A program made the translations under genes and the position numbers. From Dictyophora rubrovolvata (lineage: Eukaryota > Basidiomycota > Agaricomycetes > Phallales > Phallaceae), in NCBI GenBank assembly GCA_029959195.1, contig CP114124.1, positions 1 to 64,000 of the forward strand: a DNA stretch of 64,000 nucleotides, written 5' to 3'. This document shows, in pieces, positions 1 through 64,000 of the stretch (the stretch's first letter is position 1; the number at the start of each line of letters is the position of its first letter). The notes under the pieces were generated by a model. It was not told the DNA's origin. It saw only the letters and a list, made by a program, of their open reading frames with translations, and searched no databases.

Positions 1-500
1 TTAAACCCTAAACCCTAAACCCTAAACCCTAAACCCTAAACCCTAAACCCTAAAACCCTAAACCCTAAACCCTAAACCCTAAACCCTAAACCCCTAAACC
101 CTAAACCCTAAACCCTAAAACCCTAAACCCTAAACCCTAAACCCTAAACCCTAAACCCTAAACCCTAAACCCCTAAACCCTAAACCCTAAACCCTAAACC
201 CTAAACCCTAAACCCTAAAACCCTAAACCCTAAACCCTAAACCCTAAACCCCTAACTCTAAACCCTAAACCCTAAACCCTAAACCCTAAACCCTAAACCC
301 TAAACCCTAAACCCTAAACCCTAAACCCTAAACCCTAAACCCTAAACCCTAAACCCTAAACCCTAAACCCTAAACCCTAAACCCTAAACCCTAAACCCTA
401 AACCCTAAACCCTAAACCCTAAACCCTAAACCCTAAACCCTAAACCCTAAACCCTAAACCCTAAACCCTAAACCCTAAACCCTAAACCCTAAACCCTAAA
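1..500. repeat. Telomere array (CCCTAAA)n, chromosome end
   Basis: About 70 tandem copies of the 7-mer CCCTAAA, so the G-rich strand reads TTTAGGG toward the chromosome end. Positions 266 to about 500 are uniform. The outer half holds variants with one extra base: AAAA at 52-55, 117-120 and 217-220, and CCCC at 91-94, 170-173 and 249-252, plus a CTAACTCTAAA variant near 252-262. The array ends abruptly at about 500 where unique sequence starts. This is the Arabidopsis-type repeat; most filamentous fungi are known to use TTAGGG. Confidence 0.97.
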
Positions 501-1080
501 ACAAGACTTCGACAGCCTTGGTATTGGATGGTCTAGAGTGAATGGTGAGTGAACGGTGACGAGATGCGGAATATATGGTGAGTAACTCACATAGAAGACA
601 TAAGAGGTAGACTAAAAGCTTGGAACTTGGTTTGAAAACAACTAAAGAGGCGGGTTTATATACGCAGGAATCGGACAACTATGCAAAAGCTTACATCTCA
701 GCAGATCTTGAGTATAGAGGGGTGCAGGGTATCGGAGGTCGGAGAAACGTTGAGCATCACTACTGACAAGGTTTCAAAGTCAAAATTAGTTATGGGCCCT
801 GGTGACAGATGAAGATGGGTGGAATAAACTCACCGAGAGAGCTCCACAGCATTTGGCGAGATAGACAATGTTGACGAGATTGAGATCTGAATGAATGAAA
901 AAAAAAAGAAAGAAAAAAAAAGGGTCTGAATGATGAAACATAGCATGCCCGTGTTTCCCATCCAGACTAAAAGAAACATGACATGACGAGCACACTGTCT
1001 ATCGCATAGGAACGTGCCTCGGATCACAAGTTTAAGAGGAAAAAAAATCAATCTATAATGTGAAATGATAGTTATGATAT
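501..1080. other. Subtelomeric non-coding stretch
   Basis: Unique sequence between the telomere and the first gene. I see only short chance reading frames and a purine tract near 895-922 (runs of A with scattered G). No gene, tRNA or repeat copy could be supported. Its right end probably contains the 3' untranslated region of the dioxygenase gene that follows. Confidence 0.5.
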
Positions 1081-2786
1081 TTACGTCTTTATCTTGAGAT
1101 ACATCTCCCAACCCTTCTTCCAATTTTCCTCCCCGTACCTCTCAACCGCAGCTTTTTCTTCCTGTGTTAGTTCCTTAACAGGGCGATGGCCATCATGCAC
1201 CCATCTAAACATTTGGCCCGATGTATAAAATGTAAGTGAGTACCAGGTCTCATGGGGAGCTAACGGAGTATTGAAGTGAGTGACGGACGCGGAAGGAATA
1301 AAAACAATGTCTCCCGGTGCCACCTCCAACTCGACACCAGCTTCACGAAGGCGGATGAGGCCGTGCTTCTTGTAATCAAAGTCCCCAAGAGGAACTATGA
1401 CGCATTGACCAAAGGCCAAGTTCTTGAAGTCTTTGTGCTGCTCCGTTACCGTCTGTGGGCCGAGATTGAGTGTTGATGCCATGAGAGGAAGACTGGGAAA
1501 GAGGCGAGGAATGCCTTCTTTCACCTGCAACTCTGTCATTTGTGTGTCGTAAAATCTATAGAGATCCGGGAACCAGGTTTTAAAAAAGTCTGTACATGAG
1601 ACACTTTAAATTCAGACAAATATAAAAGGGACGGCAAGACTTACTATTGACATGATGAACACAGGCTTTCACATAGGTGTTGGATTGAAAATTCTGGACG
1701 GCCTGCTCCCGCTTAAAGCTCTTCAGTACCGCGGGCTTCTATATTGCCAGAATCATCAGTAAGTTATTTAAAAGTGGATTAGAAAAACTCACTTGGGTAC
1801 CCGTACCATGTGAGACCCCCAAGGTAATCGTCTTATATTCACCTCTCTTCCCAGTCTCATGTTTCTTTTTCTTTTGGGTGGCGGAGTCAGGATTGGAAGG
1901 AGAGGGGGAGGGGGGGGTGGGGACGAGGATCACGACGGAATTTACCCATCTCTAGCATTGCTGCCAGCAGACCCTCTTTAAAATCTTCTGGAGTCTGTGA
2001 TCCCGAGGGGGTGCCCCTTATGGCAAAGACACGGTCGTTTTTATCCACAAGGATCGTAGTAGGTGGGTTGGGCCTGTTTGCAGTGGTAAGTGTGCTGATA
2101 ATTAAATGGCTACGAAACCTTACCCATCTGGACGCTTGATCCTGTGCCACTTCATATGATCCAATGGGTCTGGATCCCGCCCCTCGTTAATTCCAATAAA
2201 GCCCGCTTTAGCTCTTTTGAAGGATTCAGTATCAATGTCGACCCTGATCTGCTGAGCACAGCTACGGATACGTTCTTGAAGTTTCTCCACCTTCTTCCTT
2301 TGCCGTGGTTTTTCCGGGAATTCTTTACGCTCACGCTGCTGACGCAGTTTTTGACGAACCCTTTTCTTCTCCGTGCGTGAAAGACCAGCAAATAGAGGGT
2401 TTGGCAGTGGCGGTTTGGGGGCGGGGGTAGAGGTGGAGGGTGTAGCAATGGACTCGGAGGGTGTAGTAATGGACTCAGAGGGGGGCGGCGATGGTGTGGC
2501 AAGTTGGGAGGGTTGAGAGTTTGCATCCACGTCCACAGACTGATACTCTTCCTGAAAATTAACATTAGCCTGAATATGAAAATAAAGCAAAGAAAAAACT
2601 TACTGGCAAGTCTGACAACTCAGACATGTCATCTGAATCCACGTAATAATTGACATTGCACTCGGATTCACCATCAGCATCCTTGTTAAGCTCCGGCTCC
2701 TTCTCTGGGTCTGACGTCATCATCCAGAGGTCAAAGTCAGGGAAATTGACGATTTCATAGGGATGGTTGGTGGCAGGATGGTTCAT
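1081..2786 (-). CDS. TET/JBP-like 2-oxoglutarate Fe(II) dioxygenase
   Basis: Resembles the TET/JBP-type (2OGFeDO) dioxygenases of Agaricomycetes, a family whose members oxidise thymine or 5-methylcytosine in DNA and which in mushrooms often travels with KDZ transposons. The start at 2786 opens an acidic exon (2604-2786) closed by a GTAAGT donor. Next come a Ser/Pro/Thr linker and a basic segment (LSRTEKKRVRQKLRQQRERK). A beta-strand block follows (TTILVDKNDRVFAI, spliced across a two-base overhang), then a core exon with the iron-binding HKD (HxD form, in VTEQHKDF) and the distal His in SASVTHFN. Further down, FRWVHDGH matches the family's C-terminal end. The stop is at 1081. About five or six exons are inferred, all joining in frame. 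Both metal-binding motifs are present, so it looks functional. DNA base specificity cannot be read from the sequence. Confidence 0.72.
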
Positions 2787-2789
2787 AGC

Positions 2790-3270
2790 AGCAAGGTAGT
2801 GATGATGACGAGGCGATGATAATGGCAGCAAAGATGACAGGTAGGACGGGTAGGACGGGTAGCAGTGAAGGCAATGGTGAAGGCAGTGAAAGAAGACAGA
2901 GAAGGTAAAGAGGATAGGGAAGGGGAGGTGACCGACGTTCAAGCTGTCAATGACAAGAGCAGAACAGTGGCGATGACAACGTGACAGCGGACGGGTGGTG
3001 AAATGGTGATGGTGAAGGTGGTGAAGACGGTGGTGATGACAGCAGTAAAGACGGTGGCGGTGAGGGCGGTGAGGACGGCGAGGGTGAAGACAATGAGGGT
3101 GAAGACAACGAGAGTGAAGACAGTGAGAGTGAGACAGTGGCAAAGACAGTACGGATGGAAGCAAGAACGGCAGAACGATGGTTGACAAGGGAAACACAAG
3201 CAGACTGGTAAAAGTGGCTCAGAATGGACAATGACGGCAACAGCGACAAAAGAAGGACTTACGTGGACCA
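2790..3270. repeat. Purine-rich degenerate trinucleotide tract
   Basis: The plus strand is strongly biased to G and A, built from degenerate GGTGAN/GAAGAC units. It is low-complexity rather than a clean tandem repeat. One plus frame (3002-3209) reads as an acidic Gly/Glu/Asp/Ser stretch, while the minus frames read as His/Leu/Ser-rich. None of these frames looks like a conserved protein. It lies immediately upstream of the dioxygenase start and may be its promoter region. Confidence 0.6.
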
Positions 3271-3599
3271 CAACGGACACAACGGACCCAGAGGTGAATG
3301 ATCAGACTAGCCAACAGCACTCTACACACTCCAGCAGCTGTGGGACTCAAACGGAACGTCACCACGGCTAAGGAGGTGGCAGTGATGTCAACAGCGACCA
3401 CCCAGGGGCCCAGAACACTCCTAAAATCAAAGGGAAAGCAAAGAAGAGAAGCAGGGAAGGGTTTAGTGATGGAAAATCCAATGGATGGCAGAAGGGAGGG
3501 TGGGAATGGGGGGTGGCAGGCTGGGAGAGGGTGTGGCGGCGAGGAAAGAGCCTAATTCAAACTCAGCTGGATGTACAGTCCACTCCAAACTCACACCGT

Positions 3600-3900
3600 C
3601 ACACTGTCACGAATATTTTTATGATAGAAAAAACGGCTTTTGTAGAGAAAAAAATTTCATTCTAGACATGTTTTTTTCTTTTTTATTTTGCATGAAAAAT
3701 GGAGGCTCTAGAGCCAAAATACACAGGATACGGCATTTAGTCATTTCACACGGCCTTGACTATCTAAGCGACAGTTAGGTATCGGGCCGTGAGGAAAAGT
3801 GTTGACTAGCCGTCGCTTAATATTCACAGCTCACACGGCCCCCTTCTTAGCGACAGCACTTCACACGGCCATTGCAAAGTCGAGAGGCAATTGCCCGTTT
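3600..3900. repeat. Cluster of TTCACACGGCC-type motifs
   Basis: The motif TCACACGGCC or a one-base variant occurs near 3748, 3829 and 3857. It recurs at about 4391 and 4446, and inverted (GGCCGTGTGAA-like) near 4511 and 4812. No coding potential is seen. The motif seems to belong to the repeat family described in the neighbouring entries. Confidence 0.5.
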
Positions 3901-3904
3901 TTTT

Positions 3905-4345
3905 CGTTTTGGCTCTAGAGAGTGCAAAACTCAACGAAATAAAAAATAAAAAAACACGGGTAAGCTAAAAAAATATTCTCTACAAATGATTTTGGGCGCT
4001 TATTTTCGGCAGACTTGCCGTCCAAATCCGTCGACAGAATACAGAGGCATTTTTCACGATTTTTTGTTTCAGCTCTAGAGAGCCCAATTCTTAAGCAAAT
4101 CCGAAATAAAAAAAGACGTGTAAGCTATTTTTTTATGCTCTATGAACGAGGTTGGGCGCTTATTGGGCGCTTATTTATGACGCATCGTACTCGCTTAAGC
4201 GAGTGTCATCCAAAGTCGAGCTCATCCATCCATCAACTCACACTCACATTTTCAAAGCAGAAAAATTACCAAAAATAGTCATTGTATTACTAGATCTAGT
4301 AAATGTACAAATATAGTAATATTTATTTACAGAGTCGGCAGTGAC
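3905..4345 (+). repeat. Subtelomeric repeat family, copy 1
   Basis: Non-coding dispersed repeat. Two diverged internal modules (about 3910-4000 and 4070-4175) each start with GCTCTAGAGAG, run through an A-rich segment and end with GGGCGCTTATT. They are followed by the 14-bp palindrome CTCGCTTAAGCGAG (4190-4203), then a core with GTGTCATCCAAAGTCGAG and CATCCATCAACT, an AAATAGTCATT segment and an ATATTTATTTA tail. The same order recurs near 20.2-20.5 kb, and the core recurs near 4.6 and 8.6 kb. Confidence 0.7.
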
Positions 4346-4559
4346 GCAGCCTACTCTGTTTAACATTCTTGGGGAGAGTGTGCTTGGCTATGAGTCTCAA
4401 TTCACATGGCCGTGGCAAGTGTTCTGTCGGCAAAGTGTACACACTTCACACGGCCCGAGCAGTCTTTCTACCTATTAATTTCCGTCGAGTTCACTAACCG
4501 TCGGCTAAAAGGGATGGCCGTGTGAAGTACTTGCCCGGAGTATTTGCAGGTACACACCC

Positions 4560-4740
4560 GCCGGTGATTGCTTAGCCGAGCGTCATCCAAAGTCGACAAG
4601 AGCAATCCATCGACTTGCTCCCATATTTTCAAAGGGGAAAATTGATCTAAAATAGCCATTCAATTACTAGATTTAGATACATGATTAATATATTAATATT
4701 TATTTGAAGGGGCAGCGTCGAGGCGGCATTTATTGAAGAC
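4560..4740 (+). repeat. Subtelomeric repeat family, copy 2 (core)
   Basis: Repeats the core of copy 1: GAGCGTCATCCAAAGTCGAC, an ATCCATCGACT segment, TTTTCAAAGGGGAAAATTGA, AAATAGCCATTCAATTACTA and an ATATTTATTT tail followed by a GGCAGCGTCGAGGCGG-like end. The palindromic left part is only partly kept (GCTTAGCCGAG). Confidence 0.65.
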
Positions 4741-4744
4741 AGGG

Positions 4745-5260
4745 GACGGGAGACGGCGAGCGGAGATTGAAAGTCCGATGACGACGACTGGACGGGAGAG
4801 AGAGCACGTGACTTGGCCGTGCGAAGTGAGCTGAGCGAGAAGACGGGGTGTGGCAACAGGCGTCTATATAGCCGGCGCACGCGAACCGCGTGAAAGAAAT
4901 AGATAGTCAAGGGTTGACTATGGGATGAATATGAACAGGAAAATAATAGCCTCTATGGCAGCTTTAAATCCACGATAACATTTTGTCTCTTAACGCAGAT
5001 TAATTACGGACAAATCTGGAGATGTGGGCTACTTACCAAGTATGTAACATGAGCACAACTCTTGTTAGACCGTGGCGGCGTTAAAGAGAGATAATAAGAT
5101 AATCTGCTAAGAGGGGTCGGGATAGACAAGGCCACCAGCGGCATGGCACATATAAGAATAAGGAAAGACTATTGCGCAAAGATAGCGCTGTGAATGACGT
5201 AAGCCACTCTGGCGTACACGCTTGCAATAACCCACAAGAATAACTGTACACCACGTGATA
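4745..5260. other. Gene-free stretch before the SMC1 remnant
   Basis: No conserved reading frame on either strand. One inverted GGCCGTGCGAAGTGA element near 4815 belongs to the TTCACACGGCC motif set. The region just left of 5261 would be the ancestral promoter of the SMC1 copy. Confidence 0.45.
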
Positions 5261-8200
5261 TGCCTCTCATTCGCATAGAAGTATGCGACTTCAAGTCGTA
5301 CCAGTCAGTTGTTCTACAAATATTCAATGTTACAATGCAAACCGACCTAATCACGAAACCAGCGGCCATCAAGTCATAGGTCCTTTCAGTCAGTTCACCA
5401 GCGTAATCGGTCCAAATGGAGCCAGAAAATCTAACTTAATGGACGCCATCTCGTTTATACTTGGTATTAAAAGTGCTCAACTTCGTGACTTGATATATTG
5501 TGGAAGGCAGCTGGCTCGTGAAGGTGAAGATGGTGACCAACAAGAGGAAGAAGAAACGCAAGGAGGCGAAGGTACCTCTCAAAAGGTGTGAGTTTTGGCT
5601 GTATATGAAGACCCTTCCAAAAAAGAGTGGAAATTTCAGCGAACGTACACATTTTTTTAATCTTGATTTCAGTCGTTTTTGAGCTTACTCACCTGCCTGA
5701 CAGAATTTCGATGAATGGAAACAGCGAATATCGACTGAATGGCAAAATCGTCATGTATCAAACCTATAATCAATCTTTGGAGAGACAAAACATTCTTGTG
5801 CGGGCAAAGAACTTTCTGGTGTTCCAGGTACGCATGCTCACCTCTCATCCACACGTGTACTTATTTATATACTTCACTCGCAGGGAGACGTTGAAGCCGT
5901 TGCATCCCAATCACCCAAAGATCTAACACGTCTCGTTGAACAAATCAGTGGGTCTCTCGAACTAGCTGTGGAATACGACCAAGCCAAAGCTATGCAAGAC
6001 CATGCAACTGAGAATGCCACCTTCAATTTTACTAAACAACGTGGTATTGCTGGGGAGATTAAGCAATTCAAAGAACAAAAGTCAGAAGCTGAGCGTTTTG
6101 AAAAGATGTGTGCCGAGCGGGTTTGTCCTCCTTTCTATCTTATTTGTAACGTTTCATTCACACAGTCGGGATAGGATGCTTTGATTCTCCAAAGGATACT
6201 GTGGAAGCTTTACCACATAGATACAAAAATTCAACAGAATAGCCAAGAGATAGAAGCACAAAATGAAGATTTATCTACTCTGCGAGAAAGACAGAAGGAA
6301 CATGAAGAAAAGTTGGCAGAGGCCTGGGAAGAACAGGCCAAAGCTCGAGCTGAAGTCTCTAAACGCAAAAGGAGAGTTCGAAAACAAGAAACAGCTCTGG
6401 AAGGAAAGGTTAGTTTGTTCTGGTTTGTTATCTGGGTTCGATATATACCCATAACTCGACTAGCAACCGGGGATGGTAGCTCTGGAAGTGCAAGCTGCAC
6501 ATTCGGAACAAAGGTTAAAGTCGGCCAATGACTTAGCCGAAACAATCCATAAAAATGAAGAAAAGCAAGAGCAAAAGCTGGAAAGACTGAAGAATGAACT
6601 TAGTGGTATACAAAAGGCCGCCGCCGCACAAGGTTCGTACGCAGGGACGGCTGTCTAACTTTTCTCTTTTTGGAAATGTTAATGCGTCTTGAATAGAAGC
6701 TTCCAAGAAAACCGCTCATGGAAACTATTCATTTTCCCCAGAGGATCTGGAAGAATATTGAAAACTGTAACTAAACATTTCTCACACCGCAGTTCATCAT
6801 CATTCAACAAACACTTTCACGCAGAAAAGTGGCCGTGAATGTCGAAGAAGTCGGATCTCGACAACAAGTTGAAACCCTTTGTCGAGGGATGAGGTCAAGC
6901 GGGTGGCAGGCAAGTCGAGCAAAGCTCTCGACAAAGCTTTGAAAGATATCGCATCTAAGGTATTTTGGATAATTTCAGGAATAAAAACGTACACTCAGCT
7001 GTGCTTTCCGTTTGTAGAATGATGAAATTGAAAAGCTAGCCTCCGAATGGTCCGGTATTTACCGCAAATGTCGACTGGAGGAAATTCCTCTACCACTGCT
7101 CCACGGAAAGTTGAAAAACGTTCCAATGGAAGAAGTGCGATGCTTTCTTTTGCATGTTGTGCTCAAACTATATAAACTTACGCGTCTAGAATCTTCGGAA
7201 CAAAGTGGCAATGGACGTAGATGACGAAGACCATACACAGCGGCCCAAGGAAGTCAACGACTATGGTCTGGAAATCAATTTTAGTCTATTGGAAGATGAT
7301 GAGCTTGAGGTACATAATGAAGTTATACCGCATTACCTTGTCTGTAGTTTACATTTGCTTAGGATGGTTCCGCTGATGTCGGGGCCGAGTTCGACACTGC
7401 AATTACTAAGCTCAATACTGACATTGAACGCATGGCTCCCAACATGAAGGCTATGGAAAAGTGTGTTCTTAAAGCTATCGACATTTAGCTCCTTTACTAA
7501 TGAATTATTATTAAGGCTGGACGATGTTGAAGCCAAGCTGGCTCAAACTGAAAGAGAAGCCGACAAAGCTCGGAAGGAGTTAAAAACCACTTGTGACGAG
7601 TTTAATGATGTAAAGAAACGCAGGTACGGCGGTCGATTGGGTGTACTACTTGGAAGCTTCTGATACTTTCTCCTGCAAATGTGACCTTTTCAATCGCGCC
7701 TACAACCATATAGCAGAACATATAGACGAGGTGTATAAAGATCTCACTAAAGGGAAAGCAGCTCCTATGGGCAGTGTAGCCTACATAAGTTTAGAGGACA
7801 ATGAGGTTTGTTGTCTATTCTGGATGAACACTTGAACTTACTCTGCTCAAAGGAACCGTACTTGAGCGGGATAAAATACCATGCCATGCCACCTATGAAG
7901 CGATTTAGGGACATGGAGCAACTGTCTGGTGGCGAGAAGACAGTTGCCGCACTTGCACTCCTCTTCGCTATTCATAGGTATGAACCACCCCTAGTCTTTC
8001 GTTGCCTCGTGCCAATACTTTTTTATTGTTAGTTTTCACCCGTCTCCTTTCTTTGTGCTAGACGAGGTTGATGCTGCGCTAGACAATACTAATGTCGCTA
8101 AGATAGCCATGCGTCAGACGAGTTTCAATTCATTATCATCAGCTTGAAAGGATCATTGTACGAAAAAGGGACCTCTCTCGTCGGAATATATCAGGAGATT

Positions 8201-8287
8201 AATAGTTCTCATACATTAACGTTAGATGTAAGAGACACCTCTGTCATATATTCCTCTTTTGCTGACCTTCTCGTAGCTCACCCAGTA
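5261..8287 (+). pseudogene. SMC1 cohesin ATPase, decayed copy
   Basis: Clear relic of SMC1, the cohesin head-hinge-head ATPase of sister-chromatid cohesion. The start reads [14 protein letters not shown]. Splicing of 5306 to about 5365 gives HGHQVIGPF and then the Walker A region, which reads GPNGARKS where the family has GPNGAGKS. An in-frame TGA follows at about 5588, just before VLAVYEDPSKKEWKFQ. The N-terminal arm (ENATFNFTK, KLYHID) continues to about 6760. The hinge and flanking coiled coil, roughly 400 or more residues, are then missing. The C-terminal arm resumes (SGIYRKCRLEEIPLPLL, near 7050-7100), with signature LSGGEK (7922-7940), Walker [16 protein letters not shown] (about 8055-8095), a small deletion or frameshift near 8110, and the end LTQY* at 8287. 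Introns are kept, so it is a DNA-level duplicate. A functional SMC1 should exist elsewhere. Confidence 0.9.
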
Positions 8288-8289
8288 TG

Positions 8290-8560
8290 ATTCTTAGCCA
8301 TTGGGAATATTGTCCGTCTTTGTGATATTAATGAAACTGATAGTCAAGATGTATTATTGTATAATAACTGACATTTGCTGGCTTCGGAACCAGTATGTCT
8401 TCCAGTCGTTCCATGATGAGATCACTAGTGGTTTGGAATGTTAGGGAGTGTTAGGCTGCATTGAATGCAGAAAATCAAAGACAAACATGGCTTGTGATCA
8501 CTTGAGTGCCATTCGATCAATTGCTCCTCAGTAACGGGCGCCTCTTTCGGGATTTTCCGG
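8290..8560. other. Spacer after the SMC1 remnant
   Basis: I see no conserved reading frame or repeat copy here; it separates the SMC1 relic from the next subtelomeric repeat fragment. Confidence 0.4.
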
Positions 8561-8770
8561 ACCCGAAAAAAAAAAGTGCCTGATAGAGCGTCATCCAACC
8601 ATGACACGATGCATCCATCAACTTCCGCATATGATAGATGTGTGGTCACATGACTAAAAAATCAGTAAACTAGTCTAAATATATTATCTAAATTAAAAGA
8701 TTAGATATGATAGATAAGATAACCAAATAAATCAATCTAACTAGATTTCTATAGTCTATTATTGATTGTC
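8560..8770 (+). repeat. Subtelomeric repeat family, copy 3 (partial)
   Basis: A diverged fragment of the family core: GAGCGTCATCCAACC followed by GCATCCATCAACTTCC. It then runs into AT-rich sequence with inverted TCTAAATATATTATCTAAAT-like words. It is shorter and more diverged than copies 1 and 2. Confidence 0.5.
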
Positions 8771-10080
8771 GGAGTTTCAAAAACTTTCAAGTGTAAATAA
8801 TAAAACCCTATGATAGAGCCCACCTAAGCCCTGTTCACTGAATGGGTCATAACTCATTATTTTAATATGTAATACCCTAAAGTTGTAATAATTAAAAATA
8901 CTCAGAATTATATTCTAAACCCTCCCAGACCATAAAAATATAGGTCTCTAAAAATTGTCAATCAGATACCTGATTGACAAGGGAATTACTATAGGATATT
9001 GAGAACAGTAGGATCGTGTGGGGTGGGTAATCCAAAAGAATTAAACATATATGTATATAGACATATGATGCCTTGGCAAAAATGAATCTCCGGAATAAGT
9101 CCAGTTAATGAGAGAGAACAATTCAAGGCTCTGGGGATGTTAAAAGTATTGTTATTGTTGAGCAAAATCATGATTCCCAAAAGGATGATGATTGAGTGCT
9201 GAATCAAGATTAATGTTGAATATAAGGTGAAAGATGGCGGGGTGGTGAGACGCAGTGTTACCACCACACAATGTCATAATGTCTAAGCACCTCAGGCACA
9301 TTTTTCAAATATTTTATCATTACCTATTTGTCCTATTCAGGACTGTACCTAGTGGAATGTGTCAGGAAAAGTCTCTGACATTTCCTCCAGTTGGGCATAC
9401 GGGTTCTTCTGGGATACGTGGTAGCATTCTTCTCCTGTTAAGTGACTTCATGTCATTGGAGTTTTTTGAATCTTGATTCTTGGAGCGGTTCAGCCTCGAT
9501 ACCTGTGTTTCCGATTAGGGATGTCAGAGTACGTTTCACAGGCTGTTTCACTGTCCATTTCACTGATAGGTCACTTTAAGGGAAAATTTACCACCCATAT
9601 TCATGTCCACCATTCTCTGTTGTCTTCTCATTACTGTTTTTTTCGGTGTCATCCTCGTCATCTTGATGTTGTCACAAAAATTGTCTTTGTCCACCGGTGA
9701 GGGGGAGCTGCCGTATTCCACGATTCAAGCTCCGCGATGATTGTTCACTTCAGATTTGGTTTGTTGGTTTCGCCAGATTCGGACATTTTGCATGTGCAAG
9801 TCCAGCTTATCGGGGTTTGAGGAATTTTGTTAGTCTTCCGGATCAACCCAGCTGGACATACGATGGGGCCCGCCGAGAAAGATAGACAAGCAGCGTAGAC
9901 ACCCCTGAGCGGTATGTAATATGAATTCTTAAAATGATCATGGGTAGCTGTCTTATTTAGAAGGCACTTCTTTTATGACAAGGTAATCGAGTTGGTCAGG
10001 CTTTTCAAAGTAGCTAACGAAGAATACGAAAAGTACGTGTTACTTAACTTATTATTTATTTCTTTTTTCTTTTTTAGCCC
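8770..10080. other. AT-rich stretch without a recognisable gene
   Basis: Short reading frames occur on both strands (for example 9255-9476, 9473-9700 and 9697-9885) but none shows a family I recognise. Position argues that 9.3-10.0 kb may be the decayed upstream part of the BEACH gene remnant that follows. I could not support this from residues. Confidence 0.4.
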
Positions 10081-10560
10081 CGCCATTTTGTGATGTGAAA
10101 ACTCGTGTAACTCAGCTCACTTCGAGCATCCTATCATCTAGATTAGAACGGTTTACACATGTGTTCAAACACTTACAGGTATGTTCGCTTATCATTAGTC
10201 AACAACAATCCTTGATTAAACCGTCATCTCTTAGGGAGGTGACTGGGACTTACCTGAACAATTGTTCACTGATGTTGCTCGAGCCTATTGTTCAGCTTCT
10301 GGAGACAACTCTGGAGCTGATGTGCGAGAGCTCATCCCGGAATTTTTCATGTGTCCCAAGTGCATATTGATTTATTTTGTTATTGTAAAGAAATATTATG
10401 TTCTTCAGATTCCTCTTGAACATCTTGAATGTTAATTTTGGTGTCAAAGATGATGGAGAACATATCAACGATGTCAAACTTCTCTCTTTGGCAAAGCAAG
10501 ATCCTCTGCTATTTATTGTTTCATACCAATGCATGACACATCATCACATCATCAAATAAA
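10080..10560 (+). pseudogene. BEACH-domain protein fragment
   Basis: Fragment of a BEACH domain, the module of the LvsA/Bph1/neurobeachin family in vesicle traffic and lysosome/vacuole function. Visible pieces in order are LERFTHVFKHLQ (near 10147-10182), an intron of about 50 nt, DWDLPEQLF, then [13 protein letters not shown] (about 10324-10362), and after a second intron [18 protein letters not shown] (about 10428-10480) with AKQDPLLFI behind it. These match the centre of the domain, but the pieces sit in different frames and the PPWA motif expected after DVKL is altered. The rest of the domain and the WD40 repeats are not found downstream. This is a truncated, intron-bearing relic. Confidence 0.75.
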
Positions 10561-11890
10561 CCTGTAAAGTAGACCTCAAAAGCGAAAACATACACACATG
10601 TTGAATACTTCTCTCTGTGAGCGTGACTCCAATCAGAGACACTGCGCACAACTTGAACCGTCATTTCCTGTGAGGCGGCCGAGCATACACAGATTCATCT
10701 TTGTCATCCCGCAACGCATCTTCTGGTCTGGCCAAAATCATGTTGACCCATTTTATGGAATGTTTTGTGGTAGGGATGATCTACATTCAACCATGGCGAA
10801 GACATCGATAAAACGAAAAGCTTCAAAAAAACATGTTCTTACGTATAATTGCCTCATTTTGAGCCACTGTTACGTCGTGAGGAAATGCAAGCCAGTCATA
10901 TCGACTGGGAAGGGTTTAGATTGGGTGGATTCCACCTCGTACATTACTGAAACAGAACCTACGTGCCATTTTTGTACTGTCATATGCTTTCAATATGATG
11001 ACGCTTCAGCAAAAGGTGACAGCTTACCTTGCATGTTTTTATTTCACTCCATCGTTCAATGAAGTGCTGTACAATATCAAGAATGGCAAGTCCGACGAGT
11101 AAAAAATTGTGAAGATATCCAGCTCATTCAAGAGTTGCAGCATAAATTCATTTACATAGGTATGTTTGTTATACTCGCAAGTGGAATTAGTGAACCAATT
11201 TTTGTACGTTCCTCAATTGTCACTTTTGCTTCAATTTCCGATTCGATGCATTGTGCAGCGTTTCCAACATCCAAAACTCTGGGCCAGTGAAAAATACCAT
11301 TGCCAAAGCAATTGTCGAAAGAATTCTGCAGGCTGCTAAAGAAAAACAAACCGTTCCATGTTGGTTACACTCGACAGTGCAAATTCCATTTCTTAACCTA
11401 TTTTATTTCACATCATTGTGATTATACATGAAGTTTTTGCCTTTGCCGGAGATATTGCCGAAACCTCATCAATTAATGTTGGTTTTGGATATCATGGTGA
11501 TAGTGTGTACCTTTAAGAACCCAATGATGGCCCAGCTTACCTCATGTCTTTTCGTCACTGATTTTTGACTTTTGAGTTGGTAGATACGTGATAGGGCAGC
11601 AGCTCAAACGGAGGATGATGTTGATGTGTCGAAGTTTGAGGACAGTGATGCTGGCGAACTGGATTGGTTAGAGGTGCATCGTGTCCAAGGAGATACTTGA
11701 GCTTATTGATACCTATGCACAGAGTGAGCATGATTACGCATGAGACCCTAGACTGACCAAACGCATCATACCATATAACCTGACACAACTTCCTATAAAC
11801 CAGCTCTCCTCCTCATCGTCCTCTCTTTGGTACTTTTTTTCTTCACTTCAACCACCACTCAACCTTGTCACTCCTGTTTCTCCTCCTTCG
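10561..11890. other. Unassigned stretch between BEACH and carrier relics
   Basis: Holds a plus-strand frame at 10598-11062 with no recognisable domain. A stretch near 11240-11380 reads as an Ala/Lys-rich helix (KAIVERILQAAKEKQ) that may be the remains of another gene. Nothing firm can be assigned. Confidence 0.35.
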
Positions 11891-11898
11891 TTTTAAAT

Positions 11899-12510
11899 CA
11901 TGTCCGAGGGTAAAAGGGGCAACCCCCAAGGAATTCGCCAGTGTGTTTTCATATTTATCCACATCTCACCGTTCAGTCATTGACATGTCAAATAGTTGAC
12001 TTTATGATGGGCGGTGTATCCGCTGTGGGTATCCTCTCTTCTTATCTTAATCCTCCTGTCTCATAGACATAACAAATTAGGCCATTGCAAGAACCAGTGC
12101 TGCTCCCATTGAACGTATTAAGGTATGACTTTTGTCCTTTTGTGGGAAATGTTGCATGTCGCTAAATAATGTGCTTTAGCTTCTCGTTCAAAATCAAGTG
12201 TGTTAACCGCTTTTTTCTTCTTATGTCTATTAGGCTTACAATGTGCCGATATACACCATGTAAATAGGATGAAATGGTAAGTTTACCGTTTATCGTCATC
12301 ATTGCAAAATGCCTACTATCACCCCGCAGATCAAGCAAGGTCGTCTTTCGGGCCCCCCACAAGGGTGTCATCGACTGCTTTGGTCATACCTACCATGAAG
12401 AAGGTCTTGTCTCTTTATGGAGAGGTAACACCGCCAATGCCACTCATCATTTCCCAACACAAGCCTTGAACTTTGCATTCAGTACATTGTTCTGTCTCTC
12501 TCCCCCTCCA
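11899..12510 (+). pseudogene. ADP/ATP carrier (mitochondrial), 5' fragment
   Basis: First third of a mitochondrial ADP/ATP translocase, the inner-membrane carrier exchanging cytosolic ADP for matrix ATP. After a start at 11899 (MSEGKRGNPQG), short exons read VDFMMGGVSAV, then ARTSAAPIERIK (the carrier PX[DE]XX[RK] signature region) and LLVQNQ. Next is IKQGRLSG, followed after a one-base frameshift by [26 protein letters not shown] and [10 protein letters not shown] (to about 12480). Introns of about 50-80 nt with GT/AG ends are still visible. The second and third carrier repeats and the RRRMMM signature are absent. It is truncated and frameshifted, hence not functional. Confidence 0.85.
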
Positions 12511-12639
12511 AGATCTATCTAACTGCTGTACTATAATCTACATCCTTTTCCAAGATTCTGTGCCAGAAGAGCTCGAGCTAAACCCTGGAGGGTTGATGGT
12601 TTCACATCTTTTTTATGTCCTTTGCCTTTATCGGCACCT

Positions 12640-12850
12640 TTCTTACTGGAAGAAGACAATCCATGAATTCGTAATATCAGAGCTCAGCCATCGAAGTAAG
12701 GTTGTGGATATGGGGAGCCATAGATCTCTTCAAAGTCTTCAGCATCCTGTTTTGCTAGCCACGGACCAGGAATATCACTTTGTGGATTGGGTCGAGTGAT
12801 GAGATACACTGCAAGCAGAGCAATGACAGTGATGGTGACGAACAGATGTG
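12640..12850 (-). pseudogene. Unidentified fragment with a membrane segment
   Basis: On the minus strand an open stretch reads a hydrophobic segment (VTITVIALLAVYLITRP), then PNPQSDIPGPWLAKQDAEDF and ends EEIYGSPYPQPYFDG before a stop near 12696. The pattern, one membrane span followed by a Pro/acidic tail, looks like the C-terminus of a real protein. I do not recognise the family, and the upstream exon could not be traced, so it may be a relic. Confidence 0.3.
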
Positions 12851-12989
12851 ATTAATAAACTTGTTGTTGAGGGTTTTGAGGTCGTCGACAAGTTGAGATG
12901 CAAAGAAAAGATCATTGAATCTGTATTTGATAATGGGATAAATCTGATAGTTGATTTCATATATTTATGCACTCACTTGAAGAAGCAGG

Positions 12990-13560
12990 ATACCAACCGA
13001 ATCTACTCACGCGAAAGAAGGATCTTAAGAGAAGTGCCGTGGTAATGTTAGGTTTTACAAGTACGGTCAGACGGATGCGAAACCTATGGGTGCAAATGGG
13101 ACCCTTGGCACTTATGAGATTGGATTCTGTTATGCACCTGCCGTTTTTGATGAACACGGCACAGGCCTAGCTGGCTACACACTGAAGGAACATTTTGCGT
13201 TCTTTGCTTCCGCTGTAACTTCTTCAAAACCCTATGACTTTGCAGCACAGTGGCACTATTCATATCCATACCACTGTCGTTATCTAGAACCCCTGACAAC
13301 AACACCTATCATCAGCTCCAATTCAAGATCTTCCCTAGGACCATGGACGCCAAATCATCTCAATACTATTGTCTCTGATTCTCAAGGTATCCGACAATAT
13401 CGTCGCCACCATCATCCTACAGCACTGTCACAAGATCGACACAATTCTACCTCATTTTCCATCGCCAATTCTGATGAAGTTGGTCTGTAATCCCAGCAAG
13501 AAGACTCTGCCTTCTTGGTCCTTTTGATATCTGTCCCCGTTATCTTCCGACGAGTTGCTC
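12990..13560 (+). other. Unrecognised open stretch
   Basis: A plus frame from 13086 to 13490 (134 codons) is open and contains aromatic-rich sequence (KEHFAFFASAV, DFAAQWHYSYPYH). It matches nothing I recognise. It may be the degraded start of the Ser-rich pseudogene that follows, or a chance frame. Confidence 0.2.
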
Positions 13561-13610
13561 CCTCCTGAAGAAAATGAGGCCCAAGTAACTTTGAACATGA
13601 AATCTTATGG

Positions 13611-15548
13611 GTGGCATGGCTGTTCAATCCTACCTTTGCACCAAGTGGCGAAAATCATACTATGGGTGAACATGGTTTAGCTGAGGCAGTTTCAATGCAA
13701 CGTCTGATGGACCTCTCCGACACCATCCAGGCTCATGAGTCTGACAGGGAAATAGTCTTTGGAAGTGAAACCATTGACACCAACTTGGACATGTTACAAG
13801 ATCAACATGCGCCTAGCGTACTTCCTGTCGGCAACGAACATGAACTACTCAGATCCACGATTAACGCTGTGACTGAAGTGCAAGCATCAGAAGATCATCA
13901 CGTGATAATACCTGGGTGAATTCTCCTTTTGTGTCTTCACAGCAACAGCCTCTGCACTTGCCTAACATCAAGATATCAAATCCTTTCCGTGCCGACGATT
14001 CCCAGGCTTATCAAGGGTCAGAATGTGTACATGCTGAGGATTCTGTTTGGTATCTTTATAAGACACATCATCTAATGAAGTAAAGGTAGCATGGCTCAGC
14101 CAGAATCAGATGTCATAGGTGTCTTAGAACAAGGAGCGGTAGTCAACTCGGCATTAGAGCTCGATACTACTGTACAGGGTAGTAATACTCTCGACTCGTT
14201 CTCTATTTCGTCGACTGTCATGCTATCAACACCTCTCCCTATTGCCTACGAATCTCCTGCGATGGCTGTTGATGTTGAAGCTAGTAACGAAGTGACGGGA
14301 GAGGTGGAAAGCGTCAGCATCTTGATTGAAGTTGCATCTCCGCTGTCTGATGCAACTTCAAGCTTCGGATCCGCTGTCACCGTACCTTCCTTGGTTCCAT
14401 CACTGGAGGGCTTTCGGTCTTCTCCGCCTTCTCCGCCTTTTCTAGCAACATCTGTGGATCAGTCTAGACAACTTTCCGGTCCATTAGAGCGGTCAAGTCA
14501 CAGTGCTAGCAACATTGGCTCTGTGGAAGTACCACATATCTTCTCAAATAACCTTCTCAATTCAACTTAAGATTCAGATGCTATAGTAACTACTACTGAA
14601 GAACCGGACAGCAATGGCCAGGAGCCTCTCTGTATGGCATCTGCTTCTTATAGCATTCGTTCACTGACCTTGTGACATTAGCCTCATCGTCATACCATTA
14701 GTACACTCCGCCATTACCACAGTTGTCAGTGCAGGATTTAGCTTCGTCACTACCGACAACACCTCATAGTTTACTCACATTGGTACCTCTTCTTTCTTCA
14801 AATCCAGCTTCTTCGTTGACATTCTTGGAATCTGCTGAAGACGGATTGATATCAACAGAATCTGACACAACTTTGGAAAGTCTCGATATGGATATGGAAA
14901 GTACATCACCTTCTCAGTCTTTGGATCATATCATCGAGGTTTCTGTGTCGAGGAATGAACACGTGGAAACATGGCAATCATACTTTGAACAAGCCTCATC
15001 TACGGAACCTGTTCGTTCTTCTTATTCGTTGGAAAACGTGCGTTCAACTGTGGATATCACTCGTTCTCAATCTCCTAGTCCTTCACCATCATCTTCTCGC
15101 GGTATTATCACAGCCGCTCCTGTATTTCATCCACAACCTCTACCTGCCCACTCCTATTCTTCAAGAAGCAGGAGCCACTGAGGCACCGTCCGTTTCTAGG
15201 TGGTTCCCACGACACATGCTTGCGAGATCTTTGTCTTCCCTGAACCAATCATCATCTCAAAGATCGTGGAGAACACCCCAAGAGTTGGATGACTCTCCTA
15301 TATCTCTCAATAACAATGGTGATGACGATGAAGATGACCCGGTATTCAGGCTCCGATCTTGTTCAGGGCATGAGACTGGGTCGGTGTCGCAGAATGAAAG
15401 TAGACCTGTAAGAGGGACACAACCTTCATCACCCAGCATCTCCAGAAGGACCGCAAGATATTTGTGCACTTGACGTAGACTGTCAAGCTCTTCGCGGCGG
15501 GATTTTCGTATGTCTTCAGCTTCATTGTCAGCATCAGGACCTAAATGA
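13611..15548 (+). pseudogene. Ser/Pro-rich disordered protein, frameshifted
   Basis: A chain of plus-strand frames (13611-13919, 14091-14570, 14723-15181, 14955-15546) reads as one long low-complexity protein rich in Ser, Thr, Pro, Glu and Asp. Breaks lie between frames. Near 15175 the sense passes from the 14723 frame to the 14955 frame by a frameshift (Ser/Arg-rich text ends in a stop while TEAPSVSRWFPRHMLA continues in the other frame). At 15472 a TGA interrupts Ser/Arg-rich text that goes on to 15546. I recognise no domain. The composition over 1.9 kb is too consistent for chance frames. It is probably another decayed member of this subtelomeric block. Confidence 0.5.
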
Positions 15549-16130
15549 ACCTATTCAACATTTCGGGGACTGAACATTGCTCTTTCATTATGAATAGGAA
15601 CTGGAATGCTCGCGTTTACCATCAGATCTGTTTTCAACTTGTTTTTATATTTGTATCACGTCATACAAGCACCTTGGTATGGTAAAATTCCACCTAAACA
15701 AGTGGCATATTGAAGGAACTATTTTATCTCACTTAAGGAAGCTCAAAATCCTCCTTCATCGGGCCGTGTTAGGGCAGGATTCTTTCAGATTTGGAGCTAT
15801 GCTAGGTGCGAACATCGACTATATATTATCTATGTCTATTCTTATTTCAAAGGAACCTTTGTATTTTGTACAAGTATTTCCTTAACGCTCTTCCCATTCT
15901 ACTCCCAATGCCCGAGCCGCCCAGTCATGATAAATGGGGTGAATCAAAATACACAGAGACCATCGACGAAGAAGATGACGAGTTTGAAACTGAAGGAACC
16001 GGAGCCGAAACTGAGGCTGATGCAGATACGGAATCCGATGTCTTACCTCTTCAACAGTGGCTAAACGTCTTAAAAAACTCATGCCACTACAATCTCTCAC
16101 GATCTTACCTCCCAGTAGTCAAGGCTTGAT
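15549..16130. other. Spacer with an acidic open stretch
   Basis: Mostly AT-rich. From about 15910 to 16060 a plus frame reads an acidic Glu/Asp/Thr-rich segment (ETIDEEDDEFETEGTGAETE). It may be the N-terminal part of the TMEM135-like relic that starts just downstream. The junction is not resolved. Confidence 0.3.
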
Positions 16131-18130
16131 GTGAATCCGCTAGCTGGACGCCGACTCGCAACATAAGCACAAGCACATCAAGAATGGGTTCATAAATGGA
16201 TGAAGAGATGGTACACCATTCTTGCTGGCTGTATAGCTTCCCTCAGTTTGCTGTTTGAGAAGAGAGGTTGGCAAGTAGTCATTGCTCAACAGTTATTTGT
16301 TCGGTACATGACTTTTACGTGTTTTTCTTCTCTTGGAGGTCCTCACATATACACAGTTTGCAAGGATCATACAATGAATTTAGTACCAGGCGCAATATTA
16401 AGATACCTTTTGGCTCAGTTATCGTATTTTCATTGGCGTACACTTCATGTGATAATGGTTATTATATCATTGAAGTCACTTTTATCACAGATGTGGTCAA
16501 ATATTGTATGCCTCTTACCTTCTTCACCCTGACACCTTGTCGTCAGGTTATAATGCATGGTATATTCTAATGCGTGCTCTGTCTTTGCATCAGTTTGCAC
16601 CCCATAGCTAATCCGTATTCTTAGGGTTCAAAAGACATCAAAATCACATGAAGAAACCATCCAAATAAATAAGAACCTCATGAGAGAAGGGTATTTTGAG
16701 CTTGAAGACATAGAGCGAATTATGAATTATGAATTATGAAGTATGGGAACAAGGTTTTTTGCTGCATTATATACAAATTCTCACCGGCTATTTGGACAGA
16801 CGACTCATCCCGCAATGCGCCAACAACTTGCAACAGAGCTGGCTCATGCCCAAGCTGGTGACTTTGGCCCACTTTATGCTTCATATGCCGTTGTTCATCC
16901 TAAAATGACAAGCTCTACACTGCATAGTATGAAAACCTTTCTCGAAGTTTTTGGATGGAGTGTACAATTGTTTGCTTTTTCTTTTTCCGTCTGAACGTTG
17001 TGTTAGAGCCCATCACATTTAGGTACCTTTCTATGGAGCTTTACATTTCATACCCCCTCTTCTTTTCAAACATCAATTATTTTTACAGCACCTGCAAGAC
17101 ATGCTACAAAGAGCGTCTAGAGGAACGATCAGGAGCTCTGCATTTTTAGGAATGTTTGTTACAATTTACTACGGTTTGTCCTTTCACAAGCATAGTTCGT
17201 TTAGTGTAAGTACCGATGCGGCACAGACGGTGCAAGGTACTAAAATGAAGATAAATCAATGATGTATAATAGCAAACTAAATACAAATATATATATAAGT
17301 GAAAGATGCACATAAAGGAGGGATCATCCGAAGGACAAAGAATCTAAGACACAAAGGAAATAAACTGCGCGAGGCAGGTAATGGAACTAAATGATGTAAT
17401 CTATGAGGAGAATAAAAGAAGGTAAAAATAGAATGGGACACAGTGTGACTACGCGTGTAAGGAGCGTAGCTCCCTTACATTGGTTGTAATTCTAAGAGAC
17501 ATCTCCCAGCCTACTTCTGTCTAAAGCATGGACTACATGCCCGCTCAATATCCAACTTGACAGCACAAACGGCAGTGCCAGCACATCTTCCCCTGACGTT
17601 TCCCTTCCCTGTCAAAGCATCTTTTTTCACCATTCCTCTTCCGCTCATCAATCTCCTACACTCAAAGCAAAGCTTTTTCCTTGGCGAGATGTTATGCAGA
17701 CTTGCATTGCTGGTAGAAGCCAGGTGCTGTCATCCAGATTTTGCCATGTATGTTCTCCCCAAAGTGTTGGAGAGTGCTTGGAGAATGGCTCATGGACGAG
17801 GTATGGTTAAAGGACCTAAAGTCGGTGGGGAAGTCTTGGCCAGTACCAGTAGAACGTCGTCATGCACAAACCTAAAGTTGTCTTGCTAGCTTTGCATGAT
17901 GGGAATGGGAATAGTGATGGCACATTTTCTTTCTTCCTTTGTTTATCGCCTGTATCTTGACTAAAGTTTCATCTAGAATGCATATCAAGTCTGATCCGTG
18001 TTACTCTGATGTCCTCGCTGAACATTATTCAATTTTCACCATCCTGAACATCTTTCTGGTCTTGTTTGACGGATATTATTGGCCCAAATTGATGAATAAT
18101 GAAACGGTACGTTCCTTTAACACAATGATA
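16130..18130 (+). pseudogene. TMEM135-like membrane protein, decayed copy
   Basis: Pieces of a TMEM135-like multi-span protein, a family linked to peroxisomes and mitochondria. In order: KRWYTILAGCIASLSLLFEK with a following IAQQLFVR, then SYNEFSTRRNIKIPFGSV, NLMREGYFELEDIERI, and QAGDFGPLYASYAVVHPK. Next are FLEVFGW, then RGTIRSSAFLGMFVTIYYGL, and SKQSFFLGEMLCRLALLVEA (about 17657-17720), with FAMYVLPKVLESAWRMAHGR just behind it. These are in family order but in different frames, with stops inside what should be exons near 16610-16740. A heptamer repeat AATTATG interrupts the reading near 16718-16743. The decay looks older than a simple annotation gap. Family assignment is from memory of conserved words. 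Confidence 0.6.
16717..16745. repeat. Short (AATTATG)n microsatellite
   Basis: About three and a half head-to-tail copies of a 7-mer (GAATTAT/AATTATG) inside the TMEM135-like relic. The expansion is not a multiple of three overall and contributes to the broken reading frame. Confidence 0.7.
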
Positions 18131-18531
18131 TAACAAAAGTGATAATTATATTGATAAACTCATAGAGTTTTATTATGCTCAGTCCAAATTTGCAACTCAA
18201 GTGATGCAATGATGTTTTTATGTGATAATAGTTATCATAACCACCTCTCCTTATTCAATGTTGCTTGTCAGTTAATATACTGTAATCCATTAACTTTTTC
18301 GTAACATTTATGGAAATACTGCTATACGAGTCTACTCCCATGTAAGCTCTCCTTCCCCAATCACTACTTCCTCCGTTCATTTGTTTACCCAAATCTGCCT
18401 CAGGTGGCTTCTTCAGCGACAGACCACAGTGCCCACAGTGACTAAACCATTTGTCATATATAAACACTATTTTCTTCTGCCCCACCTCCTTCAAGTGGAC
18501 TATACACCTCCGTTTGATTACTGCATGCCAC

Positions 18532-18830
18532 AATGTCTCTTCCACAGGAGGTCAAAACTCTCAAAGCTGAAGGTAACTCATTTTACACCAAAGACAACCA
18601 TATGGGCGCGATAAAAAAAATACATGGTCGCCATCAATGTCGCATCTGACAACACCACTCTATTTGCCAACTGTGTTGCATGTTATCTTGCTCTCAAACA
18701 GTTTGTTCAATTCTCTATTTCTTCCCTGTTTCCTTCTCCTAAACTGTTTCAGCGGCGAGGTTCTGTTTGGTATGGTGTCAGAACCCCGGATGAATTAGAA
18801 CGGGTAAAACACCACACAGGTACATATGTC
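18532..18830 (+). pseudogene. TPR-repeat protein, 5' fragment
   Basis: Starts MSLPQEVKTLKAEGNSFYTK and continues DNHMGAIKK, then after a frameshift in an A-run (near 18615-18622) YMVAINVASDNTTLFANCVA with CYLALKQ behind it. This is the first helix pair and part of the second of a tetratricopeptide repeat; the xxAEGNxxY and LxANxxAxxLAL patterns are typical. TPRs mediate protein binding, and the partner cannot be inferred. Only about one and a half repeats are preserved before the text becomes AT-rich. The frameshift and truncation make it a relic. Confidence 0.55.
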
Positions 18831-18839
18831 TAATTCTAC

Positions 18840-20220
18840 AGTTGTAACGCCTTGGTAAACACCGGATATAACTTTCTTGGTAATTCTTGAAGAAAGGGTG
18901 AGATGTTGCAAGCGAAAGCATCATATCCACTCACTCGATAGGGTCAATATGGTCCATGTCAGGACCGTAACATAGCTACGATATCTCAATTAGACGTGAT
19001 GACAGATGATGGTAGCTATAGACATGCTTTGCTAATTGTCGAAGTGACCTATGTAGTCAAGTCGACATATGGTTAGTACTGACAAGACGCGTCACGTTCT
19101 TATCTTGTCGAATGCCACACTACTAATATGTTTAGATTTTCCTTTGTATGATGAATCTTTGAGCTGCCTTCTGATATGAGAGGAATATGATGTTGATGAA
19201 GTGGGAGAAGCCAATGGACAGTCCAGCGAGTTGGGTGTTATATCATTCAATGCAGTTCGTGAATGAACGAAATATAAATCAGACATGGGGGGCTTGTTCC
19301 AAACATCTATTTGAATAGACAGACTTGACAAACATGAGAGAAACTGTGAAAAGGAAAGAATGGTTGATAAATGATCTCGAAAAATAATATAATCAAGACG
19401 CATTGCTTACATTTTCATTTTGTTTTCCTGACCCGGAAATATGTGTGTCGGTTCTCCATCTACCTGGTGACAGTATTTCTTTCTTGAATTGGCTGGAAAA
19501 AACATCTACGGTTGTCATTTAATAAGTGGATTAAGATAAGAATGCACTTGCAATTTAGAAGAAAATAAGAAGAAATAAGGCCAGCACATAGGACCGTCGG
19601 AAATAAGGAAAATAAGCTGCGCAAAGTCTCTCAGCCCAGAGCTGATGATAAGCTTGATGTCCAAGGTCGTATCATGTTGATGGCGCGCTTATAACTATAA
19701 GTATTTGTTGTTTAAAAAATAAATTATATATTGCTGATTCAAGGCTCTAATAATTTGACAAATGAAATAAAACTACTATAATTCCAATATTAAGGACTTG
19801 AACCAGCCAATCAGAAAGTGAAAAACATACCTGTACTGCCTTAACCATCCATCACATTGGTATTGATTGTCGACCATATAGTAATGAACATGATACACCT
19901 AGTAAGAGTTGTTGAACATCAAATGTGCCAGCTGGCAAATGAAGTGTGAGTCAGACCTACAGACTGCGGACATGCTTTCAGCTTAGAAAAAAAGCGGGAA
20001 CTCCTAATTCCATACTCTTACCATATTTCTCCAATGTAAACATAGTTCTATCAGTGGCACTGACTGAGAGGATGAATGAGTTTTGTTGAATGATTGACAA
20101 ATGTGTGGCAGATGAAGTGGCAGACAGTTGCTGATGACATGCACTTACATAATGATCCTTGTGTATCTTGCCAATAAGCGTGATACAACAATAACACTTA
20201 ATTTTTTATATTCTCATGTT
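18840..20220. other. Gene-poor AT-rich stretch
   Basis: No conserved reading frame on either strand. The longest minus frame (19092-19403) is low in complexity and has no recognisable domain. I see nothing else that can be supported here. Confidence 0.45.
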
Positions 20221-20224
20221 CATA

Positions 20225-20570
20225 GGGACTTGTTTCGGGGCTTGGCAGGAATTTCGGAGTTTTAATTTAACTTGTAAATCCGGAGTAGCATAGTCATCTG
20301 TGTAAATTTCAGTATTTTGACTCCAGAGAGCTCAACTCTGTACCAAATCAGAAATAAAAAAACATGGGTAGAATATTTTTTAAATCTCTATCGGCATGCC
20401 ATGTCGCTTAAATAAGCGCCCATACTCGCTTAACCGAGTGTCATCCAAACCCGTCCTCATCCATCCATCACTTACTCTCTGATTTTCAAAGGGGGAAATA
20501 TACCATAAATAGCTATTAAATCCCCTAATTGAGAATACATATTTATTTACTATAATTCATATGACGGCAT
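20225..20570 (+). repeat. Subtelomeric repeat family, copy 4
   Basis: Same order of elements as copy 1: a CTCCAGAGAGCTCAACTCTG module with an A-rich segment, AATAAGCGCCCAT, then a near-palindrome CTCGCTTAACCGAG with one mismatch. The core follows: GTGTCATCCAAACCCGTCC, CATCCATCACTTAC, TTTTCAAAGGGGGAAATATA and AAATAGCTATTAAAT, with a TATTTATTTAC tail. It lies 16 kb from copy 1 and has the same orientation. Confidence 0.7.
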
Positions 20571-23500
20571 CCATGGTAAAATGACAATTATTTACCCGAA
20601 GCAAGCTCTTGTAACTAGCCGAAGTAGTTCAGCCGTGGGAGAGCTATCTGAGCCATGGAAAAGGTGGTTTAGTCGAGGGTACCCGAGGTTAGGGTTCCCA
20701 TGACCCAACCTTAGAGGGTCAAAGGTGGCAGGTAATACCAGTTAAAAGTGAAGTATTTGGGAGGAAAATTCTCGGAGATCATTTTTATAACTTGCAATTT
20801 GGTCAGGACTTCAACGACTCTTCTGCATCTTCTGACAAGGCTCCTGAAGCATCAACTTCCAATGGGAAACAATATGCAAAGCGAACAGGAGGACAACCAG
20901 GCAAGTGAAGCACTGCAGACTCTAGTGTTAAGGAAATGTGAGCTAAAAGGATGAGGGAGATGAGCACTCCAACTATGACTGTTAATCAGGTTGAACTGGT
21001 GAACCTTTAGGACTAATTTTCCTTTTTTCATAGTCTCTTTTCCATATCCCTCTTCTTTCCTCTATCTCTCTCTGAAAAGGCAATCGCTTAGAAAAGAGAG
21101 GGGATTTTGTTATGTAACTGGTTGCTTTCATCATCCCTTCCACTCAAAAACATCATAAAACCCCAAATATCACTTATTTTCCTATTCTTTTCCAATCTCC
21201 TCCTTTCCCTGTCACATGTTGTGACATTCTAACTATTTCTCCTTAATTTCTCCTTGGTTTCTTCTTTTTCTTCCCATGCCCATGACTCGGCAGGAACAGT
21301 AAGTCATTTCTGAGACATTACTGACTCATTCATATTTCCTTTTATGGTTAAGCTGTTCACACCCAAAAGTCTATATAAGAAGGGCACTTTTCCTCTCTGG
21401 ACATCATCTCATCTTATTATTATCCATATCATTCAACTGTCTGTAACTACTCTGGTACCTGTTGGTCCATTATAAACTTATGTTCAACCACTATCCTAGT
21501 CTCTAAGACTTCACTTCTCTTATCTAAACTCTCCTCTTATCTACATCTACTTCAATAACATCTTATCAACATCACTACACACAATGTCAATGCTCATCAC
21601 CATTAACTAACTTCAACCTCTTACTCTTTCTTTGCCATCGATGTTGGACTACCCTTGACCATTGTCGGAACTATTAAATACATCACTGAACACCGTCGTA
21701 ATTGCTAAACACTGTCGTAATCATTAAACATTGTCATAATCATTGAATGTTGTTGTAATTGTCAATAACGTTATCATAACCGTTATCAACAATACTATTC
21801 TCTCTAGTCTAAAGGGACCCCCAAGGACTTTCAACCTTCACCAGAAAGACCTACTCTCTCTCAAGTTTATACTCACTCAAGTAATCATTCATAGCCACGT
21901 ATACTTCCACGCACACACTTGCAACCGTAAACTTACATTAACCAAAGACACTTAAATGAAGTTTGACTTCAAGGTTCAAGCTGATAGGAGATTGTCATTG
22001 ATATTCTTCTTGAGGTACTCTTGATTAATCTACAGTATTTAAATTACTGGACCTTACTTACACAAGTGTCGGACATTGATGTAAATACCATTATGCAAGT
22101 CACTGACACATAAGTTGCGGCAGATACATCACAAGTGAGGCCTCGGAGTATAAACTCAACGATTCATATTGTTGTTGAAGCCTTATTAACTTTAACAGAT
22201 TTCTATCACTGTTTATTGTCAGCAACACATCTGTTGTCACTTCATTGCTAATCCACATTCATTGTTCCCCCTCACATACTCAAGATCTTAGGATTGTTAT
22301 ATTTTGTTGTTATTGTTTGGTTTGATATCAACACTCACTCACTCATTATATCATATTATCCCTCACCACTTCCTTTTCATGAAATCAGCACCAGGACCCG
22401 CTCCATGGAGACTAGACGACCTCAAACAAATATCTTCGTAGTTTTTCCGATCGTATATTTAGCTACGACAATTAGCTATTATCTTCGGATCGTTACACCA
22501 GATCGCCATATGTAACAAACAGTTAGAAAGGCTACTGGCGCCTTTACTGCCTAGTGGTATTTACATGGTGTACAGCACCTACATACTATTACATAATCAT
22601 GCTACATAGCACACATGCTAAGTCGCATGTTGTAGTATAATGGACTTATGCCTAAGTCCATAGGATGTTACGCCCACTTAGTGCATATGTAACCTCGCTT
22701 AACTTTCTGAAACCCCGCTCGTTCCCTATTGGGCAACTTCCCAAAGTTGCTGTTTCCAAACTTGTCCGCATCATCCTTTTTCATATTTGTCATCACATTT
22801 CATTTCTATAAAAGGATCGATTTAATGTATCTACTTTTCTGTTCTGATATCAATAGAAGTTTCACCTTGTTACTTGTTACACTGAGCTTCTTTGAAACAC
22901 CTCCTCTTCTTCTTAACCTCTCACTTCATCACAGGCAGTGTCACAGATGCCGCCAACATTTCATCTCAAAATCTTAAAACCTTTATTCCGACATTTGGAA
23001 TGATGTCTATGATGTCGTCGAAACTCTCGTATTCATCGTGTGACATGGTCGTACCACACGTTCCCCCATCGCCCGCACAATGACATCATAATGTGTCGTC
23101 TGAACCACGTGCTCCATGCATCAGACATCACGATCACGCAACTTGAAGTTAACGGACATGCACAGTGAGGGTGCAACTCAAGAGCAAGTTGAAGCCTACC
23201 GTTTACCTCTCGCACTAACCTCACCAGACTTTGTACATGCGTTCCAGCACATAACATAGGATATGCATCCGCTATGGAAGCAGAACTGTTACACTATCAG
23301 AGCGGGTGCAACATATAAGCTGAAGCCAAGTTCCTCAACTCAAACTTGTTCTCGAATAGGATCATCGAACTAGATCCTCAATCATTTCGGACCTTGACAT
23401 GATGCAAGGATATAACCATGGTGAGAGATTGGCAGTAAAAAGTGGTGTCAAATCAGAGTCAAATCCTCTCTAGGTCCATGAAAGGCAGCACACAACAGCA

Positions 23501-23690
23501 ATAAAGTTGACAGCAATGTGGATGCATGACACATAACGATTGCTGTGGTGTATGTAGCACACATATTAAAAATACTTTTCACCACTCCCTATAAATAAAT
23601 AAAAATAAATAGCACATGGAAGCAGCCCTAGCATTACATGCAAGGGAATTAAGATATGTACCTTGGCTGTTTAGTGATAACATCACCTGA
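20570..23690. mobile_element. Possible LTR-retrotransposon relics
   Basis: Two segments look like decayed LTRs. At about 21216-21590 the text begins TGTCACATGTTGTGACATTC, carries a CTATATAAGAAGGG TATA-like box near 21371, and ends in a C/A-rich ...CACTACACACA. At about 22511-22935 it begins TGTAACAAACAG, has a CTATAAAAGG box near 22805, and ends ...CATCACA. Words resembling the retroelement primer-binding context (ACTATCAGAGC near 23291; TGGTGTCAAATCAGAG near 23442) lie downstream. No gag, pol or integrase text and no target duplication was found, so these are low-confidence solo-LTR candidates. Confidence 0.3.
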
Positions 23691-26600
23691 TATTTGACTG
23701 AGCTTCTTCATTATGGATACAGCATTTCAATTCACTCGCCTGCAAGCTTGGACACATCGCAGGCACTCCCCCAGCCATTTTGCAATTGTGCACACAGAAA
23801 CCCTACTTTATGCTTGGAACCAATTGTTTTCCATTCAACCACCATATCTTTGCAAAAATTTGCAGGTTGTACCTTTCCTTATTACCTTCGCACAAATTAA
23901 ACGTCTTTCTGAAATCATCTTTCCTTATGAGCTACTGCGCCGCAGTATAATCTCATCCCTCAAACCAACCCTACATCAACCTCGCAACGAGAATAGTCTT
24001 TCACTAGTTGTCCACTTCAGCTGTCTAGTCAAGTGCCAATTGCTATGTCTCACAGTGTCGTTGTCGGATTTTACAGAAGGCTTCATTAGTAATACTTTCT
24101 CTGATATGGATTTCACATTAGATGTCAATGGTAAGGATCTGATCAAGTCCAAATACAATTCAGATGATTGTTTGACAAGACCGTTGACAGCAAACAATCC
24201 TGACATGGACTACGTATACACTGCGAAACCAAAAAGCCCACAATATGTATGCACTTCCTTTACCGGTCCTTTTTCAATCATGACACGTACCGAATTTCCG
24301 ACTCGACACATGTAGAGTCGCTCGCAGGTTCGTTTCCGGTCCAAGTACTACTTCTGCCGATGTTAAATCATTATCATGTAGGTTAACATTGACGTCGTCA
24401 TGTATAGCATTCATAGGCATTCATATAGCTACGTGTCAAGTTTTTCCTCAAAGTCGAATATATGTACAATCATCGTTCCTTAAGCTTCCGACTTCGTGCT
24501 ATCCTTCTTCCAGGGGACAACTCGATTTATCGCGTAGCCATGACTATCTAGGAATCCAAAAGAGGTGAGACCACTACGTTTCAGAAGGCCAGAACATTAA
24601 AACTTAAACTTTGCTCCTGCCGAGGGCGAAAAGCGACGAACCATGACAGAGATTCAGAGCTTTTCCAGAGGTCTTGTTTGCCCTGGTGAATAATCATTAC
24701 GACTGTTTATAATCTTAAAATGCTTCTTCTAAATCTCATACAGCATAGTCTGACTGTGCGTCTCAGGGGCCGGGCAAAGTCTGGTACCCGAACCATCGTG
24801 AAAAGTTTACATATTCCTTCCACTGCGCCGCACATTCAATAACCCTAAGTGAGCCTATATTGTGTAGATAATGTTGTATTCCACGAACGATATAAATTTC
24901 TGGGTTGTATCGTCATCTGCCCGACCACCTAGAGTCCGACTCGGAAATTGTTCACGACTACCTCATAAATACACCAACTTTTCAATTGACCCCAACCCGA
25001 AGCACACATTATCGGTACATAATATGGTGAAAGGCCATATATAAATGCAAGCATTTGGGTTCGCTTATGCTCTAAAATTCAGTCGGGGCTGGAAGGAAAC
25101 AGGATGTTTGAAAAGCTATTTTTGGGGACGCTGGGTTGTAAAGTCGTACAAACTCCTATTTTTAAGTGATATTTCCTTTTAAGAAGGCTGTCCTGCTGAA
25201 CAAGTGAAACGGTTTAACATTAGGCTATTTAAGAGCCGTGTACATGCTTTTAGTCTATTTGAGTTCTCAGTACTTCGTTCTAACTACGGCCCAAGCATCA
25301 GTGGAGATTCAGAAGAATTGAGCATAGGAACTAAGGAGTGCCTGGTTTCGACAGAACCAAATACAGACAAAAGCGTGTCAGATCTAATACCCCCATGGAC
25401 TCGTTGGCTCAAAATAATACCGCGACCGCTGTGTTACACTACCGTAACCAAAACTGATGCATCATTATGTGCATCAACGGAAAGACAAACGGGAGGCCCA
25501 ATGAATCGAAAAGAGTTGAGAACTACTCAAGAGAAAGAAAAATATCCCACACATTTTTCACAAGCTCGGACGAGCTCTCCGAGAGGCGAGAGCACGTCGG
25601 CCACCCACACTCCCATCCTGGTCCCCTTTCTGGTAACCATCCATCAGATATAAGCCATCAAAAGCATAAAGTTAGGCACTGGTCAGAGTCTATTGACGAT
25701 GTGGTTCGACATTCCCAGACATCCCAATGCAAACACTACATTTTGCTAGCAATTGAGAATTTTGAATAAAACTGCAGCTCTGAGTTAGCCGCCCGTTTGA
25801 ATCTGGAAATAAACCACTTCGCCTGTACTAGGCTCTGCAGCTTCTGCTCGTTTTTCATGAAGGCACGTGTGAAATGTACGTGCGATAGAGAGAGAAGGGG
25901 TGAAAAGAAAAAAGGGGGTCTGGAAGAACAATTCATAAACGGTCCCTCCCTTTTTATATGGTGAAGACTGCAAGCGTATGTACTAATTGCCGGTATATAC
26001 ATATCTACACCTGCTCATTCCGACTTTTTCGTACCCTGTCTCGGATACGTAAAAAAATTATTTATGACCTCGATCCGTAACGGAGGGTCGGCTCATCTAT
26101 CCGAAAGGAAGATTTCAAGAGGATCATCACCGTAGATCACCGTGTTGACAGTCATATCTCAACCTGTTTCCGCGCGCCGATAATCGATATCGAACTCGGA
26201 ACTAGTGCCAAGACAAACAATGACTTGGATTCTCTATTATTCTCCCTCTCTTCATCCGACGCGTACCCGCTGTTAAGTAATTGAATGTGATAATTTCATT
26301 CTTGCTTGACATGCAACTCGGCGACTCCACGATTCCTCGGGTCTAATTTATCGCACAGAAACTAGTCTGGAAAGGCGAAGCAACGTAAAAAAATAGCCCA
26401 TCCTCGGTTCCAATGATGGTTACGGTAATATCTTCCCGGTCACTGAATGAATGACGTCTTTCCCGTTTGCAGCCAGCCTCATTATTTTCATTGATCGTCA
26501 ATTATAAGAGTAATGAGATGTACACTGATGTACAACTATGATGATCATCGTCACTCGACCCTGATTGGTTACATTTGGAAACGTCCGCTCGTTGGTATGT

Positions 26601-27215
26601 AGTTCAAGTGTTGGGATTACATTGTGCAATAACGAAGAAAAATGCGAAACGAGGAGAAAATTGCAAACAACTGCAGAAGCAAAACGAGGTGTAACCGTGT
26701 ATGACTAGCAACTCAAAAAAAAAAGAATGAAAAGGACATTCCTGTGAATGACTGCAGCTCGAGGATATATTACAGTTATTGATGGTAAAAAGTTATGTAA
26801 TGATAAGTAACAGAGAAAAAGAACTTGCGATGAAGGTCAGAAGGCTGGGGTATTGTCGCCTACGCACGATAACTAGATTTGAATGATGACTCGCCCACAG
26901 CTGCGCTAAGGCAGCATCATTATACGTGATGCATTCATTAAGAAAATGAAGGGGCGTAGCCATGCAATGTATCAAAAGTGATTTGCAATTCCACGGGTAT
27001 CCAAGTCGTTTCGTTTCGATATCCGTATCCGAAGATCGCTACGAAAATCGCGGGGAAAAAAATTAAGAGAATGAGTATAACCAAATCCATAGGGAAAGAG
27101 ATCCATCCATATTTTAATCGACATTCTTGGCGTATCCGCTCCTCGACCAGCGACGCAACACAAAGCGACACAACACAAGGCTGCATCGACACCCGATTCA
27201 ATACACCGACGAACG
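23690..27215. other. Gene desert with chance frames
   Basis: About 3.5 kb without a recognisable gene. The longest frames (23713-24315, 200 codons; 25204-25653, 149 codons) show no known domain. Expected intron signals do not help extend them. A hypothetical gene cannot be excluded at 23.7-24.3 kb. Nothing else is supported. Confidence 0.4.
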
Positions 27216-27221
27216 TTCTCC

Positions 27222-29633
27222 CTATCCACCAGATCCAGATCCATTCCCATTCCCACCCCCACTCGCAATCACAGCGCCTCCTTCCTTCGCGAGCATATCA
27301 TTCAAGATACGAACAACCTTCCCAACACCATCTTGAACAGCCTTTCTATCCGATTTCACCACATTCTTTAAAATAGTCGCATTGAACCTATCAGGATGCC
27401 ATCGTAGCAACGCCGCCCTTATGCGTTTCTTCGACGAGCTCGCCTGCGTTTGCGACTGTTGTTGTTGGTCAGACGACGAAATAAACTCGGCAACCAGCTG
27501 CGGGTCGATACCTTCTACGTCCATTATAGGCATAGACGTAGCGACAGGCCATGGTATATTACTGAATGTAAGAGATGAACTCGACTTGAGCGTTCGCCAG
27601 CGTGTTTCGTAGCCCGTCCATGATGTATACGTATATGAGGATGAAGATAAAGATGTCGGTGCCGAAGTTGGTGTCAGTGCCGGTGTAGTCGTGCTCGTAC
27701 TCGTGCTTGTCTCAGAACCAGTACTTTCTTTGTACCTCCTATTATTATTTGCAGTATCAATCGAAGGTAGTTTGTTAGGAGACTCGTTCTTATCAGTTTC
27801 AGGCACAGCAGGCTTGCCCTTGCTTAACCTGGCTTTCTTATTAGACGCAGAGGGCTTTAGTTTCTCGGCAGCGTCCTTAACAGTAGAAACCGACGGGGAA
27901 GAATAGGAAGGAGAAGGTGATGAGGACGATGGTGCAAATACTGGCGCTGGTGCGGCTGTTGGAAGAGGAGGTATCGTGGGTTTACTCGGAGACGACGTTA
28001 CTCTATGCCTGGAAGGGGAGCTAGTAGATGCAGAAACAGATACGGAAGTTCGGATACTCGTATTCGAAGCTGCACGCTTTATACTCGTTTTTCGACGGAG
28101 ATGAGGTTGTGACTGAGATTGTAGCTGTGGATGAGATTGAGATTGGGACTGAGGCGAACGCGCGGTAGAGACTGCCGATTTTGTCGTGGGAGTGGTAGGG
28201 GTGTGCTCTCTATCATTGTTGACAGAAAGATTAGTGTTAACTTTCATTTTGCCATTGACATTCTTTGTACGAGGAGAAGTAGGGACTGAACGCGACGATG
28301 AGTGAGGATGTAGATGTTCCGGTGAGGTAGATGTCGACGTCGACGTAACAGTAGCAGTGGGATGAACACCAGCAACGCCCACATCTTGCTCCACTTTCAA
28401 ATTTGAGCTGGAGTTTGGGGTAGAATGCATCTTCGGATCAGGCGATATTCGTTCAAGGCTTTCGTCGAAAAGCTCTTGGCCCGGCATTTGATTTTTGATG
28501 GGCGAATACAGATACTGCCGCTGATGTTGCAGAAGATGATGTTGTTCTTTCTGGTCCTGCTGATGATATTTATATTCATGAGACCGGGATTGGGCTCGTA
28601 AATAGTGTTGTTCTTCAGCACGGTCCAGACCTGCGAGGAGCCCTTCATTGTATGTTTGTGATTCTGATTCCTCGACCGATACTGACAGCGATACATTTGA
28701 AGTTGAAGTCGAAATGGAGGTAGAGGTAGAGGAGCTAGACGCGGTGGAAGTAGAAGCTTCAATATGTCTTCTCGTCTCCGTCATTCTCCTCGTCTTCACA
28801 ATCGATTTCCGGCGTCCGCTATGTAGAGCAGCAACCCGGGCACCTGTTCCGTCGTTCTCGTTCTCGTTCCCATCCCCACTACCATTGCTCACAAGACTGC
28901 CCCCACGACGCGTCTGAGCGGAAGACGGAGGTTGTTGAACAGGCTGCTGTACCCTCTGCGAAAGTCTTTCCAACGTCAAATTGGTCGTCTCCCACGCATT
29001 GCGCCATGACTCCTCCGCCTGGTCCTCCGTCTTCCACGCCTCAGCAGCCGCACGCAACATGGTAGGCAATTCGTCTGCCAATCTCGCCTGCTCCTCCGCC
29101 GCGAGCCGTCTAAGCATCTCATTCCACTCCTGCTCTTCATGTCTAGCCTCCAACAGGACGTTCCCAAGAGTAGCGGCCAACAAATCATGTGCTTTCTGCC
29201 AACGAGACTCCAGACCCGCCAAAGCTTCCTCCACAAGACTATGGCCCACCTCCCGGCTCCGCGTCTCTTGCCTCAAAAACGAAGCAAGCTGGATTCGATT
29301 CCTTCTTTTAGCCTGCTCTTCCACTTCTTTGAGTGTGGTTTGTAGTGAGGTGATGTATTCTGATCGTGCATTTTGAAACTTGTCAAGCCTAAGCCAGCGA
29401 AGTTGGCGATGACGCTCTAGTTTGTCTTGTGCGTCCACGAGGAGGGCTACAACGGACGAGACGGAGACATCGGGGAATGAAACTGATACAGAGGATGGGC
29501 CAGTGGCTGATGAAGATGGGGGTAGTGGTGATGATGGTGACGGTAACGGTAATGGTAATGGTGCTGACGATGGTGATTCTACGCTAAGCACAGCTTGACT
29601 ACCCATGTTTGGGTTCGCGTCTGTGTTTCCCAT
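27222..29633 (-). CDS. NFKBIL1-like C-terminal-domain protein, long disordered
   Basis: An 803-codon uninterrupted frame, unusual in this intron-rich genome. Residues about 60-235 form a charged helical, likely coiled-coil region (many Gln, Glu, Arg; for example SLQTTLKEVEEQAKRR). A central part of more than 400 residues is Ser/Thr/Pro/Gln-rich and disordered, with Arg/Lys patches. The C-terminal about 120 residues are the conserved part: YETRWRTLKSSSSLTFSNIP, WPVATSMP, and ALLRWHPDRFN followed by a helix with VRILNDMLAKE. This layout, tryptophan motif then an xLRWHPDRF J-like segment, resembles the C-terminal domain of NFKBIL1-type proteins. The function in fungi is not established. The start at 29633 is the first Met; a second Met lies ten residues later. 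Confidence 0.8.
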   Translation of the reverse strand: MGNTDANPNMGSQAVLSVESPSSAPLPLPLPSPSSPLPPSSSATGPSSVSVSFPDVSVSSVVALLVDAQDKLERHRQLRWLRLDKFQNARSEYITSLQTTLKEVEEQAKRRNRIQLASFLRQETRSREVGHSLVEEALAGLESRWQKAHDLLAATLGNVLLEARHEEQEWNEMLRRLAAEEQARLADELPTMLRAAAEAWKTEDQAEESWRNAWETTNLTLERLSQRVQQPVQQPPSSAQTRRGGSLVSNGSGDGNENENDGTGARVAALHSGRRKSIVKTRRMTETRRHIEASTSTASSSSTSTSISTSTSNVSLSVSVEESESQTYNEGLLAGLDRAEEQHYLRAQSRSHEYKYHQQDQKEQHHLLQHQRQYLYSPIKNQMPGQELFDESLERISPDPKMHSTPNSSSNLKVEQDVGVAGVHPTATVTSTSTSTSPEHLHPHSSSRSVPTSPRTKNVNGKMKVNTNLSVNNDREHTPTTPTTKSAVSTARSPQSQSQSHPQLQSQSQPHLRRKTSIKRAASNTSIRTSVSVSASTSSPSRHRVTSSPSKPTIPPLPTAAPAPVFAPSSSSPSPSYSSPSVSTVKDAAEKLKPSASNKKARLSKGKPAVPETDKNESPNKLPSIDTANNNRRYKESTGSETSTSTSTTTPALTPTSAPTSLSSSSYTYTSWTGYETRWRTLKSSSSLTFSNIPWPVATSMPIMDVEGIDPQLVAEFISSSDQQQQSQTQASSSKKRIRAALLRWHPDRFNATILKNVVKSDRKAVQDGVGKVVRILNDMLAKEGGAVIASGGGNGNGSGSGG

Positions 29634-29639
29634 GTGTCC

Positions 29640-30800
29640 AGAGTTGTCTGATACAAAACGTGGTGTATAGGGCTTTAATTAATTTAAGGTTGTGAGGTCT
29701 CGAGTGTTTTAGCGACAGGTGATAGGAGGCAATAAGTAAAAACAAGCAGCACTATATGATCAAACATGAGTAAATGATATAGAATAAATATTGGCATGCA
29801 CCCACGTTATGTCTATGTGTGTATATGGTCCGTCTTTGCTTCCAGCAGGAGGGGAGGGTTGGTTAGTTGTCTTTTTGATGCACGTTTGGAAGCTAATCAG
29901 ATAGCCAACATTGCGAGTTTCAAGGAGATCGTCCGTGCGGGGAAAGTTGATAAAGACTAAGTAGAGATTCGATAGACTTATGAAAGAGAGAAATTTAGAT
30001 TTGGTTCGAAAAATATAAAAAATACTACAGTATGGCGCAAAGAGCCCGGGCAGATGAAGTCACGTGTTTTCCGGTGTTCGAAAACTTAGGCGAGCTTGAT
30101 AAACGCGTATGTTTTAGCCCTCGCGTACCTCGGTTGATTCCACAGCTGAATATTATCCAAGCTGAATGAAGGTCATTGAGTCAACGTGGAGTGGGAGATT
30201 TCTCGCCGTCGCGAACAATTGCAATACTATATATATCACTAATTCACGGTAATCTTGAGCAAGTGTGGAGAAAACTTAGGACATACACTGGGACTGTACA
30301 TGTGGTGAAAGGAATCCACATTACAATAAACAAAACAAAACCAAAGAGTCTCAACCAGCCCCACAATTTGAACCGAGAAATATTATAGTAGATCTCAACA
30401 GATCCTACTATATATGCGGAGCACCTTGATCCCGCTTGTCCCTGCAAAGAGCTGAAACAAAGAAAAGGGAAGAACTAGCATCTCAGAAGAAAAGATGTGC
30501 ACATGTAACTTAGCAACGAAATGGAAAAACATTGTAACGCGTTGTCATTAAAATTTCATTGGTGTTTTTTGTGAGAATATTTTATAAAGCATATTTGTCT
30601 TCTTTTTTTAATGATTTAGGTTTGTCTTAAATGTCAGCCTGCAATAAATCGATCGCCTTAAAGTTCGTGTCGGAACAAAGGAAGAAAAAGAGAAGAGTCA
30701 AATGCTCAAACTCCTATATTAACGATTTCTTCTTTTAACATGTAAAAATGTTCATAAAAATACATTGTATCGTGGTTATTACGGATTGCATGGGGAATCG
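29640..30800. other. Intergenic stretch
   Basis: Probable promoter side of the NFKBIL1-like gene on the left and the 3' side of P450 A on the right. The reading frames at 30176-30447 overlap on both strands and show no family. Nothing else is seen. Confidence 0.45.
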
Positions 30801-30801
30801 A

Positions 30802-33338
30802 TCAAGCTTGCAAAGGTGTTATGGTCAACGGAAGTTCTGTACGACCTGATTTGGATCCTTTCACCCTATTTAGATAGGTGGAGTTTCAACTGTCAAACGC
30901 ATGATTATTTACCGCAACTGAACTTACATAGGACCCATTAGCCCAACCGAAACTCGGAGAATTTCAATGTCGTTTGGTGGAGGCGAGAATTCGAAGTTTT
31001 CCAATAATTCAATTAAGATAGCCTGCATCTCGAGTACCCTGTTTTAAAATAGAATATTTAGTACATCTTTTCCTTATATCGGAGAGGTGTGATTTCTTAC
31101 GAGAAACGCCATCTGAATTCCAGTCAAAAACTCAGCCAAAACCTTATATATTCAAAGAACATACCCAATACAGCTTTTAATCCCGCTACTGAATGTGGCT
31201 CTGTAGGACAACCTTTAATATGCTATATTCTACGTCATGAGTTTAAAATGCCTACATGTTGCCAATAACACCAAGGTTGGTTTGCTGCTTATGATCACGA
31301 TCTTCCAAAAATCGTTCAGGTCGCCAGACATCGGCGTCTTCACCCCAGACAGATTTAAGTCTGACATATCGTACCATCAGCTCCCAACGGTAGAACGAGC
31401 ATTCATTTATAGATTGTAGACACACCTGTTATACGCGATGAATGATAAAAGGACCTGTTGACCGCGTTCAATTGGAAGGCTCGTAACAGTCTCCCCAGTG
31501 GTCAGTTTGACGGGATTAGATAGAGGGATGTGATCATCCCGACCAGCTTGTCGAAGAATAGCGCCTGCTATGGGATGATATCGCAGAGTTTCCTTCAAGG
31601 ATATAGGCAAACACCGTCAGAGACCTTTTCCTAAGCCCAAGAGAAAACAAAAGCAAAAACAAACCTTCATTATAGCAGGAAGATAGTGCATAGAATCCAA
31701 GTCTGAGATAGTTATTTCGCTGTCACCCCTCTCTACCACTCGTGCACGTGTTTCACTAATTTCTTCCCTCACTTTGTTCTGATATTCCGGATGTTTTGCA
31801 AGCTCATATAACGTCCAGACTAATGTCATAGCGGTGGTCTGATGTCCCGCGAAAAAGAATGTTCTGCAATTCTGTTTCAGAAAAAAAAAAATTGACAATC
31901 AAAACATCAGGAACTTTACGTTAACTGAGCAATGACTTCTTCATTCGTCATTTTCGTTTTGGGATTCTCAGACAGATTGGCTCGAACTGCCAAAGGGGGG
32001 TATCAAAAAAAGAAGAAACAATATTGGCCGTCATACCTAGCACGCTCATAAGATCTTTGGAGCCTTCTTTACCATTGACATATAAAGCCGTCTGCTTATC
32101 GACAACGTTTTGAGCGACCTCGTTAACTACCGAAATGTAAGGCCTAAGCCTCTTCAAGCTTCGGGTTGGCAGACGTATCAAAAGGTGAAAGACAAATTCT
32201 GGAACTTTCCCTAGAAGATAAGAAATGATTAGATCAACGTCGCCACGTTTGTAAAACGCGTCTGCCCTATGAAAAGAAATACATATGAGGTATCATGCGC
32301 GGCGGCGAAGTAAAAATGGAAATACGCTAGGTTATTATAGCTTTTGGCTAATTTGTTGTTCACGCCCCCTTCAATTGCTTCAAAGTCGTAGGCAGCAGAA
32401 GCTATTATGAATAACGTAAGATACACAACATAGCAGGAATACGTAGAACAGACCGATTCCAATGATATCAAGAGTTGTACGAGAAAGCCACGGAGCCACA
32501 TCTACAACACCAGCACTGGAACCTGGGGACTTCGTTGATTCAATTTGCTCTTTAATTTTGTTTGCTGTCTGATCCGCCGACAATCAAAAACGATGAACTA
32601 GGAAGACAGCAACACTGTACCTGTTGTGCCTTATGACGGAACATTGGAATGAATTCACGAAGGGTATTGAACGAGAAAGCTGGAGTCATAATTTTCCTTT
32701 GTCGGGCATGTTGAGAGCCTACGGCTCGAGTTGAGAACCAAAATTGAAATGTCTGCAAGAAGGAAACACGGAATACCTTCGGCCCAAACAAGCCCCTTTC
32801 CAAGAATGAGCCCCTGATTCGCACGTCCTGAAGAAGTCTTGGGAAAATTGTATCCCGAAGTGTTCAAAATGTATTGTATAGCCTGCAAGTTTTCTTCGCG
32901 TAAATTGAGTGAGAATCGTTCATTCAAGAAATAGAACCTTGGGGTCAGATATAAATAAAGTTTTGCGCTACGATATTTGGGCCAGGGTCATCAGTCTGGA
33001 ACGAACAGGAGACAATAACATACGTTGAATTCCGCATATATCTTGACCACAGTTCCATATGTTTTCGTCCATTCAAAAGGCGCATCGCTAATCTCCGTCG
33101 AACGAAACAAGTCAGGCAGATTACCTTATAAAGGTGTGGTGTGCATCGTATATAAAACAGCAAGGGTTGTCGACATACCAGTTAACCACGATGACGAAGG
33201 AGGTCCCGGAAGTTTATCAATAAATCGCCGCCGCAAACGTCCATAGGCCAGACGACCGACAAGATATATGAAAATACCAGATAGCAAGACATTAAGCGAG
33301 CTCATGATAGAGCTATGTTGAAAGTTGAAAGGCGCCAT
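30802..33338 (-). CDS. Cytochrome P450 (A)
   Basis: Membrane-anchored heme monooxygenase of the endoplasmic reticulum; substrate unknown. The start at 33338 (or the Met at 33305) gives a hydrophobic N-terminal anchor (NVLLSGIFIYLVGRLAYG) and the Pro-rich hinge KLPGPPSSSW. The I-helix motif AGHQTTA lies at about 31850-31830, the K-helix ETLRYHP (ExxR) near 31592-31572, a WRPERF motif near 31345, and the heme-ligand loop FSSGIKSCIG at 31196-31167. A short exon restores WRFS before VLEMQAILIELLENFEF. A last intron starting GTAAGT at about 30927 is needed to reach the natural end (VKGSKSGRTELPLTITPLQA, stop 30802). About a dozen short exons are inferred; only those at the 3' end were spliced base by base. 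All catalytic motifs are intact. It is a close paralogue of P450 B at 49.8-52.3 kb. Confidence 0.9.
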
Positions 33339-33339
33339 G

Positions 33340-34660
33340 TTGATCGAACGGAAAGAACTTTATAGCGTTCATGGGCCATACCTGAGGTAATGACACTTGA
33401 AGTCGGCATCCGAAAGGCAAGGGAGTGCGTCATCTGCTGCCGAAAAATAAGGGAAATAGTGTATATGTATGGTGAGATATTCCGCCGGGAGAATTCGTGT
33501 TTGCAAGTTTAAAGAAACCGGTTGGCTAGAAGACAACGAAGCAATGAGACCATGACTGAAAATTGACTCCGCCATTCACTTGGAGCCAACGCCACGCGGC
33601 TTCAAATCACGTTTAGAGAAAAGTCTTCCGTTTCAGATGTAGTGCCTTATTTCAGTTTAAAAAGAGAACATCCACTCAACCAATTGAATTTACCTACGCC
33701 CAACCAGGAAACAATTAGTGAGAAGACTAACTTGGCACAAGGAGAGATAGACATTTACTGAATAATTTTTGTGTTAAAGAAGTAAATAGCTGGAGAACGC
33801 AAGTCGTGCCTAAAGAGGGGGTTGACGCGCTCATGAGTCATAAAATTTGCGTAAAATATGCCTCTGTCCGATCAGCTCGTGAAGGATTTCCGAAGCTTTC
33901 CTTCGATATTACGTCGACTATTTACAACCACTGGCCGTTGGCAGCATAATGTAAAAAAAGTTGTATATTGAGAAGTCGAAAAAGGATCAGAAGGGAAGGC
34001 CCGCGCGCCGCGGCTTTGCCGTCAGAAATGCTTACGTCATTTAGTTGGGTTCGGAGCTGGGCCCCGGCGTACCGTGTACGCACTCAATCCGCACTCCATA
34101 TTTCATTGACCAACTAAACTATCAATATTATCTACGCCATGATTCCAACTGCACTATGGAACATGTTTTACGATATCCTCCGCATGACAGAACTTAAGGC
34201 CATTATTTTGATGTGCGTAGCAATCATACAAACCGCCGGTGAGTCGTGACAATGGCCAATGGCAACTTGCAAGGGCTCTGACACAAAAAAAGGTCGTGAT
34301 AATTATCAGTTTCTCGTGAGTGGCCCCCGCTGATCGCCATTTGTTTCATAGAATTCTTTTGATAATGGGATTTCACCTAGAACACTATACATGTTCCCCC
34401 AAACAGGAATAATTTGTTGAAGGCTAATGTAGTGGCTCTGCGCCTGAAGCGCTCACATAAAAGCGAGATATTCCCGAGTGTTTCCATTTTTTGCTGTGAA
34501 ACATGAGGTGTGGACGTGGAAAACCAGGTTTTTCCTTTGGTCTCGATTTTTGTGTTTAGGGGTTATATCATCATGCGGGTGTTATTAAAACGGGTCTTTG
34601 TGATAAAAAGACGTTAACATCCACCTCCCACCTACACCTAACAACTTGGACTTCGGCCAC
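33340..34660. other. Divergent intergenic region
   Basis: Separates P450 A (minus) from the small helical gene (plus), so it should hold both promoters. A minus frame at 33369-33575 has no recognisable content. A pyrimidine-rich ACCTCCCACCTACACC stretch lies just before the ATG at 34665. Confidence 0.45.
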
Positions 34661-34664
34661 GACA

Positions 34665-35489
34665 ATGTCTCTGGATCAAATCAAAGCTTCTGTGCAGCAA
34701 GGCATTGCCTCTGTAGCCTACGTAGGCAATACCACCCCTACTCAAATTAAAACGGCTCTGAGTTCGGTGTTGAGTAACGCGGTACGCTGAAGTTCTCATG
34801 CCGTATGCGTAACTCTCATTGAGTACACGTGTATTCTTAGACTACAATCCACGCTTCTATCCGGGAGATACCTACCAGCGAAATAGCCTCGTCGAAGCTT
34901 CTGGTAAACATGGATACTTGTTGCAATCTTATATGCATTCATCTACTGTCACTTTGCCACAGACCTCGGCTGTTCCTCAAGGAATTACACTAGCGGTTTG
35001 TGCCAGCAGAGTCACCTCTTCTCTTAAAGCAAAACGTTTTTCATAGTTTTCATCAATACCCGATAACTTATACTACATGTCATAGACCCTTTCAGCACCC
35101 CTCACACCTGACGACGGAACAGTTCTGCTGGCCACTTACCAGGCCACGCGAGATCAGCTCGTTGCAATCTTGCACGAATACACCATCAGGATTCCAGCCG
35201 TGGAGGCAAATATCCCCGGACTAAGCCAGTTCACTCTTTCCACTTGTCAAAGCATTTCGGATGTGAATATTTCTTATTCCAAACGTCTTGATGATTTACT
35301 AATGCAGCCAATCACAGGATCTTGCTAAACACCTTGTTTCTGGTTCTCCAGTAAACCATTTTCACAACGCGACTTTCGATTATAACTGAAGTGTATTCTC
35401 AGTCTAACATTCCCCGACGTGCTTATGTGGAAGTACAGGACAGCATCACTGCCGCTGTCCAAAAAGCACAGGCTTGTCTTTCCGCTTAA
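34665..35489 (+). CDS. Small helical protein, unrecognised family (copy 1)
   Basis: About 180 residues from six exons, rebuilt by comparison with its paralogue at 54.7 kb. Exon 1 (34665-34781) starts MSLDQIKASVQQGIASVAYV. Exon 2 is 34841-34903 and exon 3 34963-35035. The next acceptor that keeps the frame is the TTTCAG near 35096, giving KPPLTPDDG; the nearer CATAG would lead to a stop. Later conserved words are YTIRIPAVEANIPGLSQF, LSTCQSISD and SNIPRRAYVEVQ, with a stop at 35489. The product is Ala/Ser/Thr-rich and mainly helical, with no signal peptide, no membrane segment and no Cys pattern. I do not recognise the family. The length and helical pattern are faintly like fungal hydrophobic-surface-binding (HsbA) proteins, but without secretion. 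Function unknown. Confidence 0.7.
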
Positions 35490-35763
35490 GAGTCTGAATG
35501 ATTATCGTTGATGTCGTTTCTTATTGAAATTGGGTCTGAATATTTTGTCGATGGGACAAATTGCAAAAATATGTCTGACCTTTTTGTACGAGAATTTGAA
35601 ATACAAAAAGCGATCAAAGAGTGATTTACAATGTGACTAGATTCTAAAAAAATATTTTTTTCATGTGAGTGGAGAAAGACTCTACGGTAATGCAACGCCG
35701 GAAAAGATAGTTAAATAGTCCATAGTAGAAGAGACACGAAATGAATGGATATATACAACGTAG

Positions 35764-38700
35764 TCAGTACGAAAATATCATAAGCCAAGGATTGAGAATG
35801 ATCTATAAAATAATGTCAGATTATGACATTGGGTCCCCCAAAAAACGAAACGTACAGGATAAATGATGTGGGAGCCGGCGGTGAGTCTGGCGGAACATCG
35901 GATCAATAACCTATCACGCGGGGAAATAAAGTAGACACGTACGCCAAGGGGAACACAACCGCCCAATTAGTGCCAGGAATTCGCCATTCGGGGGGAATTA
36001 GGTCCGTACTCAAGATAATCATCGCAAATACCACGGCGAAAGAAAGGACGAACGACAGCCAGAAGCGTTTGAGAATCCGCGGTCCTTCCAAGAAAAAGTT
36101 GGATCGCTCAACTTCTTTTTTAGTTGCCTGCCATTGCATATTGTACGAGAACAGATGTGCCAACAGCGCCTTCGAGAGATGAATACCAAGGCCCCCGAAA
36201 AAGAAGAAGCTAAATTGAAAGTAGACGGATCAGAAGTCGAAGACATAATTGTAATTGATCTGGCTTACAAGAATGGGAACCATTTGAAATTTTCCCAAAG
36301 AGCAGCGAACTGAGATGGTGTATATAAATGAAGAGTCCGATAAAACGACTGGCAGTGAACGGTGAACTTACAAGGTTCCTCTGACCCAAGCGATATTCTA
36401 GCAGCGAAAAGCCAACATTTCCTAGACCTGGGAAAACGACCATACAGGCCAACCAAACTTCCCAACTGCGCAAATAATAGCCGTCGATGGTGAATGTGAA
36501 ACCAAGCAGAATGTAGTTTAGTAACGACAATGTGGCGCCAGCAGCGATACCGTCTATAATAATCATAATGAGCGCGAGTTTTCCTAACTGCCTGGAAGTT
36601 TGGCTTACAGTAGGAAAACATATAGGCCATCATACTAATTTTGTAGTGCTTTTCAAGAATGTCATTACCACACATGCACCCGAAAATTATCGACAAACTT
36701 CTTACCAATGGTGCGCCTGACCAGACGAACTGGTGTAACTGCGGATTGATGGGTCCTTTCCTCCACCAATCAATCAAGGGGTTAAAGAGAAGCCTAATAC
36801 AAAAAACTCAATAATAAAAGAAGTATTGTACGAAAATATGCCCACTCATTGCAGCCATACGCGTATTTTTCCCACCTGTTCAATTCATCATCACAGGTTA
36901 AGGATACACCCTCTTTGAAACCACCATTAGAATATGAAGCCCAACGAATGGTGTAGCCCTTCATTTGTAACCTTAAAGCCATGTCGAAATCTTCGGAGAC
37001 ATTTGATTCAGACCAGATCTTTTTTATTCCGTCCAGCTTGTCGACGAAGGAGGCATCTTGAATGGCAGACCAGCGAAGGAAGCTGTAAAGATTGAAAAAC
37101 AAAAAACGCTGCGTCAATGACGTAATCAAAATATCGAAATCAGAAAGAATTCGCACGCGTTATGACCAACGAAGGGGGCGACTTCGCCATTGGCACATGC
37201 TAAAAAAGGAAAAGGAAAAAAGATGACTGGGAGACCGAGAATTAGCATATTGCTTCAACATACCCATCGAGATACACCTGTTGATCCTACGCGTGAAATG
37301 CGCGATACCGTTTTCAAAGTAATGATGGGCGACTTGCATCACATCACTTTCATGTTGGATAATAGCAACTTCGGGACTCTCCGCCAATTCACGGGCTGCG
37401 TCTCTGAAACAATCCTCCGGCACAATAGTATCGGAGTCAACGATGAGGATGATCTCCCCAACTCGTATAGCACGACCGTTAGCAGCCCAGGTCATCCAGC
37501 GACGACCATTTTCTTCAAACATTTCTTCAAGTGCCATCTGAAGGGCGCGCTCTTCAATATCATTGTTGTCCAAATATTCTGTCTCGTCCGTAGCGGCAGT
37601 GGCACCGCTTCGCGCCGAGTCTCCGCTTCCACTCAAATGCGCAGGTGGGGGAGGGGTGAGGTTGGAGTTCGAATTTGTTGCCGAATTTGAAACTTGAGCA
37701 GCCTGAGCCGCGTTACGCTTTTCGAGAAAGTAAAGCACGAACTTCTCCATCTTCATGCTCAAAGCTAAACCGTGATTCATATTGCTGGCCTTCTTGAATC
37801 TACCAGGGCGAATAAATCCAGACCCTAGCGGATCGTGCCTAGGTCGGGCAACCCAGCCGATATTATGTTGGGCATAAAACGCCTGTCTCGCCGCTCGTTC
37901 TGCCGGGGAGATAAGCTAATTGTCCGAGTTAGATAGCTCAACAGAGCATGAACTGAAACCCCCAAAACACAAACCTGCATTCCATCATCATTAACAAAAA
38001 TAGTGGAAGACCCCCCTTGTCTCGCGTAGGTTTGCATAGCTTTTTTAAGAGATTCCACAGACGGTGTACTGAATAAATTTCAAGGCATGAATAAATAAAA
38101 ATTGGCAACTCAAAATAAAAATTGCTTACATCGTTTGTTCCAAGCTTTCCTTGTAAACCGGCATTTGAATTGTAATATGAGGCAGCCTTTCGTCCAGGGC
38201 CTTGTTAGGTTCTGGTTTGACAGCAGAGTAGTACTTGGAGTTCTCATGATATTGAGAAACCGGGCCAATGCAGAAGCAGATGTTGCCGACGAGTTGAATG
38301 GTGAAAAACAACGAGACGCAAAAAATGAAAGGCATAGTGATGATAAGAAAGAATCTGCGCCAGTCATTATCAAGACGCCATTCAACCAAAAGCTCCTCTG
38401 CAAGATATAAGTATCTACGAAAAACAAGAAGACCTGGAGAAACGTACCCAGACCAGTAGCCACGAAAACTGAAATAAATAGCGGATAAGATCATGATGAG
38501 CGTGAATGAACAAACAAAATGCCTTACAGACTGATAATGAGCATCCTAATCCACCATAGAAAGGAGCGAGCAGCTGTGTCTTTCGTTTAACCTTTGGCGA
38601 ACCAGCTTCTATCTCGTCGGATTTATTAGGGACGACATGACCAAAGCCCCAACAGTTTCTTCCTCCTTTCACTTTGAAAGGAAGGGTTTTAATGCCCGAG

Positions 38701-39714
38701 ACCTGCTTTTCTTCGACAACAGGAGCAACGGAAACTATGGCGTTGGCATCAAGACCGCTACCTTCAGTATTTAATTTGGCAGAGGAGACATCCGGGGAAA
38801 GCGTAGGAGTTCCTGATTTGAAGGAAGATACATCTACGCTCACTGGCGAAGTGAGTGAACGCATCACCAACCGGGTTAGATTCCGTTGAAATTCATGGCA
38901 ACTGGGTATGATAGCGGTTAAAGAATCCGACCAGACTACCATAACCCGCTCGTCTCTCTGCGTGAAATGACGTGAAATAAGAAAATGTTCCTTATACTAA
39001 TGGTCACATCGATAGATAGACTGCTACTTACGATGAAAGCAGCACACTGTTCTTTGTCAGCTCGAGGTAAGCGAGTCATCGTATCCAGGATTTGAATACG
39101 GGTCTCGTCATCAACGTAAATGGCGTTCGCGGTAGGAGATCTGTCGAGATGTAAGCCACATCAGCATCATTGTTACTACGCGCGAGCAAGAAAGTGAGGA
39201 GAGACGATGTGGAACACGTGATCGTAAATAACGGCATAGCCCAAGGCTTGAAGCCAATCGCCATGGAATATGCCATACAGCAGCGTCACCGTATTGAATG
39301 CTGAGTGACAGCCACGTCGGACACAATATAAAGTGTGGCAATGGCCGTAATCGCTGATAGGAGATGAGAAAACAACGATTGAAAATAAACTTACACGCTG
39401 GCTAGGGCAGCATGAACAGCAGCACTCCTCACTTTGACAGCGACGACGGGGTTAAGAGCCCTAACTGCTGCTTCGAACGGAGCTAAAGTCATATTCTCAT
39501 AGGGAAAGACTCGATATTTGGCAGCTGGGAGTGGCTCGGGTTGCCCATTAGCTCCAATGCCTCCAGGAGTAGAATGCTGGACTACAGGATCAGACACACG
39601 AAGACAAACACCAGCAGCTAGATTTTCTGAGAGAGGTTTAAACCACGCATCCCCTTGCGTCTCCTTGAAGATATGATGCAGAATAGCATCATATGCGTCG
39701 TAATCCGTAGCCAT
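35764..39714 (-). CDS. GT2 membrane glycosyltransferase (chitin/cellulose synthase-like)
   Basis: Processive-type family 2 glycosyltransferase of the plasma membrane, of a group widespread in Agaricomycetes; the polysaccharide made is not established. The start at 39714 gives MATDYDAYDAILHHIFKETQ, then FRVFPYEN-like YRVFPYENM and APFEAAVRALNPVVAVKVRS. An intron of about 250 nt leads to ANAIYVDDETRIQILDTMTR. A Ser-rich linker and membrane segments precede the catalytic part: HITIQMPVYKESLEQT, FVNDDGMQ, LIVDSDTIVPEDC (DxD, near 37430), SESNVSEDFDMALRLQ, and LNRWEKYAYGCNE (RW motif). Several membrane spans follow, and the end is ILNPWLMIFSY with a stop at 35764, reached by two small introns near 35800-35940. 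Every expected motif is present, so it looks functional. Confidence 0.9.
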
Positions 39715-39719
39715 GATTA

Positions 39720-42700
39720 TCGATGAAGACAAGAAGCTCTGGCGGTGGGGGTACCAAGGATGGGGTGGTTTCTCTAGGGAGAAAACGATAGTAATTTTTC
39801 CGGAGGGGTATAAGAAAGAATCGGAATACAATGGATACTAAAGACAATTGACAGCGCTATGATGATATCGATATCCACGGGCAGGAACAGCGTAAAGGGA
39901 GGTGAAAACACCGAATAGAAAAGGTCCTGGTACAAATAAGTGCCTAGGGATTGCCATGATCAAACAACACAAGCATGGAAGTTCATTAAAAAAGAATAGA
40001 AAAAATAAAAATAAAATAATAAAATAAAAGTCCACTTTTTACAGGCACAGTGGGGATATTGAAGATTCTGTATTTGGTAAAATCCTGAAAAAGAATTTAA
40101 AGTATCCTGAAAAATCTAGAGTGAGGCTAGATATGTATTGGAAGTAAAAATACTCGATCTATCAAATCACATAAACCTGAAAAAGAGGGCGAGACAGAAC
40201 AACAACCATGGGAGTGACAGAAGCAAACCGGTAACGCGCAACGTTTCCAGTGCGCGTGGCGTTTTCAGCTCCTCACGGCTGTGATCTTCGGCATGACCGG
40301 CTGCTTCAACCCCTTACCCCTTCCGATGCCCTTTTATTTGACAGTTTCTGTCATCCGTGTGAATCTTCACTTTCATGTGTATAATACACGTGCATGGCTC
40401 ATACTATGTAAATGAATACTAAATGAGGGTGATTACCTTGGCATAAAGGGAAAAAAGATTATAGATAAGCTCCCCCAAAAGCTTCTCTTATCAGCAATTA
40501 ACTAGGTTTTTTGAAAGAAAGCAAAACACACCGGTGCACGAATTGTATCGCACGAGATAGCATTTCACGATCACAGGCGGACATTCCCATAGATCTTTTA
40601 ATCGTCTTCCTGATTTCGAACAAGTTTCTCATGTCTCATTTTGATGATCTATTATAGGGAGCCGAAAAATAGGGCGATCTCCTTACTCTCCCTTCCATAC
40701 CCAATATCAATATCGATATTTCTCTTCAATACATTTATTCATGCCTTGAAATCAGTGCTGAGTAGAAGTTTATCATAATTAGTTCACCGTTTAAACGTCG
40801 ACCCACCGACCACTCACACGCCTTGTCTCGGTAACATCTGTCCGACTAAGACCTCGCGTTTCATGATTGATCCAGCGTTGCATCAAGAAGTTCTGTCGGC
40901 GACATAAGGGCAATGTGCTTCCCAGGGCACACTCAATAGCAATGGGTGTAGATCACCGCTTATCCGAAGTATTTGCGATAGACTTCCTGCTCGTACCTCG
41001 GAAAGCTGGCTTATCGTCAAGATTGTGATTGACTGGTTGACGTTTCTTTGTTCGGCCAATGAAATTGTTCCTTCATATCCCCTCATATTCTTCAGTCTGG
41101 CATTCCACTTGAACCAGCGGCTTACGAAGTCTTTATAAATTCATTACGGCTCGATTGAGATTTGCAGGTGTTGTTTCATGACGATAGATGGCATCGTGTT
41201 TCTATTTATATCTCTCTTTCTACCGGAAAACGGGAAGGTGTCTGATCCACGGCCATGGAAAAGCGATGTTATGGTCATGAAAATTGGAAGCTAAAACTAC
41301 GGAGTACGCCACTACCGACACATTCATATCGAAATGGAGGTCCTTCGCTCTTTTCTGAGTTAACTTTGTTCAGGACCAAAGCAATGTAACTAGCCTGAGC
41401 TGTATTCTTGAAAAATATGAAGTTACATATAAGATGACCGACTTAGGCCGGCTGACTTTAAAAAATATCTACCTTTCAAATGAGCCTTCCTATACACTAA
41501 TAAGCCATTTTATTTTGAATATTTCACCTCCAAACCAGGGGAGGGAACGCGGAAGACGGTTGAATCCGAGTGCGTCTCATTTCGAGACACGACATTTTCA
41601 TTAATCTCATAGAAAAAGGAACGGATATCTTCAGATCACGATATCCATGAGCTATTACTTAACCATTACCGCGCCTTAATTTTACAATCATTTCACGTAT
41701 ATGGTCGTCTATCAACGGAACGTCAGATACTTTCTAGTCCAACAACCGGTAGCCTGCTGCTTGGGGCAAAGATAAATCGGGAAATCTTTCAGTCCATCTT
41801 ACACAGAAAAGGGTCTCCAATTTCCCATGAAAATACGATGAAGGAGGCAATTAAACAAAAAACTGACGGGAAAATATCACATGACACCAGTTCCACATAA
41901 CTTTACAGCGGCTGGGGCTTCTCTCGGACCAGAAATGCGTAAGATTGCGATCATTTGGACTTCAAACATTCCGTCGCTCCTTCTACCAGGAGGCGACGTG
42001 AATATCGAGGATGACTGTAAGCTTTAATTCCGACTCGAAGTTGAACTATTAATTAGTCGTCGACAACTGTTTAAATGAAAAGAGCAAGGTCTCGAGGGCA
42101 CAGAAAATGAAAATGCACCTACCGCTCATACTATATCAACATAGACTCGCTGAATGCCCCTTGGTGAGTCTCGAATCCTATAACTGGATTGACCGATATT
42201 AGTGACAGTTGTGCCTTCTCATATCCAGTCGAAGTCGCATAAAAATAGCCAAAGCCATTCAGAAATATCATTTCCAGAGATAATTTACCAATATTCAACC
42301 ACCCTCCGGTAGCGTACAGTACTAGTTATCAACGACCTTCCTTTGGCCTTCCAATTCATTCAAGGATTACTAATTTCTCAATGCACCTAAGCATCATGAT
42401 CGCGAGTGTAATATTCCTTATTCGACTCGTGCTGTGCTTTTTTAAGTTATCAGGTAACTTTCTGACACCTCAAATAATCCCAAGATCAAAGAGCACTATC
42501 CGAAGCTGCATACTTGACCAAGCATCTTGATTTCCTCATTTGATCTTATCAAACATGGCTACTAAAGTGGAAACCCGGTGTGTCAGGACTAGACCTTCTC
42601 GTGCTTCGCTATCTCGTGCTTCGATATTCCAAAAGTCTTATACTATTTGCACGGATATGGGAGAAACAATGTCAAGTCATTAGCGGCTCCGGCTCGGGTG

Positions 42701-43120
42701 GGCAACGCCTTTCGAATTCAACCCGGCCTTTAAATTACCAGCCTTGAGCATGAAGAAATGAAACACCTCGATCGCATGATGCATCTCGAGGTTGTGTTTG
42801 TTTTGGGCTGCACGTTAGTCAATTATCGAATCAATGATCACTAACTCCACTCAGTTGGATAGTTGCCGTTCTTTCAAGGAACATAACGCGTTAGTGAGTT
42901 TTTCTCTTTCTATAAAACTTATGAAGGCCAACTGTCAACGGCGCACAGGTCTTCTGACCATCAAAAGGCGGATTTAAATTGCGAAAACTCGTCGACGTCA
43001 CCTGGGCGGGAGACAACTTACAGCGTTAACAGACAGAGCGTGATACAGCTCTCTGTCATGGATAGAAAATTGAGAATCGAGGACTGTCTAGATGATGCAA
43101 AATAGATTTTAAAATTACAG
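39720..43120. other. Long gene-free stretch
   Basis: About 3.4 kb with no frame longer than about 70 codons, on either strand, that resembles a protein. The first 300 bases hold the probable GT2 promoter, including an A-rich tract near 39986-40030. No repeat family copy was noticed. Many scattered TCG/CGA words suggest unique rather than transposon-derived DNA, but this is only an impression. Confidence 0.45.
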
Positions 43121-43122
43121 GT

Positions 43123-43936
43123 TTATTCATGCCGAGACGTATACACAGCGAGAAGTTCAATTAATGATTCGTCCACACCTTGCTTAATCTGGGCAGCTTC
43201 TTCTTGAAGTCTCACCTTTTAAAATTCAATCACAATGGGGCGTGTATAAGAAGTGAGACGTACTGGAAGATAGTCAAAAGAGTCAGTGACTAGCCTCTAA
43301 GAGAAAATAATTAGTATTCCAATCCACACTGGCAGCCTAGGGATCAGGAGACAGGTACCCACGTGGTAATTTTTGATTAGCCTTTTTAGATTATACGATA
43401 CTACTTCAAGAGCACCGACAAACCGGAACTTGTCGATAGCAGGTTTTCTAGCTATGAATGCTTTTATGAGTTGTATAAGCGGTGTCGCAAGTGCCTTGAG
43501 TTTCGGATAGTATCCCTCTACTTGGGAAGCTTCTGCCTTCCGAACTCTCTGTTTGACGTCCATCAATCCACATTGCCATGTGGATTTATCTACTCACTTC
43601 GGCATATGTTGCGGTCTATTTTTGGTATCAAATAATGTCCCAGTTAATGTATCTAATAACTCACGTCTTCCAGTATTTGCACTAATTTGACGACTGCCCA
43701 CAGTAAACTCTGGTTTTTCATATGAGAAAGCGTTTTAGGCATTTCAATAGACTTGCCTGCGCCTGTAAAATAGAAGGCTTGTCTATGGAGAAAGATGACA
43801 CCGATCTTTCAACGCGTACAAGTTGTACAACAAGGCGCTCCCAAAGCTGAGCCAGTTTAAGGATATCCTCTTCCAGTTTTTCGGATGCAGAGGATCCTTG
43901 AGGTAATTGGAAGGTTGCGACTGGTGAGAGACCCAT
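43123..43936 (-). CDS. Small all-helical protein with a GC-AG intron
   Basis: About 190 residues from six exons. The start at 43936 reads MGLSPVATFQLPQGSSASEK, then LEEDILKLAQLWERLVVQLV and SSFSIDKPSILQAQ. The first intron (43710-43756, 47 nt) has a GC donor (CAG|GCAAGT) and joins to SLLWAVVKLVQILED. A micro-exon (TATYAE) leads to RVRKAEASQVEGYYPKLKAL, FIARKPAIDKFRFVGALEVV and LKRLIKNY. Two more short exons give RLVTDSFDYLP and VRLQEEAAQIKQGVDESLIE, ending ...TSRHE with a stop at 43123. All joins are in frame. No signal peptide or membrane span is seen. The family is not recognised. The C-terminal QxGVD helix is reminiscent of the 34.7/54.7 kb small helical family, which may be a distant relative. 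Confidence 0.6.
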
Positions 43937-44283
43937 ATTGCAGGTTTGAACTGGAAAAAGAAAGACAGTTAGGGGAGTAAAAAAGCAGATATATACATGC
44001 GCCCAAACGGAGAGCGCTGAATTGCGACACTCCTATTCAATTTGTTTACAGTTTGCAGCCTATGGCGTTAGCTATGGACTTACCTGGCTATTAACCGGAT
44101 GTGTAATGAAACCTGATTCGTCCAAATAATTTGGGTTCAGCTCAGCTCGTCATGTAGGGGGTGGGGTTTGGGATGTGGGAAAATTGGTGGAAATGGCAAA
44201 GCTGTATTAATCTAAAGAAAAATATCAGCCACCAGGGGTACACGCCCAACTTGGGAGGCATGTTAGTTTGACGTTGTTCAGCT

Positions 44284-44345
44284 TGAATTCAGTTTTCTAC
44301 CCAGCTTTCTATTCAGTTTTCTACCCAGCTTCTATTCAGTTATCA
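44284..44345. repeat. Tandem duplication, unit about 26 bp
   Basis: Two and a half near-identical copies of a unit containing CAGTTTTCTACCCAGCTT followed by TCTATT. It is non-coding, and its size and purity suggest a recent slippage duplication. Confidence 0.8.
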
Positions 44346-45337
44346 GCGTCTAATCTTAAACAGAATGTTGTGATTGGGTATTGCAGGTGAGGTGAAAATA
44401 ACCTGACTCAGTTCGGCGTGTAGGATTAGGAGGTCTCTGCACTTGAGAAGGGACTATTGCCCCTAATCTTTTTTTATAGAAAAAATTGCTATTTTATTCC
44501 CTGATTTTACATTCACGCCTTGTCAATGTTTTCCAGAGTAGATTAGTCACTTCAAACTTGCAGGTCGATACCGACGAACTACCTAAGACTTCACTTTGCT
44601 TATAGTCCCACTTTTCTTCATCGAAGTGAACATGCATAAGCACTGAGGACCAAGTTCCTCGTGTCAGAATGTACCTTAAAAACGAAACCATTGTGTACAG
44701 AGTTCAGATGAAGGTATGACGCGTGTACGGTATTGGTAGGTTCGGCACAAGCCAGAGGACGCGAAAACAATGTCACGGTGACTGCGCGTGGCCGTCTGAG
44801 TTTCAATTCGGAACAGCGGCTCGGTACGAACCTCAAACACGTGACGCGATGTAACGACGTTTGAACAGCGACCGACCGATTAGCAGGTTGACCGACAAGT
44901 CGTGAGTTCTATGCGTGCTATATTGACAGCTTTCGGTCCTTGATATCCTCGTTATAGATAGCAAGTGACAAAGTATTTGTTCGACATTTAGAAGCAGCGT
45001 CTGCTGGACTTCGTTTATGGAATACTACCTGTGGAAAAGAATTCGTTTTATTGGTTCATCGGCTCAATATCTTTTTCTACTCCGGATGTATAGCCGCTGA
45101 AAGCTTCATAGTGAAGACTTGACAGATAATTACACTCATTGACTCGGAATATTTGAGTACATTAAATGCTTTATCATTGAAAGAGCAAGATCAGAAGATC
45201 GGTGATGTTTCCGCAAGTGGTGCATGAAAAAGGCACGTATTTGTTTCTGCATAATTATAACTGCTGAGAGACAGAAATGATTGACAGTTGTGTGATTTTT
45301 CAACATTCAAATATGGTCGGATGAACAGCCGGAGCGG

Positions 45338-45373
45338 TGTATGTCGTATGTCGTATGTCGTATGTCGTATATC
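45338..45373. repeat. (GTATGTC)n heptamer microsatellite
   Basis: Four perfect and one imperfect head-to-tail copies of the 7-mer GTATGTC in intergenic DNA. No link to a neighbouring gene is apparent. Confidence 0.85.
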
Positions 45374-46647
45374 GTGCATATCTGAATGGTATAATGATGG
45401 TACCTTTGTGGCATACGAACATTTGCGACATATCTGAATCTCGTGTAATATCATTTGGCTGCGCCCCTATCTGTACCGTGTTGTCGAGAAACATTTGATA
45501 TAAGTTGTAGGAAGCGTGAGTTTCTCAAAACTGTAGTGTGTATTTGTTTCTGGGATGGGCATCTCGAGTGAAAGGGAAAGTGCCGATTTGTTTGCTTTTA
45601 TATCGATGACATTTTACCAATACTTTGGATTGTCGAAGGTTCATACACCGTGCTTTGGCACACGTACAACAATCCAAGAAATGCGTATCAAAGGAAACGT
45701 AAGTCGAGATTTTCTTGATCATGGTGAGTTTCGCTCTTTGGAGGGGGCTTTGACCCAAGAGGAGCCTACAAAATACTCAAAGGATGAAACCACGCTTGGC
45801 GTCTTGAAAACCTTACAATGTTGCAATGCCCATTAATTATCGACCTCTGATTGGGCCTTGTGGGACGCCGTAAATCTCCGTATCACCAAACCTTCTAACA
45901 GGAATGATGATGTATCAGCGTTCAAGGTAAAAAGGAGGCTTTTGCACTCAATGAGGGCAGCTTAAAAGATGGTCTGAATTGGAAAAAAAATCACTGGTCC
46001 CGTTATCTAGGTCATCTTATTATCGATACGATTGCATATCTGAAACTACACCGGGCGGACCAGAGTGGAGACTGACGCGTACTGACGGATCGAAGTGTTC
46101 TCAAGTATCCCAGGATATCCAGGATACATTTCTCTCATCCTCCACCAAACCATATCATTCGACACTTTCGTCAACTTTATACGCCAGTGCACAGTCATTT
46201 GTCTAAATAGAAACACTTTTGAATGGTATCCGAGCTATCATATATTATTTTATCTAACAGTTGGTTCTTAGTAGAACTTGATTCGCGACGTCAAAACGGA
46301 AGCCTCGTCTTGCTTCTATTTCTTGACAGGATCCAACAATGGGTTCCCCTGAACCTTTCATTGACGTTGTACCTGTTAGATGTTAACTGATCCTTTGTGT
46401 ACAACTGTCTTTGCAAGTATTCTTCTGGCCCTCGTAGTCCCACGCTCGTTTGACGTATGTCATTTGGAAGAAATGGTATCAGACGGTGGTGCTATTTTTC
46501 ACTTGATAAACAATGATCAAAGGTACCGGTTCCATTAATGTCGAAATAATACTTCCGATTTTACCAAGCCGAAAATGTTAATTTCAATAAAAAGGAGGAG
46601 CCTCTATCTAGGACCCAAAAACCAACTCTCAAACGCCTTGCACTCTC

Positions 46648-49574
46648 ATGCTACAATCACAAGAGACCGGCGATCCCGTTCTTCCCTCTTCATCACCTTA
46701 CCTTGAAGTTCGCTCTCTTGACCCTCCGATTATTACACAATCACCCTCCCGCGCTCCACGTCATCGTGCCTCAGTAACTTCTTGGCCAGTCTCATACGAA
46801 GTTCATGAATTTGGACTGGGAGGTCGCGACAGTCGACCTCCTCCAATTACAACAAGCAATGAATCATCACAAGAATCACTCACAAGTGCTGGGCGAAACA
46901 TCAACTACCCTATACTGAGCCAGCTGCACGTGACACAAAATCCTTTCACTACACCTCCCTCCACTCCCTCCGCTTCTGTAAAGACATTCACTGCCCCCGT
47001 GTCTGTAATATCTTCAGAATCCCAGTACTCCCTTCCTTCTGGTATCAGCACTTCTATCGAGTTGTCACGAGCCACTTCCTCTTCTAAATTGAATACTGTC
47101 GCAAACAATAGCTCTTTGTTACCCGCAGAATTGCGAAATTCTAATGCCAACAATGGTCCTCTCCTCCAACGACGTGCTCACCGCGAACGTTCTTTCGCGA
47201 AGGGACACACATCCCTCTCTCTTTCCACTTCGAATATCAACCTCAATTTGACCCCACCCTCAAGTCCGCCTGCGACCTCTGATCGGAATTCTCACCGTGA
47301 TACCTTTGCATCTCCGCCTGCGTTTCCTCCTGCAGTTGCTGCAATTGTTACATCCGGAGCCAGCACTCCATCAACGCGTACCGCGTCTACCAAGCAGGTC
47401 AACTCTTGGCGTATACCAAGTACTTTGAACGATGAAAAAGGCTTTTTAGTCGACTTGTCTGGAGTTGATGAGTCTTTGAAGGCAATCAAAGCTCAAGGAA
47501 GGGACATTACTCCATCTGAGAGTAGTATCTCTCTTACGGACGGCTACTTTGTCATGGAAAAGGATCATGACGTTCCTATTCGGCCGTCCGCGCTTCTTCT
47601 CGGAAGTATCCACAAGCCTTGGTTAGAGAACAGAGATTGGCGCTTGGCAGCCAGTTGGTGGATAACTTTTGTTTGTCACCCCGTTATTGAAGCTTTCATA
47701 TACTAAATGAAAATCACAGTTTCTGACGTTGCTTGGATTCGGCGCCGCCGCAGCCTACTGTGTAGTTAACTATTTCTCCGTCGATGTCATAACTAGTCCA
47801 CTATGCATGGTTTTGGATGAAAACTTTGATACACTAGACCTCAACGGCACCTGGTCCCGAATCGTGGACATGAGCGGGTTTCAGTATGTCTGCCTCATTT
47901 TCCTTTCATCGACTTGTTTATCCAGGAACTTTATTTTTCCCTTAGGAATGGAGAATTCGAAATGACAACTGATTTTGACAATAATTCATACGTCAAAGAC
48001 GGCGTGCTGTACATAGTTCCCACATTGACTTCCGAAGTCATCGGTGTCGCCAACGTTTTCGATGCTTTCAGCTATAACGTCACTAATTGCACGAATACAA
48101 TGGACTTCAATGGTGAGAACGCACTCGCCATCTGACGAAACCTGATTTGATACCGTTCTTATAGGCTGTGGCGCCGTCAGCAATGCGACGGCTGGCACTG
48201 TGATCCCGCCAATTATGACAGGACGGCTAACCACTCAATTCAGCCATAGCCTAACGTACGTTATATCTGGGTCCATTTTTTGAGGAAAGAAACCGACATC
48301 AAACTATAATAGATATGGGAAAGTCGAGATCAGAGCCCGAATGCCACAGGGGTATGTATATTTATTCATTTGTGACATACCGTTCCTAATGAATTCATCC
48401 AGCGATTGGGTGGGTATGATCACATGAGTGTACAACAGATGATCAGACTAAATTGTCTTTTTAAAAGATTTGGCCCACGCTATGGATGTTGCCAGTTAAT
48501 AATACATATGGACCTTGGCCTGCCAGTGGTGAGTAACTGAACTATGGATATCATCATCTGGAACGTCATATTTATTCCGCCTTCAGGGGAAATTGACGTA
48601 AGAAATTCTAAGAAGCCCTTACGGAAACGATGATTGATCAACTATTCTATTAGATTGCATTTTCAAGAGGAAACGGAATCACATATGCGGGAGAGTAAGT
48701 TGATGGGTTTTTCATCCCAAATGATGTCAAAGTAAAGCTATCCCCCGTTTTTAGAGGACAGAATTTCATTCGTTCTTCGCTTAATTGGGGACCGACGGTC
48801 ACTTTGAATAGAGAATTCAAGACTTTCGGCGTATGGTCAAATCGTCGAAAGTCATTTGCCAATGATTTCCATACTTACACTCTGGAATGGACGGATAAAT
48901 ACTTGTGCGTACTACTACTAGATTTCGCTAATCCTGCTAATTTCATTGAAAATGAACCATTAGGCGTGTATATATCGACGCCCGTACCGATCGTTCTCTC
49001 GAATTACACTTTAACACTCCCTTTTTCAATCGTGGTGATTTTCCCGATCAGATCATGAATGGAACCGCCACAGTTCCTCTGGAAAATCCCTGGGAAGGCC
49101 GTGGAAATTCGGCACCATTCGATCAACGTATGTATCCTGTGTTCAAGGACTTAAACAAAAAAGCGCTTCAATTCAGCATTTAACCTACATCTTAGCTTTC
49201 TATTTGATTTTGAGTTTGTCAGTCGGGGGGTATGCTATTTCTTTCTATCTTTCCTCTTAAAGAAAGGTTTCTCAACGTTCAATGTTAGCACGGATGGCAT
49301 CTTTCCCGACAACGTGGGAGGCAAACCTTGGCTAGACGCTTCCGAGAGTATGTCTTCTTTGATCCCGAAGATTGAGTTGTAATTTCACTATTAACTCAAA
49401 CTCAAATAGCCGCTATGAGGGAATTTGCTCTAGCCCAAGACCAATGGTATCCCACTTGGCCAGCAAACCTTGAAGAACGTGGTCTCGCTATGTGAGTTTC
49501 GAATTTTCTTGGTCGAACCCCCATCCTAATATAGCCGTAATAGTGATTATGTTAAAATGTGGAAACTCTGTTAG
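46648..49574 (+). CDS. KRE6/SKN1-type beta-glucan synthesis protein (GH16), catalytic Glu missing
   Basis: Type II membrane GH16-like protein of the KRE6/SKN1 family, needed in yeast for cell-wall beta-1,6-glucan. The N-terminal about 330 residues are Ser/Pro-rich and cytosolic. A small intron after WWITFVCHP joins FLTLLGFGAAAAYCVVNYF, the membrane span. The lumenal part follows: LCMVLDENFDTLDLNGTW, GEFEMTTDFDNNSYV, YGKVEIRARMPQ, then GEIDIAFSRGNG. Later pieces are SSLNWGPTVTLNREFKTFGV, DFHTYTLEWTD, YIDARTDRSLELHFNTPFFN, LSVGG, and DYVKMWKLC before the stop at 49574. All exons join in frame. The GH16 signature should be ExDxxE (family usually GEIDIMEARGNG). Here the second Glu is Phe (codon TTT at 48660-48662, after the 48597-48653 intron). 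The fold looks intact but the active site is altered. Confidence 0.9.
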
Positions 49575-49805
49575 TATGAATATGGACAATTTCATTTAGA
49601 GACTATTACAGATTATATAAATATATATAAACCTTCCTTACTAAAATCATTCATTGTACATTGATACTACTACAATCACAACATATAGAGGGATTATCCT
49701 CGATCACTCATGAACACATACAATATGATTGCCGACACTGAACAATAGTCAACTACATGGATAATAAAACAAACACCCTTTCCACCCGAGGAACAATAAC
49801 CACCC

Positions 49806-52309
49806 TCATAAAGCAACCACAGTCAAGGGTAACTCAGATTTACGAGTTTTGGAATCTTTCACCCTAAGGACATCGATATCATGGTATATAAGAAGCCAGA
49901 CAAAGCATGCATAGAAGATAACATACATTGGAGTCATTAGACCAGTTGCTGCTCGGATGATTTCTACATTGCCCGGTGGGGGCAGAAATTCGAAATTCTC
50001 CAATAGCTCAATTAGAACGGTCTGCATTTCAATCATGCTGGTGGAGCATAGGTAAGAAACATTTCTGGAAAAGATTGGATATATGAGATGTGGCTACATA
50101 CGCAAAACGCCAGCTGTTATTCCCATGAACCAAAGCCAAGATAATGTTATCTGGTGTTAAAATACTCACCCGATGCAGCTTCTCAAGCCGCTGCTAAATG
50201 TAGCACTAAAAGGAAGGAAAATGAGAAGGGATTTAAAAAGTAAAAATTGTATTACACATTAGCTGTTACACCCAAAGCAGTAGTTTGATGTCCTTCGACG
50301 CCTTCCAAAAACCGATATGGTCTCCATACATCAGCATCGTCTCCCCATGCCGATTTTAATCTGACCAGATTATATATTCTGTTACTCGTAGTCAATAATA
50401 CTATAGTTTTCAAGCTACCTATGATATCCAGCAATGGAAAGCATGACTCTCTGCCCTTTCTTTACAGAGACGGAAGTCAGTGTTTTTCCGTCCTTCGACT
50501 GAATCGGAAGGGATAATGGTATCAAATCGTCTTTAGCGGCTGCGCGCATCAGTGTGGTGACTATCGGATGGTAGCGCAGTGTTTCCTTGATTGAACGAGA
50601 CGTAAGCTTACCCAACAGAGAGTAGAAAGCTATATAATACCTTCATCAACGCCAATAAGCACTTCATGGAGTCTAAATCTGCTACGCTTAATTCCGTATC
50701 GCCTCTTTGAGCTGCTCGAGCTCGAGTGGCGGCAATTTCCTCACGAACCTCCGTCTGAAATTCCCGGTGTCGAGATAATTCGTACAGTGCCCAAGTTATA
50801 GTATTCGCCGTTGTTTCATGTCCTGCTAGATTCATCGTTCTGTCGAGATCATTCCTTGGTTACAAACAAACTATCGTTCAAGAAAGCGCGACAAGAGAAA
50901 ACATACGTCAGTTGACATAAAATCTCCTCGTCAGAGAGTTTGTTAGCGGGATTCTCCGAGAAATTAGCCCGAACTGTGGAAAAGAGCTCAATAATCTCAT
51001 TCCATGAACATCGAAAAAAGAGATCATACTCAGAATGCTCATGACATCCTTTGATCCCTCTTTCCCGGCTTGAATTAATCTCGATTGTCGATCTAAAATG
51101 GACTGAGCAACTTCTCGAGCGATCTTCATATATTTTTTCAAACGTCGCATCTGGGGATTGGGAAGATTGCGCATCATAGTGTGAGTCCATTCTGGAAGTC
51201 GAGATAGCAATTCTTCAAACAAAACAATCCCATCAGTGCGTTCGAAGAATGTATCAGCACTGCAGGAATAAATTTAAATAGGGACAAATTCAAGCATCTA
51301 AGTTGTACCTACAAAAGGTTATAATATGCTTTCAATAATGGATTTGTTCCATCTTCAACTGCGTTGAATTGATAGTCAAAAGCGGCTATTGCCCACATAG
51401 AATGACATTAGTAAAGTGTAAGCTAATAGAGTCATTAAGACAGACCTGCACCAATCGCATCAAGAGTCGTCCGACCCATCCACGGGTGGATGTCAATAAC
51501 TGTGGGAGAATTGTTATTGCTCGCAAGTGTCTCTTTGAACTTTCCAACGGTCTGACAACAAAGAACGTTGTGAACTAGAAATTTAACAAAATTAGGTACA
51601 GAGCTAACCTTCTGGACTGTATGTCTAAATAACGGTAAGAATGCTCTCAATGCACCGTATGAGAAAGCAGGATTCATAATTTTCCGCTGACGGGCGTGCT
51701 GTTGGCCTAAAGATATGTTAACAAATATACACGCGAAATTTATTGCATCTCTCCATACCTTCTGCCCATGCTATTCCCTTTCCGGTAGTTAAGGCAACAG
51801 ATATGCGTGTCTCTGGAGGCTTGGGATAGTTATAGCCGGAAGTGTTAAAGACATGTTGTAGGGCCTGAATATCGCAAATAACGTGAAATGGTTTTGAACT
51901 AGTCATGAATCATCTTACCTTTGGATCCGCGGTAAACAGGAAATCTTTCTAATAAAGCGTTTTTCGTCAAAGTTCGTCTAGTATACACTGACATGTCTAT
52001 GACTTACACCAAGTACACCGTGGACGCGCATCGTAGGGCCGTATTCACGAATCCATCCAAAATCCAATTCCACTATTTCCTTTGGTCTAAGATATTCTCC
52101 GAAATTACCTTAATAGAATTGAGGGTCAGGAGTATAATGCTGAGAATATCTTATGCAACCACGCTAAGTAACATACCGACAAGCCAAGAAACAGAAGGCG
52201 GTCCTTTCAGTTGTCGAAGCGAACCATATCTAAAATTTCGAAGCTTATACAGTAAGTATAATCCTGTTATGAAAACAAGTAATGTAGTTGGCGAAAGTTT
52301 CAATTCCAT
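49806..52309 (-). CDS. Cytochrome P450 (B)
   Basis: Second membrane-bound P450, paralogous to P450 A and in the same orientation. The start chosen at 52309 (MELKLSPTTLLVFITGLYLL) gives the usual anchor and a KGPPSVSW hinge; an upstream in-frame Met would add a Ser-rich tail encoded by a G-rich repeat and is less likely. The I-helix AGHETTA lies at 50826-50806 and ETLRYHP at 50585-50565. The expected PERF appears as PYRF in VWRPYRFLE. The heme loop FSSGLRSCIG is at about 50198-50170, split by an intron whose next exon gives WRFA. The last intron (GTATGT after LMTP + AT) leads to VKDSKTRKSELPLTVVAL, with a stop at 49806. The 3' gene is 231 bp from the end of the convergent KRE6/SKN1-type gene. 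Substrate unknown. Confidence 0.9.
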
Positions 52310-52311
52310 GG

Positions 52312-52350
52312 ACGAGGGGGAGGGGGAGGGGGAAAGGGAAAGGGAAGACG
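52312..52350. repeat. (GGGGGA)n purine repeat
   Basis: A run of GAGGGGGAGGGGGAGGGGGA followed by AAGGGAAAGGGAAG on the plus strand, just upstream of the P450 B start. It could form a G-quadruplex in the promoter or 5' leader. Confidence 0.75.
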
Positions 52351-52612
52351 TACCGTTATTCCCACCCGTTTTTTTCGATTTTTGTAGTGGTCGGCTCCAC
52401 GTAAAGTCAAACTTCAGTTTACTTCGAAAACCACTGATTGGATGTGGTGCCAGATTAATGAAAGAACTTTGCGGTCTGGATGGTTGTTTCAAGCACTTCC
52501 ATTGGTTTTAAGTTCCGATTGACAGATGGTTTTTACACATGATACAGACCAAAAAGATTAGTTCTCTTCTAAACGATTGGGTAAACGTCAATATCTACGA
52601 ATCAGAAGATGG

Positions 52613-52953
52613 TTAGCCCAGAGATGGGAAAAAAAGAAAAAAGTCTAATGAGGATGGGAATTGATTTTACTAATGACATGACCAGACATACCTTGTCGAT
52701 AAATCGCGAAATCAATTAGACATAGCGTAACTGCTGAACGAACGGCAGCAGCCTGAGGAGGATTAAGGCGGTGAACACGAAGAACCATTTCGTACAACAG
52801 GTGATGGCGCATCGTGAAACATCTTTCATGCTGAAAAAACCCTAACAGCAACGAAGACAAAAAAAGGACATTGCCAAACGGCGCCAATTATTGCGTACTT
52901 ACTGGAAGATTCTGCCAACACGGGTCGTAGAGGCGACCGTGACATTTCGACAT
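52613..52953 (-). CDS. Tiny hypothetical protein
   Basis: Start at 52953 (MSKCHGRLYDPCWQNLP), a GTAAGT donor and a TTAG acceptor, then GFFQHERCFTMRHHLLYEMV followed by RLNPPQAAAVRSAVTLCLID and FAIYRQ. A possible second intron (GTATGT...TTAG) ends the protein at 52613. Without it the frame stops at 52645. The product is about 80-95 residues with no recognised domain. The consistent splice sites are the main support. Confidence 0.35.
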
Positions 52954-53449
52954 TGGTCGCTGCCGACTCTCATAAACGATTAAAAAGGGTTTAAGGAAAA
53001 ATAACATGGGTGGGATTCCATTGAGCAAGCGTGAGTGACTCGGAGCGTATGTGCCAATGCGGAGTGAGCTAACTTTAAAAGCTCGTCCAACCTAACCCGA
53101 CGAAAAAGAGTGAGAAATATGAACAGCTTCGCGAGAGCGCCACCCTGTCTTTTTCCGTCAAATGGTGGAGAATGTCAACATGTCGCTGGCGATGGTACGA
53201 CCTGGTATCATCCGCGCTGGTGGGCGCTATCCGAGTCGGAGTCGTCCTCTGGCTGTTATCTCTTTTCTCGTATCTTTAAAAGCGCCTATACGTATTCATC
53301 AAACTTCGATTACACGGGGACATACAACTCTCAGTTGTTAGCTCTGAAGGCCTAAAAACTCGCAACATATTCAATTTATCGAGAAAGCTTACGCTATTCC
53401 CTTGAGGGTACTTTGCCCAACTTACAGTCGCATTACTACAGGAGTACAT

Positions 53450-54040
53450 ATGCGCGTAGCCCAAATCAATGCATCTTTACAAGCGCTTACGTCCGCCAAC
53501 TCGTGCCAAGTTCTCAAGAAACGCGGCTAACAATATGCTGAACTTAAAGAGCAAGTAAGTTCTGCCTTAGACGACATGGTATGTCAGGAAACCATTATTG
53601 TTACTGTATGTTGGAGGGTATGTTGGAGGTTACTAACCCAACGAGACTGCTCCAAACCAATCAATCCACGTAGAGTCAATATCTCCGTATTCTCAATCAT
53701 AGTAATGGCTAAAACAAAAACTAATGCTGTTTTCTTCTCCTAACATGTCGTGTGTATATCTGTAGGTTATTCCGCAAAAAATCATGTTGGCGATATCCGC
53801 TGACAAGACTAAGAACTAAACATGATTCTTCGTTTGAAGAAGGAAAGAACTGTTATCCATCCTTCAGGCGCAGCGTGGTGAGTCTACTTCTTTTCACCAA
53901 GCCTCCAGGTTTAAACCATTAAACCGTTAATGAGCCTAATATCCCCAACAGCGAAGTTGAGAAGATGCGTTCAGATGTCGATAGAGCTCACCCGAGAGTA
54001 ACTTGCTCCGTTGCGCGTCTGAAGTTCAAAATTGTCTGCC
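53450..54040 (+). pseudogene. Small helical family, degenerate copy 2
   Basis: The start at 53450 (RVAQINASLQAL) is nearly the same as copy 3 (SVAQINAALQTAL). After 13 or so residues the text diverges and a TAA occurs in exon 1 at about 53528. Later homologous pieces are VIPQKIMLAISA (near 53765), an interrupted T-H-D-S-S-F-E-E-G block near 53820 corresponding to the TPEEG region of copy 3, LLSILQAQ, and NIPNSEVEKMRSDVDRA (about 53944-53994). The central IRVPAAEAAIPG segment is missing. I read it as a decayed tandem duplicate of copy 3, 1.2 kb upstream in the same orientation. Confidence 0.6.
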
Positions 54041-54044
54041 GATG

Positions 54045-54655
54045 ACCGAGACCATTGCATTGCGACTAAACCGATCACGACCGCTGCGACCTTTACGACC
54101 TTGTGATTCCCACAATTTTTACGAATACATATGTACATCTTTTCTTCACTTATGGCGAATTTAGCTGTTTTAATTCAAAAAAAGGAAGATCCCAAGGTTA
54201 TATAGATTTAAACCCTATGATAAGATTTAGCCTCTTTGTTATTTCAATTGACGCGCCAGTATCTCTTCAGTATCCCTTCATGGATATACATATGTATATT
54301 ATCTCTAATTCAACAAGAAAACAACCACTAACGCTATTTAACTTAATTCTAGTTTTACATAGGTAGGCCGGAACGGTTAGAACCAGGAAGTCTACCGGAC
54401 TTTGCTCGGCGGCTGGTATACACTCAAAGAATTACCCCTTCATGGTACCCAGTAACCATCAATTGAAAGAGGAGTTCGTACATGTCCTTTAATGTTGTAC
54501 TGTTTTCAGTCCAATCAAAACCCGTTTCTAAAATACATGTGAATGATAGCGGCCGTGACTTGCCCAGTGGAGATAAAAGGATGGTGTTGGCTGTATTTTC
54601 TTCGTGTCGTCTTTTTACCGTCTTTACCAGGGTCACGAAATTCTAAGACTCATCG
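54045..54655. other. Spacer between helical-family copies 2 and 3
   Basis: AT-rich in its first half. It holds the promoter of copy 3, with a purine/pyrimidine-rich leader directly before the ATG at 54660. The small frames on both strands show no domain. Confidence 0.4.
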
Positions 54656-54659
54656 CATC

Positions 54660-55486
54660 ATGTCCGTAGCCCAGATCAATGCTGCTTTACAAACGGCTCT
54701 TGCATCTATCGGATATCCAAGCGGCAATCCCACCTCTGCTCAGCTCAAACAAGAAGCGAATTCTATCTTGAGCAATGTGGTATGTTGTGAAATTAGCGTT
54801 TATTGCTGCGTGTATCTGATTTAATATTGCTAAACTCAAGACCGCTGCAAATAAGTCAATTCAAGCTTTGCCTACTTCCAATATCACGGTAACCCAAATC
54901 TTAGTAAGTTAAGTTTTTTTCAAGAATTATTTTCATTCCTATTCCGCCCGTAATAGGCTATTGTTCCACAACTAATCACATTGGCCGTCTCGGGTGTAAG
55001 AGCTACTTATATCGCAAAGGTAGGAGCCTTTCAAGTATATTTCCCGGCTTCGGTCCCATATTATTTCTAGAAACACCCTTCTCCTTTCACGCCTGAAGAA
55101 GGAAACGAGTTTTTTCCCATCATCCAGAAAGCACAAGCACAACTCGTGGAGGGTTTGAACGCATGTGCAATCAGGGTTCCTGCTGCAGAAGCTGCAATTC
55201 CCGGAATTAGCAAGTTTGGATTGTCAACATTCAAGGGCATTATCGATGTATTATAACTTATATGGGAAAAAACCCTGCTTAACTGACCAATATACTCTTA
55301 CAGCCTCTCATCCAAGCACTTCTCGCTGCTGCACCGGTAAGCTTTCACCTTTACAACTTCTCGCCCGCCAAAGCTCAAAGACCAAAACATCCCAATTAGC
55401 CAAACATTCCAAAAAGCACTATTCAAGAATTGCAATCGGGTGTTGACGTAGCATATAAGAATGCGCTTGCTCGTGTTCCTGCCTAA
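54660..55486 (+). CDS. Small helical protein, unrecognised family (copy 3)
   Basis: Six exons, about 176 residues. Exon 1 is 54660-54779 (MSVAQINAALQTALASIGYP). Then come TAANKSIQALPTSNIT, AIVPQLITLAVSGVRATYIA, and KHPSPFTPEEGNEFFPIIQ. The best conserved segment is AIRVPAAEAAIPGISKFGLS, followed by PLIQALLAAAP and finally PNIPKSTIQELQSGVDVAYK, ending ...ARVPA with a stop at 55486. All donors and acceptors are GT/AG with in-frame joins. Shared words with copy 1 are PTS, VPQxITLAV, LTP/FTP followed by two acidic residues and Gly, and IRxPAxEAxIPGxSxFxLST. There is no signal peptide, membrane span or metal site. Composition is Ala/Pro-rich and helical. The family is not known to me and its function is unknown. 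Confidence 0.75.
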
Positions 55487-55777
55487 GGTTGCACTTTGCG
55501 CCAATTACATATGTACTTGTATGATGTTCTTTCTTTCGTTTCCGAATAAGTGTAACAAGGTCAAGTTTTGAAATGAATAGGAAGGTCCAATCTAAATCAG
55601 ATAAAACAAGGTAAAACTCACTAGGTTTCACATAATGAGAGAGGTTCGGATCCTGCTGCCAATGATATCCAAAACTTAGAAATTATAAATAGATTAGGTA
55701 TTTACATAAGCACGATTACGTATTCTGAGGGGCCAATCGACAAATCAAAAAGAAAAGCCAACCCAACAGCTGAAACT

Positions 55778-57830
55778 TCAACCTAACAGAGCCTTAGCTG
55801 CCTTTTGAGCATTGTTTCGTAAAGTTTCGACCTGCAACTCAAGTTCACGGATTTGCACGCGCGCGTCCCGTAATTCCTGATTTAGTTGTGCATTCTCTTC
55901 GCGAAGGGCTGCAGCTCCAGAATCTGTGCTTTTCGTAGACGGCTATGAAAGATAAAAGGTGTCAATAAGATGCAACACGGACTAAGAGATTACTGACATT
56001 GCCATTGGCAAAAGAGTCTTCCTTCTGGATAACAGGCGCCGCGGGTCCGGGTGACAAGACAGATGGGGAAGACACCTCTTGAGCTTGAGCAGTAGACTTT
56101 GATGCAACGGGAGAAGTAGAAGTTAGTTGGACGGATGGAGAAGTCGAAGATATTGTAGAAGAGGCAGCGGCAGGAGCAGCCACGGGAGCTGAGGCAGTCA
56201 AGGTTTTGGTGGGTGGTGGCGGTAGAGAGCTTGCAGAGGAAGAGCTAGAAAACACACTTGAGGTCCCGAATTCGTAGAGTTTGGGATTCACGGTCTTCCC
56301 GGTGAAGAATTCACCAGCTGTAAGAGCTGGTTCTGCTGCCTGAGCGGGTGGATAGATATCAGGTTGGAAAGTATCCGCCTATCGATGATACTTGTATAAG
56401 AGTTTAGTTTCTGTCATATATGAAGAAAACCGAACCTTTCGGGGAACAATAAATGTTATAGGTTCAACGGCCGTTGCTGTCAGCTTGTATGCACGAGCAA
56501 TCTCGCATTCCGAGACATTGAGTGCTCGTCGAGGTAAGAAACACATGCCGCGTTGAGGCTCGGTTGATTTGTGTTCCGCTAGTGGATATAACGTATCTGA
56601 TTCCCATTCGTAATAACGAATATTGCCGTCTCTGTATTAAAAACCCACTTTGTTGAGAAGACTATTGGACCAAACAGAACGACAACTTACCCCTTCCCAG
56701 CTGAAACGCAAACAAAGGATGGATAAAGGTGCCTTTCGTCAGTAAACCGAACGCAGCTCCAGTTGAGAACATGATGGAACTCTCACCCAAAAACAGAATG
56801 CCATTATCACAGTAGTATGGCATCAAAACACCAGCCGACTGGTCGACAGATTGCCGCTTAATAACATTGAGAGACCCAGTTTCCCATACAACGACTTCCC
56901 TATCGCTCATCTTGCTAAAGCCGGTAGTAGCAATGTTGTCCTTGTCGCCCATCCATGTCGCTCTGGCACCTTTGATTCCAGAATGACCATCAGCAGTCCT
57001 AACAGCATCTCCTCCAGCACGGGCATCGAATATCCTGAGCTTGCGGTCGCGACATGTCGTGACCATCAGAGTACCAGTGTAATTGAATGCGATGGATTGG
57101 ATGGTGTCATTGTGCCCGGAAAGAACGCTGCGCGGTGCGTCGGTGTTCCCTATATCCCAGAGTTTGACAACATGATCTCCGGTAGCAGTAGCAATGATAT
57201 GTTCAGCCGTTGGATGGAAGAGAACTTGACCGACTTTACGAGCAGAGACATGAAGACTGTCAACGGGATTGAAATCGATTGGAACCCATTTCTCTGCACC
57301 CCACCCTTCGAATGCATCATCGGATATTTTCCATATGAAAACATTGCCATCTTCACCGCCTGAAGCCACGATGTTATCATCAAACGGAGACCAGGCGGTA
57401 TCCAAAACTGGAGCGGAATGTTGTCTTGCAAGGGGTATAATGTCGGGAAGTCTGGAGGGAAAACTGGGAGATGTGCCAGTCAATGGTGAAGGAGCGGGTA
57501 AAATGGCAAAGGCACCGCCGCCTGATGAGGTCCAATTGATACTGCAATATTTCTAGAATGGAGAAAAGGCATGAGATTTAACGACATCGATAACAGATGT
57601 TAATCAGAAGAATACAAAAGGGATCTTACACCGGATGCTGCAATAATATTGGTGTCCCATGCGTTTCCAGAGACTTTGAGATTATCTATACAGTTTTCCC
57701 TTTTTGCAGATTGACCGTAAACATGCCTATAAAATAAGACAAAGCAACGTCAAATGACTCAAATCCACGCACACCAGAGCCTGAAATCAGCAACTCACCT
57801 GTACTTTGAGGCTCTGATAAACCGAGACAT
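55778..57830 (-). CDS. CRN1: Coronin, actin-binding WD40 protein
   Basis: Coronin binds F-actin and Arp2/3 and regulates actin patches. The start at 57830 gives MSRFIRASKYR at the first exon end. The next exons read HVYGQSAKRENCIDNLKVSG, NAWDTNIIAASGKYCSINWT, then the beta-propeller: LDTAWSPFDDNIVASGGEDG, VFIWKI, VLFHPTAEHIIATATGDHVV, KLWDI, and SIAFNYTGTLMVTTCRDRKL. PYYCDNGILFLGESS follows with the coronin-specific GDGNIRYYEWES-type strand (near 56610-56640), RGMCFLPRRALNVSECEIAR and ITFIVPRKADTF. A Ser/Pro/Ala-rich unique region and a C-terminal coiled coil (ALREENAQLNQELRDARVQI) end at the stop, 55778. Domain order and length are normal. This is a single-copy housekeeping gene and marks the normal chromosome arm. 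Confidence 0.93.
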
Positions 57831-57834
57831 GAAA

Positions 57835-58580
57835 CAATGGTGTAATTCCTGAGTTTTGAGAAGGTTAGAACAACTGGAGTATACTTGAAAGAAGGAAGGA
57901 GATGCGAGGTTGTCAGGGCACAAGTTGAGCGTTTCGGTCGGTTCCTGATCAGCGCTAATCTTGAAACTGCACTACTGACAGTTGCTCCTGCACATAATCA
58001 ACAAAGGAGACGATGACTTCGATGGCTTCGATGGCACCAATGCATTTACCACGGGCAAAGTGTGTTCCATCTAAATTCAGAGGAATTTGATATACTCTTC
58101 CCCATGTGGATGTGACAATTTTGAATGCAACTCCTATGGCCCGGCCGTGGCGACAACTCAAAGTACTCCAGAGTTGTATATATAGAATAATATTTCGTCT
58201 TGCTAATTGCATCTCATAAGAACCGCCAAATTGTGGCCTGCTATGTAACAGGAAAGACTGTAGTCCCGGTAACCGACCACCGTATAAACGTTTTCTTGTG
58301 TCAGCTCTTCATGACATCACACTGTCTCAGTTGTTTCTTACCTGCATCGTTTCTTGCTCGCTGCTGCTATCGTTGCTTCTCACCGTTATGTCTGCAAACA
58401 CCATTCATGGGCTGTCGGAATTCATATCCCCAGAATTGGTTCGTAAATTCTTTGAAGGAAACGCAAAATGGGCACGACAGTAAATCATCTCTTCGTATGA
58501 TCATATTATCATTATGAAAGATGGTTGATTTCCATTGTCTTAGGATGTTTGGTAGTCTGTTCATAGCGTGTCAAAACTCG
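57835..58580. other. Divergent promoter region, coronin / wax-synthase-like gene
   Basis: The two genes are transcribed away from each other. A minus frame at 57955-58212 and plus frames at 58200-58517 show no conserved domain. Leader exons of either gene could lie here but are not evident. Confidence 0.4.
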
Positions 58581-60057
58581 ATGGATTCAATGACGAAACA
58601 GCAGTCCCTGGATTTTAACAATTGGCCCCAGCTACTTTTTCCGGTCATTCCCTTGTCCGTGTTAGCCTACCTTGTTAGAAAACCGAATACTGTTACACTC
58701 CGACTTCTTTTATTTCCACTTGCATTCATTACCACTTTCCGTGGAGCGTTCAATTTTCTTCTTCCCGGCTCAAAATACGCTGCATATAACCTTATCAAAG
58801 GTCAAACCTGTTCTCCGTCCTTCGATTAGTTTCAGCTCATCTTTTTGTAGGTCTCGTCTACATTGTTATTCTAGGAAAGGCCCTCGATTATACTTTTTAT
58901 GGTGCTGGAATATGCAAACCCAAACCAATCTTCTCATCCGTAGCTCTCGGTGCCCTCGAAGAAGACACGACCGTGACACCAAAAAATGTTTACGACGCTC
59001 GCTCCCGCTCTTGTTCAACCGCAAACGATATACGCCCAAGATGCCCAAAAGAGAATGGACAAAACCGAACTTTTGGGAAAGAAAATCGAAAATTCTTCGA
59101 CTACATAACGTTTCTCCTCATCTCTCCGAGAGGACCCGTATTTGAACTCCTTCTCTCTTTACGAGGTCTGAATTTAGATTACGGCCGCGCCGTTGCCATT
59201 CCTCCAGAAACTCGACCGATTGAACGAGGGCCTTTTATCTTAGCCACAGCTCGGAGACTCGTCATCGCTTTTTTCTTGCTCGATCTCATCGATACATTCT
59301 GGAAGGCCTCTGCTCCATTCTGTCAACCAGGTGGTGGTTCAATCTTCGATGACGCTCTCACCTGGTATACCCGTTACACCCTTTCTACGATATATCATAT
59401 TTCTACCGGTCTCCTTATCATCAACGCGTTCGAATTCGCCTACTGCATCTGCACATTAATCGGTGTCGGACTATTTGACCAACCACCATCCACATGGCCG
59501 CCTATTTTTTTCGACCCATTTGCTTCGCAATGCCTACAAGAATTCTGGGCTGTCCGCTGGCATCAAATGCTCCGTCGAACTTTTTTTGTTTTCGGTGGTG
59601 TACTCGGTCATTGGATTGGTCGTCGTCTTGGTCGAAGGGATGTTGGGCTTCTCTTTGGAACATTCCTCGCCTCTGGGTTCTATCACGAACTTCCATTATT
59701 CGCTCTCGGACAAGGTTGGGATTGGAGGATGTTGCTCTTCTTTGCTGCCCAGGCCGTCTTCGTCCTTGTTGAAAAAATGTGGAAAGAATTCACGGGTCGA
59801 CCCGTTTCTGGGATTTGCGGAAGGATATGGGTTTTCTTAACGGTTGTCGTCTTCGGACAATTAACATGTCAGTATTTCAGGGGCATAAGTAGTCGAAGTA
59901 ATTTTATTCTCATACATCTTAACCTTCAGTTACAAACTCATTGCAAGAAAGAGGGCTAGGAAGCTCCGTCCTCGTTCCGCCGCAGCTCAGTCCAATCCGA
60001 AGAGTGATCTGCCCTTCACTTCTCTTAATTATGGACAAACTTCGGGTTCCAAGCTAG
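58581..60057 (+). CDS. MBOAT_2 wax-synthase-like acyltransferase
   Basis: Multi-span membrane acyltransferase of the wax synthase-domain group (MBOAT_2), which transfers acyl or acetyl groups to lipid or terpenoid alcohols; the substrate is unknown. Three exons (58581-58800, 58851-59867, 59930-60057) give exactly 454 codons. Early spans are WPQLLFPVIPLSVLAYLV, LLLFPLAFITTF, then GLVYIVILGKALDYTFYGAG. An internal FLLISPRGPVFELLLSLRGL block precedes the diagnostic FWAVRWHQMLRRTFFVFGG and the active-site histidine in GFYHELPLFALG. The C-terminus is RGLGSSVLVPPQLSPIRRVI, with a stop at 60057. All key motifs are intact. Such enzymes occur both singly and in terpenoid clusters; no cluster core enzyme lies in this window. 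Confidence 0.88.
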
Positions 60058-60059
60058 GT

Positions 60060-61155
60060 ACGTTCATTGTGATAACAATTTCTTCCCTTCTTTTTACCTT
60101 TTGAATTATTTATATTTTTAATCATTCGCTTCACAGTCCACGGGGGTTTTATACAGTACATCCGATACAATACATACACCATATCGCACGCATAAACATC
60201 CTGAATAAAATAGAAAAACACCTTTTTTAATATATGTATGTCCATGTTTCTTCACGTTATCACGAGATTCCGCTGCAATTTCACACAAACATATTTTCTA
60301 AGTAAGCTGTTGCCAAAACATCTTGGGACATAAATTCCCCCCATTCTGAATTCAATCCTCACTGAATGCAAGAGCTCGGATTCTTTAGATCAGAACCAGC
60401 TGGCTTTTGTTTTCGTTTTCTCAATTTGTATTATACTTTTTTAGTTCGAACATCAAACACGAACCTGTCGGTCCCGCTCCGATTAACTTCGAAATTCACT
60501 TTAAGCGATGTGAATTGCGTTGGACGCCTCCGACGTTATCGGCGCATCATGCATGTCATTGAATCAGTTGCGGGCTCTAATGTTACTCCGGCCGTTGGTC
60601 TTGGGTATTGAAACGTCGGAAGCCGGTCTAGACTAGATCCAGCTAAAATTTCAAAGGCCGCAACTCTATATCATCGTGTTCATGTTCTCGTTTCAAAAAC
60701 ACGTCATACAGGAAGATATCGATATCTTGACATTGTAGGCGAACTAAGGATAAAGGTGACAACGATAGAAAAGATAGTAATGGCGACATAGGGGTATCGA
60801 GTGTCCAGATAAATGAATGAAGAACGTAAGAAAGAAATGGAAATATAAGAATAACGTTAAAGGAATTGGTAGCTGAGACTGAATGCGCGATGGAGGATAG
60901 AAGATCGGAGAACCGGGTTTTTGATGTGAAAAGATACGTTTGTCATGAAAATGAATAGAAAAAGAAAAAAGTAATGTACTAGAACGTGGCTTGGATCGGG
61001 AGTAAACCGATGGACAGGCTGCAAAAGAAAATCGCTACAGGACAGCAAGAAAGGTATTTGTGTCTAAAATAATAAAAACTCTCAGCTTCAAACCACTAGA
61101 AATAAGGGAATCGAGGAAGGAGAACCTACAGCTACAACAAAATAATCAGAAGCTC
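60060..61155. other. Convergent intergenic stretch
   Basis: Lies between the 3' ends of the wax-synthase-like gene (plus) and the SET-like gene (minus). The frame at 60366-60611 is short and without domain. AT-rich parts near 60100-60240 and 60930-61100 probably include both 3' untranslated regions. Confidence 0.45.
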
Positions 61156-61159
61156 TCCG

Positions 61160-63794
61160 TCAAAAGTCACTATGTCCACGAGAGCCTCCTTTGGAAGTTT
61201 CAGGCGTAACGGCAAAACTGTGGTGTGGACCGACGTCAGTGATTATAGCAGAAGGCTTCGTCGGCATGGGAGTGGAATTCTCAAATCCGATATCGGATGA
61301 AGATCCCGCTCTGTCGGTGTTGTGCTGGTGCTCGCTGACACTAGCACTAAGCTCGGCAGCTCCACCTCCGCTGACTATGCTAGTATCGACGTGATGCCCA
61401 CCATTTTCACCGTCGGAACTTGTTGCGCCTGTCGCCGAAGCCTTCGGCACGGTTGGCCGTTTTGTCAATCCAATCTTGCGTTTTCGTTCTACGGTATGTT
61501 GTCTCGGAGGATGTACCGTTCCCGGGAATGCCGCATAGCTTAACAATGTGCCAGCTTCAATGTCCTTCGTGGTTCGTAGGAACTGCGAATCGTTTTCAAA
61601 TTGAGTCGATGAGAGATAGAGAGTGTATAACTACTACGCACGAGGTATGGTCCAACGAATGTAGCTTCGGTATTTGCACTGTCACTATCGGCACTCAAAA
61701 GATGGAACATCGGTAGATACAGACCATGTCCCGCGTGAATAGTCCCGTATTCATTCTTCCCTCCAAAACTCCTCATTTTTGCCTTATCCTTATCCACACC
61801 CTTGCCTTTTGTGTCTCCGTTTGATTCATTAGGATCCGAGAAGGGGATGGCGACGTTATAAAAGCACGCAACAACCATGCAAGCAGCACGAACTTCTTCC
61901 CCGACAAGATCGATGACGCTTTCGGCAGCACGTGTACATCGAGCAGCAGCTGTTCTGACTTGAGCACGAACGCTAGGAAGTGTCTTTGCTGCGTTCAATA
62001 AGGTGTCGGTAAGCAGGGCTAAAGAAAGAAACGGTGGATCTTCAGTAGTGTGTGCGGTTGGCACTGAGGCTGAGATCTCTGGTTCATTGAATGCATACGA
62101 ATACTTGGCAAGGGGACTGCGAAGACGCGGAGACGTCGGTAGGGGAGAGGGTGGAGGAACATTTGGAATCTTAAATCTTTTAACAGGCCGTGGTAAGAAC
62201 GCGTTCGGAGGAGTGCGCAGAACCATAGTAGTAAGATTTGGTTTAGGTTTGGGTTGTGATGGAAGTGGCGACTGAGTCTTGATCTTTTGCTGTTCTCTTG
62301 CGTGAAGTTCCGCTTTCTCGGCGGCTTCCGTGAAAATATTATCGGCTGCCAATGCTAATGCGAACGTATCATCAATGGCGAGATCAAGAAGAGGTGTCGA
62401 GGATGACGGTGGCAAGTTTAATTTGGGCGCGGAAGATGGCGTGAATGGCGCAGCGGTCTGATGTGCAGCGACGGCTGGAGAAGAGAGCGACTGTGTTGAC
62501 TGGGGAGATGTGTGTAAAGATTGAGGCTTCGAGGCAGCTGCGTCGGGAACGGGAGAATTCAAGACTATAGCCCCAGAAGCATGACCGGGAGTATTGACCG
62601 CTGAGGCCGCAGCGCCCATCCTTTTGGCACTATTGGTGTTGATGTTGGTGGTGGTAGAAGATGTCTTTGGTTTTGTGTCATTGATATGTAGTTCAGCGCA
62701 AACTTCCTCGTCTTCTATGTAACACGGCGCACAAGAGATGGGAGGAGCGACTATAACAACAGCCCCCTTTCGAAGCTTTACAATCGTACGCCATCCCTTA
62801 GGACCTAGCTCGACACCAAACGTGCCAGACATACGGACGATTTCCGGGACGCGGTCACGTCGTTCCTTTGCCATTGCAATAACGTTGTAATCCCCACGTT
62901 GTTCATCTTCTAGTCTGCGTAACATAGCACGTTGCACTTCGACTCTTTGTTCAATCCATTTCGGGAAGTTGGGAGGGAAAGAACCTGGTTGGGGAAGAAG
63001 AGCAAGATGAGCTCGAGCTAGGTCTAGGTTCCCTAAGCCCATTAAAGCGGTAGCCAACCAAAGTCTTGCACGCGTACTGCACGGTTCGTGCTTAAGGGCT
63101 CTGTTTGCAAACTTTTCGGCGTCAACAAGCCAGCCTGCTCGGATACATGTCACAGCTAGTTTCTCCAGTAAATCAATCGTATGATTGTGTAGTTGCTGTT
63201 CAGACATCTTTTGGCAAGTATCGCAAGCAAGGCAGTTAAGGAGGGACTGGTATTGGACAAAGGCAGGGGGGAAATGACAGTTGGCATAGAGATCTCTGGC
63301 TACGCCGCGATGGTTTGTAGAGCCGTGTTTTTTGTAAAACTGTTTGAGGATAGTTTGATACGTGGAATCACGAATATGAGCCAAGAGCTGAAGTGTTCCA
63401 CACACAGAGAGAATCAGAGACGAGGCATGAATATCACTACTGGTATGAAATTTACTTGAAGGATGGCATGAATCCGCTCACTCCGGATGAGGACGCTGTC
63501 ACCTGAAGAAAGAAAGAAAGAAAGAAAGAAAAGCAAGCTCCAACACGGAAAAAAGACGGAAAGCGAAAGACACGCACTTGGGGGACAATCTGAAGAGACA
63601 ATGAATGGGATTGGTTCTGGACAAACATTGACTTGGTCGAGGAGCTGAACGAGAGCATCTTGGTGGATGGTCCTAACTTCGCGTGAGAGCTCTAAGCGAC
63701 GATGATCGTGTAAGATGATCAAGGGGTGTTCTGTGTAGGCGTCACTGCGATACGGAGGTGAAAAGGGAGAGTCTTCGCTGGCAGGAATAGGCAT
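61160..63794 (-). CDS. TPR- and SET-like domain protein
   Basis: About 800 residues in four exons. The start at 63794 (MPIPASEDSPFSPPYRSDAY), then CPPS joined to DSVLIRSERIHAILQ, joined to LLAHIRDSTYQTILKQFYKK. Helical repeats follow, including AGWLVDAEKFANRALKHEP and TRARLWLATALMGLGNLDLA, which look like TPRs. A split SET-like domain begins at GTFGVELGPKGWRTIVKLRK and PCYIEDEEVCAE. It is interrupted by a Ser/Pro-rich insert of more than 150 residues and resumes at EYGTIHAGHGLYLPMFHLL, then FLRTTKDIEAGTLLSYAAFP. The order resembles fungal TPR-SET lysine methyltransferases. However, the NHSCxPN motif expected after the Phe/Leu helix is replaced by SADSDSANTEATF, so methyltransferase activity is doubtful. 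A disordered tail ends at 61160. Confidence 0.65.
63504..63532. repeat. (GAAA)n microsatellite
   Basis: About six GAAA units within the first intron of the SET-like gene. A similar GAAAGAAAGAAAG run lies near 63824-63840 upstream of its start. Confidence 0.8.
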
Positions 63795-63799
63795 GAAGA

Positions 63800-64000
63800 G
63801 GAATGGGGGAGAGAGGAGGAGGAGAGAAAGAAAGAAAGAAGAAGACCGAGGAAGACGAAGTGAGTCGTTGGGTCGAGAGAGGCCATTGTATAAATTTGCT
63901 AGTCAGAGGGAGTCCGAAAAAAATAAAAATAAACCAAAATTATATATTACGTGATATTATTTATTATTGTTTTTACCAAATTGGCTTCCGCAACATAATC
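63800..64000. promoter_or_regulatory. Probable promoter of the SET-like gene
   Basis: Sequence directly upstream of the minus-strand start at 63794. It carries purine-rich GAGGAGGAGAGAAAG text (a CT-rich leader on the coding strand, typical of basidiomycete promoters), then AT-rich sequence to the window edge. Confidence 0.35.

Follow-up and report, generated by a model that had tools for sequence, protein, structure and literature searches.

A leaderless, multicopy protein family of Dictyophora rubrovolvata related by sequence to HsbA

The window analysed here, i.e. the whole stretch of 64,000 nucleotides formed by positions 1 to 64,000 of contig CP114124.1 of Dictyophora rubrovolvata (assembly GCA_029959195.1, forward strand), contains two intact members and one broken member of a gene family. 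Copy 1 (34665..35489, + strand) and copy 3 (54660..55486, + strand) were modelled by spliced alignment, and each is predicted to encode a protein of 180 aa. The exons of copy 1 are located at 34665-34781, 34841-34903, 34963-35028, 35086-35262, 35318-35350 and 35403-35489, and those of copy 3 at 54660-54779, 54841-54903, 54957-55019, 55071-55247, 55304-55336 and 55400-55486. In these models both genes consist of six exons with corresponding borders and every intron is in phase 0; the two proteins are 41% identical. The third intron of copy 1 (35029-35085) is of the GC-AG type, which is required to match the exon borders of copy 3. The alternatives considered for this intron (a non-GT boundary, a phase-1 version and a 90-nt version, the latter two judged by eye) were dropped, as the spliced alignment chose the GC-AG phase-0 model. 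Judged from their sequence, copies 1 and 3 are genuine genes.

Copy 2 (53450..53991, + strand), delineated by collinear blocks, is a truncated pseudogene. The blocks are located at 53450-53485, 53536-53591, 53677-53705, 53767-53805 and 53835-53867, followed by an exon 6 remnant at 53935-53991, and they correspond to parts of exons 1, 2 and 3, the start of exon 4 and exon 6. The exon 1 remnant is interrupted by a stop, most of exon 4 including the motif region is missing, and exon 5 was not found. Two blocks are individually significant, those of exon 1 (E 4.6e-6 to copy 3) and exon 3 (E 0.001 to the member on contig C11). The remaining DNA blocks (E 0.024-0.07) are no better than those obtained with 20 shuffles (best 0.024), and were accepted because their order is collinear. 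Thus, the six-exon structure that an earlier note on this DNA had attributed to all three copies is shared by copies 1 and 3 but not by copy 2.

The same note had described a motif, IRxPAxEAxIPGxSxFxLST, as common to the three copies. In a slightly relaxed form this motif is present within exon 4 of copy 1 (IRIPAVEANIPGLSQFTLST, 35185..35244, + strand, position counted from exon 4) and of copy 3 (IRVPAAEAAIPGISKFGLST, 55170..55229, + strand), but its core is absent from all six frames of the copy 2 region (53300-54200). The relaxed motif is also absent from all seven other intact members described below; its residues E122, P126 and G127 are invariant in all nine. A structure model of the 59 aa exon 4 fragment, the only part folded, consists of two helices (mean pLDDT 69.3, pTM 0.40). 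In this moderate-confidence model the motif of copy 3 would run from the last part of a long helix through a PG turn into the first part of the helix that follows, and the proteins are probably helical, as had been proposed, at least in exon 4.

The genome contains at least nine intact members of the family: copies 1 and 3 and at least seven others, found on contigs C6 (two), C7 (four) and C11 (one). The earlier count of three copies, which fits the window if the broken one is included, was therefore an understatement. In addition, a fragment corresponding to the last exon is present at C7:1970458. Spliced alignment of the two-copy profile to the seven other loci gave scores of 160-436.5, while the maximum for 60 random window stretches aligned to the nine-member profile was 24.4, indicating that the family extends beyond chance resemblance. 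The introns of the nine intact gene models are in phase 0 in 45 of 45 cases and start with GT in 44 of 45. An NCBIfam scan gave only two weak matches, to one member each (best E 0.079), and a search of viral contigs with the C11 protein resulted in 39 pattern matches and no relatives. The Ala content of the nine proteins ranges from 9.4 to 17.9%, and their pairwise identity from 21 to 79%. The family had been described as quickly evolving, and it is indeed divergent, but dN was lower than dS in all 34 computable pairs (of 36 in total), most of them with saturated dS. At the level of the predicted coding sequences, the leaderless branch is under purifying selection.

We refer to these genes as leaderless since a simple hydropathy measure revealed no hydrophobic N-terminal leader in any of the nine intact members, in line with the earlier description of the proteins as short and, by sequence, cytosolic. 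Maximum N-terminal hydropathy was 0.01-1.42 in the nine proteins, whereas two HsbA proteins reached 2.93 and 1.97. In two of the nine, the C11 member and one C6 member (C6_265k), an in-frame stop is located upstream of the start (at -6 and -21, respectively) with no intervening AG, which excludes an upstream leader exon by sequence. In the other seven, the stretch from the upstream stop to the ATG contains AG dinucleotides, so that a leader exon is formally possible. The idea that an amphipathic helix replaces the signal peptide was dropped: the observed moment was equalled or exceeded in 8-47% of the shuffles of the nine proteins, which is not significant.

The earlier note had assigned the proteins to no known family. 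However, seven of the nine intact members match the Pfam family of HsbA (PF12296), hydrophobic surface binding protein A, a secreted cell-wall protein of fungi, with E values of 1.2e-6 to 0.044. The best score is 29.4 bits (E 1.2e-6) and none of the nine exceeds the curated cut-off of 33.5 bits; copy 1 and the C6 member C6_120k gave no Pfam HsbA match whatsoever. The HsbA search (E up to 10) also matched, below the cut-off, two of 14 control genomes from bacteria or archaea. Six loci of the genome at which HsbA matches were found served for comparison. Four of these provided a set of HsbA-type proteins: C8_183k (40.1 bits) and C4_a (at C4:61.5 kb; 54.5 bits) pass the cut-off, C4_b has one exon over it (scored by exon, not as a whole protein), and C6_1685k remains below it (31.2 bits). 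Exon 3 borders are uncertain in C4_a, C4_b and C6_1685k, and one phase-1 intron was modelled in each of the latter two. Two loci on C5 were left out of this set and of the tree. Identity of the leaderless members to the four proteins is 15-26%.

Alignment of the nine leaderless proteins to the four leader-bearing HsbA-type proteins with hhalign gave a probability of 98.4 and a pairwise E of 4.7e-15 over 144 columns (98.9 and a score of 111.6 in a repeat), whereas 30 column-shuffled controls did not exceed a probability of 0.5 and a score of 16.1. The C8:183 kb gene bridges the two groups: its protein alone scored 109.6 against the leaderless profile (maximum of 30 shuffles, 19.7), and when it was omitted the comparison still gave a probability of 95.7 (E 9.2e-9, score 58.1). 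The internal exons of this leader-bearing gene are 63, 63, 177 and 33 nt long and all in phase 0, the same as those of copy 3. Splicing the leaderless profile onto it gave a score of 108, versus control maxima of 24.4 (60 stretches) and 25.9 (30 shuffled profiles). It is the only one of the six loci to give a near-full-length alignment; four others exceeded the controls slightly (27.9-38.8) and one did not exceed them (22.9). In the tree, the leaderless group forms one side of a branch with support of 100/99.

Together, the Pfam matches, hhalign, the spliced profile match and the shuffled controls lead us to reject the reading as an unknown family; profile searches essentially place the genes with HsbA, an outcome that the earlier note had named as refuting its reading, though below the Pfam cut-off. 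By profile-profile comparison and exon structure the leaderless family and bona fide HsbA genes are of common descent, and the family is a related sister branch rather than HsbA proper. Since it shares an ancestor with HsbA and the export signal is absent, it is best described as a divergent branch of a known family.

Against the PDB, the two-copy leaderless profile gave no match and the nine-member profile matched only 7y17 (E 0.51), which is no HsbA structure. Addition of the bridging protein resulted in a match to 5j5k (8.6e-6), but this protein alone already gave 1.7e-5. The profile of the genome's own HsbA proteins matched 5j5k (7.4e-17), 6j6f (4.9e-7), 5csd (0.0013), a ligand-binding domain of Mp1p of Talaromyces marneffei, and 3l1n (0.0073). 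It also matched 8tvl, a coiled-coil streptococcal protein, at a value (0.0016) comparable to that of 5csd, and the weaker Mp1p matches are therefore unconvincing by themselves. The fold of HsbA (PF12296) is that found in the domains by which Mp1p binds fatty acids. According to the available parts of the sources, 3l1n is a domain of Mp1p (PMC6859710), and Mp1p is a secreted mannoprotein that binds palmitic and arachidonic acid (PMC5488042).

We consider it fairly probable that these genes constitute a leaderless branch related to HsbA whose products are lipid-binding helix bundles, working either inside the cell or, once exported unconventionally, outside it. One ancestral six-exon gene would have given rise to a leader-bearing HsbA gene and to the leaderless branch. 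In the latter, about 20 residues (in most members MSxAQIxxSLQ...) would have taken the place of the signal peptide encoded in exon 1, and the branch would have multiplied on four contigs. We infer that the leader was lost rather than gained, and likewise the fold of the whole protein, its ligand and its location: a helix bundle would hold fatty acids or other amphipathic molecules in a hydrophobic groove and serve as a cytosolic lipid buffer or carrier, or leave the cell by an unconventional route. A more far-reaching version, possible though doubtful, is that exon 1 replacement moved an HsbA/Mp1p-type lipid-binding domain from the secreted to the intracellular state, the at least nine cytosolic carriers then being a fatty-acid-binding family of mushroom-type fungi that originated independently of the animal fatty-acid-binding proteins.

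Alternatively, the proteins might act extracellularly after leaderless secretion and coat hydrophobic surfaces as HsbA does. Their homology to HsbA would fit this, as would the HsbA of Aspergillus oryzae, which reportedly attaches to the surface of the polyester PBSA and recruits cutinase (available part of PMC9394342), and the aegerolysins, small fungal lipid-binding proteins for which a paper title gives a precedent of unconventional secretion (PMC7763983). The leader of the HsbA genes is absent, however, and we regard this alternative as unlikely. Recruitment to a new, non-lipid job within the cell, for example in development or recognition, would be in line with the strong divergence, the cluster of copies on C7 and the one pseudogene; given that dN is below dS in every computable pair and that no partner gene was seen, it appears quite improbable. 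Nothing in the analysis points to the fruiting or self-recognition role suggested earlier. That an unrelated helical family came to resemble HsbA by convergence of Ala/Ser-rich helices, as sub-cut-off Pfam scores and low identity might suggest, is very improbable and already disfavoured, since internal exon lengths and phases equal those of a bona fide HsbA gene and the profile match is collinear with shuffled controls far lower.

If the reading as a lipid-binding branch related to HsbA is correct, this branch, which has no leader but retains the exon structure, would show how the HsbA/Mp1p domain switched compartment. Paralogues and leader-bearing relatives in one genome would allow intracellular and extracellular lipid binding to be compared. 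The results also suggest that the Pfam HsbA cut-off misses this subfamily.

As far as the available parts of the sources go, HsbA and Mp1p domains are reported from secreted proteins with surface, effector or virulence roles (PMC6859710, PMC9526294, PMC5488042, PMC9394342, PMC5872309, PMC10876731). No paper on leaderless HsbA was present among the matches listed (titles and abstract starts, covering few subscription papers, and hence weak evidence of absence), and none of the matches listed on missing leaders contained "HsbA". One partly available source presents HsbA as small and secreted and describes hsb1-3 of Pleurotus ostreatus as mushroom homologues, whose single disruption, according to unpublished data cited therein, left morphology and lignin degradation unaffected (PMC10876731); the leaderless family is likened to these by description, not by sequence. 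The likeness to the ligand-binding domains of Mp1p of Talaromyces marneffei is reached via the HsbA profile of this genome; Mp1p differs in being a secreted mannoprotein, and the leaderless profile has no direct sequence match to its domains. With HsbA itself the family shares a collinear domain, and its internal exons agree in length and phase with those of one leader-bearing HsbA gene in the genome; it differs from HsbA in lacking the hydrophobic leader, in scoring below the Pfam cut-off, and in having an N-terminal segment and a PG motif of its own.

According to the earlier note, three copies of a small protein gene in the window shared six exons and the motif IRxPAxEAxIPGxSxFxLST. This description fits copy 1 (34665-35489, plus strand) and copy 3 (54660-55486, plus strand) but not copy 2 (53450-53991, plus strand), which is a remnant. 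The two intact copies gave six-exon gene models with exon borders at corresponding positions and every intron in phase 0, the exons measuring 117, 63, 66, 177, 33 and 87 nt in copy 1 and 120, 63, 63, 177, 33 and 87 nt in copy 3; the model of copy 1 needs a GC donor at the third intron to fit. Copy 2 has decayed to collinear blocks of exons 1, 2 and 3, the start of exon 4, and exon 6. Its exon 1 remnant contains an in-frame stop, and a scan of six frames did not find the motif core.

The window also contains a tandem repeat array at its start (4-560, unit about 14 bp) and related dispersed repeats of 48-158 nt (families D2-D5; 3883-4727, 8573-8620 and 20321-20470), perhaps a short mobile element. 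Exons at 37160-37780 and 38415-38942 (both minus strand) match glycosyl transferase group 2 (PF13632), with DUF7928 below cut-off. A WD40 repeat protein exon lies at 56662-57483 (minus strand; generic WD40 matched best, then a THOC3-type propeller below its cut-off), and a membrane-bound O-acyltransferase exon (PF13813) at 58973-59959 (plus strand).

Searches of the 28.2 Mb genome (11 contigs), whose counts are lower bounds, revealed, outside the window (which lies on contig C8), further members on contigs C6 (n=2), C7 (n=4) and C11 (n=1), all seven of which were modelled as intact six-exon genes. The four C7 genes are all inside about 95 kb, and an isolated last-exon fragment of the family (L074, G000:C7:1970458-1970541, minus strand) is present within this cluster region. 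In the nine intact genes all 45 introns are in phase 0, 44 of them begin with GT, and they are 48-88 nt long. Exons 5 and 6 are invariably 33 and 87 nt, and exons 2, 3 and 4 measure 60-69, 63-66 and 174-177 nt, respectively. Pairwise identity ranges from 21 to 79%. dN (NG86) was lower than dS in all 34 pairs with computable dS, from a total of 36 (for example, 0.127 versus 0.481 and 0.363 versus 0.559), most dS values being saturated. At least 144 DUF6533 matches occur in the same genome; this family is typical of mushroom-forming fungi, which agrees with the term 'basidiomycete' in the earlier note.

A slightly relaxed form of the motif was present in only two of the nine intact members, copies 1 and 3, and its residues E122, P126 and G127 (copy 3 numbering) are invariant in all nine. 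The sole structure computed covered exon 4 of copy 3, copy 1 supplying the alignment, and contained helices at 8-42 and 46-58 (mean pLDDT 69.3, pTM 0.40). If this model is right, the motif would run from the end of the long helix through a PG turn into the helix that follows, and would be a structural, non-catalytic feature.

A Pfam scan of the nine members gave HsbA, the secreted hydrophobic surface binding protein family, in seven (E-values 1.2e-6, 5.3e-5, 1.3e-4, 0.0014, 0.0059, 0.039 and 0.044), all under the 33.5-bit cut-off; copy 1 and the C6 gene C6_120k had no hit. Direct HsbA matches in the genome (E up to 10) defined six loci, one of them above cut-off within a single exon. Four were modelled as genes starting with a hydrophobic leader (hydropathy measured in two, the other two judged by eye). 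When the nine leaderless proteins were compared with these four, hhalign returned a probability of 98.4% (pairwise E 4.7e-15, 144 columns) and, in a second run, 98.9% (score 111.6). Omission of the C8:183 kb gene gave 95.7% (score 58.1), and the best of 30 column-shuffled controls reached 0.5% (score 16.1).

The strongest evidence for kinship with HsbA is gene structure. The leader-bearing HsbA gene at C8:183 kb (L037 1473-2329, G000:C8:182972-183828; HsbA 40.1 bits, above cut-off) has exons of 132, 63, 63, 177, 33 and 114 nt and introns all in phase 0, and its four internal exon lengths equal those of copy 3, the C11 gene and C6_265k. Among the leader-bearing HsbA genes its exons are the closest to those of the leaderless family. 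Spliced alignment of the leaderless profile over this gene scored 108, against maxima of 24.4 for 60 random window stretches and 25.9 for 30 shuffled profiles; the method favours length agreement, the controls were treated identically, and the splice sites used are all GT-AG. The remaining five HsbA loci scored 22.9-38.8, one being under the control maxima. The other three leader-bearing genes (C4_a, C4_b and C6_1685k), modelled with the HsbA profile, have a 33-nt exon 5 flanked by phase-0 introns, one with a GC donor in C4_b; their borders upstream of the exon 5 region are uncertain. The C8:183 kb gene bridges the leaderless and leader-bearing branches.

The N termini of the nine leaderless members are not strongly hydrophobic, their mean hydropathy over 11 residues peaking at 0.01-1.42; two HsbA proteins gave 2.93 and 1.97. 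The nine proteins start at one aligned Met. For the C11 gene and C6_265k, an upstream leader exon joined in frame is excluded, since the stretch from an in-frame stop to the ATG contains no AG; the other seven have AG dinucleotides in this interval and, by sequence, may have such an exon. A branch with 100/99 support separates the leaderless proteins from the others in the tree; since the tree is unrooted, the direction of the leader change, loss or gain, is a matter of inference. We keep this branch apart from HsbA proper because both properties tested separate it: its matches are under the Pfam cut-off and it showed no leader. Overall, the family is a sister branch of HsbA that has expanded and lacks the leader, ordinary in origin and mildly interesting in form.

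Searched against structures, the HsbA profile of this genome matched best 5j5k, an uncharacterized protein (7.4e-17), and 3l1n, described as an HsbA domain of Mp1p (PMC6859710), appeared at 0.0073 amid noise of like strength (for example 8tvl, 0.0016); the leaderless profile alone found no such HsbA-type structures. The leaderless proteins may fold as a bundle of helices that has a groove for lipids. Among the literature matches listed, no title or abstract start had leaderless HsbA proteins as its topic. As to known systems, HsbA of Aspergillus oryzae is described as binding a polyester surface and bringing in cutinase (PMC9394342), and the HsbA-related Mp1p domains as having palmitic and arachidonic acid as ligands (PMC5488042). 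HsbA is reported from every taxonomic group analysed and as repeatedly duplicated in Eurotiales and Mucoromycotina (PMC5872309).
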